This document shows, piece by piece, positions 1 through 64,000 of a stretch of 64,000 nt of DNA (position 1 is the first letter of the stretch; each line of letters opens with the position of its first letter). Position numbers and translations under genes: made by a program. The DNA is from Saccharomycopsis phalli (taxonomy: Eukaryota > Ascomycota > Saccharomycetes > Ascoideales > Saccharomycopsidaceae). The notes beneath the pieces were generated by a model. The model ran no database searches, was not told the origin of the DNA, and was given only the letters and a program-made list of their open reading frames with translations. Location: NCBI GenBank assembly GCA_020342235.1, contig CP073215.1, positions 372,001 through 436,000 on the forward strand, given 5' to 3'.

Positions 1-389
1 ATATTCAAGGCAATCGCAGTGCCAATGACCTCCGCCAAGTCCGTGGCTATAATCGCCGTCTCCGTCAAGATATAGAGCGGGATGTTCGCGTGTCTGGGGA
101 AGTGGATCTTGCAGTTCTGCGCCAAATCGCGACCCGTAACCGCACCAAGCTTGGCACACAACGTCTGGAGGAAGATTGCCATGAGATTGGCGACAAACAC
201 CGAAAAGAGGAGCGCATACTTGAACTTTGACGCTGCCACCGAGCTCGAATAGTTGCCCGGGTCCATGAACGCCACAGATACCATGATCCCGGGCCCAAGA
301 AACGAGATGTATTTCCTAATCACCGCCCCTAGCTTTTGTGCCTGGGTAAGAAGCAGCTGCCCGCTTCTTACGCCCACGTCTTGGTTCAT
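1..389 (-). CDS. NRAMP-family metal ion transporter (Smf-like), N-terminal part
   Basis: The gene starts at the ATG complementary to 387-389 and runs off the left edge, so only about 129 residues are visible. Residues 30-47 hold the NRAMP signature of the first transmembrane helix, FLGPGIMVSVAFMDPGNY, in which the D-P-G-N residues (43-46) line the metal site in this family. A second hydrophobic segment follows at about 56-85, and the last visible residues (TETAIIATDLAEVIGTAIAL) match the third conserved helix. NRAMP proteins are proton-coupled importers of Mn2+ and other divalent metals at the plasma membrane or endomembranes. The short N-terminus resembles yeast Smf proteins, but the window does not show which Smf paralogue this is. 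A T-rich tract at about 409-422 lies just upstream of the start. Confidence 0.9.
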   Translation of the reverse strand, partial: MNQDVGVRSGQLLLTQAQKLGAVIRKYISFLGPGIMVSVAFMDPGNYSSSVAASKFKYALLFSVFVANLMAIFLQTLCAKLGAVTGRDLAQNCKIHFPRHANIPLYILTETAIIATDLAEVIGTAIALN

Positions 390-499
390 TGGTATATCTG
401 GCTGGTGCTTTTTTTTTTTTTTGAATGTGCCCAAGATCGCTTAGACCGTGCTTATGTCAGCAGGGCTGATGCTGACAGCTCATGACATGGACATTATAA

Positions 500-690
500 T
501 ATTTACTCAAGGCTAGTGCTATACCAGGATCTTAGAGCAGATTTATACTTTTGTTGTCTGGGACTAAATGCGGCCATGTAGTCGTCGAAAGAACTCGGCG
601 ACAAATTACTTTCAACGGGTGCTTATGAATATGTAGAGTAATGGGAATTGGAAGGGCAATGAGCTTTTGCCTAGGTCGTAGGATTCACTC
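500..690 (-). mobile_element. LINE 3'-end remnant
   Basis: By eye this stretch parallels the 3' untranslated region of the LINE at 8440-10018: shared blocks include 'agatttatactt', 'tagtcgtcgaaaga', and 'gagaattgg' (here 'gggaattgg') followed by 'gggcaatgag'. It has no coding sequence and is best read as a short 5'-truncated or eroded copy in the minus orientation. Confidence 0.6.
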
Positions 691-952
691 TGTAGCATTC
701 TGGCAGCTACTGAAAACCGCCAGCTCTGGATATTTGTCCAACAATCTTTATTTGGGCGGGGTTTTCAATGTGCATTTTGCAATTGTATTGTTGATTGTAT
801 TGTTGATTCGTACTTTATCGATTCGAACTTTATCAATTCGAACTTGTGTAAAAGCCTGGTACCTTTGCTCAAGCATTACCGTTGACGACTGAAAATGGCA
901 CTGCTACTTAGGCAGAAGAACCCAGTGGGTAAAACTCTAGCTACATTAATAT

Positions 953-1026
953 TCTCCACTATTTGATAATCTCTACTGTTTGATAATCTCCACTGTTTGA
1001 TAATCTCCACTGTTTGATAATCTCCA
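953..1026. repeat. 17-bp tandem repeat, four units
   Basis: The unit TCTCCACTGTTTGATAA is repeated four times (953-1020) plus a partial fifth. The first unit has one change, in the centre (ACTATTTG), and the second has CTCTACTG; the third and fourth are identical. It lies downstream of TRM9. Confidence 0.85.
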
Positions 1027-1260
1027 GCTAAATAATATACCTTCACTTTATCGTAAATCACTTTGGTTGCTACGCCAAGTATATATAGTTTGTCATTGTC
1101 TATCATCACTCATGCCAAGTCTAAAACCATACTCATCTACCATCACTCCTCAGGTCACTATATGCCACAACCATTACTATCACCTCACAACTTCTACCTC
1201 TCACATATAATCCATCACTATACTCTAATTACCTTTCTAACACCTTTCTAACTACCTTCC

Positions 1261-1986
1261 TTAATTACCTTCCTTAATTACCTTCTCCTTGGAACGAATA
1301 ATTGCCCACCAATTATCCTTCTGATACCCACTGCGAACCACTTCCCCTCCCGCTGTAGCCACATCCTGCTCCAATTCTCCCTGTTTGTACAAGTGATAGT
1401 ACCGCATTTTGGTCTCCTCCTGCTCATCTTGCTTCTTTTGCAACACCCACGGCACCAAAATATCTTGCGGCATTCCCTCGCTCCATCCTCTACGAGAATT
1501 CTTTTGTTCCAATGCCCAGACATAAATCAACGCTTCTCCGTGGGCCCGGAGCGTCGCCAAAATCTTTTGTACCGCTTCCACTCGACGCTCCAGGGTGGAA
1601 AAATGGTGGATAACCGCAATGCTAATGGCAAAATCAAACCGGCCTTTTTCATGTGGAAGACTCAATCCATCAGCCACTACAGAGCTGCTATTTGCTGCTC
1701 GGTTCTTGTCCTCGGCCAATTGTACCAATTGTTCCGACCGATCGCTTCCAACTATAAATACATCTTTGTTCACACCAAAGTACTTGCCGTTCCCACACCC
1801 TATATCCAACCCAATGCTCCCCTTTTGTCGTGACTGTAAAAATTCCTCAACCACAGGCCATGGCTTGTATCTGGTGTTTGAAAAGTGTGACGCAATATCA
1901 TTGTAAACCTGGTGTACGTATATCTCTTCGCGAAGGTTTGGGTTTTCCACCGCAAGCATTTTTTTTTCTTCTTCCTGTTGAGACAT
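1261..1986 (-). CDS. TRM9: tRNA U34 carboxymethyl methyltransferase, Trm9-like
   Basis: The predicted protein of 241 residues is a class I SAM methyltransferase. Motif I, GLDIGCGNGKY, lies at residues 59-69; the acidic loop IVGSDRSEQL follows at about 78-87 and VVADGLSLP at about 103-111. The N-terminal ENPNLREEIYVHQVYNDIA and the IAVIHHFS block (123-130) are typical of the Trm9/ABH8 methyltransferase family, which with Trm112 methylates cm5U34 to mcm5U34 in the tRNA wobble position. I chose the ATG at 1984-1986 because family similarity begins there; an in-frame ATG farther upstream adds 55 residues of unlikely composition. It is somewhat shorter than the S. cerevisiae protein. It is transcribed divergently from the next gene, with a shared 330-bp promoter. 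Confidence 0.9.
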   Translation of the reverse strand: MSQQEEEKKMLAVENPNLREEIYVHQVYNDIASHFSNTRYKPWPVVEEFLQSRQKGSIGLDIGCGNGKYFGVNKDVFIVGSDRSEQLVQLAEDKNRAANSSSVVADGLSLPHEKGRFDFAISIAVIHHFSTLERRVEAVQKILATLRAHGEALIYVWALEQKNSRRGWSEGMPQDILVPWVLQKKQDEQEETKMRYYHLYKQGELEQDVATAGGEVVRSGYQKDNWWAIIRSKEKVIKEGN

Positions 1987-2078
1987 GTTGGTGAGTTGAA
2001 GTTTATGAGGAAGTGAAAATCGGTGCCGTACTGTACCAGTGGAGGGGTACGAATTTAATGTACCAATGATATGGATCA

Positions 2079-2106
2079 ATATATATGCATTAGAATGCAT
2101 ATATAT
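2079..2106. promoter_or_regulatory. Near-perfect palindrome in the TRM9/GPI17-like divergent promoter
   Basis: Two 13-bp arms, ATATATATGCATT and its reverse complement, are separated by only AG. The palindrome lies about 93 bp upstream of the TRM9 ATG and 211 bp upstream of the plus-strand gene. It could be a binding site for a dimeric factor or simply a cruciform-prone AT tract; the sequence does not decide. Confidence 0.5.
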
Positions 2107-2316
2107 GTCTCTACTATACCATTCGATTGGACACAATGCGTGACGGCGCATATTCTATACCACACGCACGGTACACAATTTATCCATTAGGTTGGTTCCT
2201 CCAGTATCCTATCCCAATCCCTTGGTATATAATACCCAACTGAATCCGTCCCCTTGGTATATGTACCGCCTCCATGGTACCCCACCAATCGATAATCTCT
2301 ATTCAATTAGGTCCAA

Positions 2317-3438
2317 ATGATTCTTCTCTTTCTTGCAATATTTCTACTTCTGGTGCTTCCGGATCCGTTTTCTATTTATGAAAGTTTTTATCCATCCACC
2401 AAGGACCGACTTGTGTCATTTTTAGTATCTAATCCCGTGCTGGACCTTGCAATTTCACTTGACGTTGGCCTTGCTTCTTTTGACGACTTTCAGTTCCCCG
2501 ACTTGGCTGAGGCAATACAAATACAAGTGGACAACCAGATTGCAAAACATGACCTTGCAGTAAACTTTTCCGTGAATGTCGGCACCATTATTACCGCTGA
2601 CGGGTACAAGTTGGACTATGTCTTATCAGACAAAGAGGCGATATACACAGACTCCTTTGAGCGGTTTTGCGTGCTCTATTATTCTCAGGAGAGCATATCA
2701 ATGAATGACCTTCCGTTTTTTCTCACTCAGAGCATTCTTCTGAATCTTTTTGCCTCTGAAATCGAGTCCTTGGACCACAACAGCGACGTCGATGTCATGT
2801 TTCTAGATCAGATGTTTGGAGGTAAGAAAAGGGTAGATGTTGAAATCATATTAGACGAAATGGTGGATAAGAGTTCAATTGAGTTGGTGGAGCTGTATTT
2901 TTCACGACTTGTGCGGGTTTTTGGGGAAAGAATAAAGTACAAGGTTAAAACTAAAAATTGTCAAGCCTCTGAGGAACCAGCCCAAGATTCGCTGCCCTCA
3001 GTGGACGGATCACGTGATGATTATCTTGTCCAAGACGCTGCAAGTGAGCCCCAGGAAGTCGCCCGATTTCAACTCACGCTAGGCGGTACAGTCAACCGCA
3101 AGCAAACCTCAAACAATACGCTTTTTCTCACTCAGCAGCTACTCAAAAACGATCCAGACTCGTTCAAGACTGCATTTGAAACCATTCTCTGCTCGTTTTA
3201 CCGTGAAGTATCGGAGAAATCACACTGCATTGTCTCTTTGGACATCCTTTTTCGGACCGCATTGGTCCGTCAACTATATTCTCTTGCGGCTGGATTGCGG
3301 CTGGGAACTTGGGAGGATAGCCGCTTGATTCCGTTACTTTCTGTTCGTTCCCAGGCGGTATCCTTTGCCAATAAGGGCGATTTTGAAAAGGGTCTTGGTC
3401 TTTTGTTGGAGGCACGGAGTATTGCAGCAGAAAAATGA
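2317..3438 (+). CDS. Possible GPI transamidase subunit PIG-S/Gpi17-like protein (tentative)
   Basis: This 373-residue frame begins at an ATG preceded three codons upstream by an in-frame stop. Residues 1-15 are a hydrophobic helix (MILLFLAIFLLLVLP) that would anchor the protein in the ER membrane. FPDLAEAIQIQVDNQI (about 60-75) and the block VLYYSQESISMNDLPFFLTQS (about 118-138) recall PIG-S, the lumenal subunit of the GPI transamidase that attaches GPI anchors in the ER. I recognise these only loosely. PIG-S proteins are longer and end with a second membrane helix. Here the frame stops at a TGA (3436-3438), but the same frame stays open for 97 more codons and encodes a hydrophobic helix (next entry). 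Either the gene is truncated or the stop is an error or is read through. No intron signal that would remove the TGA was found. Confidence 0.45.
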   Translation: MILLFLAIFLLLVLPDPFSIYESFYPSTKDRLVSFLVSNPVLDLAISLDVGLASFDDFQFPDLAEAIQIQVDNQIAKHDLAVNFSVNVGTIITADGYKLDYVLSDKEAIYTDSFERFCVLYYSQESISMNDLPFFLTQSILLNLFASEIESLDHNSDVDVMFLDQMFGGKKRVDVEIILDEMVDKSSIELVELYFSRLVRVFGERIKYKVKTKNCQASEEPAQDSLPSVDGSRDDYLVQDAASEPQEVARFQLTLGGTVNRKQTSNNTLFLTQQLLKNDPDSFKTAFETILCSFYREVSEKSHCIVSLDILFRTALVRQLYSLAAGLRLGTWEDSRLIPLLSVRSQAVSFANKGDFEKGLGLLLEARSIAAEK

Positions 3439-3732
3439 ATTATAGGGCAGTATAATATTGCATCAAGGCAATTTCGTCGAGAAGCCCTTGGAACCAGGCT
3501 TATCTTGGTGGAGGGATTGAATAGGAATTCTGAACAAGGTAAAGCGGGGCATATAGATATTGATGATGTAGTTTTGCGTCTAGCACAGCTTCGTGTATCA
3601 ATATTTTCCTTAAAGCCTTTTAATTGGCTGTTCCTCTTGTTAGTGTTAATTTTGATGGTGCAGCCGAATCGCTTATCTAATAGACTAGACTTTAGATTCA
3701 CAAAATATTTCTGTATAGAATTTTGTAGGTGA
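3439..3732 (+). pseudogene. In-frame continuation behind the TGA, with a hydrophobic helix
   Basis: Reading on in the frame of the preceding gene gives 97 codons without a stop, ending at the TGA of 3730-3732. It contains a 14-residue hydrophobic core, FNWLFLLLVLILMV, followed by polar and basic residues, which would fit the C-terminal membrane anchor expected of a PIG-S protein. The frame has no gap or shift relative to the upstream part, so one stop codon separates them. A separate small gene starting at ATG 3505 is possible but less likely. Confidence 0.4.
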
Positions 3733-4518
3733 GCAAGTGAGATTTTACAACAGTATTTCAGTCGTTATCATTTACAAATTATCAAGGACTTTGCTAGAAA
3801 TGTGGCTATTGGTGACTGTGATTAATTTACATATGTAGACTATTTACTGGTGGTTTTGTTTATTTTTTAAGTAAAAATCTGATGCTGAATGTCTGGTGGA
3901 CGTTCATGTTTTGCTTGCCAATCTCTGGAATGGCTCCTCTAGAATTGCCCAGAGTGTGACTGATGTAAGGTGGCTCAACCTTTTAGCTTATAATAATGAA
4001 TAGATGTAAATAATGACAGATGTTGCCTTGGATATACTCATTAAAATTAAGCAAACACGGCAATGGCTTTAATACAAATGATCCAAGGTTTCATGATGAT
4101 TTATCCAATCAAAAGAAATACTATAAATATCCCATAACAATACCATATACATTGTAATTGCTGATTTCTTTGCCTTGGAATACATATCTCCATGACGTCA
4201 TGCTGCCAAATGTTGATGATTTGGTGATCCATAATAATGGCACTCCTTGACCATATCAGGTTATACAAATGCCACTCAAGGACATGCAGAAATATTATAC
4301 ACGTGACATTATCAAAAGTATGGTAGCGTTTTCCAGACGGAAATCTGGGAATGTTAACACCATTCTTCAACGCTATTCTTCAACAGTATGTTACCTCTCC
4401 TGATGTTTTCATTATTCAACCCGATTAATATCCGTACAGTTCTTTGGCTGGTAGTCCTGATCACGTGCACCCGGGTAAGAGGTATAGCTGAAGAAAAACA
4501 GACAATGTTTATGTTTAC
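3733..4518. other. Intergenic region upstream of STU2
   Basis: AT-rich sequence in which I see no gene or repeat. A CACGTG E-box, the core bound by Cbf1/Pho4-type bHLH factors, lies at 4463-4468, about 50 bp upstream of the STU2 start codon. A minus-strand open frame at 4101-4370 has no family feature and is probably chance. Confidence 0.5.
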
Positions 4519-6881
4519 ATGGAGGAACCAGACTATTCGGGATTACCGTTACAGGAGCGGATAGGACACAAAGTAAGTTTTTTGCCATATTCTCTGGAAG
4601 CTTCTAACAATAGGTATGGAAAGTGCGACAGGGTGCGTACCAGGAGCTTTTGCAGATGTTCACCAACACATCCAGTGAACGTGATCCATGTTTCAATACC
4701 GTCGGTGCCACACAGTGGCGCCAGATTGTGTTAGATAGCAATGTAGCGGCACAGGAGGCTGGAATTGGAGCCCTTGTGGCGTTCTTGAAGTATAGTGCGC
4801 AAGGACCTAATGTCTGTGCTGCAGTGGTTCCCGGGCTTGTTGAAAAGGCACTTTGTTCGAACCGTGCAGCAACAAGAAGTGGTGCGACAGAGGCGCTACT
4901 TTTACTTGTGGAAACCGGGGGAGTTGTATCGATTTTTAACGATGTTGCTCCGCTTTTGTCCCATCGGCTGCCGAAAATTGTAGTGGCCTCTGCTACTGCA
5001 ATGTCGGAAATCGTTCATTCGTTTGGTGCCCTGATAGTGTCTCCGGGGCTTGTTACGCCGCACATTTCGTTACTATTTGGGCATGCCGATCGGAAAGTGA
5101 GAGCTGAGGGCCAGAGGTTGGTATTGGAGATGTACCGGTACATTGGACCGCCTTTTGGCCCAGTTGCTCTTGATGGGTTGAAACCCATTCAGCAAAAGGA
5201 ATTGCAGGCGTTATTTGACAAGGAAGTATCGCTTGCCGTGCCTAGCCGAAGACTTCGAACTGAGTCTGAGGAAGTAGAAATTGCTGACGTCGGTGCCGAA
5301 GGTGATATTGATGTTGAGATGGAAGTGGACGTGTTTGCCGGAATGCCGGAGATCGATGTCTTGTCTTCTGTTCCGTCTGACTTGGCCTCCAAAATGAGCT
5401 CCACGAAATGGAAAGAGCGCAAGGCCGCGCTCGAGGAAATCCGCCCAAAGTTCGTCGCTGGAAAATACCGCGACGACGACTATTCCCTGCTCATAAAAAT
5501 ATTGGCGAAAACAATGCGTGACGCCAACATCATGGTAGTGCAATTGGCAGCAGAAATCGGAGTCGCAGTGGCACGTGGGCTAAGACTGGGCTTTGCAAAA
5601 TACACAAACATCATCTTTGGACCGACCCTTGAGCGCACCAAGGAGAAAAAACCCGCGGTACTAGACCCGCTTTTGGAGTTTTTGGCTGCGATGTTTGAGG
5701 ATGCCGGCTTTGGTGTCGTTCAGGAGATTGTGCAAGTCATGGCGACCAACAAGGTGCCGAAAGTCAAAGAGGAGGCATTCAAGTATTTGACCCAGTGCTT
5801 TTCTACAACGACAAGCCGTCCCTCGGAGGAAGATGTGGATGCGATTATGGGCGTATGTATAAAGGGGATTGCTGATACCCAGGGTCTGGTACGCGGGTAT
5901 GCGCAGCAGAGCATTGGAACGTTGATGAAACTCATTGGAGAGCGACCATTGGGCCTGTTCTTGGGACAGGTTGAGGAGCTTAAAATGAAAAAGATTCGGG
6001 AATTCTGTGACCAGGCCGAGGTAAAGGCACAGACAAAGGCTGCCAGTTCTCAAAAGGCAACTGCCCAGAAACCAGTTGCCTCTAAAGCCGGATTGGGTAC
6101 TCCAAAAGTGTCAAAAGCGGCTCTGAAAATCGGGTCTAGTACCCCGAAAATCGGGGCTAAACTCGGGGCAAAATCGCTGCCCAAGGTTGCAGCCGCCTCT
6201 AATTTTGCGCCTGTAAAACAGCTTACGCCAAAATTGGCGAAACGAGAGGCCAGTTCGCCGTTGAAACGTGATGCTCCAAAGAGCAGGTTAACAACAATGC
6301 AGATTGGCAAGCCGGGTGAGCTGTTAAGTACCCTCGAGTTGCAAGAGCTTCAGCAGCTCCGTGTTGAGCGGCAGACGTGGCTCAAGGAGAAGATCCATTT
6401 TGAAAACCAGGAAGAGAAGTTTGCACAGCAGCGGCAGCAAATGGAGCTGGAAATTGCATTGTTGAACCAACGTGTTAGCGAGTTGATGGATGAGTTCACG
6501 CTGAACAACCTTAAGCTCAAGAGTAAGGATACACAGTTGACGCGGTTGAAAGTTGACTTGGAAAAGGCCCAGTCGACGATCCAGGATCTTGAGCTGAAGA
6601 CTGCAGCACCACGGCGACTTACGCGGCCTGACTCCAGCACGAAGCTCGGAGGATTGTATTCTGGGAAGAGATACACCTTGTCTCTGTACAAGGAGCCAAT
6701 TCGGCACAAGGAGCACCATGGGGATCTTAATGCAGGTGTTGGAAGCTTGACAATTGAGGAGAAGGAAAATGGCCGGCGACTGGAAGATGATGCTGACGAG
6801 GAGTTCAATGTAGTGACAACGAGGCTCCGGGAGAGAATTGCAAAGATGCGTAATCGGTCAAGGGAGGGTACTAGGGAGTAG
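4519..6881 (+). CDS. STU2: Stu2/XMAP215-family microtubule polymerase (two exons)
   Basis: Exon 1 (4519-4572) encodes 18 residues, MEEPDYSGLPLQERIGHK; exon 2 (4614-6881) continues in phase 0 with VWKVRQGAYQEL, together matching the start of yeast Stu2. The 773-residue product has two TOG domains built of HEAT repeats (about 18-200 and 265-490) that bind tubulin dimers. A Lys/Ser/Ala/Gly-rich linker with repeated TPK and SK motifs (about 490-590) should bind the microtubule lattice. A leucine- and glutamine-rich coiled coil for dimerisation follows (about 590-690), then a basic tail. The family drives microtubule plus-end growth and kinetochore attachment. Length is a little below S. cerevisiae Stu2 (888). 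Its 3' end faces the small minus-strand frame 6898-7215 with 16 bp between. Confidence 0.92.
4573..4613 (+). other. Spliceosomal mini-intron in STU2 (41 nt)
   Basis: The intron starts GTAAGT and ends AATAG. A CTAAC branch motif at 4604-4608 leaves only five bases (AATAG) to the 3' splice site. Splicing joins the codon AAA to GTA and yields the family's N-terminal sequence, which supports it strongly. Reading through gives a different frame that ends soon after. Confidence 0.9.
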
Positions 6882-6897
6882 TGGTAAATTATGAGGG

Positions 6898-7215
6898 CTA
6901 CTTGAGGTGATGACAAGTATAGGTAACTCTGTGTTTTGAGAAAAACTCAACTGAGAGCAAGATTGAAAACCAAGTTAGTACAGTGAAGAACTCGACTAGT
7001 GAATTGACTTGTTTATATATAAAGTAGACTGGCGTCCAGGCGTCATGGTCGGCAAATTTGGCAGTTGAATAGTCTCGAAAGTGTGATAATAATACGCCCA
7101 ATATTAACAATGGTAGTAATATGAGCAACACAAATGACAGATCCTTAGTTTTCTTTACACAGGCCAATAACTGGGAAAGTATGAAGCTCCACTGGATATG
7201 TGGTAAAGAGTGCAT
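6898..7215 (-). CDS. Hypothetical small membrane protein (105 residues)
   Basis: I do not recognise a family. The frame encodes two clear hydrophobic helices: LSFVLLILLPLLILGVLL at about residues 26-43 and FFTVLTWFSILLSVEFF at about 76-92, separated by a polar loop (HFRDYSTAKFADHDAWTPVYF). A coherent two-helix layout is unusual for a chance frame in AT-rich DNA. It converges on STU2 with only 16 bp between the stops. The sole Met is the first residue, so the true start could be downstream of an unseen exon. It may be a real small ER-type protein or chance. Confidence 0.35.
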   Translation of the reverse strand: MHSLPHIQWSFILSQLLACVKKTKDLSFVLLILLPLLILGVLLSHFRDYSTAKFADHDAWTPVYFIYKQVNSLVEFFTVLTWFSILLSVEFFSKHRVTYTCHHLK

Positions 7216-7729
7216 AATGAAATAGTATTGTTTAAAATGGCTTAGTCTTATGGGAAATCTTCTATGTAAGGTGTATTAGTTGTGTGGAAATTTTACAATA
7301 ATATTGGATTTGGCCCACTACAGTTAATACATGGCCTGTTCATTAGTTGTAGCTCGAGCGATCAATATATGAGCAATCACCTCTTTATGTACAATAAGAG
7401 ATAGTTCATCCCCAATATCATTGTGCTGGACTCGTCTAAACTGGCAACGTTAATGGTTTTGTGTCTTAATAATTGGCAATTAATAATTTTGTACTTAAAA
7501 TCTTTGAATAGATCTTAATATCTTTTTCATGTATCCTGAGCTTTGCTTAATTTAAAATCTATTGTAGCATTAATTGGATTGATTGAAGCTTTAGCGACTT
7601 CAAAATTTCTTTTGAAAATCTAAAGTTAGTTACATGACTTGAGAAGAATAATGGAAATTTGTGTTTAGTCTGAGACTTAGATCACTACTTTCAGCTTGTA
7701 GTAAACACAGTTAACTAATTAGGCTGGAA
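7216..7729. other. Intergenic AT-rich stretch
   Basis: No gene, RNA or repeat recognised. It ends where a gypsy-type solo LTR begins at 7730. Confidence 0.5.
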
Positions 7730-8302
7730 TGTAACGAGAAAAGGTCAAGTCTACTCTACACGTGATTGTGTTCGGAATGTCCCACATATTACACATGTAC
7801 AAATCCATTCTTAGGAAAAGTATAAATAGCTGTTTAAGTCGCTAGTAATGAGAGATCTTAAGTTCATGACGTACTTAGTGTTGTCTCTTCTCTGATGGGG
7901 ACCTTGCACTAATAGTAATAAATAAATAATAAGTAGTAGTAGTGAGCTCAGTAGGATACGAGGTATTATTGATAGTGCCGGGCTATCTTACAAACGTATA
8001 CTATATTTATTTTGAACTAAAGATCTTCAGGTCTAAACTAATATCTTTTATACCTGCATCTCTCACATATACGTGTCCACTGTGAGGTGGCGGAGTCATA
8101 TTGCGTATCATCATAGATCGGCGCCTATGCTTCCCATGTTGCTTATTCCGCTTATCACGTGACCATCTTCTTGTATCATACTTCGTATGACGTCAGTTCA
8201 CTTTAGAACTATTTACAACTTATATTTGTAGTTACTCTTATTATTTTATTGATTAACTCGATATAAGTGTTATAACAGAAACGTTGAATAAATTCTGTTA
8301 TA
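7730..8302 (+). repeat. Solo LTR of the G3/D gypsy type, split by a B-family LTR
   Basis: The left part (7730-7866) opens TGTAACGAGAAAAGGTCA and includes a TATA box (AAAGTATAAATAG); the right part (8196-8302) ends TTCTGTTATA. Both parts match the LTR of gypsy element G3 in order, including the block around 'acaacttatat..tgtagtta'. The flanking pentamers are TGGAA and TGAAA, a probable slightly mutated target duplication. Its right end lies 56 bp upstream of tRNA-iMet. Confidence 0.75.
7867..8195 (-). repeat. Solo LTR of copia family B, target duplication GTTCA
   Basis: On the plus strand it runs from TGACGTACTTAGTG to GTATGACGTCA, 329 bp, the same as the LTRs flanking element B. GTTCA precedes and follows it exactly. 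It is inserted within the older gypsy LTR at 7730-8302. Confidence 0.9.
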
Positions 8303-8358
8303 TGAAAAAAATTTACCAGCGACTCACATTGTCAATATGCAAAAAACTGTCCAATAGC

Positions 8359-8430
8359 AGCGCCATGGCGCAGTGGAAGCGCGCAGGGCTCATAACCCTG
8401 ATGTCCGAGGATCGAAACCTTGTGGCGCTA
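8359..8430 (+). tRNA. tRNA-iMet (CAT), initiator
   Basis: The 72-nt gene starts AGCGCCATGG and ends TGGCGCTA, giving a fully paired 7-bp acceptor stem with the A1-U72 pair typical of fungal initiator tRNAs. The anticodon CAT is at 8391-8393 within the stem-loop GGGCTCATAACCC; three G-C pairs at the base of the anticodon stem are the initiator hallmark. T-rich sequence follows. Its 3' end is exactly complementary to the primer sites of gypsy elements G1 and G2 in this window. Confidence 0.97.
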
Positions 8431-8596
8431 TTTATTTTTATCAACTTATAATAATAATAATATTTATTTATTTAAGGCTATAGCTATATTAGGCTCCCAG
8501 GGGAGATTTATACTTCGCCGTCTACGACTAAGGACGATGCTGCTATATAGTCGTCGAAAGAAAACTCTGCAACAGAGATAAAAAACTTTCGATCAG

Positions 8597-8907
8597 TGAC
8601 GTACATTGGTGAAATGTACTTATCCTATCAGAGTTCTTGGTCTCGTAACCATGATTGATAATGTGGTTGCAACCGGATGAAGCAGTATTACCCTACCTAT
8701 AATGCCTTATAAGAGGGATTTACTGCGCCAAAGTAATTTAGTTCAGAATTTTATATCTATTGGAACAATGTATAATTGTTGTAGTAGCTACTGATAGTTC
8801 TGTGCTCCGAACCTACAATATTATTTATTTAATATTGTGGGCCGTATTTACGTATTAAGTTTTTCCTTATGATTGATCACAGTCTAAAGTTTTTTGTTAA
8901 TACATCA
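8597..8907 (+). repeat. Solo LTR-like element K1, target duplication ATCAG
   Basis: It begins TGACGTACATTGG and ends ACATCA (TG..CA), 311 bp, with ATCAG immediately before and after. The same sequence occurs at 15107-15441, there flanked by ATTAA. The internal region of this family is not in the window, so the copia or gypsy assignment is open. Confidence 0.8.
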
Positions 8908-9051
8908 ATCAGAGCTTGTAAATATGTAAGGTAATGAGAATTGGAGGGGCAATGAGTTTTTCGCCTAGATCTTTGGAGGTAACTTTAGCCACCCCCTCCC
9001 CAAGGTACTAACTCGGTAGCCCTCCTAACGTTCTGTAACAAAAAGGGAAAA

Positions 9052-9991
9052 CTACCGGTCCAGCACCGACGAGTAGAATTCTATAAGATTTTTAAGCTTC
9101 GCCTTATCTGAGAATAAGACGCGGGCTTGAGTAGCGTTGGTAATTCCTTCAGGAATCTGTGCTTGGGCCCGAGAGTCCAATAGTATCGGGCATGCGAAGT
9201 CATGGAAAATAGATGGTGCAGCATCCTCACATCGGCAGCATGATGGGCTCGCTTCGGCGTTGAATAAAGTCTTAGTTTTATGTGAGACTAGGCTTTGGCC
9301 GCTAAGGAGTTGACTGATTTTGCTTAGTGCTCGTTTGGGCCCAAATAGTGCTTCTGAAAGTAGTAATGTTGACTTATCAGTAGTCACTTGGATTGGACCT
9401 CGGCGTAGCGTCGTGTAATGAGTCGGTAGTCGGATTTCATTGGAGTCAATGTGTTCTTGCCATTCCTTGGTGACCTTTTTCCTTGTAGCTTCTTTTAAAA
9501 CAGAGATTTTTCTTTGTTTCAGCGGGGCCATTTGTTGTGTGGCAGTTTCCATTTCAGTCTGATCTTGAATTAGTTGCTCCGCCTTCTGATTGATTCTTGA
9601 GGAGACGTCTTCAAAGGGATTGCTGGTAGGGAATGCTGATGTTGAGGACCGCGAGTGTCTCTTTGATGAGGGGATACGCGTGGAGTTCATTGTTTGCGAC
9701 GCATGATTTAATCTGCGTGTATATGCTCTTTTGTATGGGGTTGCTGGGATTGGTATTGGTGAACCATCTGGTGCGCTTGTCAATAGCTATCCGTTTGAGT
9801 AGAAGTGATAGTGGAAGAGAGCCTGACTCAATGTTGAGGATGCCAATTGCAGTTGGTCTTAGCATGCCTAAGGCCAGTCGTAGAGCGATGTTGTGACATA
9901 CCTGTATCTTGTTCCTCTGACTCTTGTTGAGCTTGAAGTAGAAGATCTCTAGTCCGTAGGATATTATCGGGAGCGTGCATGTTTTGAACAA
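9052..9991 (-). pseudogene. LINE ORF2 C-terminal part (RT thumb and zinc-finger region)
   Basis: The upstream piece (9991-9611) reads FKTCTLPIISYGLEIFYF and NKIQVCHNIALRLALG, the typical end of fungal LINE reverse transcriptases (Tad/jockey-like). The downstream piece (to 9052) lies in another frame and carries KKVTKEWQEHI, a QLLSG block and a terminal Cys/His motif, SCCRCEDAAPSIFHDFACP, seen at the end of many LINE ORF2 proteins. A shift of frame near 9610-9640 and the missing 5' part show that the copy is dead. Confidence 0.8.
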
Positions 9992-10012
9992 GGTGAGCGT
10001 GGTAGTTAACTC

Positions 10013-10200
10013 TGATACGATAAGTACATTTCACCAATGTACGTCATTACAGACGTGAAACTATATATTTTGAACTAAAGATTATAATCTGTGATTTATG
10101 GCTTTTTATACCCGCTTATTTCACTGATACGTGTCTATATGGTCGTGACTGTGCCACATCATGCGCCGACATAGTTCGACATCTCTGTTGAATTTTTTGC
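10013..10200. repeat. K-family fragment joined to an eroded B-family LTR
   Basis: Positions 10013-10046 are the reverse complement of the first 30-odd bases of K (GATAAGTACATTTCACC). The next about 150 bp ('tacagacgtgaaactatatattttgaactaaagatt', then 'gatacgtgtctatatggtcg') parallel the middle of the B-family LTR with many changes. Confidence 0.55.
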
Positions 10201-10268
10201 CTTAGGCTTTTCTTAGTGAATTATGATTTGGTGTTGAAGTGTATCACACAACAACACGTGAGATATAA

Positions 10269-10366
10269 GACACTATGGCCGAGTGGTTAAGGCGAAGCAC
10301 TCGAATATTTTAAGTTTGAGATATGCTTTGGGATTTCCCGCGCAGGTTCAAATCCTGCTGGTGTCG
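10269..10366 (+). tRNA. tRNA-Ser (CGA) with a 17-nt intron
   Basis: The acceptor stem pairs GACACTA with TGGTGTC, followed by discriminator G. The anticodon CGA is at 10302-10304. The intron is 10306-10322, inserted after the base 3' of the anticodon; removing it restores a stem of AAGCA with TGCTT. The long variable arm (GGGATTTCCC) and T-arm AGGTTCAAATCCT are serine-type. An intron in tRNA-Ser(CGA) is also known in S. cerevisiae. Confidence 0.93.
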
Positions 10367-10660
10367 TTATTTCTCACAACCGTTTTTTTGAAACGGTTAG
10401 TTGCAAGCCAGTTTCCTAACATTTATAGAAAAGAAACAAAGCAAAATTGCTAAAAGTGGTACAATTACCGGAAAAATGCGGAAATTAGAAGAAGCCAAGG
10501 AGAATGTGCGCAACTATGAGGTGAAGCCCTTTTTATTACAGATATAATACCAATACATTCAAGTTATAATAGTCAAGTGTATTCCACTAATAAATCAATA
10601 AAAAACGAAAACAAATACAAAGTAATCTATATCACAACTACTTTAGTTGGGCCTGTGGAT
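10367..10660. other. Spacer between tRNA-Ser and the PHO89 3' end
   Basis: AT-rich. A 23-codon open frame from ATG 10477 (MRKLEEAKENVRNYEV...) is too short to support. No other feature seen. Confidence 0.4.
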
Positions 10661-12355
10661 CTAACTCAATTTGTATTTTCCACCATCTCTTGGAGCGTTC
10701 AAGATTATGGCGTTGAGAAGTCCTGCAATCAAACCAGCCACTGGGAGAGTGACGAACCAGCCCAAGTAACACCACGTGACCATTCTCCAGTTAACACTGC
10801 GGAGGTCCTTGTTGCACAAGCCGATAAATACAGTAGCACCAACGGCACTCTGGGTTGTAGAAACCGGGATTCCCAACCGGGTAGCCATGATAGTAGTGAC
10901 AGCCGCGCCAAGTTCAATGGAAAACCCACGACTTGGCGATTGGAGGATCAACTTATTACCCAAGTTGGCCATGATTCTGTAGCCAAATGTCCAGCAGCCA
11001 ATGACCAACGCAGCACCAGCATAACAGAGTACCCAAATTGGAACATCTGCCTTGCTACTAACGTTATTGGTAGTCCATACAAGATACACTGTGGCCAAAG
11101 GACCAGAGGCATTGGCAATATCATTGGCACCATGTGCAAACGACATAGCGCTGGCAGTAATTGCTTGAAGAAGAGAATACAAAAACTCGAGTTTGTTATC
11201 GTAGTACTTGGACTTGGAGTGCATCTTCTTCAAGTCACCAGAAAGAAGGTCTTTGTTTTGGACCTGGCTATTGATGATATCGACGTTAAACCCATGGGAT
11301 AAAACCAACCACACAAGCAATGGCCATTTTGATGGCTGCTTGGCCAATTTTCCCCAGTATTCTTTGGTAGAAAGCTTCTTTTCCTCTACTTCACTAGTGT
11401 TGAGTGAAACCTTATCAATGACAACCTGTTGCTTCTCCTCGTCGGCATTTACTTCGGTTTCAGTTGCATCCGGCTCGTATCTCCGCCCCTCATAGTAATC
11501 AATAACTAACTGGTGACCCTCTGGCATTGGTGGTATGTCATCTGTCGACTTGGTCCAATATATTGGGCCTTTAAAAGCATCATACCATTTCAAAGTCCAA
11601 TCGCCGTGAACAAGCTTACGGCGGTAGAATGGATACAAGAAAATCATGTAAATGGCAAACGCGACGGCTCCGACACCAAAGATAGCCGCGATAGTCGTTC
11701 CTGTCGAGAGCTTATCCAATTTCAACGCAGGGGCACCCTTCCAAACAATCAACATTGTAAGGATAGAAAACACAGCAAAAAATAATACTGGAACCAAAAG
11801 GAGCGCGTTCCGGAGCGCAGTCTTGGGGTTTTTCAACTCCAAGACACAAAACTTGTTAAAGAGAAAGATGATAGACGCAAACAGACCAGCAATGAGAGGC
11901 GCAATGAACCATGATGCAATAATCTGAGCTACTCCGTTCCATCCCCAATGAACTCTATGTGCACCACGAGCAGCAATGGCTGACCCAATCACTGCACCGA
12001 CAATCGAGTGAGTGGTAGACACAGGCATCCCGATATAAGTAGCAATTGTCAACCACGTTGAAGAACCAACCAAGGCACATGCCATGGTTAACATAAGAAC
12101 AGCGGGTTCATCGGAGAACATCTTAACATCGACGATCTTGTTCCGGATGGTATCCGAGACTCTGTTTCCTACCAAGACCGCACCCAAAAACTCGCAGAGC
12201 GCTGCCAATATCATAGCCTGCCAGTACTTCAAGGAGCGAGACGAAACTGATGATGCAAACGAATTTGCGACATCGTTGGCACCAATATTCCATGCGTCAA
12301 GGAACGCAAAGATCATGGCAATAGCAAAGATATAGTCAAACTGAGCTAAAGTCAT
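10661..12355 (-). CDS. PHO89: Sodium/phosphate symporter, Pho89-like (PiT family)
   Basis: The 564-residue protein starts MTLAQFDYIFAIAMIFAFLDAWNIGANDVANSFASSVSSRSL, which contains the first PiT/PHO-4 signature GANDVANSFA (about 25-34). The inverted second repeat carries GANDIANASGPLATVY near residue 440. About ten to twelve hydrophobic helices flank a large hydrophilic loop (about 270-400) rich in acidic residues, as in S. cerevisiae Pho89 (574 residues). The family imports phosphate with sodium at the plasma membrane, mainly at alkaline pH and under phosphate starvation. I prefer the ATG at 12353-12355 over an upstream in-frame ATG (12475) because family similarity starts there. The gene points towards tRNA-Ser, 294 bp away. 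Confidence 0.95.
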   Translation of the reverse strand: MTLAQFDYIFAIAMIFAFLDAWNIGANDVANSFASSVSSRSLKYWQAMILAALCEFLGAVLVGNRVSDTIRNKIVDVKMFSDEPAVLMLTMACALVGSSTWLTIATYIGMPVSTTHSIVGAVIGSAIAARGAHRVHWGWNGVAQIIASWFIAPLIAGLFASIIFLFNKFCVLELKNPKTALRNALLLVPVLFFAVFSILTMLIVWKGAPALKLDKLSTGTTIAAIFGVGAVAFAIYMIFLYPFYRRKLVHGDWTLKWYDAFKGPIYWTKSTDDIPPMPEGHQLVIDYYEGRRYEPDATETEVNADEEKQQVVIDKVSLNTSEVEEKKLSTKEYWGKLAKQPSKWPLLVWLVLSHGFNVDIINSQVQNKDLLSGDLKKMHSKSKYYDNKLEFLYSLLQAITASAMSFAHGANDIANASGPLATVYLVWTTNNVSSKADVPIWVLCYAGAALVIGCWTFGYRIMANLGNKLILQSPSRGFSIELGAAVTTIMATRLGIPVSTTQSAVGATVFIGLCNKDLRSVNWRMVTWCYLGWFVTLPVAGLIAGLLNAIILNAPRDGGKYKLS

Positions 12356-12661
12356 TGTGTGTTTTTTTTTTGGTTTTTTAACCGGAAATATCGATTTATA
12401 TATGCTTCTGACAAGGTCTGGTGGGTATACGCCTCCAAGTCTTATGCGCCAAGCAATAGATATATTGCAGATCAAAAATACAAAATAAATGACAAAAATT
12501 CATATTTATACTACTTTCAGCGCATTTTATGGACTCTCGGCTGGTTTCCGCTGGTTTCTCCTTCACTTTCTTGTGATTCTGTCGTCCCTCTTAATCTCAT
12601 GTTCACAATCACAAGGTCCTTCAGGGTCCTACCTTGCTATTCCGGGTAACAATATGATATA

Positions 12662-12667
12662 CACGTG
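12662..12667. promoter_or_regulatory. Candidate Pho4 site CACGTG upstream of PHO89
   Basis: CACGTGG lies 307 bp upstream of the PHO89 ATG. A CACGTTTT variant at 12804-12811 resembles the weaker Pho4 site. Phosphate-starvation control by Pho4 through such sites is known for PHO89 in S. cerevisiae; use here is inference. Confidence 0.45.
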
Positions 12668-12829
12668 GTGCCCAGATTCGACGCTTTCTCTGGGTAACAC
12701 TCCTAAAATGCTCTTTTTTTCTTGGTATAAATCCTTGGTATGTAAAAACAAGCTTTTTCATGAGGCTCAAATAAGCAGCCTTTTCTAAGAGTCTTAGCTG
12801 ACCCACGTTTTTTCTGAATTTCGTTGATC

Positions 12830-13540
12830 TAAATTTTTACGTAGCAAATTTCCCTCCACCTGTCTCAAAATGATTCCTTAACGGTCTCCCTTCCGTAATT
12901 ATGCGGAGCATTTGTCTGAAAATAGCCGGGTAAGCATACTCGGTTAATTATGTATAGTAAAGGCAGTCAACAGCCGCACCTAACTAAACTAGCTTACACA
13001 GCCGTATCATAATATTATCAAGACATACTATTTACACCTTTCACTTCGCATTTACGAAGCATTTGGCGAAGTCTGAATAGGTTCCTCGTTCATCTTTCCT
13101 ATCCTCTTTTTCTCTCTTTTGCTTTACTCGTCACACTTCCCTCGTTTTATGTTAGTCACTCTCTTGGCTAATTAATTACTTATATACACCGTTCTTTTCG
13201 TTTTTGACGAAAGAAAAACCTTTTTTTCAAAATTGTTTACTCCGATTCTTGGCATCAAATCGGTTTGTTTCTCTAATCAGTATCAGTTGATGCTACAATT
13301 TCTATGTTTATCCTTTGTGCCACTTTGACACTGCCATATTTTTTTTAGCCATTTCATTGCTAAATCATTCGTATATCCTGTTTCAAGTTCGCTTTTTTGT
13401 TTAAATTATCTTTTTTTAAGCTTGTTCTCTGCTCCTCGTCTTAATTCTGCCATTCGGTTAATATTATACAAGAATTATTTTGTTGGTACACAAGCCCAAC
13501 TCGTGTGACAAGAAAAATCATTAGATAAATTATGTTATAA
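12830..13540. other. AT- and T-rich intergenic stretch at the gene/transposon border
   Basis: No gene or repeat found. It has many T runs and pyrimidine-rich blocks (13090-13450) and marks the change from the gene arm to the transposon nest. Confidence 0.5.
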
Positions 13541-14028
13541 CTTGATATAGCACAGGTGCAATAAATTGATGAAATGCACTTATCCAGTCGGTGTTGCCAG
13601 CCTAGTAACCATGGCTGATATTGTGATTGTATTCATATATAATAATTAAACCTGCATTCCTGCTATTCTCTTAAGGCAGTTATATGACGTGCATAGGTGA
13701 AATGAAATTATCCTATCGGAGTGCATGGTCTTGTAGCCATGATTGTCTCGTAGTCCTAATTGATATTGTGGTTGTACCTGGAGGTAAGGTATTACCCTGT
13801 CTATAATGCCGCATAAAAGAAACTTATTGTCTGCAAGGCATGTAATTCAGGTTTTTATATACAAAACGTATATTAGGGTTGTAGCTAGGACACTGTATTA
13901 CAACTGTTGCTTACTGAAACTTATGAACTCCAAACCTATGATATTATCCAATATTGTAGGCTATGATTGAGTATTAAGTTTTTACTTGCGATTGACCACA
14001 ATCTAAGGTTTTTTGTTGGTACCTCAGG
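13541..14028 (+). repeat. Eroded K-family copies
   Basis: A clear but diverged K copy spans 13685-14028 (TGACGTGCATAGGTGAAATG to GGTACCTCA). A partial one precedes it at about 13565-13640 ('gaaatgcacttatcc...cctagtaaccatggctgat'). Neither shows a matching target duplication, so they are older than the copies at 8597 and 15107. Confidence 0.65.
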
Positions 14029-14270
14029 TAATTATGGGTCTCCTAAGCAATCAATATCAAAAATATGGCTTTGAATAATGAATGGTTGACTCGCTATTGT
14101 ATTCAGCGTCAATAATTGGTAGTTTCATTCCCAACCACTTACATGGCACGTGGCCAACTAAGTAATGATTAAACTGAATATTAACCTAGTCATGTCAGTT
14201 TCTTTGAACTTCTTACTATTATTTATAGTTTTTCCATATGAAATCACATACTATTGTTTAAGACATATAC

Positions 14271-14527
14271 TGTAACTAGGTAGGCGTACTACCCTTGCTA
14301 GGAGAAATAGTACTGCTGGTTTGAGGCCCTGGTGGTGTATATACACGTAATTGTAAATGAAGCCCTGGTTAGGGGTGGTTATAAATATACGGAAGGATCC
14401 TAGAGGAGGATACGCAAGGTTACGGTCATAAACATTGTAAGCTTCAATACATACAAATAAGGAAGCACAGTCACCTTATTCATCATAATCAGTATATTGG
14501 CAAGTAGCTCGGGTATTTCCGATTACA
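14271..14527 (+). repeat. Eroded solo LTR, family H
   Basis: It opens TGTAACTAGGTAGG and ends TTTCCGATTACA. Shared blocks with the H LTR at 26792-27077 include 'ggttataaatata' (there 'gagtataaatata'), 'cgcaaggttacggtcataa' and 'ttgtaagctt'. No matching target duplication remains. Confidence 0.7.
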
Positions 14528-14529
14528 GG

Positions 14530-14665
14530 CAGACATGCCGTACACTAAGGTCTATCGTTTCCCGACTCCGCCACTACTTATATAGCCAATCTCGCCCCCC
14601 TCCTCAAATAGGTCAAGCGAATATATTCTAACTATCTTATCAACACGCATCTTAGTTACTATATT
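14530..14665 (+). repeat. Repeat N1
   Basis: About 135 bp shared with 40735-40875, ending in a common core of 'ggtcaagcgaatatattc' and 'cttagttactatattacaa'. The core also occurs inverted upstream of the LINE at 38679-40400, so it may be a LINE 5' region or an LTR end. Confidence 0.55.
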
Positions 14666-14715
14666 ACAATATCTAAGTTATATTCTTTAACCCGAGTAAG
14701 TATGACTTCTGTACT

Positions 14716-15056
14716 TGACGTACCTATTGATGTCTCTTCTCTCTTGGGGACGTGCCTCCAGTCTAAATAAATACATAACAAGTAATAGCATTGTGCTCAA
14801 TAATATCAATAAGACGTGGGTAGTAGTGGTAGTGCCAGGCTATCTTACAGACGTAAACTATATATATATATATTGAACTAAAGATCCTCAAGTCTAAACT
14901 ACCACCTTTTATACTTGCATTTCTCACATATACGTGTCCACTACGTGGGGACAGAGCCATACTATGCGCAGTCATGGATCGGTGCCCATGCTTCTTGTGT
15001 TGCCTAGTCCGTATCACACGTGACCATATTTTTGCATCATACCATGTATGATGTCA
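14716..15056 (-). repeat. Diverged solo LTR of family B
   Basis: It runs from TGACGTACCTATTGATG to TATGATGTCA and parallels the 329-bp B LTR with scattered differences and no target duplication. It is clearly older than the copies at 7867 and 41036. Confidence 0.75.
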
Positions 15057-15106
15057 AACACTAGGTACGTCACTAATTGACATAACTTTCAGAGACAATG
15101 CATTAA

Positions 15107-15441
15107 TGACGTACATTAGTGAAATGTACTTATCCTATCAGAGTTCTTGGTCTCGTAACCACGATTATTGATGATGTGGTTACAACCGGATGGAGCAGTA
15201 TTACCCTACCCATAATACTTTATAAAAGGGATTTACTGCCTCCAAGTTATTTAGTTCAGAATTTTATATACACAATGTATATTACGGTATCGATTGGAAC
15301 AATGTATAATTGTTGTAGTAGCTACTGATAGTTCTGTGCTCCGAACCTACAATATTATTTATTTAATATTGTGGGCCGTATTTACGTATTAAGTTTTTCC
15401 TTATGATTGATTACAGTCTAAGGTTTTTTGTTAGTACATCA
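15107..15441 (+). repeat. Solo LTR-like element K, target duplication ATTAA
   Basis: 335 bp, TGACGTACATTAG to TAGTACATCA, flanked on both sides by ATTAA. It lies 83 bp beyond the 3' end of tRNA-Arg. Confidence 0.85.
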
Positions 15442-15524
15442 ATTAATAAATTCAAAATTGATAATATTATCTTACTTTTCGACAACTTACCACTTCAATG
15501 ACACAATTGTGCTACATAAAAAAT

Positions 15525-15598
15525 CACCGGACCTGGGACTCGAACCCAGAGTCTCCTGATTAGAAGTCAGACGCCCTAACCAATTAGGCTAGCCCGGC
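15525..15598 (-). tRNA. tRNA-Arg (TCT)
   Basis: On the minus strand the gene reads GCCGGGCTAGCC to GTCCGGTG, with a paired acceptor stem (two G-U pairs). The anticodon TCT is at 15562-15564 in the arm TCTGACTTCTAATCAGG, and the T-arm is GGGTTCGAGTCCC. It has no intron. Its upstream flank (15599-15613) is the target of a stack of gypsy-type insertions. Fourteen bases of its anticodon arm are complementary to the primer site of element B. Confidence 0.96.
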
Positions 15599-15613
15599 AC
15601 TCTCTGCGTTGTT

Positions 15614-16055
15614 TGTAACGGGCAATCCTCGGTACCTCTCCTCTGGAGTATAGAAGTTACACGTGAATGGCACGTGAATGCATACAACATGCAATGAACA
15701 ACAGGAAGAGGAGCGGGCTTGTGGGTGAACAAGGTATAACCCTTGTGAAGATACGTCTTTAGGTCACGTACATCAAGATACCGGTATACTCTTTCCTATT
15801 AAGGATAAAGAAGGTCTAGGCCGTCCTAAAAGGGATTCTGACGCCTTTACCAGACGCAAGTCAATGGCACACCGCCACCATATAGAATAATATAAATAGC
15901 TGGGAAACCTGCTATGAAGCTAACTCACTCTGGGAGAAATTCCATCTTAGCTTATTACAACAAACATTATTGTAAGCTTCTTCTATCCCCTCGGAATAGT
16001 ACTTTTATTGAGGTAATACTGAATATCCTGACGATTTGGGATATTGATTATTACA
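15614..16055 (+). repeat. G1 5' LTR
   Basis: TGTAACGGGCAATCC to GATTATTACA, 442 bp, with a TATA box (AATATAAATAGC) at about 15888-15900. By eye it is identical to 25998-26439. Confidence 0.95.
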
Positions 16056-16057
16056 GT

Positions 16058-16075
16058 TGGTAGCGCCACAAGGTT
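16058..16075 (+). promoter_or_regulatory. G1 primer-binding site for tRNA-iMet
   Basis: TGGTAGCGCCACAAGGTT, two bases after the LTR, is the exact complement of the 3' end (with CCA) of the tRNA-iMet gene at 8359-8430. Confidence 0.93.
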
Positions 16076-16083
16076 CATCAAGG

Positions 16084-16863
16084 ATGTCTGACGAAACAAG
16101 CGACGTGTCCTCCAGACGGAAGGAATTCATCTGGAATGGTATTCCACCATTGGCCGAAGGAGACCCACCGGCGGTGGTGTCACAATTCATCTGGAAAGCC
16201 AGGAGAACATTTGGTGAGTTAGACGATAGTGTTGAAGATCGTTTACTGTACATCGGTGCCCGAATGGAAGGAACTGCTGCGCTTTGGCATCATAATCAAG
16301 CACGGCTCTGTGAGGAAGACGACTCCATTGAACCGTATCTAAAGGCGTTGGAAGATAGGTTCTTACCAAGAAATTACCAATGGATGATCCGCCAACGCGT
16401 ATTCTTTTGCAAAATGGGCAACAATTCCCTACAAAAGTATATTCAAGACTATGGACAAAATATCAGTGAAATGCCCAAAGGTTACCTCCCGCTACAGACT
16501 AGCATCGACCTCTTTGTCTGCGGTCTCCCTCACAAATACAGGGAAGACATAATTAACCAGGAGCCTCAAACTTGGTTGGAAGCAGCGCACATCGCCGAAA
16601 AGATGAATATTCGTCCTAAGGAAGCTTTTAAACCAAAGGAACGTCCTGCCGCTAACAACAAACGAAAACGGGATGAACCTGAAAACGATAAATCTTCGTT
16701 AAAATGCACCTTTTGTCACAAAATAGGCCATTTGGCGTCTAGTTGTTTCAACCGGTTGAAAAGGGTAAAAGTGAACAATTTACAAGTTGAGTCGCTGAAT
16801 GAATCAGAGACTAATACTGAGAACGATGATGAAAAGGAGTTGCTCAGTTCAAAAAACTTCTAG
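16084..16863 (+). CDS. G1 Gag
   Basis: From the first ATG after the primer site, the protein starts MSDETSDVSSRRKEF. It has the LTR-type Gag/capsid region (FIWKARRTFGELDD, LKALEDRFLPRNYQW) and ends with one zinc knuckle of CX2CX4HX4C type (CTFCHKIGHLASSC) after a basic stretch. Gag forms the particle and binds the element RNA. The pol frame follows at -1 through a slippery heptamer. Confidence 0.88.
   Translation: MSDETSDVSSRRKEFIWNGIPPLAEGDPPAVVSQFIWKARRTFGELDDSVEDRLLYIGARMEGTAALWHHNQARLCEEDDSIEPYLKALEDRFLPRNYQWMIRQRVFFCKMGNNSLQKYIQDYGQNISEMPKGYLPLQTSIDLFVCGLPHKYREDIINQEPQTWLEAAHIAEKMNIRPKEAFKPKERPAANNKRKRDEPENDKSSLKCTFCHKIGHLASSCFNRLKRVKVNNLQVESLNESETNTENDDEKELLSSKNF
16851..16857 (+). promoter_or_regulatory. 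Candidate -1 frameshift heptamer at the G1 gag-pol junction
   Basis: A AAA AAC in the gag frame, directly before the last codons of gag. The pol frame lies at -1 and is open from here. A -1 (or +1) shift between gag and pol is a known expression device of LTR elements. Confidence 0.7.
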
Positions 16864-19322
16864 GGTCTGTCTCCATCCGAGGTCAGTTGCCAGACCCTAC
16901 TTGCTTTAGCCAAAGTAAAGAGCCCGGAAGTAAACCATTAGTCATTATTAGTTTGGACATCCAAGGTCGGACTATCAAGGCTTTGGTGGACCCAGGGGCC
17001 GCTTTATCTTGCTTGAATATACAAATTCGTCAATCATTACATCTTCCTGTCAAAAAGGCTGAGCGGCCAATCTCTGTTCAGGACGTAGCCTTAAGACACA
17101 TTGAAGATATAGACTCATGGACTCAAGCAGAATTTACATTTGGCGACCTTCCGGATAAACCTAACCACAATCTTAAGTTTTATATCATGAAAAATTGTCC
17201 CCATGATTGTATCTTAGGGTTGCCTTTTATTTGGGATCATTACGATCTTTTCAAGAATATTATGGACCAGGAATTGTTGAGAAATCAGCCCCGGACTATG
17301 AACGCTATACAGCGGAATCAAGGAGAAGCGCCCATTCAAATCATCACAGCAGCGAAGGCCGCTAGAATGATGAAAACAGCGGACAATGAGTTTTACACCA
17401 TACTTATTAAACCCAATCCGTTGTGGGACGTGAAACCTGAGAATGTTCCTAACGGGACTAACTCTGTTGAATTATTGGAACTGTGTAATGCAGACCCCTT
17501 GTCAAAGACCTGTCATACACGGATATCACCCACAGTGATGGGGGCCGTTCAGGCTCAAGAAATTGAAAACAAGCACTCACGTGCTGCCCTGAATCAGACG
17601 GAAACGTCAAACCTTAATATAAGTTCATCGACGCAGAAATGTCTCGATAACGAGTACTCTTCCAACGACAACCTAACGGCAATCGTTGGAGATGTTATTG
17701 TTGGTCTGTTACCCACCATTAAGAGGAACACGAATTCCAGTTCAAACATGGCTGTGAATATCAATCTGGTTCTGACTGCTTCCATAGGAGACCCTAGGGT
17801 GAAAGTCCTTCTCCTGGAGTTTAGCGATGTGATCAGTAATGAATTACCGATTGGAGGTACTTCTTTCAAGAAGGTGATGCATCATATCCATATCCTCCCC
17901 GGACGTCAACCTAGTTATCAGAATTACTACAGGTTAAGTCCGGACAATCGAGCTGAATTGAAGAACCAAATTGAGGAACTTATTCGGAGCAATCGAATTT
18001 TCCCCACGTCGTCTCCCTACGGAGCGCCGGTTTTATTTGTTAAAAAAAAAGACGGAAGCAAAAGACTCTGTGTGGATTATAGACGGTTAAATGAAATTAC
18101 AGAAAAATCTCGGTTCCCCCTCCCACGTATCGAAGACTTGTTGGACCTCATACATGGAGCTAAGATATTCTCTAAATTGGATTTGGTCAGCGGGTATCAT
18201 CAAATTTTGATAACTCCAGAAGACAAACACAAGACGGCTATGGTGACTCCGTTTGGACAATACGGGTGGAACGTCATGCCATTTGGGCTTTGCAACGCGC
18301 CAGCGACGTTCCAAGCCGTCATGAATAAGCTCCTCCTTCCGCTTGAAAAGTTTTGTGTGGTTTATATTGACGATGTGCTCATATTCTCGCCAGACGAAGC
18401 GTCCCACAAACGACACATACGCACGGTATTAGAAACCTTTCGGCAAGCTCGATTAATTGTCAGCCTGAAGAAATCACAGTTCTACCTCAAAAGTATGGAC
18501 TTTCTTGGGTATAAAGTGTCGGATAAGGGCATTCATGTTACGGACTCGCAAATAGAGTCAGTGAAACGATATCTAGTCAAAACACCAGCTCAAGTGAGAT
18601 CGTTTGTTGGACTTGCAAGTTATTATCGCCGGTTCATTCGGGGATTTGCCGAAATTGTGCGACCCCTACATTTGTTTGCGAACGATAAAGTTCAGTGGTC
18701 TAACGACCAAGAGACGGCGGTAGAAACTCTTAAGGAGGCATTAACAACCGCTCCGACGTTGATTGTTTTCGACCCAGCACTAACGTGTCGAGTCACAGCC
18801 GATGCATCAAACTTCACGGCTGGAGCAGTACTTGAACAATTTGATAATGATGGAACCACAAAAGGAGTGGTTGCCTACATGTCTAAACAACTTCAAAATG
18901 CCCAACTCCGGTATCCGGTACGGGAAAAAGAATTACTAGCTATAGTTTTAGCTTTGAGACAGTGGAAACACTATTTATCGGCTCCGTTTGAGATTTTCAC
19001 GGACCATCACTCTTTGAAATATTTAAACTCGTCGAAAAGCGAGGATAATCCGCGTTTGATCAGGTGGCTTCAGTACCTTGCTAATTTCAATTATACGATT
19101 CACTACAAGTCGGGTCATTTGAATGGAGCTGCCGACGCGTTAAGTCGCTGTGTACTCAGTGCGATAGTAACTTCTAACGAAGGAACCGGAGGCTCTTTGC
19201 AATACACAGAGGTGTCCAAACACCCTGGTACTCAACCTATTGAAAAAGAAGAGTACCTTGCAGACCCCAATTTTAAATTAATCTATCAAGTTTTATTTCA
19301 ACTGGCACCGTGTCCGAAAGAA
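16864..19322 (+). CDS. G1 Pol, first part: protease, reverse transcriptase, RNase H
   Basis: Protease shows LVDPGAALSCLN and the C-terminal CILGLPF. Reverse transcriptase shows FPLPRIEDLLD, SKLDLVSGYHQI, MPFGLCNAPATFQ and the catalytic YIDDVLIFS. RNase H shows DASNFTAGAVLEQ, REKELLAIV and TDHHSLKYLNSS, then the end ADALSRCVLS. The domain order protease-RT-RNase H before integrase is that of Ty3/gypsy. The frame runs into the nested element A1. Confidence 0.9.
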
Positions 19323-19326
19323 GGTT

Positions 19327-22300
19327 ATGATGCATCCTGCAAGCGTCCTGCAGTTCCCCTCTGAATTAACATTGACTGGTCCAGAGACTTATCATGTTTG
19401 GATGAAGGAACTCGAGGACTTTCTTTTTGGCTTCGGGGTCGGCTTACTTCAATACGCCGAAAATGGAACTCTGAGCATCGAACTGGACGATATCTCGGAC
19501 ATTTCTTCTGCTTTCTTTATTGAACAATTGGATAGCGTGTTTGGTATTGTTCTCAAGGCAAGTATTAGCCAAGAGATTCGCGGAATTATTCGCTCCACGC
19601 ACTCACGTCTGACTGCTAGAAATCAATTTTTGTTTCTTCAAGAGAAGTATGGTACTCTTCCACTCCCAGTGGCTCTCACTAGCGCTGGGATTCTGGAAGA
19701 GGCTACTAGGCCCACTGAGTTTGTTGACATCAGGGCAATGCTTCAACGCAAAAATTTGTTGGTTAGGCAGCAATTGACTAAGGAGGCAATCATTGCATTA
19801 TGGACTTTGGATAACATGATGCAACTTGGTGTGCCATATCCGGTTATCTCAAGCGTCATTAAAGAGCTTGAACACAAGGGGATTACTACTAATACTCTTC
19901 TGTATCAGGTCTTGCATGAGATAACTGGATCGCATGAGTATGTTCGTCTGAACAGTCTTGCACTTTTGGGACACGATTCTCTGTCTAAGAAGACGTCCAA
20001 ACCTCGTCGCAAAGGTAAAAAGAAGGATAAGCAACAACCATATGATGAGGAGTCTCCTCAAGGTATGTTGGCTTATTCCTTCCTTGGACATCTGTTACTG
20101 ATACCAACATTTCTTGATACTGGTGCCAGTGGACATTTCTTTTCTGACATTCGTTTCTTTCAAGACATGATTCCAGAGAATGGCTCTATTCTGGGTGTTG
20201 CTGGAAACCTTGCAATTGTTGGGAAAGGTACAGTTCGGATTTCTACTTCAGCTGGACCTTTTATTCTACATGATGTTGGTTACACTCCTAACGGTATTGC
20301 TAACCTTATCTCGGTTGGAAAAGCTTCTAATCATAAGTTAGAGTTTCTCTTCAATCATCAAGGTGCCACTATCCGCTCCACCAAGAAAATGCTTGCTCAT
20401 CGAGATCCACTTTCAAACCTTTACACTGTTTCATGTGAACCTTCTACTGTGATTCCGAAGCAGATTGCTTACAAGGCTGTGTCCTCTGGCCGTGATATTG
20501 ATCGCTGGCATAGAAGACTTGGCCACCCTAGCGCTTCTGTTATGGCCTCGCTTGTTAAGATCCATCCACTCTGGAAGGCTGGTCAGAGTTTACTGAGTTG
20601 TACCGGATGTATTACTGGTAAAACTGTTGACTCTACTCCTAAAGAACGGACCACCAATCCTTCTCAGCCACTTGAGTTAGTCCATGCGGATCTTTGTGGG
20701 CCATTTAACTACGGATCCTACGATGCATCTCGGTATTTCTTGACTATTATTGACGGCTATACAAAATGGACCACTGTTGTTTGCCTCAATAAGAAATCTG
20801 GATGCACTCAAGGTATCATTAATTTTATTAATACCTCTGAAACAATGTTCCGCAGTAAAGGATTGACTTACTGCGTTGGTACTCTCCGTACAGATAATGG
20901 AGGTGAGTTTGTGAGTGAGGAATTGACTAACTTCCTCACCAAGCGTGGCATCTCTCACGAAACCACGGTTCCCCATCATTCGTATCAAAATGGCGTTGCC
21001 GAACGAATGAACCGTACACTTCAAGATAAAGCCCGCGCTCTTATGCTTCATACCAATGTTCCAGCTCAACTTTGGCCTGAAGCAATCAATACTGCTGTTT
21101 TTTTGGCTAATTGTACGCCATCACGCTCTATTGATTTTGATGTCCCATACAAACGATGGTATGGTCGCTCTTTCAACTACAAATTTCTCCGAGAATTTGG
21201 ATGTGTTGCTTATGCTATTATTCCTAAGGCCCTCCGTCAAGGAAAGCTCGATGCTAAAGCCTCTCCTTGTGTCATGATTGGCTATGAATTGCAACGAAAA
21301 GCATATCGACTCTATGACCCCAGAACAAATAAGGTTATTTGCGCTGCTCAAGCAATTTTTGAGGAGGATAAATTCTTTTATCCAACTGTGTCTCTGGCGC
21401 TGACTAGCACAATCAATCCTCCTCAAATTTCTGGGGTTGGCAATCCAAAGATTGGAGGGATTCATTCTCTACCTATGAATTCTCAGCCAGCTATTTCTAT
21501 GACTAGAGATGAATTGACAGTTGAATCCGAGCTTGACCCTCTGGACACCTCGTTGATAGTGGACGATAATGATACAGTATCTAAATCAGATGCATACGGT
21601 AATGCGTCTGAGTTGGCTGAAGATACTGGATCTGAGCTTGGTTACTTAAGGGATCATAATACTGCCTTAATTCGCACTGCTGCTCGCGAAATTGGAAATG
21701 AATTAGTTGTTTCTGGTTCATCCAAGTCAAATGAACTAACTATCGCTGATGCTTCAGATGCTGAAATTAACCTGTCCTCTACTATTGATCTGATTGATGT
21801 GAGTAATCCTAATGGTTCTAATGAGAATCATCTTGTCCTTGATGATCCTCAACCAAGTCGTGAAGCCATCACGTACCCTGGATTTCTGCACACGCCAGAA
21901 GAGCCTGAGTCTCATGCGGATGAGATCAGTGACTCAGAGATATCTGACCCCAGACGGTTGGAATATATCCCTGGAACTACTGACCTGGTTGCAGGTAGTA
22001 CTTCGGGATCACCCCAACTTCAGGTTGTGAAATATGTATCACAATCTACTTCTGCGGAGTCTGATGCTTCACTGTCGCTGGACAATCATGTTGCCCAACA
22101 AACATCACTGTCTCGTCCTGCTACTCCTCAAGCACAAGAAGTTCCTTATACCAATCCCATTGATTATAAGAACTCCAGTTCATCTCACAATCTCTTCAAG
22201 TATGATCGGTCTCCGTCAGACAAGCGGCCTATCCCATATCCAAGGGTTAAGCGCTATGATCCCAACTATAACCCGTTTTGTGGTGATATACCTCCGACTA

Positions 22301-24288
22301 CTTTTGATAATCTTCCAAAGACACCTCAAAATGAGATTATCTATAAGTACTACGGAAAGCTGAAGATTTCACGTACTAAAATTCCGGATTCTGATCTCAG
22401 ATATCTGGAAGGTGTATCTACTTCAGCTGGTCCTCCTCCTCCTCTGCCGCCTTCGCCGCCTCCGCCTCCACCTTCTGCTTTGCCGCAAAAGCGTCTTATC
22501 CGTCACAAAGGCTCCCAACCTAAGCCACTTTTTCCTGGTCCGCTTAGTTCTGACGAACATGATCCTACTACCCACCGTTCGTCTTCAGGGAGGGATAAGA
22601 AGCCTCGTGTCTCTGATATTGTCACAAATGGTTCTTCTAATGATGGTGTCCTGACATCTGTTAAGACGCCACTCTCAGATGACACAGATGAATCCGATAT
22701 GAATACGAATGGTGTGAATTATCCTGCTACTTGTTTTATGGCTGCTAAGCATTCTCTTGAGAATGTACCTATGACATTTGATCAAGCTGTTACTTCTGAT
22801 GATGCTTACTTATGGAAAGATGCTATTCAAAAGGAAATGGAAGCCCACTATGAGAATCAGACTTTTCTGTTAGTTCCACCTAAGCAAGGTCGTCGACCTA
22901 TTACTTGCCGTTGGGTTTTTACAATTAAGAGTGATGGTCAACACAAGGCACGACTTGTGGCTAGAGGTTTTACTCAGATTAAAGGACTTGATTATGTGGA
23001 AACTTTTGCGCCTGTCATTAGGTATGCTTCTATTCGAATCATGTTGTCCATTGCTGCAAGATATAGACTTACTATTCATCAGATGGATGTGAAAACGGCT
23101 TTTCTCAATGGTGATTTAAGGGAAGACCTTTACATGATTCAACCTGAAGGTTTTGTGGTCAAAGGAAAAGAAGATCATGTTCTTAAGCTTAATAAGTCGA
23201 TTTATGGTTTGAAGCAAGCTCCAATGGTTTGGAATGACAAAATCAATGAAGTGTTACATGTGATTGGTTTTAAGCAAAACTCTGCGGAGTATTGTTTGTA
23301 TTCTAAGAAAAATGGGAATTTGTTTATTATGGTCGCACTTTATGTCGACGATCTTCTCATTGCTGGAAATAATCAGACTGAAATTGATAAGGTTAAAGCT
23401 CAATTGATGCTGCACTTTAAGATGAAAAACCTAGGAGTTGCTAGCAAGTTTCTTGGAATGAACATTAGTCAAGATAAGGCCTCAATACTGCTTTCTCTTC
23501 ATGATTATGTTCACCTGATGCTAAAGGAGTATCAGATGGTAGATTGCAATCCTATCTACACACCAGCGGATCCTAATCAGGATCTAACTATAACTGATGA
23601 CTCAAAGGACTGGGATGCCACAATGTATCGATCCTTGGTTGGTAAATTACTTTTTGCTGTTAATACGGTCCGGTTTGATATTGCTTATATTGTTGGTGTG
23701 TTATCAAGATATTTACAATCTCCAAAGGAAAAGCATTGGGTTGCTGCGAAGCGTGTTCTTAGATATTTGAAGGCAACAGAGGATATGAAAATTGTTTATT
23801 CCAGAAAGGATCATGGGAATTATCTTTTGGGATATTGTGATGCTGACTGGGCTACTGATAAGACGGAAAGAAAGTCAACTACTGGTTTCATGTTTAGGTA
23901 TAGCGGTGGTGCTATTACTTGGAGATCTAGAAAACAGTCGACTATTGCTTTGTCGACAGCAGAAGCCGAATACATGGCATTAACTGACGGTATTAAAGAT
24001 GCTCTATGGTTACAGCAGGTGTTTGCAGAACTTGGTATCCCCTTGGCAAAATTGATAGTTCATGATGACAATGTGAGCTGCGTTAATATTGCTAAAAACC
24101 CAGTGTCACATGATCGAACTAAACATATTGATATCAAGCATCACTTTATCAGGCATCATGTGAAAAATGGCAACATTGAACTACGACACCTAACTACTGA
24201 CAAGATGCTAGCTGATATGCTTACCAAGGGATTATCAAGAGAGCAATTTCAAAAACTTCGGATGCTGAGTGGTATGAGGAAATTTTAA
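19327..24288 (+). CDS. A1 Gag-Pol polyprotein (copia)
   Basis: A single 1653-residue frame carries all domains in copia order. Gag is at about 1-245 and has no zinc knuckle. Protease has LDTGASGHFFSD (about 263-274). The GAG-pre-integrase motif is WHRRLGHP; integrase has LRTDNGGEF and HHSYQNGVAERMNRTL. A Pro/Ser-rich spacer with a polyproline run is near 1035-1055. Reverse transcriptase has KARLVARGFTQ, MDVKTAFLNGDL and YVDDLLIAG; RNase H has GYCDADWATD and STAEAEYMAL. In other A copies the gag start codon lies inside the 5' LTR (MSAKERLSKLQQ), so here the first Met is internal. The fused gag-pol and iMet-half primer resemble Ty5 and Drosophila copia. Confidence 0.92.
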   Translation: MMHPASVLQFPSELTLTGPETYHVWMKELEDFLFGFGVGLLQYAENGTLSIELDDISDISSAFFIEQLDSVFGIVLKASISQEIRGIIRSTHSRLTARNQFLFLQEKYGTLPLPVALTSAGILEEATRPTEFVDIRAMLQRKNLLVRQQLTKEAIIALWTLDNMMQLGVPYPVISSVIKELEHKGITTNTLLYQVLHEITGSHEYVRLNSLALLGHDSLSKKTSKPRRKGKKKDKQQPYDEESPQGMLAYSFLGHLLLIPTFLDTGASGHFFSDIRFFQDMIPENGSILGVAGNLAIVGKGTVRISTSAGPFILHDVGYTPNGIANLISVGKASNHKLEFLFNHQGATIRSTKKMLAHRDPLSNLYTVSCEPSTVIPKQIAYKAVSSGRDIDRWHRRLGHPSASVMASLVKIHPLWKAGQSLLSCTGCITGKTVDSTPKERTTNPSQPLELVHADLCGPFNYGSYDASRYFLTIIDGYTKWTTVVCLNKKSGCTQGIINFINTSETMFRSKGLTYCVGTLRTDNGGEFVSEELTNFLTKRGISHETTVPHHSYQNGVAERMNRTLQDKARALMLHTNVPAQLWPEAINTAVFLANCTPSRSIDFDVPYKRWYGRSFNYKFLREFGCVAYAIIPKALRQGKLDAKASPCVMIGYELQRKAYRLYDPRTNKVICAAQAIFEEDKFFYPTVSLALTSTINPPQISGVGNPKIGGIHSLPMNSQPAISMTRDELTVESELDPLDTSLIVDDNDTVSKSDAYGNASELAEDTGSELGYLRDHNTALIRTAAREIGNELVVSGSSKSNELTIADASDAEINLSSTIDLIDVSNPNGSNENHLVLDDPQPSREAITYPGFLHTPEEPESHADEISDSEISDPRRLEYIPGTTDLVAGSTSGSPQLQVVKYVSQSTSAESDASLSLDNHVAQQTSLSRPATPQAQEVPYTNPIDYKNSSSSHNLFKYDRSPSDKRPIPYPRVKRYDPNYNPFCGDIPPTTFDNLPKTPQNEIIYKYYGKLKISRTKIPDSDLRYLEGVSTSAGPPPPLPPSPPPPPPSALPQKRLIRHKGSQPKPLFPGPLSSDEHDPTTHRSSSGRDKKPRVSDIVTNGSSNDGVLTSVKTPLSDDTDESDMNTNGVNYPATCFMAAKHSLENVPMTFDQAVTSDDAYLWKDAIQKEMEAHYENQTFLLVPPKQGRRPITCRWVFTIKSDGQHKARLVARGFTQIKGLDYVETFAPVIRYASIRIMLSIAARYRLTIHQMDVKTAFLNGDLREDLYMIQPEGFVVKGKEDHVLKLNKSIYGLKQAPMVWNDKINEVLHVIGFKQNSAEYCLYSKKNGNLFIMVALYVDDLLIAGNNQTEIDKVKAQLMLHFKMKNLGVASKFLGMNISQDKASILLSLHDYVHLMLKEYQMVDCNPIYTPADPNQDLTITDDSKDWDATMYRSLVGKLLFAVNTVRFDIAYIVGVLSRYLQSPKEKHWVAAKRVLRYLKATEDMKIVYSRKDHGNYLLGYCDADWATDKTERKSTTGFMFRYSGGAITWRSRKQSTIALSTAEAEYMALTDGIKDALWLQQVFAELGIPLAKLIVHDDNVSCVNIAKNPVSHDRTKHIDIKHHFIRHHVKNGNIELRHLTTDKMLADMLTKGLSREQFQKLRMLSGMRKF

Positions 24289-24299
24289 TTATGGGAGGG

Positions 24300-24569
24300 T
24301 GTTGTGATGATTAAAATCCGAGACGGCATTAGCTATCGGCATTGGTTAAACGGCATTAGCTAAACAGCATTAGCTAAACGGCATTACAATACGCCGTAGC
24401 TAAATGGCATTAGTTAAGCGGCATTACGACACGCCGTAGCTTATAAGAGGACTATAAATAAGAGGCAATGTGCCCACAATAAGTAAGTAGTTTACCTATA
24501 AGATAAATAAGTTAATACAAACAGTTTATCAAAGATGTCAGCTAAAGAAAGACTTTCCAAATTACAACA
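24300..24569 (+). repeat. A1 3' LTR (subtype I)
   Basis: TGTTGTGATGATTAAAATCC to CCAAATTACAACA, 270 bp, preceded by the purine tract GGGAGGG. It holds copies of a GGCATTAGCTAAAC-type repeat, a TATA box (GGACTATAAATAAG) and, near its end, the gag start codon of the family. Confidence 0.93.
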
Positions 24570-25963
24570 AAGAACACAAAGCTTTATTGAATTTTTATCT
24601 GGCCAGAAAATTAATTGGCAACGACGTGTTAGTTTTCCGCACGTCTCTGTTGGATCACTCCAAGGTATGTCTACCCAGAGGCAGGTGGCAGACCAAGATG
24701 ATACACATGTACCACAACGCTGCTGGTAGTCTACACATGGGTCCTCATAAGATGGTACGGCAAATCCAGTCGCTGGGCTTTTACTGGCCCGGAATGGAGC
24801 GTTCTATACGCAAACACCTACTTAGATGCGAAACATGCCGAACCATCAAACCCTCCAACCAAGCAACTAATGGGCTTGCTCAACCGCTAGAAGTCCCTAT
24901 TGCTAGGTGGGCAGATCTCTCTATGGATTTCATCTCAGGGTTCCCAGAGGATGAAGGATACGATTGTATATTGGTCGTGGTCGACCGTCTTACAAAGCGG
25001 GCGAAATTCATTCCATGCAAGAAAACGTGTACAGCAGAACAGTTTGGTGAATTATTTTTCAGACACATTGTGTGTGAACATGGAGTACCTAGGTCGATAA
25101 TATCGGACCGAGGAATATTATTTGTGAACAACTTTTGGAAGACAGTTACAGAAAGAATGGGAATTGATCATCGACTATCCACCAGTGCACATCCCCAAAC
25201 CGATGGCCAAACGGAAAGAATGAATCGCAACTTGATACAGGCTCTTAGAGTGTGCAAGAAGGTACAGGGAAACCTGTGGTGCCGAATGTTACCAGTGGCA
25301 CAGTTCGCGTACAACAGCCAGTATCAAGAATCTATTAAAACATCTCCTTTCTTTGCAGATCTAGGCTATCATCCAAGATACTGGGAGATAGTGGTAGGAT
25401 ACGATATACCTAGACTTTTCAATGACAAAAGGATTGTGGCTGGCAATGCGTTTGTGGAAACACAGGATAAAAATATGGAATGGCTTAAACTGAACATGGC
25501 TGAAGCTCAGATTAGACAGAGTTATCAGACGAACAAGCATCGAACCGATGTAACCTTCAAAGACGGAGAATTAGCTTTACTACAAAGAAAGGCTCTTTCA
25601 ACGTCCTCAGAACGAGAAAAGAAATTTGAAGCCCCATTTACTGGGCCGTTCCGCGTGACTCCTACCGACAACCCAAACAGCTACGTTGTGCAGGTAGGTC
25701 CCAGAAAGAAATTAACAGTCAATGTGAAAAATTTAAGGAAGTATTACTCAACGGAACTTGCGGAAACTGGTAGTTGGTATGAGGAAAACATAGAACTGAT
25801 TGTGTTAATTCTCGAAATCAGTGATCACCATGCGGTAGTACTCTATAGGGACAAACCTGTCCCAGTCACGATTCCCGCACGTTGGATTGCGAAAATTTCA
25901 GACAAACTTATGAACCATCTACTCCAAGACCTTGAAGAATTCGAACCCTTACGGGATTGGTAG
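24570..25963 (+). CDS. G1 Pol, second part: integrase
   Basis: After the A1 duplication the gypsy frame resumes. It shows the H2C2 zinc domain (HNAAGSLHMGPHKM.. and CETC), the catalytic core (DLSMDFISGFPE; SDRGILFVNNFW; HPQTDGQTERMNR) and a GPY/F-type module (FTGPFRVTPT). A further C-terminal block (AVVLYRDKPVPVTIPARWI) is shared with G2 and G3. Nothing resembling a canonical chromodomain is seen. Confidence 0.88.
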
Positions 25964-25997
25964 GTTAAGGGACGACCTACGCTTCAGGGGGGGAAAC

Positions 25998-26439
25998 TGT
26001 AACGGGCAATCCTCGGTACCTCTCCTCTGGAGTATAGAAGTTACACGTGAATGGCACGTGAATGCATACAACATGCAATGAACAACAGGAAGAGGAGCGG
26101 GCTTGTGGGTGAACAAGGTATAACCCTTGTGAAGATACGTCTTTAGGTCACGTACATCAAGATACCGGTATACTCTTTCCTATTAAGGATAAAGAAGGTC
26201 TAGGCCGTCCTAAAAGGGATTCTGACGCCTTTACCAGACGCAAGTCAATGGCACACCGCCACCATATAGAATAATATAAATAGCTGGGAAACCTGCTATG
26301 AAGCTAACTCACTCTGGGAGAAATTCCATCTTAGCTTATTACAACAAACATTATTGTAAGCTTCTTCTATCCCCTCGGAATAGTACTTTTATTGAGGTAA
26401 TACTGAATATCCTGACGATTTGGGATATTGATTATTACA
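25998..26439 (+). repeat. G1 3' LTR
   Basis: 442 bp, identical by eye to the 5' LTR. TTGTT follows directly and matches the pentamer before the 5' LTR. Confidence 0.95.
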
Positions 26440-26445
26440 TTGTTT

Positions 26446-26787
26446 TGTAACGGGAATTGGTCAGGATCATTGAGCACGTGTTAATTGTCACGTGCCAAGT
26501 TAAAAGTTATGAATCCATCTAAACATATGAATACATCGAATGATATTATTACATCTAAAGACATGAATCCAGTTAAAGATATTTGGGTGAAAAGATATAA
26601 GCCTCCACAGTAGTGGCAAATATTACTATATATAGCGCTTAATAAAAGGCGTAAAAAGGATTAACGAAATCTTACAAGACTTCTTAGAACATCCTACAAC
26701 TTATTCTGTGTAGTTTTACTAAGGATTAATTCGACTATTCAGCATAATAAGTGTTTTAACGAGAGAACTTGAACATTTCTCGTTACA
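26446..26787 (+). repeat. Solo LTR, family F, target duplication TGTTT
   Basis: TGTAACGGGAATTGG to TTTCTCGTTACA, 342 bp, flanked by TGTTT on both sides. It is a gypsy-type LTR by its ends. It lies directly behind G1 and is one layer of the tRNA-Arg insertion stack. Confidence 0.88.
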
Positions 26788-26791
26788 TGTT

Positions 26792-27077
26792 TGTAACCAG
26801 GAAGGTACACCTCCCTGGTTAGGAGAAATGATACAGCGGTTAGAGACCCTGGTTGTATATGTGCACGTGACGGGAGGAAGCCGGGTTATATATGCACGTG
26901 AGAGGAATGAAGCCCTGGTAAGGGGTGAGTATAAATATACAAACGGTGGCGTGAAGGAGGTCACGCAAGGTTACGGTCATAATATTGTAAGCTTTCATAT
27001 ACGTGAATAAGGAATCACAGACGCCTTATTCAGCATAACCAGCATTCTCCGAAGTAGATCGGATCTAACTGGTTACA
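26792..27077 (+). repeat. Solo LTR, family H
   Basis: TGTAACCAGGAAGG to TCTAACTGGTTACA, 286 bp, with 'gagtataaatata' as TATA box. The flanking pentamers are TTGTT and TTGTG (one difference) once the later F insertion is discounted. Confidence 0.82.
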
Positions 27078-27080
27078 TTG

Positions 27081-27843
27081 TGTAACGATAAAATATCGTT
27101 TACACTAGACACGTGGGATACACGTGTCGGTCACATGGAATGGCACGTGAACATCACATGCCAGCGTGCGGATAAGGGATGATGCCGATAGTGACGAGAA
27201 AGGAAGTCAAAGCACTGCCGTGTACAGAGATGAGTATGGAAGAATCCCAAAAGGGATTTGAGGCAACCTTTAATTAAGGAAGTAATCCTGTCTCTGGAGT
27301 AATATAAATACAGAAGGGAATAGCTAATAAATCATCAAGTAACTTAGAGATACAGTGTAATGAGGAAGAGTTACTATATTACATACAGTCTGAGATAACT
27401 ATATGTCGTAGTTTATATTTCGGTCTGATTAGACATAGTATTATGATGAACTATAAACTACTTAATTATTTGTTTTGTTCCTTTAGGATATGGATAACCG
27501 GATTGGGCTCTGCTAGATATAATGTCTAGCTTGAATTGTTTAGGTAAGTTGTCCTTTCTATAAAGAGGAAGTCCTCTTTATATAGACGTTAGGAGGTCCT
27601 CCGAGGGATTAATCTTCCAATGATATTGTACTCAATCCTATTGGAGGACCACATCCACCGTCTAATCAAGGGTGGAGGTTGGTGAGACATCACCAACGCC
27701 AACCTCGCATCAGTGAACTATTCTGCAGTGGTTGTGAACCACGACACTATACAACTTATATCTTGTAGTTAACAATACTTCATATTGTTAATTGGTCGAT
27801 TTATAAGTGATTGTAACAATACCACCAGGATTTTATTGTTACA
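27081..27843 (+). repeat. Solo LTR, family D (D1), split by LTR E
   Basis: The outer parts (27081-27403 and 27747-27843) match, in the opposite orientation, the D LTR at 51513-51895, from TGTAACGATAAAATATCG to the end ATTGTTACA. CGTTG follows it, and the same CGTTG lies before the whole stack at 15607-15611. Confidence 0.85.
27404..27746 (-). repeat. Solo LTR, family E, target duplication CTATA
   Basis: 343 bp with ends TGTCGTAG and CCACGACA on the plus strand, flanked by CTATA on both sides, inserted in D1. Its reverse complement resembles the LTR of copia element C at both ends (TGTCGTG start; 'aaaggaaca' near the end), so it is probably a relative in minus orientation. Confidence 0.8.
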
Positions 27844-27849
27844 CGTTGT

Positions 27850-27935
27850 TGTAACAAGAATTAGTCAAGTTATCTCGTTAAAACACTTATTATGCTGAAT
27901 AGTCAAGTTAATCCTTAGTAAAACTACACAGTATA
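27850..27935 (-). repeat. Fragment of an F-type LTR
   Basis: TGTAACAAGAATTAGTC to 'agtaaaactacacag' is the reverse complement of the 3' end of the F LTR, somewhat diverged. Element C cuts it off on the right. Confidence 0.7.
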
Positions 27936-28230
27936 TGTCGTGATCACCTGATGTTCCGATATTACAAGACTACATTGCATGGGCGGTGCTCACTTGTGTA
28001 TCAGGGACAATGGTCATACTATGGTGATACAAGGGTGAACACTCTGTGTAGCAACATAGGATGACCACTGGAACGACCATATAAGACTAGGTAGAAAACT
28101 ACCTAGGACATCTATCGTTTGAAGGACCTTTGGTTTAGATTCAATCATTCAATCTTAAAGGAACAACAAAATAGAGTTTATATTAGTGCTTCATAGTCAT
28201 TAATTACCCCTACATATATAAACTTTAACA
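27936..28230 (+). repeat. Element C 5' LTR
   Basis: TGTCGTGATCACCTGATG to AAACTTTAACA, 295 bp. Its last base is the A of the gag start codon. Confidence 0.75.
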
Positions 28231-31200
28231 TGGTGCGTGAACAAGGAATCGAACCTACCACTCAGGATTCACTGAAGGATGGCAATCAACTAGAACCGAA
28301 ACTTAAACTGGCTTTAAAGTTGGAAGAGCCCAGTCTAGTCAGGTTAAAAAAGCTTCCTCCCCAGACAGCACACTTTGATTTTTTAGACTGGCAGACAGAG
28401 TTTGAGAGTGTCCTCGAGGAGTTAGAACTCAGGGATATTATCGAATCTGATGATCCCAAGGTGTGCCAAAAACAAACATCAACCAGAAAGAATTTAATTT
28501 CAGCAGTCTTAGAACAAAGCTTTGACGCAGAAAGAGTCAAAGAAATGCTCAGATATCCAAAGGCATTTTACAGTCAACTTTGTTCGGAGAGAAGAGAATA
28601 TTATATGGCTAATCGAAACTCAATTGCCCAACTGCTTGTGAAGTTTGGCACGGACTCAGACACACTTGCAGTAGCCGGAAGGATTACTCGTTATCAGGAA
28701 ATAGAAGGAATAGACGGTATGGAGTTGGAGCAACGAATTATACAAGAAAGTGGGTGGACAGACGGACCAGGACTGGTTGCTATGAACGAGACAAATTTAC
28801 AGATTTGGAAAAAGGTTATCATAGGGATTCGACGAACACGAGGTTCGACAATCTCCGCTGCTCCGGTGTCATCAGATATTGCCCACTTGGACGTGGAAAA
28901 GAGTAGAAAGGTGTTTCCAAAGAAACCTAGACACTCGAAGAAGAAAAAGGCCACAAAGGAACGGATTCAGTGTCAAATTTGCAAGAAACAAGGCCATGGG
29001 GCTGACCAATGTTATAAGTTATACCCTAAATTGCGTCCAAAGAAAGAATCGGAACCCAGGAAGTGAAGTGGAAGAATCAGAGTCCCAGGTGTATACTTTT
29101 TCAGAATTTGATGCGAAGACTCTTGATGGCGTCCCTGAACTTGGAATTTATGATACAGGTGCTGCAATATCGATCACTACGATTCGATTGTTATTGTCAG
29201 ATTTGAAGGATGGGCAAATTAGGTGCCGACCACTATCTAACACTATTGAGAAAGCTATAGGTCCAGGAAAATTAAAAGTTCCATTGGAAGATGAGTCTGT
29301 TGAGATTGATGTCTACTATATTCCAAAGGAAAAACTTGCTCGAGATGTTACGATTATTGCTGCTGAAGATCTTATGAAGAAAGGAGTGGAAGGTCATTAT
29401 GCTAGTCCGGATCCTTATTTGACATATAAGGAACAAAAGTACCCAGTTATTAAAAGTGGTAGTTTTATGCTTATACCTATTAGTCCAGTCCCGTATACAT
29501 ACTTCTTGGATGTTACGAGTGATCCTGCTCTATTGCTACATCAGAGGTTTGGACACGCGAATTTAAAACACTTATCACATTACCGCCGTAAGTAGAATTT
29601 TTCGCAAGAAGAGGTAAAGCTATTGAAGAAGGGTTACTCAGAGTGCATGGAATGTTTTCTTGCTCGGCCATTAACACAAAACAGGAAGAGTGTGTTTCAT
29701 CAAAGGGCAACGGTGCCGAGACATACCCTTCATGCGGATATCATGTTTATTGAAGACGTAACTGTTCTTGTGTTGGTAGATGAATTTAGTAAGGTGTGTC
29801 AAGCGACGGTTATCAACTCCAAGAAGGCTGCAAGAACTGTGTTGGAAGAGAAGTTGGAAAAGGGGAAGTGCAAACGGTTCTTTGCTGATAATGGAGGAGA
29901 ATTTAGGAGCCTTCTGTTTTTGTAATTTTTGAAGAAACATGGAATTGAAAGGGTCGAGATACTACCAAAAGCGAGTAAGATTAATGGATTGGTTGAACGG
30001 TTTAATGGTATTATAAAGAAACGGTTGAATAGACTTCTAATGAGTCTTGTCTATAGAGACCCTACAGCTCCATTGACACATACGAAACTGGATTTAAAGA
30101 AGTTTTATCTTCAGTATATGCTCAATCACATCACGTTTCAATATAACCGTTCATCACGTCCAAGCAATAGGCTGATTCCTATTTTGCTTCATCAGAGTCC
30201 AAGGCAGAAGGGACTTGATGGCAAACACTTGTTGGACAAGAATCTCTTTCACCGTTTTGCGGCAGCTGTGATCTATGATGCAGAAGAAAGAAGGAGTCCA
30301 TTAGAAGTACCCCGTGAAGGTAGATTTTTGGGAATTGACGAAAGTAAGATAGGATATTACATTCAAGATGTTTCAACGGGAGAAATCAAATTGAGAAAGA
30401 ATGTCCAATTCTATCCAGACGAGAGAATTGCTTATCTACGACAGAGTGTTCCTGAAAATTATACGAATCTAAAGTCATCCGATACTCATAGACCTGTCAC
30501 ACGTCAAGTGTCAAAGAAGTCGAAACCTATCTCTGAGGAGCAGAGTGTGGAATCAAGTGAACAGGTTGTTACGTCGAAGATACTTGAAGAAGGGGAGTCT
30601 CAGGAAGGGGGAGAATCTCATGAATCAGGAGAATCGAGCGTACAACAGGGGACATTACGATCGGAGATCACAGAGCATCAGGAGAAGCTTGTTAATCTTC
30701 CGAGTCGTCTCCAGAAACAATTGAGTATCGATGAAAATCACATTAATTTTATTGCGAAGTTGGAATCTGAAGACCCAGAAAAGCGTGTTGCTGCGAGACA
30801 AACTGAATTGGATTCTCATACCCATTATGGTACCTATGAACAGCTATGGGTTGATGAATCAGTAAGTTTAATGTCAATGAGATGGGTCGACACCACTAAA
30901 GCCGATGGCACGTATAAGAGTCGATTAGTGTTGAGAGGAAATCAGACCTCCAAGTATGAGGGCAAAACGGAAGATGAAGTTTATGCTCCCACTATCAGTT
31001 TAATGCTCTTGAGAATAGTATTAACTCTTGCGGTGCAACATGGCTGGTGTCTTGCTCAGGCAGATGTGAAAACCGCATTTCTTAACGCCGAATTACCGGA
31101 AGATATAGTGATCTATGCCGATCCGCCGTCAGAGACTTATGGCGATCACGAACCACCACCCGGTAAGAAGCTAGCTTGGAAAGTTAAGAAGGCAATTTAT

Positions 31201-32404
31201 GGTTCAAAAGAAAGCCCAAGAGCGTGGTATGACTATTTTAGTAGTCATCTCACTGAGGATGTGCATTTTACAGAGTTGGACGGTTTCATCTCGTCGGTTT
31301 ACCATAACACTGAAAACACGATGATGGTTATTGTTTATGCGGATGATATCTTGGTGGTCAGTAAGAAAAAGTCACAGGCGTGCGAGTTTTTGACCGAAGT
31401 GGGAAAGAAAGTTGAGTTGAAAGTCCTCGGTTTTCCGAAGAAGATACTAGGGTTGAAGATCTCTCAAATTAATCCTAAGGAGCAGTGTGAACAATCTCTT
31501 GTATGCAGGAATGGCCTTATTATCAATAGAGAACCTCAAGATATGTCACGCACTCCAGAGATCCCAGACGTTGGAAAACGCAGGTCTAAATTGGTTCCTA
31601 TCAAGCCGTATGTGAATTTAGACGTCAACCCTAGGCAATCAACCCAAAAGAATTTTTATCAGTACGCAGGGATATTGAATTATGTTCAATCTGCGTATCG
31701 CCCGGATTTATCGTTTGTTGCGAACTATGTCTCTACCATGGCTAATAAATACATCGTATGATGAGGTGTGGAGGAAAGTGACTGATGCTATGCAATATTT
31801 ATACAGCACAAGTGAACATGGTATAAAGATCACTCCAACCAAAACATTGTCAAGAATCTCAATATACTCAGATGCGTCGTTTAAAGGTGAACGGAATCTT
31901 CAGCTCCCCGAGACGTATATGTCATCCTATTATGGGTATGTGATCAAACTTCACGGTGTGCCCGTTTTATGGCGAACGGACCATACCGACAGAATGGCGA
32001 AATCAACCACTGAGGTGGAAATGCAGGCACTCAAGGATGCTGTCGTGGCTGCAGAGAAGGTTGAAGCACATATGAAGCTATTCCTCGATAATATGGGTGA
32101 GGAAGAAATGAAATTTGAGATAGATCGCAATGACAGCCACTTTATGATAAAGGAAGGAAAGGTAGCCTATCAAGACAATAGTCTGGTGATATCGAAGTTG
32201 AACAAGGCTAGGACTAAGGAGGTTAGCTTTGTGTCAAACTGGTGGTTTATACGGGAAGTCTCAAGAAGAGAGGAGCTTACCGTTTTGAAAGTATCGACAG
32301 ATGAACAACAGGTGGATTTGTTCACAAAACCCTTGGCTTTTACGGTACGAAGCAAGACATGGGTAGATAAGTTATTGGAACTTGGAATGTCTGTCACCAG
32401 ATAG
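28230..32404 (+). pseudogene. Element C gag-pol coding region (broken)
   Basis: Gag (about 278 residues, from the ATG at 28230) ends with a CX2CX4HX4C knuckle (CQICKKQGHGADQC). Pol overlaps it in the +1 frame. Recognisable parts in order are protease (GIYDTGAAISIT), GAG-pre-integrase (LLHQRFGHANLKHLSHY), integrase (FADNGGEF; KINGLVERFNGIIKK), reverse transcriptase (YKSRLVLRGNQTS; ADVKTAFLNAEL; VIVYADDILVV) and RNase H (IYSDASFKGERN; STTEVEMQALKDAV). The whole has a few breaks. The order is copia; the +1 overlap recalls Ty1. Confidence 0.85.
28231..28255 (+). promoter_or_regulatory. Element C primer-binding site overlapping the gag start
   Basis: Starts TGGTGCGTGAACAAGG and continues with ATCGAACC, the complement of a tRNA B-box. 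The 25 bases look like the complement of a tRNA 3' end from CCA through acceptor stem, T-stem and T-loop. The donor tRNA is not in this window. Confidence 0.7.
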
Positions 32405-32949
32405 GCGGTGATTGGAGGATCCGAGATCTAAGAATTTCCTGATGGGAAAAAGAGCTCTGTGCTATCAGTTACATGAGACGTTTCAACACACGATGAAACA
32501 GTAACAGATAAGGAATCTAGATTGTTAAGTAAGTGTGAATGGTATACTATTTATATTCGAGTGACGACTTGAAGTATGTTGGAGCCGTGCTTTTACCAGT
32601 GAAGACCGGAGCGTCCTAAGGCATTTATGCTGACGTCCGCCATCTGATCTCGTAGGGTGACTAGTTGGTTGGTCCCAGTTGGCAGCTGCAACTGTCGCAA
32701 AACTGGCGTCCTTATCATCATCACCTGCAAACTTTGACCCATGGTCTACTGGTCTCCAGTGGAAAATGAGGGATGAGTAAAGTACACGGGAGGCTCTAAC
32801 GGTCAATAGGTTAGTTGCTGTATAACTATTGTTGACCAGCAGACATTGGACTATCATGAGGAGTGCACCCAATATTGATAATGGAATGTTTTGCATAGTA
32901 CGGGTTTTTTAGTGGGTTATGATTTTGATCATGAGTCCTACTCGAACTA
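32405..32949. other. Unassigned 545-bp segment between elements C and A2
   Basis: No match to other parts of the window. A minus-strand frame (32896-32525, 123 residues) starts MQNIPLSILGALLMIVQCLLV, which looks like a signal peptide, but the rest has no recognisable motif. It could be the untranslated end of element C, a host remnant, or chance. Confidence 0.3.
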
Positions 32950-33206
32950 TGTTGTAATTTGGAAAGTCTTTCTTTAGCTGACATCTTTGATAAACTGTTT
33001 GTATTAACTTATTTATCTTATAGGTAAACTACTTACTTATTGTGGGCACATTGCCTCTTATTTATAGTCCTCTTATAAGCTACGGCGTGTCGTAATGCCG
33101 CTTAACTAATGCCATTTAGCTACGGCGTATTGTAATGCCGTTTAGCTAATGCCGTTTAACCAATGCCGTTTAGCTAATGCCGTCTCGGATTTTAATCATC
33201 ACAACA
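32950..33206 (-). repeat. A2 3' LTR (subtype I)
   Basis: 257 bp; plus-strand TGTTGTAATTTGG to CATCACAACA, with the GGCATTAGC-type repeats. The purine tract (plus 'ccctccc') adjoins on the internal side. Confidence 0.92.
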
Positions 33207-33217
33207 CCCTCCCATAA

Positions 33218-36200
33218 TTAAAATTTCCTCATACCACTCAGCATCCGAAGTTTTTGAAATTGCTCTCTTGATAATCCCTTGGTAAGCATATCAGCTAGCA
33301 TCTTGTCAGTAGTTAGGTGTCGTAGTTCAATGTTGCCATTTTTCACATGATGCCTGATAAAGTGATGCTTGATATCAATATGTTTAGTTCGATCATGTGA
33401 CACTGGGTTTTTAGCAATATTAACGCAGCTCACATTGTCATCATGAACTATCAATTTTGCCAAGGGGATACCAAGTTCTGCAAACACCTGCTGTAACCAT
33501 AGAGCATCTTTAATACCGTCAGTTAATGCCATGTATTCGGCTTCTGCCGTCGACAAAGCAATAGTCGACTGTTTTCTAGATCTCCAAGTAATAGCACCAC
33601 CGCTATACCTAAACATGAAACCAGTAGTTGACTTTCTTTCCGTCTTATCAGTAGCCCAGTCAGCATCACAATATCCCAAAAGATAATTCCCATGATCCTT
33701 TCTGGAATAAACAATTTTCATATCCTCTGTTGCCTTCAAATATCTAAGAACACGCTTCGCAGCAACCCAATGCTTTTCCTTTGGAGATTGTAAATATCTT
33801 GATAACACACCAACAATATAAGCAATATCAAACCGGACTGTATTAACAGCAAAAAGTAATTTGCCAACCAAGGATCGATACATTGTGGCATCCCAGTCCT
33901 TTGAGTCATCAGTTATAGTTAGATCCTGATTAGGATCCGCTGGTGTGTAGATAGGATTGCAATCTACCATCTGATACTCCTTTAGCATCAGGTGAACATA
34001 ATCATGAAGAGAAAGCAGTATTGAGGCCTTATCTTGACTAATGTTCATTCCAAGAAACTTGCTAGCAACTCCTAGGTCTTTCATCTTAAAGTGCAGCATC
34101 AATTGAGCTTTAACCTTATCAATTTCAGTCTGATTATTTCCAGCAATGAGAAGATCGTCGACATAAAGTGCAACCATAATAAACAAATTCCCATTTTTCT
34201 TAGAATACAAACAATACTCCGCAGAGTTTTGCTTAAAACCAATCACATGTAACACTTCATTGATTTTGTCATTCCAAACCATTGGAGCTTGCTTCAAACC
34301 ATAAATCGACTTATTAAGCTTAAGAACATGATCTTCTTTTCCTTTGACCACAAAACCTTCAGGTTGAATCATGTAAAGGTCTTCCCTAAATCACCATTGA
34401 GAAAAGCCGTTTTCACATCCATCTGATGAATAGTAAGTCTATATCTTGCAGCAATGGACAACATGATTCGAATAGAAGCATACCTAATGACAGGTGCAAA
34501 AGTCTCCACATAATCAAGTCCTTTAATCTGAGTAAAACCTCTAGCCACAAGTCGTGCCTTGTGTTGACCATCACTCTTAATTGTAAAAACCCAACGGCAA
34601 GTGATAGGTCGACGACCTTGCTTAGGTGGAACTAACAGAAAAGTCTGATTCTCATAGTGGGCTTCCATTTCCTTTTGAATAGCATCTTTCCATAAGTAAG
34701 CATCATCAGAAGTAACAGCTTGATCAAATGTCATAGGTACATTCTCAAGAGAATGTTTAGCAGCCATAAAACAAGTAGCAGGATAATTCACACCATTCGT
34801 ATTCATTTCGGATTCATCTGTGTCATTTGAGAGTGGTGTCTTAACGGATGTCAGGACACCATCATCAGAAGAACCATTTGTGACAATATCAGAGAAACGA
34901 AACTTCTTATCCCTCCCTGAAGACGAACGGTGGGTAGTAGGATCATGTTCATCAGAACTAAGCGGACCAGGAAAAAGGGGCTTAGGTTGGGAGCCTTTGT
35001 GACGGATAAGGCGCTTTTGCGGCAAAGCAGAAGGTGGAGGCGGAGGCGGCGGAGGAGGCAGAGGAGGAGGGCCAGCTGAAGTAGATACACCTTCCAGATA
35101 TCTGAGATCAGAATCCGGGATTTTAGTACGTGAAATCTTCAGCTTTCCGTAGTACTTATAGATAATCTCATTTTGAGGTGTCTTTGGAAGATTATCAAAA
35201 GTAGTCGGAGGTATATCACCACAAAACGGGTTATAGTTGGGATCATAGCGCTTAACCCTTGGATATGGGATAGGCCGCTTGTCTGACGGAGACCGATCAT
35301 ACTTGAAGAGATTGTGAGATGAACTGGAGTTCTTATAATCAATGGGATTGGTGTAAGGAACTTCTTGTGCTTGAGGAGTAGCAGGACGAGACAGTGATGT
35401 TTGTTGGGCAACATGATTGTCCAGCGACAGTGAAGCATCAGACTCCGCAGAAGTAGATTGTGATACATATTTCACAACCTGAAGTTGGGGTGATCCCGAA
35501 GTACTACCTGCAACCAGGTCAGTAGTTCCAGGGATATATTCCAACCTTCTGGGGTCGAGTATCTCTGAGTCACTGATCTCATCCGCATGAGACTCAGGCT
35601 CATCTGGTGTGTGCAGAAATCCAGGGTACGTGATGACTTCACGACTTGGTTGAGGATCATCAAGGACAAGATGATTCTTATTAGAACCATTAGGATTACT
35701 CACATCAATCAGATCAATAGTAGAGGTCAGGTCAATTTCAGCATCTGAAGCGTCAGCGATGATTAGTTCATTTGACTTGGATGAACCAGAAACGACTAAT
35801 TCATTTCCAATTTCGCGAGCAGCAGTGCGAATTAAGGCAGTATTATGATCCCTTAAGTAACCAAGCTCAGATCCAGTATCTTCAGCCAAATCAGACGCAT
35901 TACCGCATGCATCTGGTTTAGATACTGTATCATTATCGTCCACTATCAACGAGGTGTCCAGAGGGTCAAGCTCGGATTCAACTGTCAATTCATCTCTAGT
36001 CATAGAAATAGCTGGCTGAGAATTCATAGGTAGAGAATGAATCCCTCCAATCTTTGGATTGCCAACCCCAGAAATTTGAGGAGGATTGATTGTGCTAGTC
36101 AGCGCCAGAGACACAGTTGGATAAAAAAATTTATCCTCCTCAAAAGTTGCTTGAGCAGCGCAAATAACCTTATTTGTTCTGGGGTCATAGAGTCGATATG

Positions 36201-38489
36201 CTTTTCGTTGCAATTCATAGCCAATCATGACACAAGGAGAGGCTTTAGCATCGAGCTTTCCTTGACGGAGAGCCTTAGGAATAAGAGCATAAGCAACACA
36301 TCCAAATTCTCGGAGAAATTTGTAGTTGAATGAGCGACCATACCATCGTTTGTATGGGACATCAAAATCAATAGAGCGTGATGGTGTACAATTAGCCAAA
36401 AACACAGCAGTATTGATTGCTTCAGGCCAAAGTTGAGCTGGAACATTGGTATGAAGCATAAGGGCGCGGGCTTTATCTTGAAGTGTACGGTTCATTCGTT
36501 TGGCAACGCCATTTTGGTACGAATGATGGGGAACCGTGGTTTCGTGAGAGATGCCACGCTTGGTGAGGAAGTTAGTCAATTCTTCACTCACAAACTCACC
36601 TCCATTATCTGTACGGAGAGTACCAACGCAGTAGGTCAAGCCCTTGCTGCGGAACATTGTTTCAGAGGTATTAATAAAATTAATGATACCTTGAGTGCAT
36701 CCAGATTTCTTATTGAGGCAAACAACAGTGGTCCATTTTGTATAGCCGTCAACAATAGTCAAGAAATACCGAGATGCATCGTAGGATCCGTAGTTAAATG
36801 GCCCACAAAGATCCACATGGACTAACTCAAGTGGCTGAGAAGGATTGGTGGTCCGTTCTTTAGGAGCAGAGTCAACAGTTTTACCAGTAATACATCCGGT
36901 ACAACTCAGTAAACTCTGACCAGCCTTCCAGAGTGGATGGATCTTAACAAGCGAGGCCATAACAGAAGCGTTAGGATTGTTGTGATGATTAAAATTCGAG
37001 ACGGCATTAGCTACCGGCATTGGTTAAACGGCATTAGCTAAACGGCATTAGCTAAACGGCATTACAATACTCCGTAGCTAAATGGCATTAGTTAAGCGGC
37101 ATTACGACACGCCGTAGCTAATAAGAGGACTATAAATAAGAGGCAATGTGCCCACAATAAGTAAGTAGTTTACCTATAAGATAAATAAGTTAATACAAAC
37201 AGTTTATCAAAGATGTCAGCTAAAGAAAGACTTTCCAAATTACAACAAGGATGGCCAAGTCTTCTATGCCAGCGATCAATATCACGGCCAGAGGACACAG
37301 CCTTGTAAGCAATCTGCTTCGGAATCACAGTAGAAGGTTCACATGAAACAGTGTAAAGGTTTGAAAGTGGATCTCGATGAGCAAACATTTTCTTGGTGGA
37401 GCGGATAGTGGCACCTTGATGATTGAAGAGAAATTCTAACTTATGATTAGAAGCTTTTCCAACCGAGATAAGGTTAGCAATTCCGTTAGGAGTATAACCA
37501 ACATCATGTAGAATAAAAGGTCCAGCTGGAGTAGAAATCCGAACTGTACCTTTCCCAACAATAGCAAGGTTTCCAGCAACACCCAGAATAGAGCCATTCT
37601 CTGGAATCATGTCTTGAAAGAAACAAATGTCAGAGAAGAAATGTCCACTGGTACCAGTATCAAGAAATGTTGGTATCAGTAACAGATGTCCAAGGAAGGA
37701 ATAAGCCAACATACCTTGAGGATACTCTTCATCATATGGTTGTTGCTTTTCCTTCTTTTTACCTTTGCGACGAGGTTTGGACGTCTTCTTAGACAGAGAA
37801 TCGTGACCCAAAAGTGCAAGACTGTTCAGACGAACATACTCATGTGATCCAGTTATCTCATGCAAGACCTGATACAGAAGAGTATTAGTAGTAATCCCCT
37901 TGTGTTCAAGCTCTTTAATGACGCTTGAGATAACCGGATATGGCACACCAAGTTGCATCATGTTATCCAAAGTCCATAATGCAATGATTGCCTCCTTAGT
38001 CAATTGCTATCTAACCAACAAATTTTTGCGTTGAAGCATTGCCCTGATGTCAACAAACTCAGTGGGCCTAGTAGCTTCTTCCAGAATCCCAGCGCTAGTG
38101 AGAGCCACTGGGAGTGGGAGAGTACCATACTTCTCTTGAAGAAACAAAAACTGATTTCTAGCAGTCAGACGTGAGTGCGTGGAGCGAATAATTCCGCGAA
38201 TCTCTTGGCTAATACTTGCCTTGAGAACAATACCAAACACGCTATCCAATTGTTCAATAAAGAAAGCAGAAGAAATGTCCGAGATATCGTCCAGTTCGAT
38301 GCTCAGAGTTCCATTTTCGGCGTATTGAAGTAAGCCGACCCCGAAGCCAAAAAGAAAGTCCTCGAGTTCCTTCATCCAAACATGATAAGTCTCTGGACCA
38401 GTCAATGTTAATTCAGAGGGGAACTGCAGGACGCTTGCAGGATGCATCATAACCTGTTGTAATTTGGAAAGTCTTTCTTTAGTTGACAT
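33218..38489 (-). pseudogene. A2 Gag-Pol coding region (broken)
   Basis: The reading starts within the 5' LTR (MSTKERLSKLQQVMMHPAS) and carries the same domains as A1: Gag, protease (LDTGTSGHFFSD), integrase, reverse transcriptase with YVDDLLIAG and RNase H with STAEAEYMAL. There are a few breaks besides the inserted LTR. Shared substitutions group it with A3 rather than A1. Confidence 0.9.
36978..37247 (+). repeat. Solo A LTR inside A2, target duplication AGGAT
   Basis: 270 bp, TGTTGTGATGATTAAAATTC to AAATTACAACA, opposite in orientation to A2, with AGGAT on both sides (36973-36977, 37248-37252). Confidence 0.95.
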
Positions 38490-38678
38490 CTTTGATAGAC
38501 TGTTTATATTAACTTATTTATCTTATAGGTAAACTACTTACTTATTGTGGGCACATTGCCTCTTATTTATAGTGCTCTGATTAGCTACCGCCGATACTTC
38601 GTCTAAGTGAAACTCGTTTAAGTGAAACTCGTTTAGGTAGACTCGTTTATGCAACCTCGGATTTTAATCATCACAACA
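38455..38678 (-). repeat. A2 5' LTR (subtype II)
   Basis: 224 bp. In place of the GGCATTAGC repeats it has AAACGAGT-type units (plus 'actcgtttaagtgaaactcg'), as in the LTRs at 52842 and 53221. The half-tRNA primer site TCATAACC (plus strand, 38447-38454) adjoins it. Confidence 0.9.
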
Positions 38679-38956
38679 TTTAATTCATTGATATACCTTG
38701 TGTGGTAGCCATATTGTTGATCTTTAATTTTTTTGTTAACATATGTCGTGGCCCTAGGTCGGGCCGACAGGTCGTTTACCTCAGGGAGGTAATCATATTT
38801 GTCATAGGCAGCGTGGTTGCAAGTCTCATCGGGGTTGCACTGACGCGCAGTCTCCTGGACTAATAATATAACTGCCGAATTCTTGTAATGGTCAGGGACC
38901 GCTTCTAGATGCGGCCTTCGTTTCTGGATGTTGATCGAGATGATTGTTATCTTCAT
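38679..38956 (-). pseudogene. LINE ORF2 start: APE-type endonuclease N-terminus
   Basis: MKITIISINIQKRRPHLEA is the typical start of an apurinic-like LINE endonuclease, and VILLVQETARQCNP contains the catalytic glutamate motif (QE). The frame continues through YDYLPEVNDLSARPRATTYVN to VVMIKI, about 94 residues, and then enters the adjoining A LTR. This domain nicks target DNA for target-primed reverse transcription. Only its N-terminal third is present. Confidence 0.8.
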
Positions 38957-39189
38957 TGTGATCCAACTTGGCCTGAGTCACTGTGCGAAACCATCTGAGT
39001 TCGACTTGACCGTAGATTATCTCTTGATGTCGAGTTTTCATCAGTAGCTGGGTAAGTCTCCGTCGTATTGATCACTAGATCTTTTGGGATCTTGGGTTGA
39101 CTGGAGGGGTTACTCGTGGCGTTCGGATTTCCTGGTGTGCCGCTTTGTGCGTTGGAGGCAGGAGTTATGGAAGATGGTTGGCTCGTTTT

Positions 39190-40248
39190 TTACTTGGAGC
39201 CTCGGCTTCGGCGTGGCCGTCGCGGTGACTCTTTGAGGAGCTCAAGGTGAGTCCGTTTCCGGATGTTGCGCTTTCCCTTGTACTCGGTTAGTCTGTGGAT
39301 TTCTCCTTCCCACTGCGCATTTCTTAAGGTTCTCGAAATTTCGAGTGCAACGTTGTCGGAGGAGAAGGTTGCTGGGACGTTTTGGATTACCCGTGAGACC
39401 CATGGTTTTGTGTTGAGTGGTCCTGGTGATCCGAGCGCAGATTGGAGTGTCAACTTGTTTTCGTCGCTGAAGGATTCGTTTAGGTGGACCCGGAAGTGGT
39501 GCGCCGCGGTGAGGCTGATCATGCTGATCTTGCATGCCGACTGGTCAATGATGGCTTTGGACTCAACTTCGAATTGGATGCGTTTTGCAGCATCCCATGT
39601 TCGACTTTAAGGATTAACATAATAGGCTAATCTACCAGCGATTTCAAGGTCTTTGCCGGTTGGTCTTTGCTGCCGGGTTTTGGTTCGGGTTGCGGTGTGG
39701 CTACCTTTTGATGAGGTAGCTGGGGGTTCGAGGAATGCATGTTGGGTTTGTAGAAACTGAATGGCTTCCTCCTGTTCAGCTTGGCGGAGGAAGGTAGTTG
39801 AATCAAGTTTGTAAAACCGAGCGGTGCCAGAGATTGCGGTAGTGAGTACTCTGTAGGCTTGTATAGCGTCACGAGCCCTGTCCTCAAATGTGTAATTTGA
39901 GTTCCCGCTTTGGGAGGGGTGGTCGGTTTCATAAGGTTGGATAATCTTTTCTTCGACGTTTTGTCGGTTCCAAGTTTGTGGAGGTGGCGAGATGGCACCT
40001 GGTGGAGTGTTGTATCCGCTTGTTTCGTGTTCTGAGGGGTCCGTGTCGTCCTCCTCGGTGAGGCCATAGGATTTTCTAGTTTGACCGTTGGTGTGTGTTG
40101 CTGGTGCCCTGGTGGCACTTGGGTCAATTTGAGAGTGGTTAATAGATTCGCCGTGAGAATCCATACGGTTTGCTGTTGTTTGGGGCCCTAATAGGTCGCC
40201 CTGGGGTTCAAACTCATTTTGTGTTTCACCAAATTGGGAAGAACTCAT
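39190..40248 (-). pseudogene. LINE ORF1 (Gag-like), one in-frame stop
   Basis: The frame starts MSSSQFGETQNEF at 40248 and is open for 213 codons to a TAA at 39607-39609. It then stays open in the same frame to 39190 (PWVSRVIQNVPATFSSDNVALEI and a basic end KESPRRPRRSRGSK). The N-terminal part is polar and rich in Thr, Gln and Pro; the second part recalls the RNA-binding ORF1 domain of fungal LINEs. ORF2 follows in another frame. Confidence 0.65.
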
Positions 40249-40400
40249 TTTTTCCTGTTAATGGTATATTAATAGTATTGTAATATAGTAACTAAGATAC
40301 GTGTTGATAAGATAGTTAAAATATATTCGCTTGACTATTCCCTGAATAGTCTAACTATTTATATCTGGAAAAGGTGAGACACATTCTTTGGTCTAAGGGA

Positions 40401-40734
40401 ATGGGCTTTGGCAAGACCGTTCCCTTTGACTAAGAGACTGGGTCAAAAAGCATAGCAGAAATGGAAGAACAAAGAAAACAACGTTTCAAAGAAAGGAATG
40501 AATGTCTTGGAAAGGGTGTAGTGTTGTCGTGTAGAGGAATTGGATCTGGCTAGACCATTTCCTAGGAACCAAACAGACGGTAGCTAAACTTGTTTAAGGT
40601 AATCCTTTCATCATCTTTATTACAAGTATTGTAATAAAGTTCTTACTTATCTTAATTTTTTCTGATACAAGACTCGAACTCCCGCGATAAGTATTAGATA
40701 ATTACCCTAAACACATCCCGTTGATCAGTCGATG
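40401..40734. other. Unassigned spacer
   Basis: No gene seen. It contains two similar blocks around 'gaatgggctttggcaagaccgttcc' type sequence (40400-40430) and 'gaattggatctggctagaccatttcc' (40536-40562), hinting at an old duplication, and a tRNA-like T-arm at about 40669-40690. Confidence 0.35.
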
Positions 40735-40880
40735 CAACACTAAGGCAGCAGTGCCGTACGCTTGCGTCTCTCCTTTCCTGACTCCGTCACCACTTGTATA
40801 GCTAATCTCGCCCCCCGAATAGGTCAAGCGAATATATTCTAACTATCATATCAACACGTATCTTAGTTACTATATTACAA
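40735..40880 (+). repeat. Repeat N2
   Basis: Parallels 14530-14665, from 'gtgccgtac' through 'gactccgtcaccactt' and 'aatctcgcccccc' to 'ttagttactatattacaa'. Confidence 0.55.
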
Positions 40881-41440
40881 GTATGGATTCATAGTATTAG
40901 CAATCTAATAAAGTTATCAGGTCATCTTAATAGTGAACTGATAATGACCTCATGAGCTAAAGATAACTGAAGGCATCTCAGAAAGAATATAAATAGGACA
41001 CAAAATAGTTCGTATAGTAACAAGAAAATGAATTATGACGTACTTAGTGTTGTCTCTTCTCTGATGGAGACCTTGCACTAATAGTAATAAATAAATAATA
41101 AGTAGTAGTAGTGAGCTCAGTAAGATACGAGGTATTATTGATAGTGCCGGGCTATCTTACAAATGTATACTATATTTATTTTGAACTCAAGATCTTCAGG
41201 ACTAAACTACTATCTTTTATACCTGCATCTCTCACATATACGTGTCCATTGTGAGGTGGCGGAGTCATATTGCGTATCATCATAGATCGGCGCTTATGCT
41301 TCCCATGTTGCTTATTCCGCCTATCACGTGACCATCTTCTTGTGTCATACTTCGTATGACGTCAAATTATCTATAATAGAAGATATGGATGCCATAAGGA
41401 TCTGCTAGATTACGTCAGCATGTTGTATGACTTCACCTGC
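40881..41440 (+). repeat. Copia LTR, family J (J2), split by a B LTR
   Basis: The flanks 40881-41035 and 41365-41440 match, in reverse orientation, the J LTR at 52018-52378: 'atagtattagcaatctaataaagttatcaggtcat', 'gataactgaaggcatctcagaaagaatataaatag' and, after the insert, 'aagatatgga.gccat'. Its 5' start is not visible. Confidence 0.7.
41036..41364 (-). repeat. Solo LTR of family B, target duplication AATTA
   Basis: 329 bp from TGACGTACTTAGTG to TATGACGTCA, with AATTA at 41031-41035 and 41365-41369; inserted in J2. Very similar to the copy at 7867-8195. Confidence 0.92.
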
Positions 41441-41496
41441 TAATCACGTGCACCTTCAATGCACCAAAGGAGAGGTATCAGGGATTGCCCGTCACT
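41441..41496 (-). repeat. Fragment of a G1-type LTR start
   Basis: 'aaaggagaggtatcagggattgcccgt' is close to the reverse complement of the first 30 bases of the G1 LTR. Only the end is left, next to G2. Confidence 0.5.
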
Positions 41497-41501
41497 AACA
41501 G

Positions 41502-41817
41502 TGTTATAATTAAAGGTCAAGGCGCCGTTGGATAATAATTATTAGCATCGGAGTGCAGAGAAGTCCGACCCGGTGCATAAGTATTATTTAAGACGGCCAT
41601 TGTTGTTAAATAATAAGGAGGGTTCTCACCCTCGTTATGAGACCAATTATTTAGTATTTATAGGACGTGTTCATTCTAGGAATGGGCATTCAAAAAGAGA
41701 AAGAGAATCATAGTTTATATTGTAGCTTAGAAGGACTGAAACAATAATCAGTCGAGCAAGTACAACAAGTTATAGATTAAACCAGGGAACTCAATAGCCC
41801 AGTCGAGAATTATAACA
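41502..41817 (+). repeat. G2 5' LTR
   Basis: TGTTATAATTAAAGGTC to CGAGAATTATAACA, 316 bp, with near-palindromic ends (TGTTATAATT / AATTATAACA). Confidence 0.93.
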
Positions 41818-41819
41818 TT

Positions 41820-41837
41820 TGGTAGCGCCACAAGGTT
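41820..41837 (+). promoter_or_regulatory. G2 primer-binding site for tRNA-iMet
   Basis: TGGTAGCGCCACAAGGTT, two bases after the LTR, identical to the G1 site and exactly complementary to the 3' end of the tRNA-iMet at 8359-8430. Confidence 0.93.
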
Positions 41838-41843
41838 GGAACG

Positions 41844-42893
41844 ATGTCTGAACGAAGAAACGAGAGGTTGTATAAAACCATCCCTACGTATGATGGAGCG
41901 AGCGAAATCAGCCTGATTATGGATTGGGCACGTATCTGTGAGAATATTCTCCCAGAAATCGACGATACTAGAAGGGAAAAACTTCTTATGGTCCAATCCA
42001 AGCTTAGAGGATCAAAAGCTCAAGCGTGGTTCCAGAAGTTTGTGGAGTCATGTAATACTAATGAAGAGGATACATCGTTGAGAGACATGGTAGACCATTT
42101 CAAAAACTACTTTCTTCCCCAAGATTATCAGTATCAATTGAAAGGACAACTCAATCAACTTCAACAGACCGGGCTGATTAAGGAGTATAATGTTGTAATT
42201 TGGAAAGTCTTTCTTTAGCTGACATCTTTGATAAACTGTTTGTATTAACTTATTTATCTTTTAGGTAAACTACTTACTTATTGTGGGCACATTGCCTCTT
42301 ATTTATAGTCCTCTTATAAGCTACGGCGTGTCGTAATGCCGCTTAACTAATGCCATTTAGCTACGGCGTATTGTAATGCCGTTTAGCTAATGCCGTTTAA
42401 CCAATGCCGATAGCTAATGCCGTCTCGGATTTTAATCATCACAACATATAATCTGCAGTTTGATCAAATAGTAGCCGATTTGTCTACTTATGACCGTGAA
42501 CAAACTTTGGGAAGTTATATGCGGGGTTTGGATGAAACGGTTTATTTACACACCATCGGATTTCTGCCACAAAACTTTATGGAGGCCCAAGTTATTGCTG
42601 AAAAATATGGAGTTGCATTGGAAACACTCAGAAGCAATGCCCCATTTAATCTGAGCAATAATCGATCTTACAGGGAACATAACCTGAGAAGGAGTCAATT
42701 CAACAACTCATACCAAAAGGGTAAGGGGAAGTTCAACAAAAAACGGGTATGCTATTTTTGTGATCGGACAGGACATTTGCAAAGAGATTGCGAAGAGTAC
42801 TTGAAAGCTAAGTCTTCCCGTAACGCGGCTATTAGCCTGCGAGAAGACAGATTTGATGACGCAGACTTGTCCGACGATTCAAAAAAAGAGTAA
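41844..42893 (+). pseudogene. G2 Gag, split by a solo A LTR
   Basis: From ATG 41844 (MSERRNERLYKTIPTYDGASE) the capsid region follows (WFQKFVESCN, MVDHFKNYFLPQDYQYQL), then the inserted LTR, then the second part with LGSYMRGLDETVYLHTIGFLP and a zinc knuckle CYFCDRTGHLQRDC. The end of the frame carries a run A AAA AAA at 42881-42887, a candidate -1 slippery site in the same position as in G1. Confidence 0.82.
42191..42446 (-). repeat. Solo A LTR in G2 gag, target duplication TATAA
   Basis: 256 bp, subtype I, plus-strand TGTTGTAATTTGG to CATCACAACA, with TATAA at 42186-42190 and 42447-42451. Confidence 0.95.
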
Positions 42894-42961
42894 GCCAATA
42901 CCAGAACGAGCCTCTCGTATCGGCTAACTTTAAACAAGCTGCTGAACCATCAGATTATCCG

Positions 42962-45167
42962 GTGATAAGAGTTAATATTACGATTGCTGGTACGTCTATT
43001 CCCGTGTTGGTAGATTGTGGGGCCACAGCTAATTATATTTATACAGGAATTGTTGAAAATTTACGATTAGTTCGCCATCTGTTACGACGCCGTAGAAGGG
43101 TATTTGACGCCTACGGTAAGCCACACGAACTATTGAAGGAATGGATAAGAGAAGAAGCGACGGTGCAAATCGGAGAACAACAACTAAAGTTCGAGTTTAA
43201 AAGTTTTGTTAGTTCTAATGTGGAACATCAAGTTGTATTGGGATTACCATTTTTCGTGAAGTATTTTGAAAAGTTGACCCCAATATTCAAGGAAAGGAAG
43301 GAAGAAGTGAATTCTAAAACGTCTTTTAGTCTCATATCAGCACAAGAGACTAACCGGCTCGCTAAATCAAAGACGTTAGAATGTCACTTAGCCTTAGTCC
43401 AAATGAAGGAAGTGCCAGAAGATGATGATAGCACGACCAAAGTTCGGAATGAGTTGGAAGAACAAATTTATAAATGATATCAAGATTGCTTTGAAAATAA
43501 ACTTCCATTGGGAGGTTCTAAATTTGACCAGGTGGAACATGAAATTCACTTGATACTGGAAGCCAAGACGCCGTATAAGCAACCGTACCGATTAAGTCCG
43601 GGAGATCGAGAAGAATTAAAGAAACAAGTGAAAGAACTTATTGACAAAAAACTCATCTTTCCTGTTTCCTCCCCGTTCGGGGCTCCTGTGCTTTTTGTAC
43701 GAAAAAAAGACGGGTCGAAACGGTTATGCGTTGATTACCGAGGATTAAATGAAGTTACTATTAAATCCCGATTTCCGTTACCTCGTATCGACGATTTGCT
43801 TAACTTGGTAAAGAGAGCAAAGGTATTCTCCAAATTGGATTTAGTATCGGGGTATTATCAAATACCAATCAAAAAGACAGACCGGTTTAAGGCAGCCATG
43901 GTCACGCCATTCGGGCTCACCAATGCGCCAGCCACATTCCAGATGGCTATGAATAATCTTTTACTTCCGTTAGAAAATTTCTGTGTGGTATATCTTGATG
44001 ACGTATTGATTTTCTCAGAAAATGAAAAACACCATTGGAAACACGTGGACGCTGTCCTTAAAACAATGCAGAAAGCTGGTCTAATCATTAGCAAAAAGAA
44101 GTCTGAATTCTTCTTAGACAAAATTAACTTCTTAGGGTTCCAGATTGACGGTGCAGGTGTACATGTGGACCCTAGTAAGATTGAAGCTATCAAGAAATTC
44201 GTTGTTGAAACGACGACGCAAGCACATTCGTTTGTTGGGTTAGCCGGGTACTACCGCCGATTTATTGCTGGATTTTCACAAATTGCTAAACCAATCCATA
44301 ACTATATTAATGCAAAAACTGAATTAACAAAAGAGGTATCCAAGGCTATCGATGAGTTAAAGGATAAATTGATTACAGCCCCAATCCTCATGAATTTTGA
44401 CGAAAACAAATCACTCAGAGTTACAACGGATGCATCGGGAGAAACCATCGGAGCTGTATTAGAACATACGAACCAAGCTGGGAAAACAGAAGGCGTGGTG
44501 GCATATATATCCAAGGCCTTAGTAGGGGCACAGTTGAGATATCCTATTAGAGAAAAAGAATTATTGACGATAATAGAGGCTTTAAAGACTTGGAGACATT
44601 ATCTCACGACTCCGTTCGAGATAGTGACGGACCATCACTCCCTTACTTATTTGAATTCGTCAAAAAATGAGAATAATCGGCGTTTTCTACGGTGGCAGGA
44701 TTTTTTGGCTGCCTTCAATTTCACTATTAAGTATAAGGCTGGGAGTACGAATAAAGCTGCTGACGCCCTTAGTCGCGCCACGTTGAACGCATTGAAAATC
44801 AGCACTATACCAAAGCAAGAGTATTTAAAAGACAGTTATTTTGAAACAATTTGGAACATTCTAGCAGGACAAATGGAGTGTCCCAAGGAACTTAAGTCCA
44901 TTATCGGTCGATATCGGTTCGAGGGAATTGCGGACAGTCAACAAATAATCTACCAAATGTCCGGCTTAAACAGAGCCAGGTTGTGTATTCCGCTGGGACG
45001 CACCCGCTACCGGTTGATACAAGGTGTACACACGGCTGAAGCGGCTACACATATGGGAATTACAAAGATGTTGTACCAATTGCAAGAAAGTGGATATTAT
45101 TGGCCAAAGATGATTAAAAGTATTACGGCATTTGCAAGACTGTGTGATGAGTGTTCAAGGGTGAAAC
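42962..45167 (+). pseudogene. G2 Pol: protease, reverse transcriptase, RNase H, start of integrase
   Basis: Protease: LVDCGATANYIY and VVLGLPFF. Reverse transcriptase: FPLPRIDDLLN, SKLDLVSGYYQI, FGLTNAPATFQ, YLDDVLIFS. RNase H: TTDASGETIGAVLE, REKELLTIIEAL, TDHHSLTYLNSS, AADALSRATL. Integrase zinc domain: HTAEAATHMGITKMLYQLQ and CDEC. The region is broken, ending at A3. Confidence 0.88.
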
Positions 45168-45423
45168 TGTTGTGATGATTAAAATCCGAGACGGCATTAG
45201 CTATCGGCATTGGTTAAACGGCATTAGCTAAACGGCATTACAATACGCCGTAGCTAAATGGCATTAGTTAAGCGGCATTACGACACGCCGTAGCTTATAA
45301 GAGGACTATAAATAAGAGGCAATGTGCCCACAATAAGTAAGTAGTTTACCTATAAGATAAATAAGTTAATACAAACAGTTTATCAAAGATGTCAGCTAAA
45401 GAAAGACTTTCCAAATTACAACA
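45168..45423 (+). repeat. A3 5' LTR
   Basis: 256 bp, TGTTGTGATGATTAAAATCC to AAATTACAACA. The gag ATG (45389) lies within it. Confidence 0.93.
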
Positions 45424-48400
45424 GGTTATGATGCATCCTGCAAGCGTCCTGCAGTTCCCCTCTGAATTAACATTGACTGGTCCAGAGACTTATCATGTTT
45501 GGATGAAGGAACTCGAGGACTTTCTTTTTGGCTTCGGGGTCGGCTTACTTCAATACGCCGAAAATGGAACTCTGAGCATCGAACTGGACGATATCTCGGA
45601 CATTTCTTCTGCTTTCTTTATTGAACAATTGGATAGCGTGTTTGGTATTGTTCTCAAGGCAAGTATTAGCCAAGAGATTCGCGGAATTATTCGCTCCACG
45701 CACTCACGTCTGACTGCTAGAAATCAGTTTTTGTTTCTTCAAGAGAAGTATGGTACTCTCCCACTCCCAGTGGCTCTCACTAGCGCTGGGATTCTGGAAG
45801 AAGCTACTAGGCCCACTGAGTTTGTTGACATCAGGGCAATGCTTCAACGCAAAAATTTGTTGGTTAGATAGCAATTGACTAAGGAGGCAATCATTGCATT
45901 ATGGACTTTGGATAACATGATGCAACTTGGTGTGCCATATCCGGTTATCTCAAGCGTCATTAAAGAGCTTGAACACAAGGGGATTACTACTAATACTCTT
46001 CTGTATCAGGTCTTGCATGAGATAACTGGATCACATGAGTATGTTCGTCTGAACAGTCTTGCACTTTTGGGTCACGATTCTCTGTCTAAGAAGACGTCCA
46101 AACCTCGTCGCAAAGGTAAAAAGAAGGAAAAGCAACAACCATATGATGAAGAGTATCCTCAAGGTATGTTGGCTTATTCCTTCCTTGGACATCTGTTACT
46201 GATACCAACATTTCTTGATACTGGTGCCAGTGGACATTTCTTCTCTGACATTCGTTTCTTTCAAGACATGATTCCAGAGAATGGCTCTATTCTGGGTGTT
46301 GCTGGAAACCTTGCAATTGTTGGGAAAGGTACAGTTCGGATTTCTACTCCAGCTGGACCTTTTATTCTACATGATGTTGGTTACACTCCTAACGGTATTG
46401 CTAACCTTATCTCGGTTGGAAAAGCTTCTAATCATAAGTTAGAGTTTCTCTTCAATCATCAAGGTGCCACTATCCGCTCCACCAAGAAAATGTTTGCTCA
46501 TCGAGATCCACTTTCAAACCTTTACACTGTTTCATGTGAACCTTCTACTGTGATTCCGAAGCAGATTGCTTACAAGGCTGTGTCCTCTGGCCGTGATATT
46601 GATCGCTGGCATAGAAGACTTGGCCACCCTAGCGCTTCTGTTATGGCCTCGCTTTTCAAGATCCATCCACTCTGGAAGGCTGGTCAGAGTTTACTGAGTT
46701 GTACCGGATGTATTACTGGTAAAACTGTTGACTCTGCTCCTAAAGAACGGACCACCAATCCTTCTCAGCCACTTGAGTTAGTCCATGTGGATCTTTGTGG
46801 GCCATTTAACTACGGATCCTACGATGCATCTCGGTATTTCTTGACTATTGTTGACGGCTATACAAAATGGACCACTGTTGTTTGCCTCAATAAGAAATCT
46901 GGATGCACTCAAGGTATCATTAATTTTATTAATACCTCTGAAACAATGTTCCGCAGCAAGGGCTTGACCTACTGCGTTGGTACTCTCCGTACAGATAATA
47001 GAGGTGAGTTTGTGAGTGAAGAATTGACTAACTTCCTCACCAAGCGTGGCATCTCTCACGAAACCACGGTTCCCCATCATTCGTACCAAAATGGCGTTGC
47101 CAAACGAATGAACCGTACACTTCAAGATAAAGCCCGCGCCCTTATGCTTCATACCAATGTTCCAGCTCAACTTTGGCCTGAAGCAATCAATACTGCTGTG
47201 TTTTTGGCTAATTGTACACCATCACGCTCTATTGATTTTGATGTCCCATACAAACGATGGTATGGTCGCTCATTCAACTACAAATTTCTCCGAGAATTTG
47301 GATGTGTTGCTTATGCTCTTATTCCTAAGGCTCTCCGTCAAGGAAAGCTCGATGCTAAAGCCTCTCCTTGTGTCATGATTGGCTATGAATTGCAACGAAA
47401 AGCATATCGACTCTATGACCCCAGAACAAATAAGGTTATTTGCGCTGCTCAAGCAACTTTTGAGGAGGATAAATTTTTTATCCAACTGTGTCTCTGGCGC
47501 TGACTAGCACAATCAATCCTCCTCAAATTTCTGGGGTTGGCAATCCAAAGATTGGAGGGATTCATTCTCTACCTATGAATTCTCAGCCAGCTATTTCTAT
47601 GACTAGAGATGAATTGACAGTTGAATCCGAGCTTGACCCTCTGGACACCTCGTTGATAGTGGACGATAATGATACAGTATCTAAACCAGATGCATGCGGT
47701 AATGCGTCTGATTTGGCTGAAGATACTGGATCTGAGCTTGGTTACTTAAGGGATCATAATACTGCCTTAATTCGCACTGCTGCTCGCGAAATTGGAAATG
47801 AATTAGTCGTTTCTGGTTCATCCAAGTCAAATGAACTAATCATCGCTGACGCTTCAGATGCTGAAATTGACCTGACCTCTACTATTGATCTGATTGATGT
47901 GAGTAATCCTAATGGTTCTAATAAGAATCATCTTGTCCTTGATGATCCTCAACCAAGTCGTGAAGTCATCACGTACCCTGGATTTCTGCACACACCAGAT
48001 GAGCCTGAGTCTCATGCGGATGAGATCAGTGACTCAGAGATACTCGACCCCAGAAGGTTGGAATATATCCCTGGAACTACTGACCTGGTTGCAGGTAGTA
48101 CTTCGGGATCACCCCAACTTCAGGTTGTGAAATATGTATCACAATCTACTTCTGCGGAGTCTGATGCTTCACTGTCGCTGGACAATCATGTTGCCCAACA
48201 AACATCACTGTCTCGTCCTGCTACTCCTCAAGCACAAGAAGTTCCTTACACCAATCCCATTGATTATAAGAACTCCAGTTCATCTCACAATCTCTTCAAG
48301 TATGATCGGTCTCCGTCAGACAAGCGGCCTATCCCATATCCAAGGGTTAAGCGCTATGATCCCAACTATAACCCGTTTTGTGGTGATATACCTCCGACTA

Positions 48401-50373
48401 CTTTTGATAATCTTCCAAAGACACCTCAAAATGAGATTATCTATAAGTACTACGGAAAGCTGAAGATTTCACGTACTAAAATCCCGGATTCTGATCTCAG
48501 ATATCTGGAAGGTGTATCTACTTCAGCTGGTCCTCCTCCTCCGCCTCCGCCTCCACCTTCTGCTTTGCCGCAAAAGCGTCTTATCCGTCACAAAGGCTCC
48601 CAACCTAAGCCCCTTTTTCCTGGTCCGCTTAGTTCTGATGAACATGATCCTACTACCCACCGTTCGTCTTCAGGGAGGGATAAGAAGCCTCGTGTCTCTG
48701 ATATTGTCACAAATGGTTCTTCTAATGATGGTGTCCTGACATCCGTTAAGACGCCACTCTCAGATGATACAGATGAATCCGAAATGAATACGAATGGTGT
48801 GAATTATCCTGCTACTTGTTTTATGGCTGCTAAACATTCTCTTGAGAATGTACCTATGACATTTGATCAAGCTGTTACTTCTGATGATGCTTACTTATGG
48901 AAAGACGCTATTCAAAAGGAAATGGAAGCCCACTATGAGAATCAGACTTTTCTGTTAGTTCCACCTAAGCAAGGTCGTCGACCTATCACTTGCCGTTGGG
49001 TTTTTACAATTAAGAGTGATGGTCAACACAAGGCACGACTTGTGGCTAGAGGTTTTACTCAGATTAAAGGGCTTGATTATGTGGAAACTTTTGCGCCTGT
49101 CATTAGGTATGCTTCTATTCGAATCATGTTGTCCATTGCTGCAAGATATAGACTTACTATTCATCAGATGGATGTGAAAACGGCTTTTCTCAATGGTGAT
49201 TTAAGGGAAGACCTTTACATGATTCAACCTGAAGGTTTTGTGGTCAAAGGAAAAGAAGATCATGTTCTTAAGCTTAATAAGTCGATTTATGGTTTGAAGC
49301 AAGCTCCAATGGTTTGGAATGACAAAATCAATGAAGTGTTACATGTGATTGGTTTTAAGCAAAACTCTGCGGAGTATTGTTTGTATTCTAAGAAAAATGG
49401 GAATTTGTTTATTATGGTCGCACTTTATGTCGACGATCTTCTCATTGCTGGAAATAATCAGACTGAAATTGATAAGGTTAAAGCTCAATTGATGCTGCAC
49501 TTTAAGATGAAAAACCTAGGAGTTGCTAGCAAGTTTCTTGGAATGAACATTAGTCAAGATAAGGCCTCAATACTGCTTTCTCTTCATGATTATGTTCACC
49601 TGATGCTAAAGGAGTATCAGATGGTAGATTGCAATCCTATCTACACACCAGCGGATCCTAATCAGGATCTAACTATAACTGATGACTCAAAGGACTGGGA
49701 TGCCACAATGTATCGATCCTTGGTTGGCAAATTACTTTTTGCTGTTAATACAGTCCGGTTTGATATTGCTTATATTGTTGGTGTGTTATCAAGATATTTA
49801 CAATCTCCAAAGGAAAAGCATTGGGTTGCTGCGAAGCGTGTTCTTAGATATTTGAAGGCAACAGAGGATATGAAAATTGTTTATTCCAGAAAGGATCATG
49901 GGAATTATCTTTTGGGATATTGTGATGCTGACTGGGCTACTGATAAGACGGAAAGAAAGTCAACTACTGGTTTCATGTTTAGGTATAGCGGTGGTGCTAT
50001 TACTTGGAGATCTAGAAAACAGTCGACTATTGCTTTGTCGACGGCAGAAGCCGAATACATGGCATTAACTGACGGTATTAAAGATGCTCTATGGTTACAG
50101 CAGGTGTTTGCAGAACTTGGTATCCCCTTGGCAAAATTGATAGTTCATGATGACAATGTGAGCTGCGTTAATATTGCTAAAAACCCAGTGTCACATGATC
50201 GAACTAAACATATTGATATCAAGCATCACTTTATCAGGCATCATGTGAAAAATGGCAACATTGAACTACGACACCTAACTACTGACAAGATGCTAGCTGA
50301 TATGCTTACCAAGGGATTATCAAGAGAGCAATTTCAAAAACTTCGGATGCTGAGTGGTATGAGGAAATTTTAA
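45389..50373 (+). pseudogene. A3 Gag-Pol coding region (broken)
   Basis: Begins in the LTR with MSAKERLSKLQQ and then follows A1 almost residue for residue: Gag, protease (LDTGASGHFFSD), WHRRLGHP, integrase, polyproline spacer (shorter than in A1), reverse transcriptase (YVDDLLIAG) and RNase H (GYCDADWATD, STAEAEYMAL). About two breaks. It shares many substitutions with A2. Confidence 0.9.
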
Positions 50374-50384
50374 TTATGGGAGGG

Positions 50385-50735
50385 TGTTGTGATGATTAAA
50401 ATCCGAGACGGCATTAGCTAAACGGCATTAGCTAAATGGCATTAGCTAAACGGCATTACAATAGGCCGTAGCTAAATGGCATTAGCTAAACGGCATTACA
50501 ATAGGCCGTAGCTAAATGGCATTAGCTAAACGGCATTAGCTAAACGGCATTACAATATGCCGTAGCTAAATGGCATTAGTTAAGCGGCATTACGACACGC
50601 CGTAGCTTATAAGAGGACTATAAATAAGAGGCAATGTGCCCACAATAAGTAAGTAGTTTACCAATAAGATAAATAAGTTAATACAAACAGTTTATCAACG
50701 ATGTCAGCTAAAGAAAGACTTTCCAAATTACAACA
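50385..50735 (+). repeat. A3 3' LTR with expanded internal repeats
   Basis: 351 bp. The segment 50405-50600 consists of repeated units of the type CGGCATTAGCTAAA and TGGCATTAGCTAAA, alternating with ACAATAGGCCGTAGC blocks; it is about 95 bp longer than in the 5' LTR. Confidence 0.93.
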
Positions 50736-51190
50736 AGAAACGCTCCGATGTCGAATACAGTAAAGGGGAATATGTATTGCTTCACCGCAATGCATTTAGA
50801 ACAGCAAGGCAGAGCAAGGTCAAATTCATGACGCCATTCTTGGGACCATACAAGATTACAGATGTATTGAATCGGACGGCTTTCAAGGTCAGAGTGTCGT
50901 CCAAATTGACCCTTACTACAAACATCCAGTGGGTGCGGAAATATTACGCCATACACAAATTATGGCCTGAGGTGCAACGCGACCCATGGTATAGAGAACA
51001 CCTAGAGGATATTCAAATGATAGTGGATGCGGAAGAGGACTTTGCAGTAGTATTATATGCCGGCAAAGAGAAGCCAGTACCAATTCCTATCCAATGGTTA
51101 CAATTGATCCCGCAAAGAGAACAATTGATCGACGAGGTTGAAGAATTCTGGAAGAATGACAGGGACTTGCCATTCTTAGAGGAGGGATAA
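50736..51190 (+). pseudogene. G2 integrase C-terminal part
   Basis: KKRSDVEYSKGEYVLLHRNAF and FMTPFLGPYKITDVLNRTAFKV form the GPY/F-type module. The block FAVVLYAGKEKPVPIPIQWL follows, as in G1 and G3. The purine tract GAGGAGGGATAA leads into the 3' LTR. Confidence 0.8.
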
Positions 51191-51506
51191 TGTTATAATT
51201 AAAGGTCAAGGCGCCGTTGGATAATAATTATTAGCATCGGAGTGCAGAGAAGTCCGACCCGGTGCATAAGTATTATTTAAGACGGCCATTGTTGTTAAAT
51301 AATAAGGAGGGTTCTCACCCTCGTTATGAGACCAATTATTTAGTATTTATAGGACGTGTTCATTCTAGGAATGGGCATTCAAAAAGAGAAAGAGAATCAT
51401 AGTTTATATTGTAGCTTAGAAGGACTGAAACAATAATCAGTCGAGCAAGTACAACAAGTTATAGATTAAACCAGGGAACTCAATAGCCCAGTCAAGAATT
51501 ATAACA
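51191..51506 (+). repeat. G2 3' LTR
   Basis: 316 bp; by eye it differs from the 5' LTR at one or two positions. Confidence 0.93.
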
Positions 51507-51512
51507 AGCAAA

Positions 51513-51895
51513 TGTAACGATAAAATCCTGGTGGTATCGTTACAATCACTTATAAATTGGCTAATTAACAATATGAAGTATTGTTAACTACAAGATATAA
51601 GTTGTATAGTTATCTCAGAATATATCTCTAAGTTACTTGATGATTTATTAGCTATTTCCTTCTGTATTTATATTACTCCAGAGACAGGGTTACTTCCTTA
51701 ATTAAGGGTTGCCTCAAATCCCCTTTTGGGATTCTTCCATATTCATCTCTGTACACGGCAGTGCTTTGACTTCCTTTCTCGTCACCATAGGCATCATCCC
51801 TTATCCGCACGCTGGCATGTGATGCTCACGTGTCATCCCATGTGACCAACACGTGTATCCCACGTGTCTAATGTAAACGATATTTTGTCGTTACA
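51513..51895 (-). repeat. Solo LTR, family D (D2)
   Basis: Minus strand reads TGTAACGACAAAATATCG to TTTTATCGTTACA, 383 bp, matching D1. It ends 12 bp before tRNA-Gly. The flanks GCAAA and GATAA do not form a duplication. Confidence 0.85.
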
Positions 51896-51907
51896 GATAA
51901 TAACCAG

Positions 51908-51978
51908 GCGTGGATGGTTTAGTGGTAAAATTCATCGTTGCCATCGATGGGCCCCGGGTTCGATTCCCGGTCTACGCA
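51908..51978 (+). tRNA. tRNA-Gly (GCC)
   Basis: 71 nt, acceptor stem GCGTGGA with TCTACGC, D-arm GGTTTAGTGGTAAAATT, anticodon GCC in TCGTTGCCATCGA, T-arm CCGGGTTCGATTCCCGG. A T run follows at 51992-52000 as Pol III terminator. No intron. Confidence 0.96.
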
Positions 51979-52017
51979 TTGCTTAGATTAATTTTTTTTT
52001 CTAAATTCTATTTTTTG

Positions 52018-52378
52018 TGTTATGATGATTAAAGTCCAAGGTTGCATATCCGAAGTTATTATGTCGTAATCTAGCGTTTCTCTCAATGGCTTCCATATCT
52101 TACTATTGTAGATATTCTTATTCTTGTTACTATACTAACTATTTCCTGTTCTATTTATATTCTTTCTGAGATGCCTTCAGTTATCTTTATCTCATGACAT
52201 CATTATTAGTATGACCTCATATTATTATCAGTTCACTATTAGTATGACCTGATAACTTTATTAGATTGCTAATACTATGACCTCATACTCTTAATATACC
52301 ATAAACAGTATGATATCATGATACTGAAGGATTGCTATTTCTCAATACCAGCTTATTTATCATGCATGATGTATTTCA
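52018..52378 (-). repeat. Copia LTR, family J (J1)
   Basis: On the minus strand it starts TGAAATACATCATGCATG, its first bases serving as the stop codon of the pol fragment, and ends TTTAATCATCATAACA, 361 bp. A TATA box (AATATAAATAG) and a tandem block around 'gaggtcatactaataatg' are visible. Confidence 0.72.
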
Positions 52379-52841
52379 CCATGCATTAACTCCTTCAACA
52401 CTTTCAGCACTTTCAACACCCTCTCTTAACTGAAGACTTCTCATTCCACACATAAATCTTAGTTTCTTGAATTGTCTCTCAGACAAAGCCTTAGTAAACA
52501 TATCTGCTAGCATCTCCTCAGTTCCAAGATGCTTGAGTTCCATTTCTCCTGAAGCAATGTGACTTCTAATAAAATGATGTCTAATGTCAATATGCTTTGT
52601 TCTATTGTGTAACGCTGGATGTTTAGCAATATTAATACAGCTAGCATTATCCTCATGAATGACTGCTCCATTCAATTTTATGCCTAGCTCTTTAAATACC
52701 AGCTTTAACCACAACATTTCCTTAACACCATCTCCAAGAGCCATATATTCTGCCTCAGCAGTAGACATTGCAATTGTTGATTGTTTCCTTGATTTCCAAG
52801 TAATTGCACCATTGCCAAATTTAAAAACATACCCAGTAGTT
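52376..52841 (-). pseudogene. Family J copia RNase H fragment
   Basis: STAEAEYMALGDGVKEMLWL and HEDNASCINIAKHPALHNRTKHIDIRHHFIR are the copia RNase H end, clearly related to but distinct from family A. Only this C-terminal part is present; an A LTR adjoins on the right. Confidence 0.85.
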
Positions 52842-53050
52842 TGTTGTGATGATTAAAATCCGAGGCTGCATAAACGAGTCTACCTAAACGAGTTTCACTT
52901 AGACGAAGTATCCGAGGTAGCTAATCAGAGGACTATAAATAAGAGGCAATATGCCCACAATAAGTAAGTAGTTTACCTATAAGATAAATAAGTTAATATA
53001 AACAGTCTATCAAAGATGTCAACTAAAGAAAGACTTTCCAAATTACAACA
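52842..53050 (+). repeat. A LTR subtype II, left arm of an inverted pair
   Basis: 209 bp, TGTTGTGATGATTAAAATCC to AAATTACAACA, with AAACGAGT-type units. Confidence 0.93.
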
Positions 53051-53220
53051 CATCGTTCAGTTCGATGCTCAGAGTTCCATTTTCGGCGTATTGAAGTAAG
53101 CCGACCCCGAAGCCAAAAAGAAAGTCCTCGAGTTCCTTCATCCAAACATGATAAGTCTCTGGACCAGTCAATGTTAATTCAGAGGAGAACTGCAGGACGC
53201 TTGCAGGATGCATCATAACC
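53051..53220 (-). pseudogene. A-family gag start between two inverted LTRs
   Basis: 170 bp holding the primer site and the first gag codons (MMHPASVLQFSSELTLTGPE to GTLSIEL) in minus orientation, continuous with the LTR at 53221-53429. Confidence 0.9.
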
Positions 53221-53429
53221 TGTTGTAATTTGGAAAGTCTTTCTTTAGTTGACATCTTTGATAGACTGTTTATATTAACTTATTTATCTTATAGGTAAAC
53301 TACTTACTTATTGTGGGCATATTGCCTCTTATTTATAGTCCTCTGATTAGCTACCTCGGATACTTCGTCTAAGTGAAACTCGTTTAGGTAGACTCGTTTA
53401 TGCAGCCTCGGATTTTAATCATCACAACA
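53221..53429 (-). repeat. A LTR subtype II, right arm of an inverted pair
   Basis: 209 bp, near-perfect reverse complement of 52842-53050. Confidence 0.93.
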
Positions 53430-53803
53430 ATACCTTTCAAATTCTCTTTCAAGATCAAATTTTCTCTCGTATTGCAATTCCTTATAGATTTGATCAAGTC
53501 GCATCAGTTTTCCAGCTCGGACTTTCTAGTTTCGGGTGATTTGCCTGTTGATCGTTTCCCACCAGGCATCTCTTGCATTTCCTTTGTGAGCGGCTTTTCC
53601 TGCTTTTTCTGGTGTTTTGCCCTCTAAAAATTGATTCACCACATAATTCCTCAATTGCATGTCTGTCACGTTGTTCAGCGTCTAACCGCAAATTTTCAAT
53701 TAATTTTTTCAAGTCATCGACTTTGGAATTCCCTTTCATTTGTTTGTCTTCCGATGATGACATCCTGTTAAATAGTTTTTAAATTGTTTTCTGACTTCTA
53801 ATC
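53430..53803 (-). pseudogene. Truncated second copy of the element B gag (B')
   Basis: Begins MSSSEDKQMKGNSKVDDLKKL, the same start as gag of element B at 59116, followed by internal pieces of that gag with several breaks. It uses the LTR at 53804-54132 as its 5' LTR, so that LTR is shared between B' and B. Confidence 0.85.
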
Positions 53804-54132
53804 TGACGTACTTAGTGTAGTCTCTTCTCTGATGGGGACCTTGCACTAGTATTAATAAATAAATAATAAGTAGTAGTAGTGAGCTCACTGAGATACGAGG
53901 TATTATTGATAGTACCGGGCTATCTTACAAACGTATACTATATTTATTTTGAACTAACCATCTTCAGGTCTAAACTAATATCTTTTATACCTGCATCTCT
54001 TACATATACGTGTCCACTGTGAGGTGGCGGAGTCATATTGCGTATCATCATAGATCGGCGCCTATGCTTTCCATATTGCTTATTCCGCTTATCACGTGAC
54101 CATATTCTTGTATCATACTTCGTATGACGTCA
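53804..54132 (-). repeat. B LTR, 3' for B and 5' for B'
   Basis: Plus-strand TGACGTACTTAGTG to TATGACGTCA. In the minus direction the first three bases, TGA, are the stop codon of pol. Confidence 0.92.
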
Positions 54133-57100
54133 TTTCTCCTCTTTTAATTTCAAAATCGCTGTTTTTTCTTCCAATATTGCCGATGTCTCCTTCAACATTT
54201 GTGTATGTCCGTCAAAAGATTCTTCATTTGCGATAATTTTTTCCATCTCGTCGCGCGCTGTCTTGGTCGTCCATTTCGTCAAGTGGTCTGCTGGGTTCAT
54301 GTTTCCTTTGATTTGGAATACTTCCACGTCATACTGCTGTATGAATTCCTTGATGTATTGTAGCATCTGTTGGCTGATTCTGTTGGACGCATTTAGTTTG
54401 TAGTTTGTGATATTTTTCACTACCGCCAAATTATCTTCGTAGATCTTAATTTTGATGTTTCTTGCACCAATACCGCGTAGTATTGAGTATATGTTGGCGA
54501 CTTGGAAGAGTCCGTCTGTCAATGCTACCATCTCTGATTCCGTTGTACTAACTGCCGCTCGCTTCTGGATTTGACTTTTCCAATCGACCAATTTACTGTT
54601 TAGGAATATAAGGAATCCGGTTACGCTTCTTGGGTCGGTTATGTTTCCTGTTGCAGCGTCGACAAATAGTTCTATCACGTAATCCTTGTTGTCTTCTTTT
54701 CCTTGTTTCAGGTATTCTATTGGAATTTTGTCAATGCATTTTTTTATGTAATTTTCAAAATGCTTCCGGTCTTCTTCAGTCGCTTTGTGAGTTTTTGAAC
54801 TGTAGTATGTGGTCGGAAATGCCGTCATTGGTCGTGTGGTTACTGATTGCCATATGAGATTTCCACATTGTCTTTGAAAGTATTCCTTGTTTGTTAGATT
54901 TGTCTTAGGTAATTCTTGTAGATCTTTCTCGCAGTTTAATTGTATTCTGTATTCGTTGTTTGCAATCTTTATCCCTAGAAATTTTAGCTGCTGGTCATTT
55001 CCATCCATTGTTTCTAGCTTCTTGAGTGGAAATTTCAGTTGTAACTGCTCAATTATTGCGGCGGCCGGTTCTTCTTTTCCAATGCATAATAAATCGTCCA
55101 CATATGCTATTAATATAACACAGTCTGGTTTCCCTAGTCTTCCTTTCACGAATATTGTTGCATGCCCATCAATCTGTTTCACAATCTTCTTTAAGTTTCT
55201 TTTTAATACTTCGTTCCAGTAGTATCCTGCTTGTGGTAACCCATACATTGCCTTCTTGAGTAGCCAGCACTTGTCCTTTGGTACCTTCGCTTCCTTTGGT
55301 GGTCTGATATAAACTTTATTGTTTTCCAATGGTGCATTCAAATATGCCGATTTGATGTCACAATGAGTTATTGCCATACCGTTGTAGCTCGCAACTGCCA
55401 AAATCGTTCGTAGTGTCATTGGATTTATAACTTCTACCGCGCGTTCATTTGGGTTATAGTCAACTAGTGGTAATGCCTTGTCACCTCGTGCGACCAATCT
55501 GGCCTTGTACTCTTCTCCTTTTATGTTAGTTAGGTCCTGTGAGTACACGAACATCGCGTCAATGATTGGATGAGATGGTCGCTTCACTACCTCTGCTACT
55601 TGTAATGACTTAAATTTTTCCAATTCCCGTAGTTTTGCGTCTTGCCAGTCGTAGTAGTTTGATCTTCTTCCTCTTATCACAATATTGTTAATTCTCACAT
55701 GGTTCTTCTTCCTCAAAATTGGGGGTCTGTAGTTCTTCTTTACCTTGAGAAGTCGTGCGATCCGTTTCTCATGGTCTGCTTTCATGATCTTCCTGTAAAT
55801 CTCTTCTGTGGACGTGTGATCCGACGATGCCCTTTCTCTCTTTTGATTTTTTTGCGTTTCAATCTTTTCTTTCTCAATCGCCTTTGCTTTTTCTTGCTCA
55901 ATTAATCTTGCCTTTTCTTGCTCAGTTAACCTTGTCTCTTCCTGTTCAATCGCTTGGTCGTCCGTGAATTCTGTTGTAATTTGGAAAGTCTTTCTTTAGC
56001 TGACATCTTTGATAAACTGTTTGTATTAACTTATTTATCTTATTGGTAAACTACTTACTTATTGTGGGCACATTGCCTCTTATTTATAGTCCTCTTATAA
56101 GCTACGGCGTGTCGTAATGCCGCTTAACTAATGCCATTTAGCTACGGCGTATTGTAATGCCGTTTAGCTAATGCTGTTTAGCTAATGCCGTTTAGCTAAT
56201 GCCGTTTAACCAATGCCGATAGCTAATGCCGTCTCGGATTTTAATCATCACAACAAATTCTTCGTCCGCCCATGTTTCTTCGTCTTCCATGCATGTGTCG
56301 TATTCGGATTCGCGTCCACTGTCAATCTCGTCTTTCTCCAGTGACAAGTTAGTTTGTTCGTCGCTGGTTGGTTCTTCGTCGTAATTGATCACGTTTCGGT
56401 TTCTCTTGCCCTCTATAACATTTTCTTGTGCCTTTCCGTATTCCAAATTGTCGATATCCAACTGCTTTAACATTTGAATTTCCTCCATATCCAGTTCGGT
56501 TGTTATTCTCGTTTCCAGTTCCGTTTCCAGTATCATCTCCTCAGTCGTGTCACCAGTTACCCCTCTGCTCTGTGCCGCCGTTTCCTTAATGGTTCCTTCA
56601 GATTCATTTTCGTGTTGTGTTCTCATTAATTCATCTTCCGTTTCTGATTGTTCAGTATAAATTTTTTCAAAAGCGTTGCGAAAGTACTCAATGTTTGTCT
56701 CTGATTGTTGATCTCGGTGTTCATGGCAGTACTGTTTTATGTTGTTGTAAGATGACAATGCTGATCTATGGCTTGTCATAAATTCTTTTCCGCTGCTGGT
56801 TAATACTCTGAAACAGTTTCCTCCAATGTCCATTCCTGTGATGAAACCAGTAGTTGTGTTGCTGGTATACTTGTGCTGTGGGATACCTAGGATTTTTTGC
56901 TGTTGTGGATTGTTAACTCTGATGATAACATCAATTCCGAATGGTAGCATGTGGTGTGTCGCATCGTAAGGGTACATACATCATTTCTGCTGGTGACTTC
57001 CAATTGTTTTGACGAACTGGAGTTTGGTTTACCAAGTCAATCGCGTACCGAATAATATCTTTCAAAAAAATTGAGATCTTCATCGCGTCAAAATTGGCTG

Positions 57101-59116
57101 TGATCTTGTAGATTTGTTTTAAAATTTTCCTGTTGTAGTTCTCTGCAAGGCCGTTCTTGTATGGTTGATAAGCTGGAGTAGCATGCTTTGTGATTCCCTA
57201 TTCCTTTAATTCCGCCTCTGATGGAAATTCTGGTGCATTGTCACATCGGAGGCTCCTGATATGATTTGTTGGGAATTCCTTTCTCACACCCCTCAAAGTC
57301 GCTTTATACGCTGCTTTTACGGATTTTCCAGTCGTAATAGTCGGCCAACAATAGCCCGAGTATTCGTCAACCAATGATGTCATATAGACTTCTTCCCCGT
57401 TTCGATCTCTAAAAGGTCCTAATGTGTCAGTATGCAATCTATATAACGGTGTTGGTGCCGGAATTCTCTTGCCCTGGTGTGACACCTCCGTAGCGCCGCA
57501 CATTGTACAAATTGGACACCCCATAACTTGTTTTTTGTCCTCCTCGTTATACTTTACCTCAACTTTCATAATTTTCAATCTTTGGATTAAACTCTCATAG
57601 CTCATATGGTTAGTAATTAGGTGATAATCAAAAAGTGTCTTGCCTCTAAAATGTGGAATTGTCTTGTAGTTCCTGATCACATTAAATAAATTCATTTCAA
57701 TCACCCGTTCTCCTGCTTCCTCAATAGTTGTTGCCACTTGTCCCTTGTTTTTGCTCTGCATTATAGCAGGGGATGCTGAGAACACCGATGGAAGTAGATA
57801 TCTTAAACCGTCCTGTCTTTTAACTCCGATCTTGATTATGTCGCCCGTGTCCTTATGGTATAAGAAAGTGTTGTCGTCGTCAAAATTACCACGTTTCCGT
57901 TCTGAGTTATATCGTTAATCGCGAGTAAGTTCTGGTGGATGTTGTCAAAACGAGTGTCCCAATCTGAATCTGATATCTGGTGTTTGGAAAGAGTCGAAAA
58001 TTCCCTATTTCAGCCCGTTTTTGGATGTTTGGTTTGCCGAAAGGTAGATGTAAGGTAACCATCTGGGTTGCTCTACTCTCATACGCATTTGTGTATTAAA
58101 AAATTTTTGTCTACCACCGATGCAGTTGCACCTGTATCAAGTACTATATTATTCGAATCCAGTTTTGTTTGTCCCTCAGTTTTGACATGATTTGCATATA
58201 CCTCGTGCTTCGTTGGTTTGTTGTCATATCTTTTTCCAAATTGTAATGGGTTCCACAAGTTAAATGACGGATTATTTCTGACCCTACTTATGATATCAGC
58301 CTTAGCTACGCAACCTCCTTCCATAATGATGTCCAGAATTTCTTTCCCCGCAATTTTTCGGTTGTTGTGTGATCTTCGTACTGCGTCCAATAGTGTTATG
58401 TATTCATCAGCGGGAGTGTTGTTGAGAGCCTGATATACTGTATCACAATCACGCTGGTATAATATTGCTATATCCCGCGCTAAAAGGAAGTTCCCAGCTG
58501 TCTCTCGTTTCTTTCTCGCTTCTTCGAAAATTTCCACATACCTTTCAAATTCTCTTTCAAGATCAAATTTTCTCTCGTATTGCAATTCCTGGTAGATTTG
58601 ATCAAGTCGCATCAGTTTTCCAGCTCGGACTTGCACATTTCGGGTGATTTGCCTGTTGATCGTTTCCCACCAGGCATCTCTCGCATTTCCTTCGTGAGAG
58701 GCTTTTCCTGCTTTTTCTGGTGTTTTGCCCTCCAAAAATTCCTTGATATGTTCCCCAAAAATTGATTCACCACATAATTCCTCAATTGCATGTCTCCACT
58801 TGTTTCTTCCCTTGAAATCATCGATAGTAGGTAAGCTCTTCCATTCTTCATTGTATGGTCTGCAAATTTCTTCAGCTTCTTTTCTCGCGTTTTTCTTATT
58901 TTCGTCAATTGTCGATGCAGGTTCTGCTACCGCCTTTGACATTTCCATTCTCATCAAGATGTTGTTGAACATTGTTTCTCTTTCTTCATGTCGTTTTTCT
59001 CTTTCTTCATATTCTTTTTCACGTTGCTTAGCATCTAAACGCAAGTTTTCAATTAATTTTTTCAAGTCATCGACTTCGAAGTTCCCTTTCATTTGTTTGT
59101 CTTCCGATGATGACAT
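54130..59116 (-). pseudogene. Element B gag-pol coding region (broken)
   Basis: Gag (from 59116) has a long charged coiled-coil-like start (about residues 10-65, EKEYEEREKRHEERE) and is fused to the protease motif VLDTGATASVVD; no zinc knuckle is seen. Integrase: CPICTMC, LYRLHTDTLGPFRDRNG, LRCDNAPEFPSE. A variable acidic spacer follows. Reverse transcriptase: EYKARLVARGDK, CDIKSAYLNAPL, LIAYVDDLLCIG. RNase H: VDAATGNITDPRSVTGFL, STTESEMVALTDGL, GNMNPADHLTKW. A few breaks are present. Confidence 0.88.
55972..56255 (-). repeat. Solo A LTR inside element B, target duplication AATTC
   Basis: 284 bp, subtype I, with AATTC at 55967-55971 and 56256-56260. Confidence 0.95.
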
Positions 59117-59142
59117 CCTGTTAAATAGTTTTTGAATTGTTT

Positions 59143-59156
59143 TCTGACTTCTAATC
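59143..59156 (-). promoter_or_regulatory. Element B primer-binding site (tRNA-Arg UCU fragment)
   Basis: Directly next to the 5' LTR. The plus strand, TCTGACTTCTAATC, is identical to positions 27-40 of the tRNA-Arg(TCT) gene at 15525-15598, so a cleaved 5' fragment of that tRNA could prime. Confidence 0.85.
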
Positions 59157-59488
59157 TGACGTACTTAGTGTTGTCTCTTCTCTGATGGGGACCTTGCACT
59201 AGTAGTAATAAATAAATAATAAGTAATAGTAGTAGTGAGCTCAGTAAGATACGAGGTATTATTGATAGTGCCGGGCTATCTTACAAACGTATACTATATT
59301 TATTTTGAACTAACCATCTTCAGGTCTAAACTAATATCTTTTATACCTGCATCTCTCACATATACGTGTCCACTGTGAGGTGGCGGAGCCATATTGCGTA
59401 TCATCATAGATCGGCGCCTATGCTTCCCATATTGCTTATTCCGCTTATCACGTGACCATATTCTTGTATCATACTTCGTATGACGTCA
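59157..59488 (-). repeat. Element B 5' LTR
   Basis: 332 bp, very similar to 53804-54132 apart from a few bases around the 'agtagtagtag' stretch and single changes. Confidence 0.92.
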
Positions 59489-59548
59489 TCTTGTAAGCTT
59501 GTTTTCTTTGAAAACCGGATTATAACAATAATAATATAAGGAGGTAAT

Positions 59549-59891
59549 TATAACGAAATTAGTTCGATGGGTTCGTTATATCACTTATACAATCCAATTA
59601 GCAATACAAGATACGCTAACTACAGAATATAAGTTGTAAGTTGATCTCCAAAATCTTGGTTCCCTTCAATATTGTATTTCCTTCATATTTATACTCTTTC
59701 CTAAGTAGGGTAGCCCGACGCTACCCAGGTAGACTAATGCTACCTAAGGTGGATAGACTAACGCTACCTCCCGTAAGCAGTTGCTGCGCCACTTCTAATT
59801 ACTTCATCCAATACCCTCCAGATATCGCGATGCATACCTTCATAACCATATGAGCACGTGACTAAGGGCGTCCTGACCTTATCTCGTTACA
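59549..59891 (-). repeat. G3 3' LTR
   Basis: Minus strand from TGTAACGAGATAAGGTCAGG to CTAATTTCGTTATA, about 343 bp. It includes repeated 'gtagcgttagtctacc' units (plus 59710-59780) and a TATA box (minus AGAGTATAAATATG). The distal end is set by similarity to D and may be off by a few bases. Confidence 0.78.
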
Positions 59892-59902
59892 TTCTCCCCC
59901 AT

Positions 59903-62900
59903 TTAACTTTGGGCGACTCGACCAACACTAGGAAATATTTCTTCTGCGGATCGCAAGGGTTCTATCAATCTTTTGCGATGCGCTAAGGGTAACGAGTTTA
60001 TACATTCGGTAGGGACTGTTACCGGGTCTGGGTGATTCCGGTATATCACCACAGTGTTTTTCTTGTTGGTCTCTAGTATCGTCGTGATTTGTTCTCGTTC
60101 CGTGTCGAACTGACTCCCAGCCTCCTTCACCTCTACTGGGTGATACTTTCGCATATTCTTGATGTTCACCTTGATTGTTTTTCTTGGAGACACTCTTATT
60201 CGATAAGCATTATTTTCCGAAGTCTTTGTTACTGTGAAAGGTCCAAGGAAAGCCGGGACAAATTTTGTTTTCGCCGTCGCCGTCTTCTTCGCTACCTTCC
60301 TATGCAAGAGCACAAGTTCTCCTGCCTCGTAGGTAACGTGTGTTCGATTCTTGTTAAATTTAATACTTTGAGCTGCCTGTGCTTCTGCCATCTGAATCTG
60401 TATGTCAGCTATAATCCATGACTGACGTCGGATGAATTGGGCAGCCGTTAGTTGCGACATCTTTTCACCAAACTCCAAAGGGTTAATACTAGTTACTTCT
60501 GTCCAATAGCGGGGGTGATAGCCGACATCTGCAAAGAAAGGAGTAGTCTTGATACTCTCTTGAAATTGACTATTGTAAGCAAATTGAAGCGTCGGAAGTG
60601 CTTCACTCCAGTCGTCATGTAACGTAAGACTGTGTATGGACATAAGTTTAATCAATTCTCTGTTCATTCGTTCCGTTTGTCCATCCGATTGGGGATGGGC
60701 GACCGTTGATAGCTGTCGTTTAATGCCCATCACTTCCATGAGGGTGGACCAAAACCTACTGATGAAAAGTTTGTCTTGGTCCGACACGATGGAGGTAGGA
60801 AGCCCGTGTTCACACACAATTCTCTTATAAAATAATTTTGCTACTATCTCCGCCGTGTCCGACTTATGGTTTGCTATGAATGTCGCCCTCTTTGTTAGAC
60901 GGTCGACCACGACCATGATAGAGTCATACTTTTCATCTCCCGCCTCGGGGATACCTGAAATGAAATCCATGGATAAATCTGCCCATCTGGCTTGTGGGAC
61001 TTCTAAAGGCCGCAAGATGCCAGGTGAATGCTGATTCGATGCTTTTATTCTGGCACAAATGTCACAACGCGTCACGAACCGTCGTATCGTTGGCCACATT
61101 TTCGGCCAGTAGAGACGGAGCTCCTGAATCTGGAACACCATCCTTGTGATTCCCATGTGTAGGCTTCCTAGTGACGTGTGTACCGCTTCTATGATCTTGT
61201 GACGGAGTGGTCCCTGGGGAACACATAATCGTGGCACGCCATTGGTTGAGGTTCTAAAAGCAAGTAGTTTGACCTCACCCTGCGTAACAAGTTCAAATTT
61301 CTTTATAAGGCTCATCTTTTCTTTAGGACACTCTATATCTCCATCGAGAATCTGGTAAATTTCGCCGAAGTAATCATCTGTGAGGTAATCTGCTTTGGTT
61401 AGTTGTGGACGTCTGGTAGCTACCGTGTTTCGCAATTCTGGAGGTACAACGGGTTCCTCTTCGGGGCCTTCATCTAAATCATTCGTTGGAAGGTCTTCAT
61501 CATCTTGTAGTTCTCCTAAGTGGGCAATTTCTGTTACGGGAGTATTTCGGCTAAGTGCATCAGCTGCTCTATTCGTATGGCCGGGTTTATATCTTATGAC
61601 AAAATTAAAGTCGGCTAAGAAGTGTTGCCACCGCAAAAGCCTCTGGTTGTTCTCGTTCTTAGCCGAATTGAGATACGTGAGGGAATGATGATCTGTGAAT
61701 ATCTCAAAGGGCATTGTGAGATAGTGTCTCCATTGTTTCAAGGCTTCAATAATGGCAAGTAATTCTTTTTCTCGTACGTCGTAATTTAACTGGGCACCCT
61801 GCATTGTCTTTGACATGTAAGCTATAACGCCCGTCGTTTTTCCGCGTTCATCATACTGCTCGAGAACGGCTCCAATGTGTCCTTTTGACGCATCAGAAGT
61901 GACTCTGCAAGTGAGACTTGGGTCGAAGATCTGTAGTATAGGAGCGTGAGTTAGCTTGTGCTTTAATATCTTTACTGTTCTCTTTATAACCTCCTGTTCC
62001 ACTGGCTTATCATTAAAATAGTCGTTGAGGGGTTTCACAATCTGAGAGAATCCTGCAATGAATCGACGGTAATAACCCGCCAACCCCACAAACGATCTAG
62101 CTTGAGCCGGTGTTTCTACCACAAAATCTTCGACAGCCGTGATCTTTTCGTTCTCGACAAAGATGCCTGCTGCGGATATTTGATAGCCAAGAAAATTGAC
62201 GTTCGTTAGATAAAAGGATGATTTCTTTCGACTCACTACCAAGTTAGCTTTTCGTAATACTTCCATGACTCGGTGGATATGGGTCTGATGACTTCCGACG
62301 TCCGGTGAGAAAATAAGAATATCGTCCAAATACACAACGCAGAACTTCTCAAGCGGAACAAGTAATTCATTCATGACCACTTGGAAGGTGGCGGGTGCAT
62401 TGCAAAGTCCGAAGGGCATCACATTCCAACCATATTGGCCAAAAGGGGTTACCATTGCTGTCTTATGCCGGTCGTCGGGGTGAATCAGAATCTGGTGGTA
62501 TCCACTAACTAAATCTAACTTGGAGTAAATCTTGGAGCCATGGATGTGATCTAACAAATCTTCAATTCGTGGTAGGGGAAATCGGGATTTCACCGTAATC
62601 TCATTCAAGCTCCGAAAATCCACACAAAGTCGCTTACTTCCGTTCTTCTTGACAAACAACACAGGGGCTCCGTAGGGAGATGACGTAGGAAATATTCTTT
62701 TGCTGTTAATGAGATCTTTTATCTGTTCTTTTAGTTCGGCTCTATTTTCAGGGCTCAACCGGTAAGGCCGCTTATAACTCGGGTTGCTTCCGGGAATAAT
62801 GTGGATCCGATGGGTGACTCTATCAAAAGAGGCTCCTCCCGTTTTCATATCTTCACGGATCACATCTTTATACTTTGTCAAAATTTTTATCTCTTCTTTT

Positions 62901-63697
62901 CTAAGTTTATCCAAGTTAATCTTTTCTTCGTCGCAACGGGATGAACGTACGGTCGATATCTTGGTCTCTTTCTCTATTCTGACCCTGTCCTCAATTTCTC
63001 TTTGTGGTACGTCATAGCCGGCGGAATTACTTTTTATACGGTCCTCTCTCTTAAACCGTTCTGACCAGGAATCGGGAGAAGAGGATTCGGTCGGCGAGGG
63101 GTCAGAGGGGATTCCGGATTTCATCAGCCTCGACCACGTCTCAAACTCGACAATTTGTAAATTATTAATCTTTATCTCATCCTCCGCTCGTTGAGGGAAT
63201 TCATTGTCTTGTTTTGGGTCAAGAGTAACCAAAATCGTGTAGCATTCTGCTGACAGCGATTTTAAGAGGCGATTCGCCTTTCTCGAGCTCATGAGTGTAA
63301 TCAGCCGTTCCGATTCACCGTGTTTTTTAATGATTGGCGCTAGACAATCCCAGTATTGTAAAATAGTGGGTAATCCTATGATACACTCATGCGCGCATTT
63401 CTCTGATACGAGGAATGGGAAGCTAAGTTCCTTACCAGGTTGGGTTTCCCTTGCCTGGAAGGAGCATTGCGCCCATTCATCGACCTGTTCAATAATCCTT
63501 CCTGTTGCGTCAGTGAGTTTGTGTGTACTGGTCGTTCTCTCTGTCTGTATGCCCATCTCTTTTACTAATTCTTTACTCATACATGAGAGAGAGGCACCAG
63601 TGTCAATTAACGTTTTAATCATTCTTCCTTTATATCCTAAAGTTATGTAAACAAAAGTCATGCCTCTGGGTTCTTCTCGTTCTCGAGGTACCAACAT
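59903..63697 (-). CDS. G3 Pol polyprotein (gypsy)
   Basis: The open frame of 1264 residues shows every expected domain. Protease: TLIDTGASLSCMS (about 29-41). Reverse transcriptase: FPLPRIEDLLD, SKLDLVSGYHQI, MPFGLCNAPATFQ, YLDDILIFS. RNase H: TSDASKGHIGAVLEQ, REKELLAIIEAL, TDHHSLTYLNSA, AADALSRNTP. Integrase: HTSLGSLHMGITRM.. and CDIC, DLSMDFISGIPE, SDQDKLFISRFW, HPQSDGQTERMNREL. The GPY/F-type module FLGPFTVTKT comes next, then the C-terminal block TVVIYRNHPDPVTVP. The true start is upstream by a frame change from gag, since the frames overlap (63658-63697) with pol at -1. It is close to G1 and somewhat farther from G2. Confidence 0.93.
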   Translation of the reverse strand: MLVPREREEPRGMTFVYITLGYKGRMIKTLIDTGASLSCMSKELVKEMGIQTERTTSTHKLTDATGRIIEQVDEWAQCSFQARETQPGKELSFPFLVSEKCAHECIIGLPTILQYWDCLAPIIKKHGESERLITLMSSRKANRLLKSLSAECYTILVTLDPKQDNEFPQRAEDEIKINNLQIVEFETWSRLMKSGIPSDPSPTESSSPDSWSERFKREDRIKSNSAGYDVPQREIEDRVRIEKETKISTVRSSRCDEEKINLDKLRKEEIKILTKYKDVIREDMKTGGASFDRVTHRIHIIPGSNPSYKRPYRLSPENRAELKEQIKDLINSKRIFPTSSPYGAPVLFVKKNGSKRLCVDFRSLNEITVKSRFPLPRIEDLLDHIHGSKIYSKLDLVSGYHQILIHPDDRHKTAMVTPFGQYGWNVMPFGLCNAPATFQVVMNELLVPLEKFCVVYLDDILIFSPDVGSHQTHIHRVMEVLRKANLVVSRKKSSFYLTNVNFLGYQISAAGIFVENEKITAVEDFVVETPAQARSFVGLAGYYRRFIAGFSQIVKPLNDYFNDKPVEQEVIKRTVKILKHKLTHAPILQIFDPSLTCRVTSDASKGHIGAVLEQYDERGKTTGVIAYMSKTMQGAQLNYDVREKELLAIIEALKQWRHYLTMPFEIFTDHHSLTYLNSAKNENNQRLLRWQHFLADFNFVIRYKPGHTNRAADALSRNTPVTEIAHLGELQDDEDLPTNDLDEGPEEEPVVPPELRNTVATRRPQLTKADYLTDDYFGEIYQILDGDIECPKEKMSLIKKFELVTQGEVKLLAFRTSTNGVPRLCVPQGPLRHKIIEAVHTSLGSLHMGITRMVFQIQELRLYWPKMWPTIRRFVTRCDICARIKASNQHSPGILRPLEVPQARWADLSMDFISGIPEAGDEKYDSIMVVVDRLTKRATFIANHKSDTAEIVAKLFYKRIVCEHGLPTSIVSDQDKLFISRFWSTLMEVMGIKRQLSTVAHPQSDGQTERMNRELIKLMSIHSLTLHDDWSEALPTLQFAYNSQFQESIKTTPFFADVGYHPRYWTEVTSINPLEFGEKMSQLTAAQFIRRQSWIIADIQIQMAEAQAAQSIKFNKNRTHVTYEAGELVLLHRKVAKKTATAKTKFVPAFLGPFTVTKTSENNAYRIRVSPRKTIKVNIKNMRKYHPVEVKEAGSQFDTEREQITTILETNKKNTVVIYRNHPDPVTVPTECINSLPLAHRKRLIEPLRSAEEIFPSVGRVAQS

Positions 63698-64000
63698 TTT
63701 TCCTTTCGGTGACCGATGCGTTTACAGTTGGAGCATTGGGGAGGCGTCAGTGGTCTACTCCGATAGTCTTCCTTTTTACTACGTTTCTCGGTGCGACCCT
63801 GGGACCGCGCCCCATCGTAGGGAGGGTTTCCCGGCCGATACCTTTTCCGATCGTTTCTGACTACTCCCTCCGAACCCAATATTCTTCTTTCGGAGTGGAG
63901 TTTAGTTGCGATCGCAATAGCTTCGTCCAACGTGGCTGGTTTCTCACGGCTGACTAGAATATCAAGTTGAGCGTCGAGGGATAAGAGGTAATGGTCCATA
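63658..64000 (-). CDS. G3 Gag, C-terminal part
   Basis: Visible are the end of the capsid region (DEAIAIATKLHSERRIL), a basic stretch (GRTEKRSKKEDYRS) and a zinc knuckle CSNCKRIGHRKEKC of CX2CX4HX4C type. The remainder lies beyond the right edge. The frame overlaps pol by about 40 bases. Confidence 0.88.
   Translation of the reverse strand, partial: MDHYLLSLDAQLDILVSREKPATLDEAIAIATKLHSERRILGSEGVVRNDRKRYRPGNPPYDGARSQGRTEKRSKKEDYRSRPLTPPQCSNCKRIGHRKEKCWYLENEKNPEA

Follow-up and report, generated by a model that had tools for sequence, protein, structure and literature searches.

A stack of LTR insertions of several families at one tRNA-Arg gene, consistent with Ty3-like targeting of the Pol III start site

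Introduction

Immediately upstream of one tRNA-Arg gene of Saccharomycopsis phalli, LTR sequences of several families lie one behind the other within the 64-kb stretch of DNA analysed here (the window, 64,000 nt). This raises the question of whether different retrotransposons have repeatedly been delivered to the same address, and whether the order of their arrival can still be read. Targeting itself is established biology, the ordinary Pol III start-site habit of Ty3-type elements; the stack described here is unusually legible. We consider it very likely that Ty3-like elements target the Pol III start of tRNA-Arg and stack outward from it, from the youngest element, G1, to an F-type LTR fragment, F2.

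Results

Layers upstream of tRNA-Arg

The mature tRNA-Arg has its +1 at 15598, and a T-run lies beyond the 3' end of the gene (Table 1). Moving outward, the sequence continues with G1, F, H, D1 and F2. Peeling these off layer by layer leaves a tRNA-proximal anchor, which reads AACAACGCAGAGAGT on the tRNA strand and retains the left copies of the target site duplications (TSDs): those of G1 and H at 15609-15613, that of F one base further out, and that of D1 at 15607-15611, the partner of which (27844-27848) is now 12 kb away. Relative to the mature tRNA +1, the first LTR base is then at -16 (G1), -17 (F), -16 (H), -14 (D1) and -15 (F2), i.e., all LTR starts fall 14-17 nt upstream. The spacers of 6, 4, 3 and 6 nt are those expected for 5-bp duplications at these offsets, and at all 18 bases where a spacer can be compared with the tRNA-side anchor the two agree.

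Boundaries, duplications, offsets and nesting were established directly. A preliminary description had proposed stacked insertions with duplications at this gene, and a base-by-base check bears this out: G1, F and D1 have perfect duplications and H one of 4/5, with 19/20 bases matching overall. Its range of 9-15 nt for the target sites had the location right and the span slightly short, the sites extending from -9 to -16. At control TTACA sites elsewhere in the window (n = 62), no anchor 5-mer was ever matched at 5/5, and a match of at least 4/5 occurred 4 times; for all sites outside the stack, the corresponding fractions are 0.8% and 10%. Taken alone, the H duplication is weak because 10% of random sites get that far. 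For the stack, the product-of-chance bound is 2.4e-8. At least four insertions of different families are present close to one spot upstream of tRNA-Arg, and there is probably a fifth retrotransposon layer.

That fifth layer, F2, had been described as a fragment holding the copia-like element C, a claim that was not confirmed: the second half of F2 was not found near the far end of C. For this reason, the F2 call, which has no duplication of its own, rests on position and spacer. Two further nestings proposed earlier were recovered with duplications on both sides, namely LTR E within D1 and element A1 within G1, the latter lacking its 5' LTR.

Table 1. Features of the tRNA-Arg stack and related loci (positions in the window)
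Feature	Position	Strand	Duplication or flanks	Remarks
D3, LTR related to LTR of Ty3-like M	7730..8302	+ (as read)	TGGAA/TGAAA (4/5)	
tRNA-Arg(TCT), target gene	15525..15598	-		Rfam RF00005, 64.7 bits; ARAGORN
tRNA-proximal anchor with retained left TSD copies	15599..15613	.		layer-by-layer peel
G1, Ty3-like LTR element	15614..26439	+	TTGTT both sides	
G1 gag-like ORF (Ty3 capsid)	16057..16863	+		PF19259, E=5.6e-11
G1 primer binding site	16058..16075	+		2 nt past LTR
A1, copia/Ty5-like element inside G1 pol	19323..24569	+	AAGAA/AAGAA	
G1 integrase region, 3' of A1 insertion	24626..25963	+		phmmer to Ty3 7q5b, E=6.2e-53
F, solo LTR	26446..26787	+ (as read)	TGTTT/TGTTT	once G1 removed
H, solo LTR	26792..27077	+ (as read)	TTGTT/TTGTG (4/5)	
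D1, solo LTR split by E	27081..27843	+	CGTTG/CGTTG	
E, solo LTR within D1	27404..27746	+ (as read)	CTATA/CTATA	
F2, F-type LTR fragment	27850..27941	-		orientation opposite to F; 89% over 92 nt to reversed F
C, copia-like element past F2	27936..32947	+		RVT_2, E=1.1e-32; end coordinate is a maximum, given by the following element
K, Ty3-like element upstream of D2	41502..51506	+	AACAG/AGCAA (3/5)	
D2, D-family solo LTR	51513..51895	-	GCAAA/GATAA (3/5)	
tRNA-Gly(GCC), second tRNA beside a Ty3-like LTR end	51908..51978	+		

Ty3-like coding sequence of G1

The element next to the tRNA, G1, is 10.8 kb long and has LTRs (15614-16055 and 25998-26439) that are identical at 442/442 positions and end in TGTAAC...TTACA. 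Its 18-nt primer binding site (PBS) can pair with the 3' end, CCA included, of the initiator-type tRNA-Met of the window. Domains for Ty3_capsid, Asp protease, RVT_1, RNase H and an H2C2 zinc domain score above their Pfam cut-offs, and the rve core (E=5.9e-6) below its own. The best PDB match of the integrase is Ty3 (7q5b). For RT/RNase H, 4ol8 comes first and Ty3 7q5b second, E=2.2e-103 (among the best 60 of 205 matches); 4ol8 is an RT/RNase H entry that we take to be Ty3's RT as well. The Ty3-like coding of G1 is thus directly visible, and from its domain order, LTR ends, 5-bp TSD and PBS the element is classified, at the level of sequence, as Ty3/gypsy (Metaviridae) and Ty3-like. When 407 aa of the G1 RT were used to look for relatives in viral contigs, 20 pattern matches came up, 0 of them confirmed.

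The C-terminal part of the integrase was also modelled. For the C-terminal domain plus tail (mean pLDDT 65.9, pTM 0.46), the top three Foldseek matches are chains of 7q5b, the Ty3-TFIIIB-tRNA gene complex (E=3.4e-6, 6.7e-5 and 5.4e-3, two of the three below 0.001), with a TM of at most 0.38 and an rmsd of about 10-12 Å. The tail modelled alone (mean pLDDT 80.3) has the order helix-b1-b2-b3-helix-helix. This tail is at most a candidate chromodomain: the order of strands and helices fits, but a fold search with the tail alone gave nothing significant (best E=0.22; a small number of HP1-type chromoshadow matches came in at E 0.8-1.5), and the tail has neither a Pfam chromodomain nor a PDB sequence match.

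Identity of the other families

At tRNA-Arg, F, H and D are present as solo LTRs, and for F and H the window holds no coding copy. An 81-nt alignment of the D LTR with that of another element, the Ty3-like M, shows 76.5% identity; F resembles the M LTR weakly (41 nt, E=0.018) and H shows no resemblance to it. From their LTR ends, TSD length and position, we infer that F and H are Ty3-like as well. The earlier proposal of Ty3-like Pol III targeting by several LTR families is retained as the best reading, with this qualification for F and H. For both the M integrase and the K RT, the first PDB match is 7q5b.

Other tRNA loci in the window

A second tRNA gene, tRNA-Gly, has a D-family solo LTR, D2, ending 13 nt upstream; it is about 95% identical to D1 and lends independent support to targeting. 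Assuming 22 ends at random positions, the probability that two different tRNAs would both have an LTR end 10-20 nt upstream is 8e-5. Upstream of D2 lies K, at -14 by arithmetic from the spacer length. We considered a clean second stack here (D2 over K over a G-type fragment) but do not claim one: the positions fit, but both duplications are 3/5. With such flanks despite K LTRs that are 315/316 identical, the tRNA-Gly locus would be rearranged or lack a clean stack.

In all, 6/11 of the Ty3-like LTR insertions counted in the window have an LTR end about 13-17 nt upstream of a tRNA, five at tRNA-Arg (-14 to -17, peeled) and one at tRNA-Gly (-13), with K as a possible seventh by spacer length only, and the G-type fragment and M not scored. 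Outside this pattern are D3, which contains an X-type copia LTR and ends at -57 of tRNA-Met, and H2 (14271-14527), a relative of H that lies beyond the 3' end of tRNA-Arg at a distance of about 1 kb. The end of M that lies in the window has no tRNA 5' end nearby. A permissive Rfam scan of the window for hidden Pol III genes returned the same four tRNAs and two matches below gathering scores. ARAGORN, with introns allowed, called a tRNA-Thr with a 245-nt intron at 7658-7995, which was dropped as spurious because Rfam shows no tRNA there.

Order of insertion and competing histories

The age order given in the preliminary description, from G1 as the youngest through F, H and D1 to the F-type fragment, is upheld by the nesting except for H and D1, where each alternative costs one substitution. 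In the alternative history, targeting is the same and H is older than D1, which would have entered at the junction of H with F2, some 300 nt away from the tRNA. Removal of D1 then rejoins TTG and TT into a perfect H duplication (TTGTT), and the single substitution needed falls in the D1 duplication (CATTG/CGTTG). However, D1 would have had to hit an old LTR junction exactly, far from the start site, the match of its far flank to the tRNA-side CGTTG would be coincidence, and the other D copy, D2, is found at -13 of a tRNA. We regard this history as unlikely and infer that H is younger than D1.

Departures from targeted insertion as such are considerably less probable. The solo LTRs show that LTR recombination occurs here, and the flanks of K and of D2, both imperfect at 3/5, resemble recombined ends; a cluster built mainly by recombination (cDNA into old LTRs, unequal exchange) instead of fresh integrase-mediated insertion is nevertheless improbable, because homologous recombination would not make the 5-bp duplications (three exact, one 4/5) seen here for four different LTR sequences at slightly different offsets. 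Marginally less probable still are random insertions of which only those in a harmless spot survived. Survivorship is part of any genome view and a 64-kb window is too small to exclude it, yet selection predicts a broad harmless zone and not a 4-nt range (-14 to -17) together with -13 at a second tRNA. Misjoined repeats, conceivable in a repeat-rich window assessed without reads, are the least probable of all, as junctions at independent places obey the 5-bp rule.

Discussion

The favoured explanation is that Ty3-like integrases would carry their cDNA to the presumed Pol III start site of tRNA-Arg, where insertion, staggered by 5 bp, would take place 9-16 nt ahead of the mature tRNA. Since each event leaves the tRNA-side duplication copy in place, we propose that the sequence of the start site is restored next to the gene with every new element. 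TFIIIC and TFIIIB, positioned by the promoter within the tRNA gene, would presumably reassemble on the newest LTR end, keeping the site accessible to a following element, which would insert on the tRNA side. Each newcomer would displace the older elements outward; F, H and D1 now remain as solo LTRs. That the element nearest the tRNA, G1, is the one with identical LTRs counts in favour of this explanation. More tentatively, the tRNA start site may be a self-renewing landing pad at which unrelated Ty3-like families could pile up without limit. Each LTR end might then become a new TFIIIB platform and the stack an ordered, base-resolved record of family activity, a reading we consider somewhat less likely than not.

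How does this compare with known systems? In Saccharomyces cerevisiae, Ty3 insertion is reported 1-4 bp upstream of the Pol III start (PMC5911963, Table 1), roughly 15 bp ahead of the mature tRNA (PMC5006619) and, for strand transfer seen by cryo-EM, at -6/-2 of the start (PMC8632968). As far as these accounts go, Ty3/sigma has in common with our locus the capsid, RT/RNase H and integrase homology, the 5-bp duplication and the Pol III start position; the stack adds three LTR families (F, H and D) besides G at one tRNA, with TFIIIB binding here putative. Three Ty3-like families of Yarrowia lipolytica (Tyl3, Ylt1 and Tyl6) are listed with positions some 5 bp ahead of tRNA starts (PMC5911963, Table 1). 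Tyl3 has LTR ends TGTAAG/CTTACA, an iMet PBS 2 nt past the LTR and a location at a likely tRNA start site, with only 2/4 of its solo LTRs at likely start sites (PMC5014426). Judged by these descriptions, they resemble ours as several Ty3-like families of one yeast at tRNA starts; no stack of several layers is mentioned in the passages on them. Taa3 of Blastobotrys (Arxula) adeninivorans, also Ty3-like, lies 13 bp upstream of a tRNA gene and, unlike the elements at tRNA-Arg, is reported as a single copy without a stack (PMC4022394). DGLT-A of Dictyostelium inserts ahead of tRNA genes at distances of 13-33 bp (mean 15), and a table footnote mentions repeated insertion at one tRNA gene; in those cases the original distances are given as not determinable (PMC5006619), whereas at tRNA-Arg they are readable for five layers. 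In the text available from the open-licence literature (PMC5911963, PMC5006619, PMC4022394, PMC4600332, PMC7175516, PMC3511429, PMC5014426 and PMC8632968), we came across no account of a five-layer stack in which every offset had been read.

The locus provides evidence, at the level of single bases, that a Pol III start site is still usable after at least four insertions, likely a multi-family case of Ty3-type targeting outside Saccharomyces, and it makes a tRNA gene a relative clock for retrotransposon families. If true, stacks across all tRNA genes would give relative dates for extinct families that survive as solo LTRs only.

The orientation of the elements also differs from a known case. 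Tj1 of Schizosaccharomyces japonicus, a Ty3/gypsy element with a 5-bp TSD, is reported to insert just upstream of Pol III starts and, when assayed in S. pombe, did so in a single orientation and closer to the gene, 5-11 bp ahead of mature tRNA ends (PMC4600332). Unlike Tj1, the elements here point both ways: G1 is directed away from tRNA-Arg and K, which is not adjacent to its tRNA, is directed toward tRNA-Gly.

The stack of LTR insertions upstream of tRNA-Arg

The preliminary description had read the region upstream of tRNA-Arg as a stack of LTR insertions, and the flanking sequences bear this out. A flank of 15 nt (the anchor, 15599-15613) separates the gene from the Ty3-like element G1, followed outwards by F, H, D1 and F2. 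When elements were removed in silico in the order G1, F, H, D1 and the two flanking 5-mers were compared each time, the duplications proved exact for G1, F and D1, and matched at 4/5 positions for H. The spacers of 6, 4, 3 and 6 nt have the lengths predicted from 5-bp duplications at the peeled offsets, and all 18 bases comparable with the tRNA-side anchor are identical. Multiplying the chance probabilities of the individual spacers gives 2.4e-8; as the offsets must chain as well, this figure is an upper bound. At 62 control TTACA sites in the window outside the stack, a perfect anchor 5-mer match was next in 0/62 and a match of at least 4/5 in 4/62; across all sites outside the stack, the frequencies are 0.8% (5/5) and 10% (at least 4/5). 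Because of this last figure, the H duplication taken alone is poor support; it is the spacer chain that carries H.

Features of the window (offsets in nt relative to mature tRNA +1)
Feature	Position	Flanks	First LTR base (peeling)	Remarks
tRNA-Met	8359-8430			initiator-type
tRNA-Ser(CGA)	10269-10366			17-nt intron; called with introns allowed
tRNA-Arg	+1 at 15598			minus strand
tRNA-Gly	51908			
G1	15614-26439	TTGTT/TTGTT	-16	Ty3-like
F	26446-26787	TGTTT/TGTTT	-17	
H	26792-27077	TTGTT/TTGTG	-16	
D1	27081-27843	CGTTG/CGTTG	-14	
F2	from 27850		-15	orientation opposite to F
A1	19318-24574	AAGAA/AAGAA		within G1 pol
E	27404-27746	CTATA/CTATA		solo LTR
K	41497-51511	AACAG/AGCAA		Ty3-like
X and Y LTRs	7867-8195, 8597-8907, 15107-15441, 41036-41364, 10008-10178			copia-type
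A-family remnant	52841-53430			copia-type
X element	53666-59488			copia-type

As expected for the youngest layer, G1 has identical LTRs (442/442) and lies closest to the tRNA, and this part of the proposed insertion order stands. The relative order of H and D1 is less secure, as either requires one substitution: in the H left copy if D1 is older, or in the D1 flank (CATTG/CGTTG) if H is older. We prefer D1 as the older layer: its far flank is identical to the CGTTG on the tRNA side, and the other D-family LTR, D2, also adjoins a tRNA.

The proposed nesting of E in D1 and of the copia/Ty5-like A1 in G1 is confirmed by identical flanks at both ends of each. A1 begins precisely at an apparent primer site, GGTTATGATG, which resembles the complement of the initiator tRNA anticodon half; given this start and the missing 5' LTR, yet matching flanks, A1 looks like an integrated incomplete cDNA. 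That an F-type fragment encloses the copia-type element C is unproven, since the similarity of F2 to F is confined to 92 nt and no remainder of F2 was found past C.

Identity of the elements

G1 encodes a Ty3-type capsid (gag) and protease, RT, RNase H and integrase domains of Ty3/gypsy type. Ty3 is the best PDB match of its integrase; for its RT/RNase H, 4ol8 (an entry named just RT/RNase H, which we take to be that of Ty3) ranks first and the Ty3 entry 7q5b second among the matches listed. 7q5b also ranks first for the RT of K and the integrase of M, two further Ty3-like elements. The 18-nt primer site of G1 and K, 2 nt past the LTR, fits the window's own initiator-type tRNA-Met, CCA included, which is thus their predicted primer. 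D LTRs are 76.5% identical to the M LTR over 81 nt, so the D family is probably Ty3-like too. F shows a weak LTR link (41 nt, E=0.018) and none of this kind was found for H; both were grouped with the Ty3-like set by their TGTAAC...GTTACA ends, 5-bp duplications and position.

Proposed targeting and re-use of the site

Strand transfer by Ty3 takes place at -6/-2 relative to the Pol III start and yields a 5-bp duplication (PMC8632968); the start itself lies about 10 nt ahead of the mature tRNA (PMC5911963). Duplications are therefore expected at roughly -12 to -16; those observed lie at -9 to -13 (D1), -11 to -15 (G1, H) and -12 to -16 (F). As TFIIIB occupies -15 to -32 relative to the start (PMC8632968), it would sit on the new LTR after each insertion. 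The assembly could re-form, since TFIIIC binds boxes within the tRNA gene (PMC5911963), and the retained duplication copy would renew the start-site sequence; together, these would account for the site remaining usable.

Ty3 docks through a surface formed by the integrase CTD together with a vestigial chromodomain (PMC8632968). An alignment of the G1, M and K integrase C-termini has 178 columns, 29 of them invariant. For the G1 C-terminus, a model of moderate confidence (mean pLDDT 65.9) gave three best fold hits that are all chains of the Ty3-TFIIIB-tRNA gene complex, two with E<0.001, though with TM-scores of at most 0.38. Modelled alone, the tail reaches a mean pLDDT of 80.3 and its secondary elements follow the order described for the Ty3 chromodomain, but no fold hit is better than E=0.22, and sequence searches of Pfam and PDB gave no match. 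Overall, Ty3-like docking by G1 is plausible as a hypothesis.

Insertion of Ty3-like elements at tRNA starts is already documented, and the tRNA-Arg stack is a well-supported further case: such elements lie at the same position in Saccharomyces and, for three families, Yarrowia (PMC5911963), Blastobotrys (PMC4022394), Schizosaccharomyces japonicus (PMC4600332) and Dictyostelium (PMC5006619). For Dictyostelium, a footnote mentions repeated insertion at a single tRNA gene, with original distances irrecoverable (PMC5006619); by contrast, what sets the tRNA-Arg stack apart is that original offsets are recoverable for all five layers.

Other insertions and tRNA genes in the window

With Ty3- and copia-type retroelements, a phosphate-transporter gene and an intron-bearing tRNA-Ser, the window has a eukaryotic, yeast-like look. 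It holds four tRNA genes (Met, Ser, Arg, Gly); an initial tRNA-Ile(TAT) call was replaced by tRNA-Ser(CGA) once introns were allowed. Upstream of two of the four (Arg, Gly), a Ty3-like LTR ends at a distance of 10-20 nt (P = 8e-5, assuming 22 randomly placed LTR ends). Eleven Ty3-like LTR insertions were counted (G1, F, H, D1, F2, D2, K, a G-type fragment at ~41.4 kb, D3, H2 and M), and six have offsets of -13 to -17, with the G-type fragment unscored and the far end of M beyond the window. D2 (383 bp) ends at -13 of tRNA-Gly and K lies at -14, from spacer length only; D3, an LTR related to that of M, is at -57, and H2, an H relative, lies ~1 kb from tRNA-Arg on its 3' side. The flanks of D2 and K each match at only 3/5 positions although the K LTRs differ at one base (315/316 identical); in a young element, the two flanks would be expected to agree. 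This points to a rearrangement at the D2/K locus and speaks against reading tRNA-Gly as a clean second stack.

Exact 5-bp duplications (GTTCA, ATCAG, ATTAA, AATTA) flank four of the copia-type X and Y LTRs (TGACGTAC...). With the two fragments at 10 kb counted as one insertion and a weak Y fragment at position 13.6 kb excluded, 5/8 X/Y insertions are no more than 170 nt from a tRNA gene, on either side; one of these qualifies only once K and D2 are removed. The chance probability is 6e-7 (3e-5 for 4/8, without removal), with the threshold set post hoc; a looser, Ty1-like tRNA preference is possible. The A-family remnant combines an LTR and an inverted LTR with 170 bp of 5' internal sequence, and bridges two other copia elements. 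The X element has a second gag start past its 3' LTR, like a tandem pair with one common LTR.
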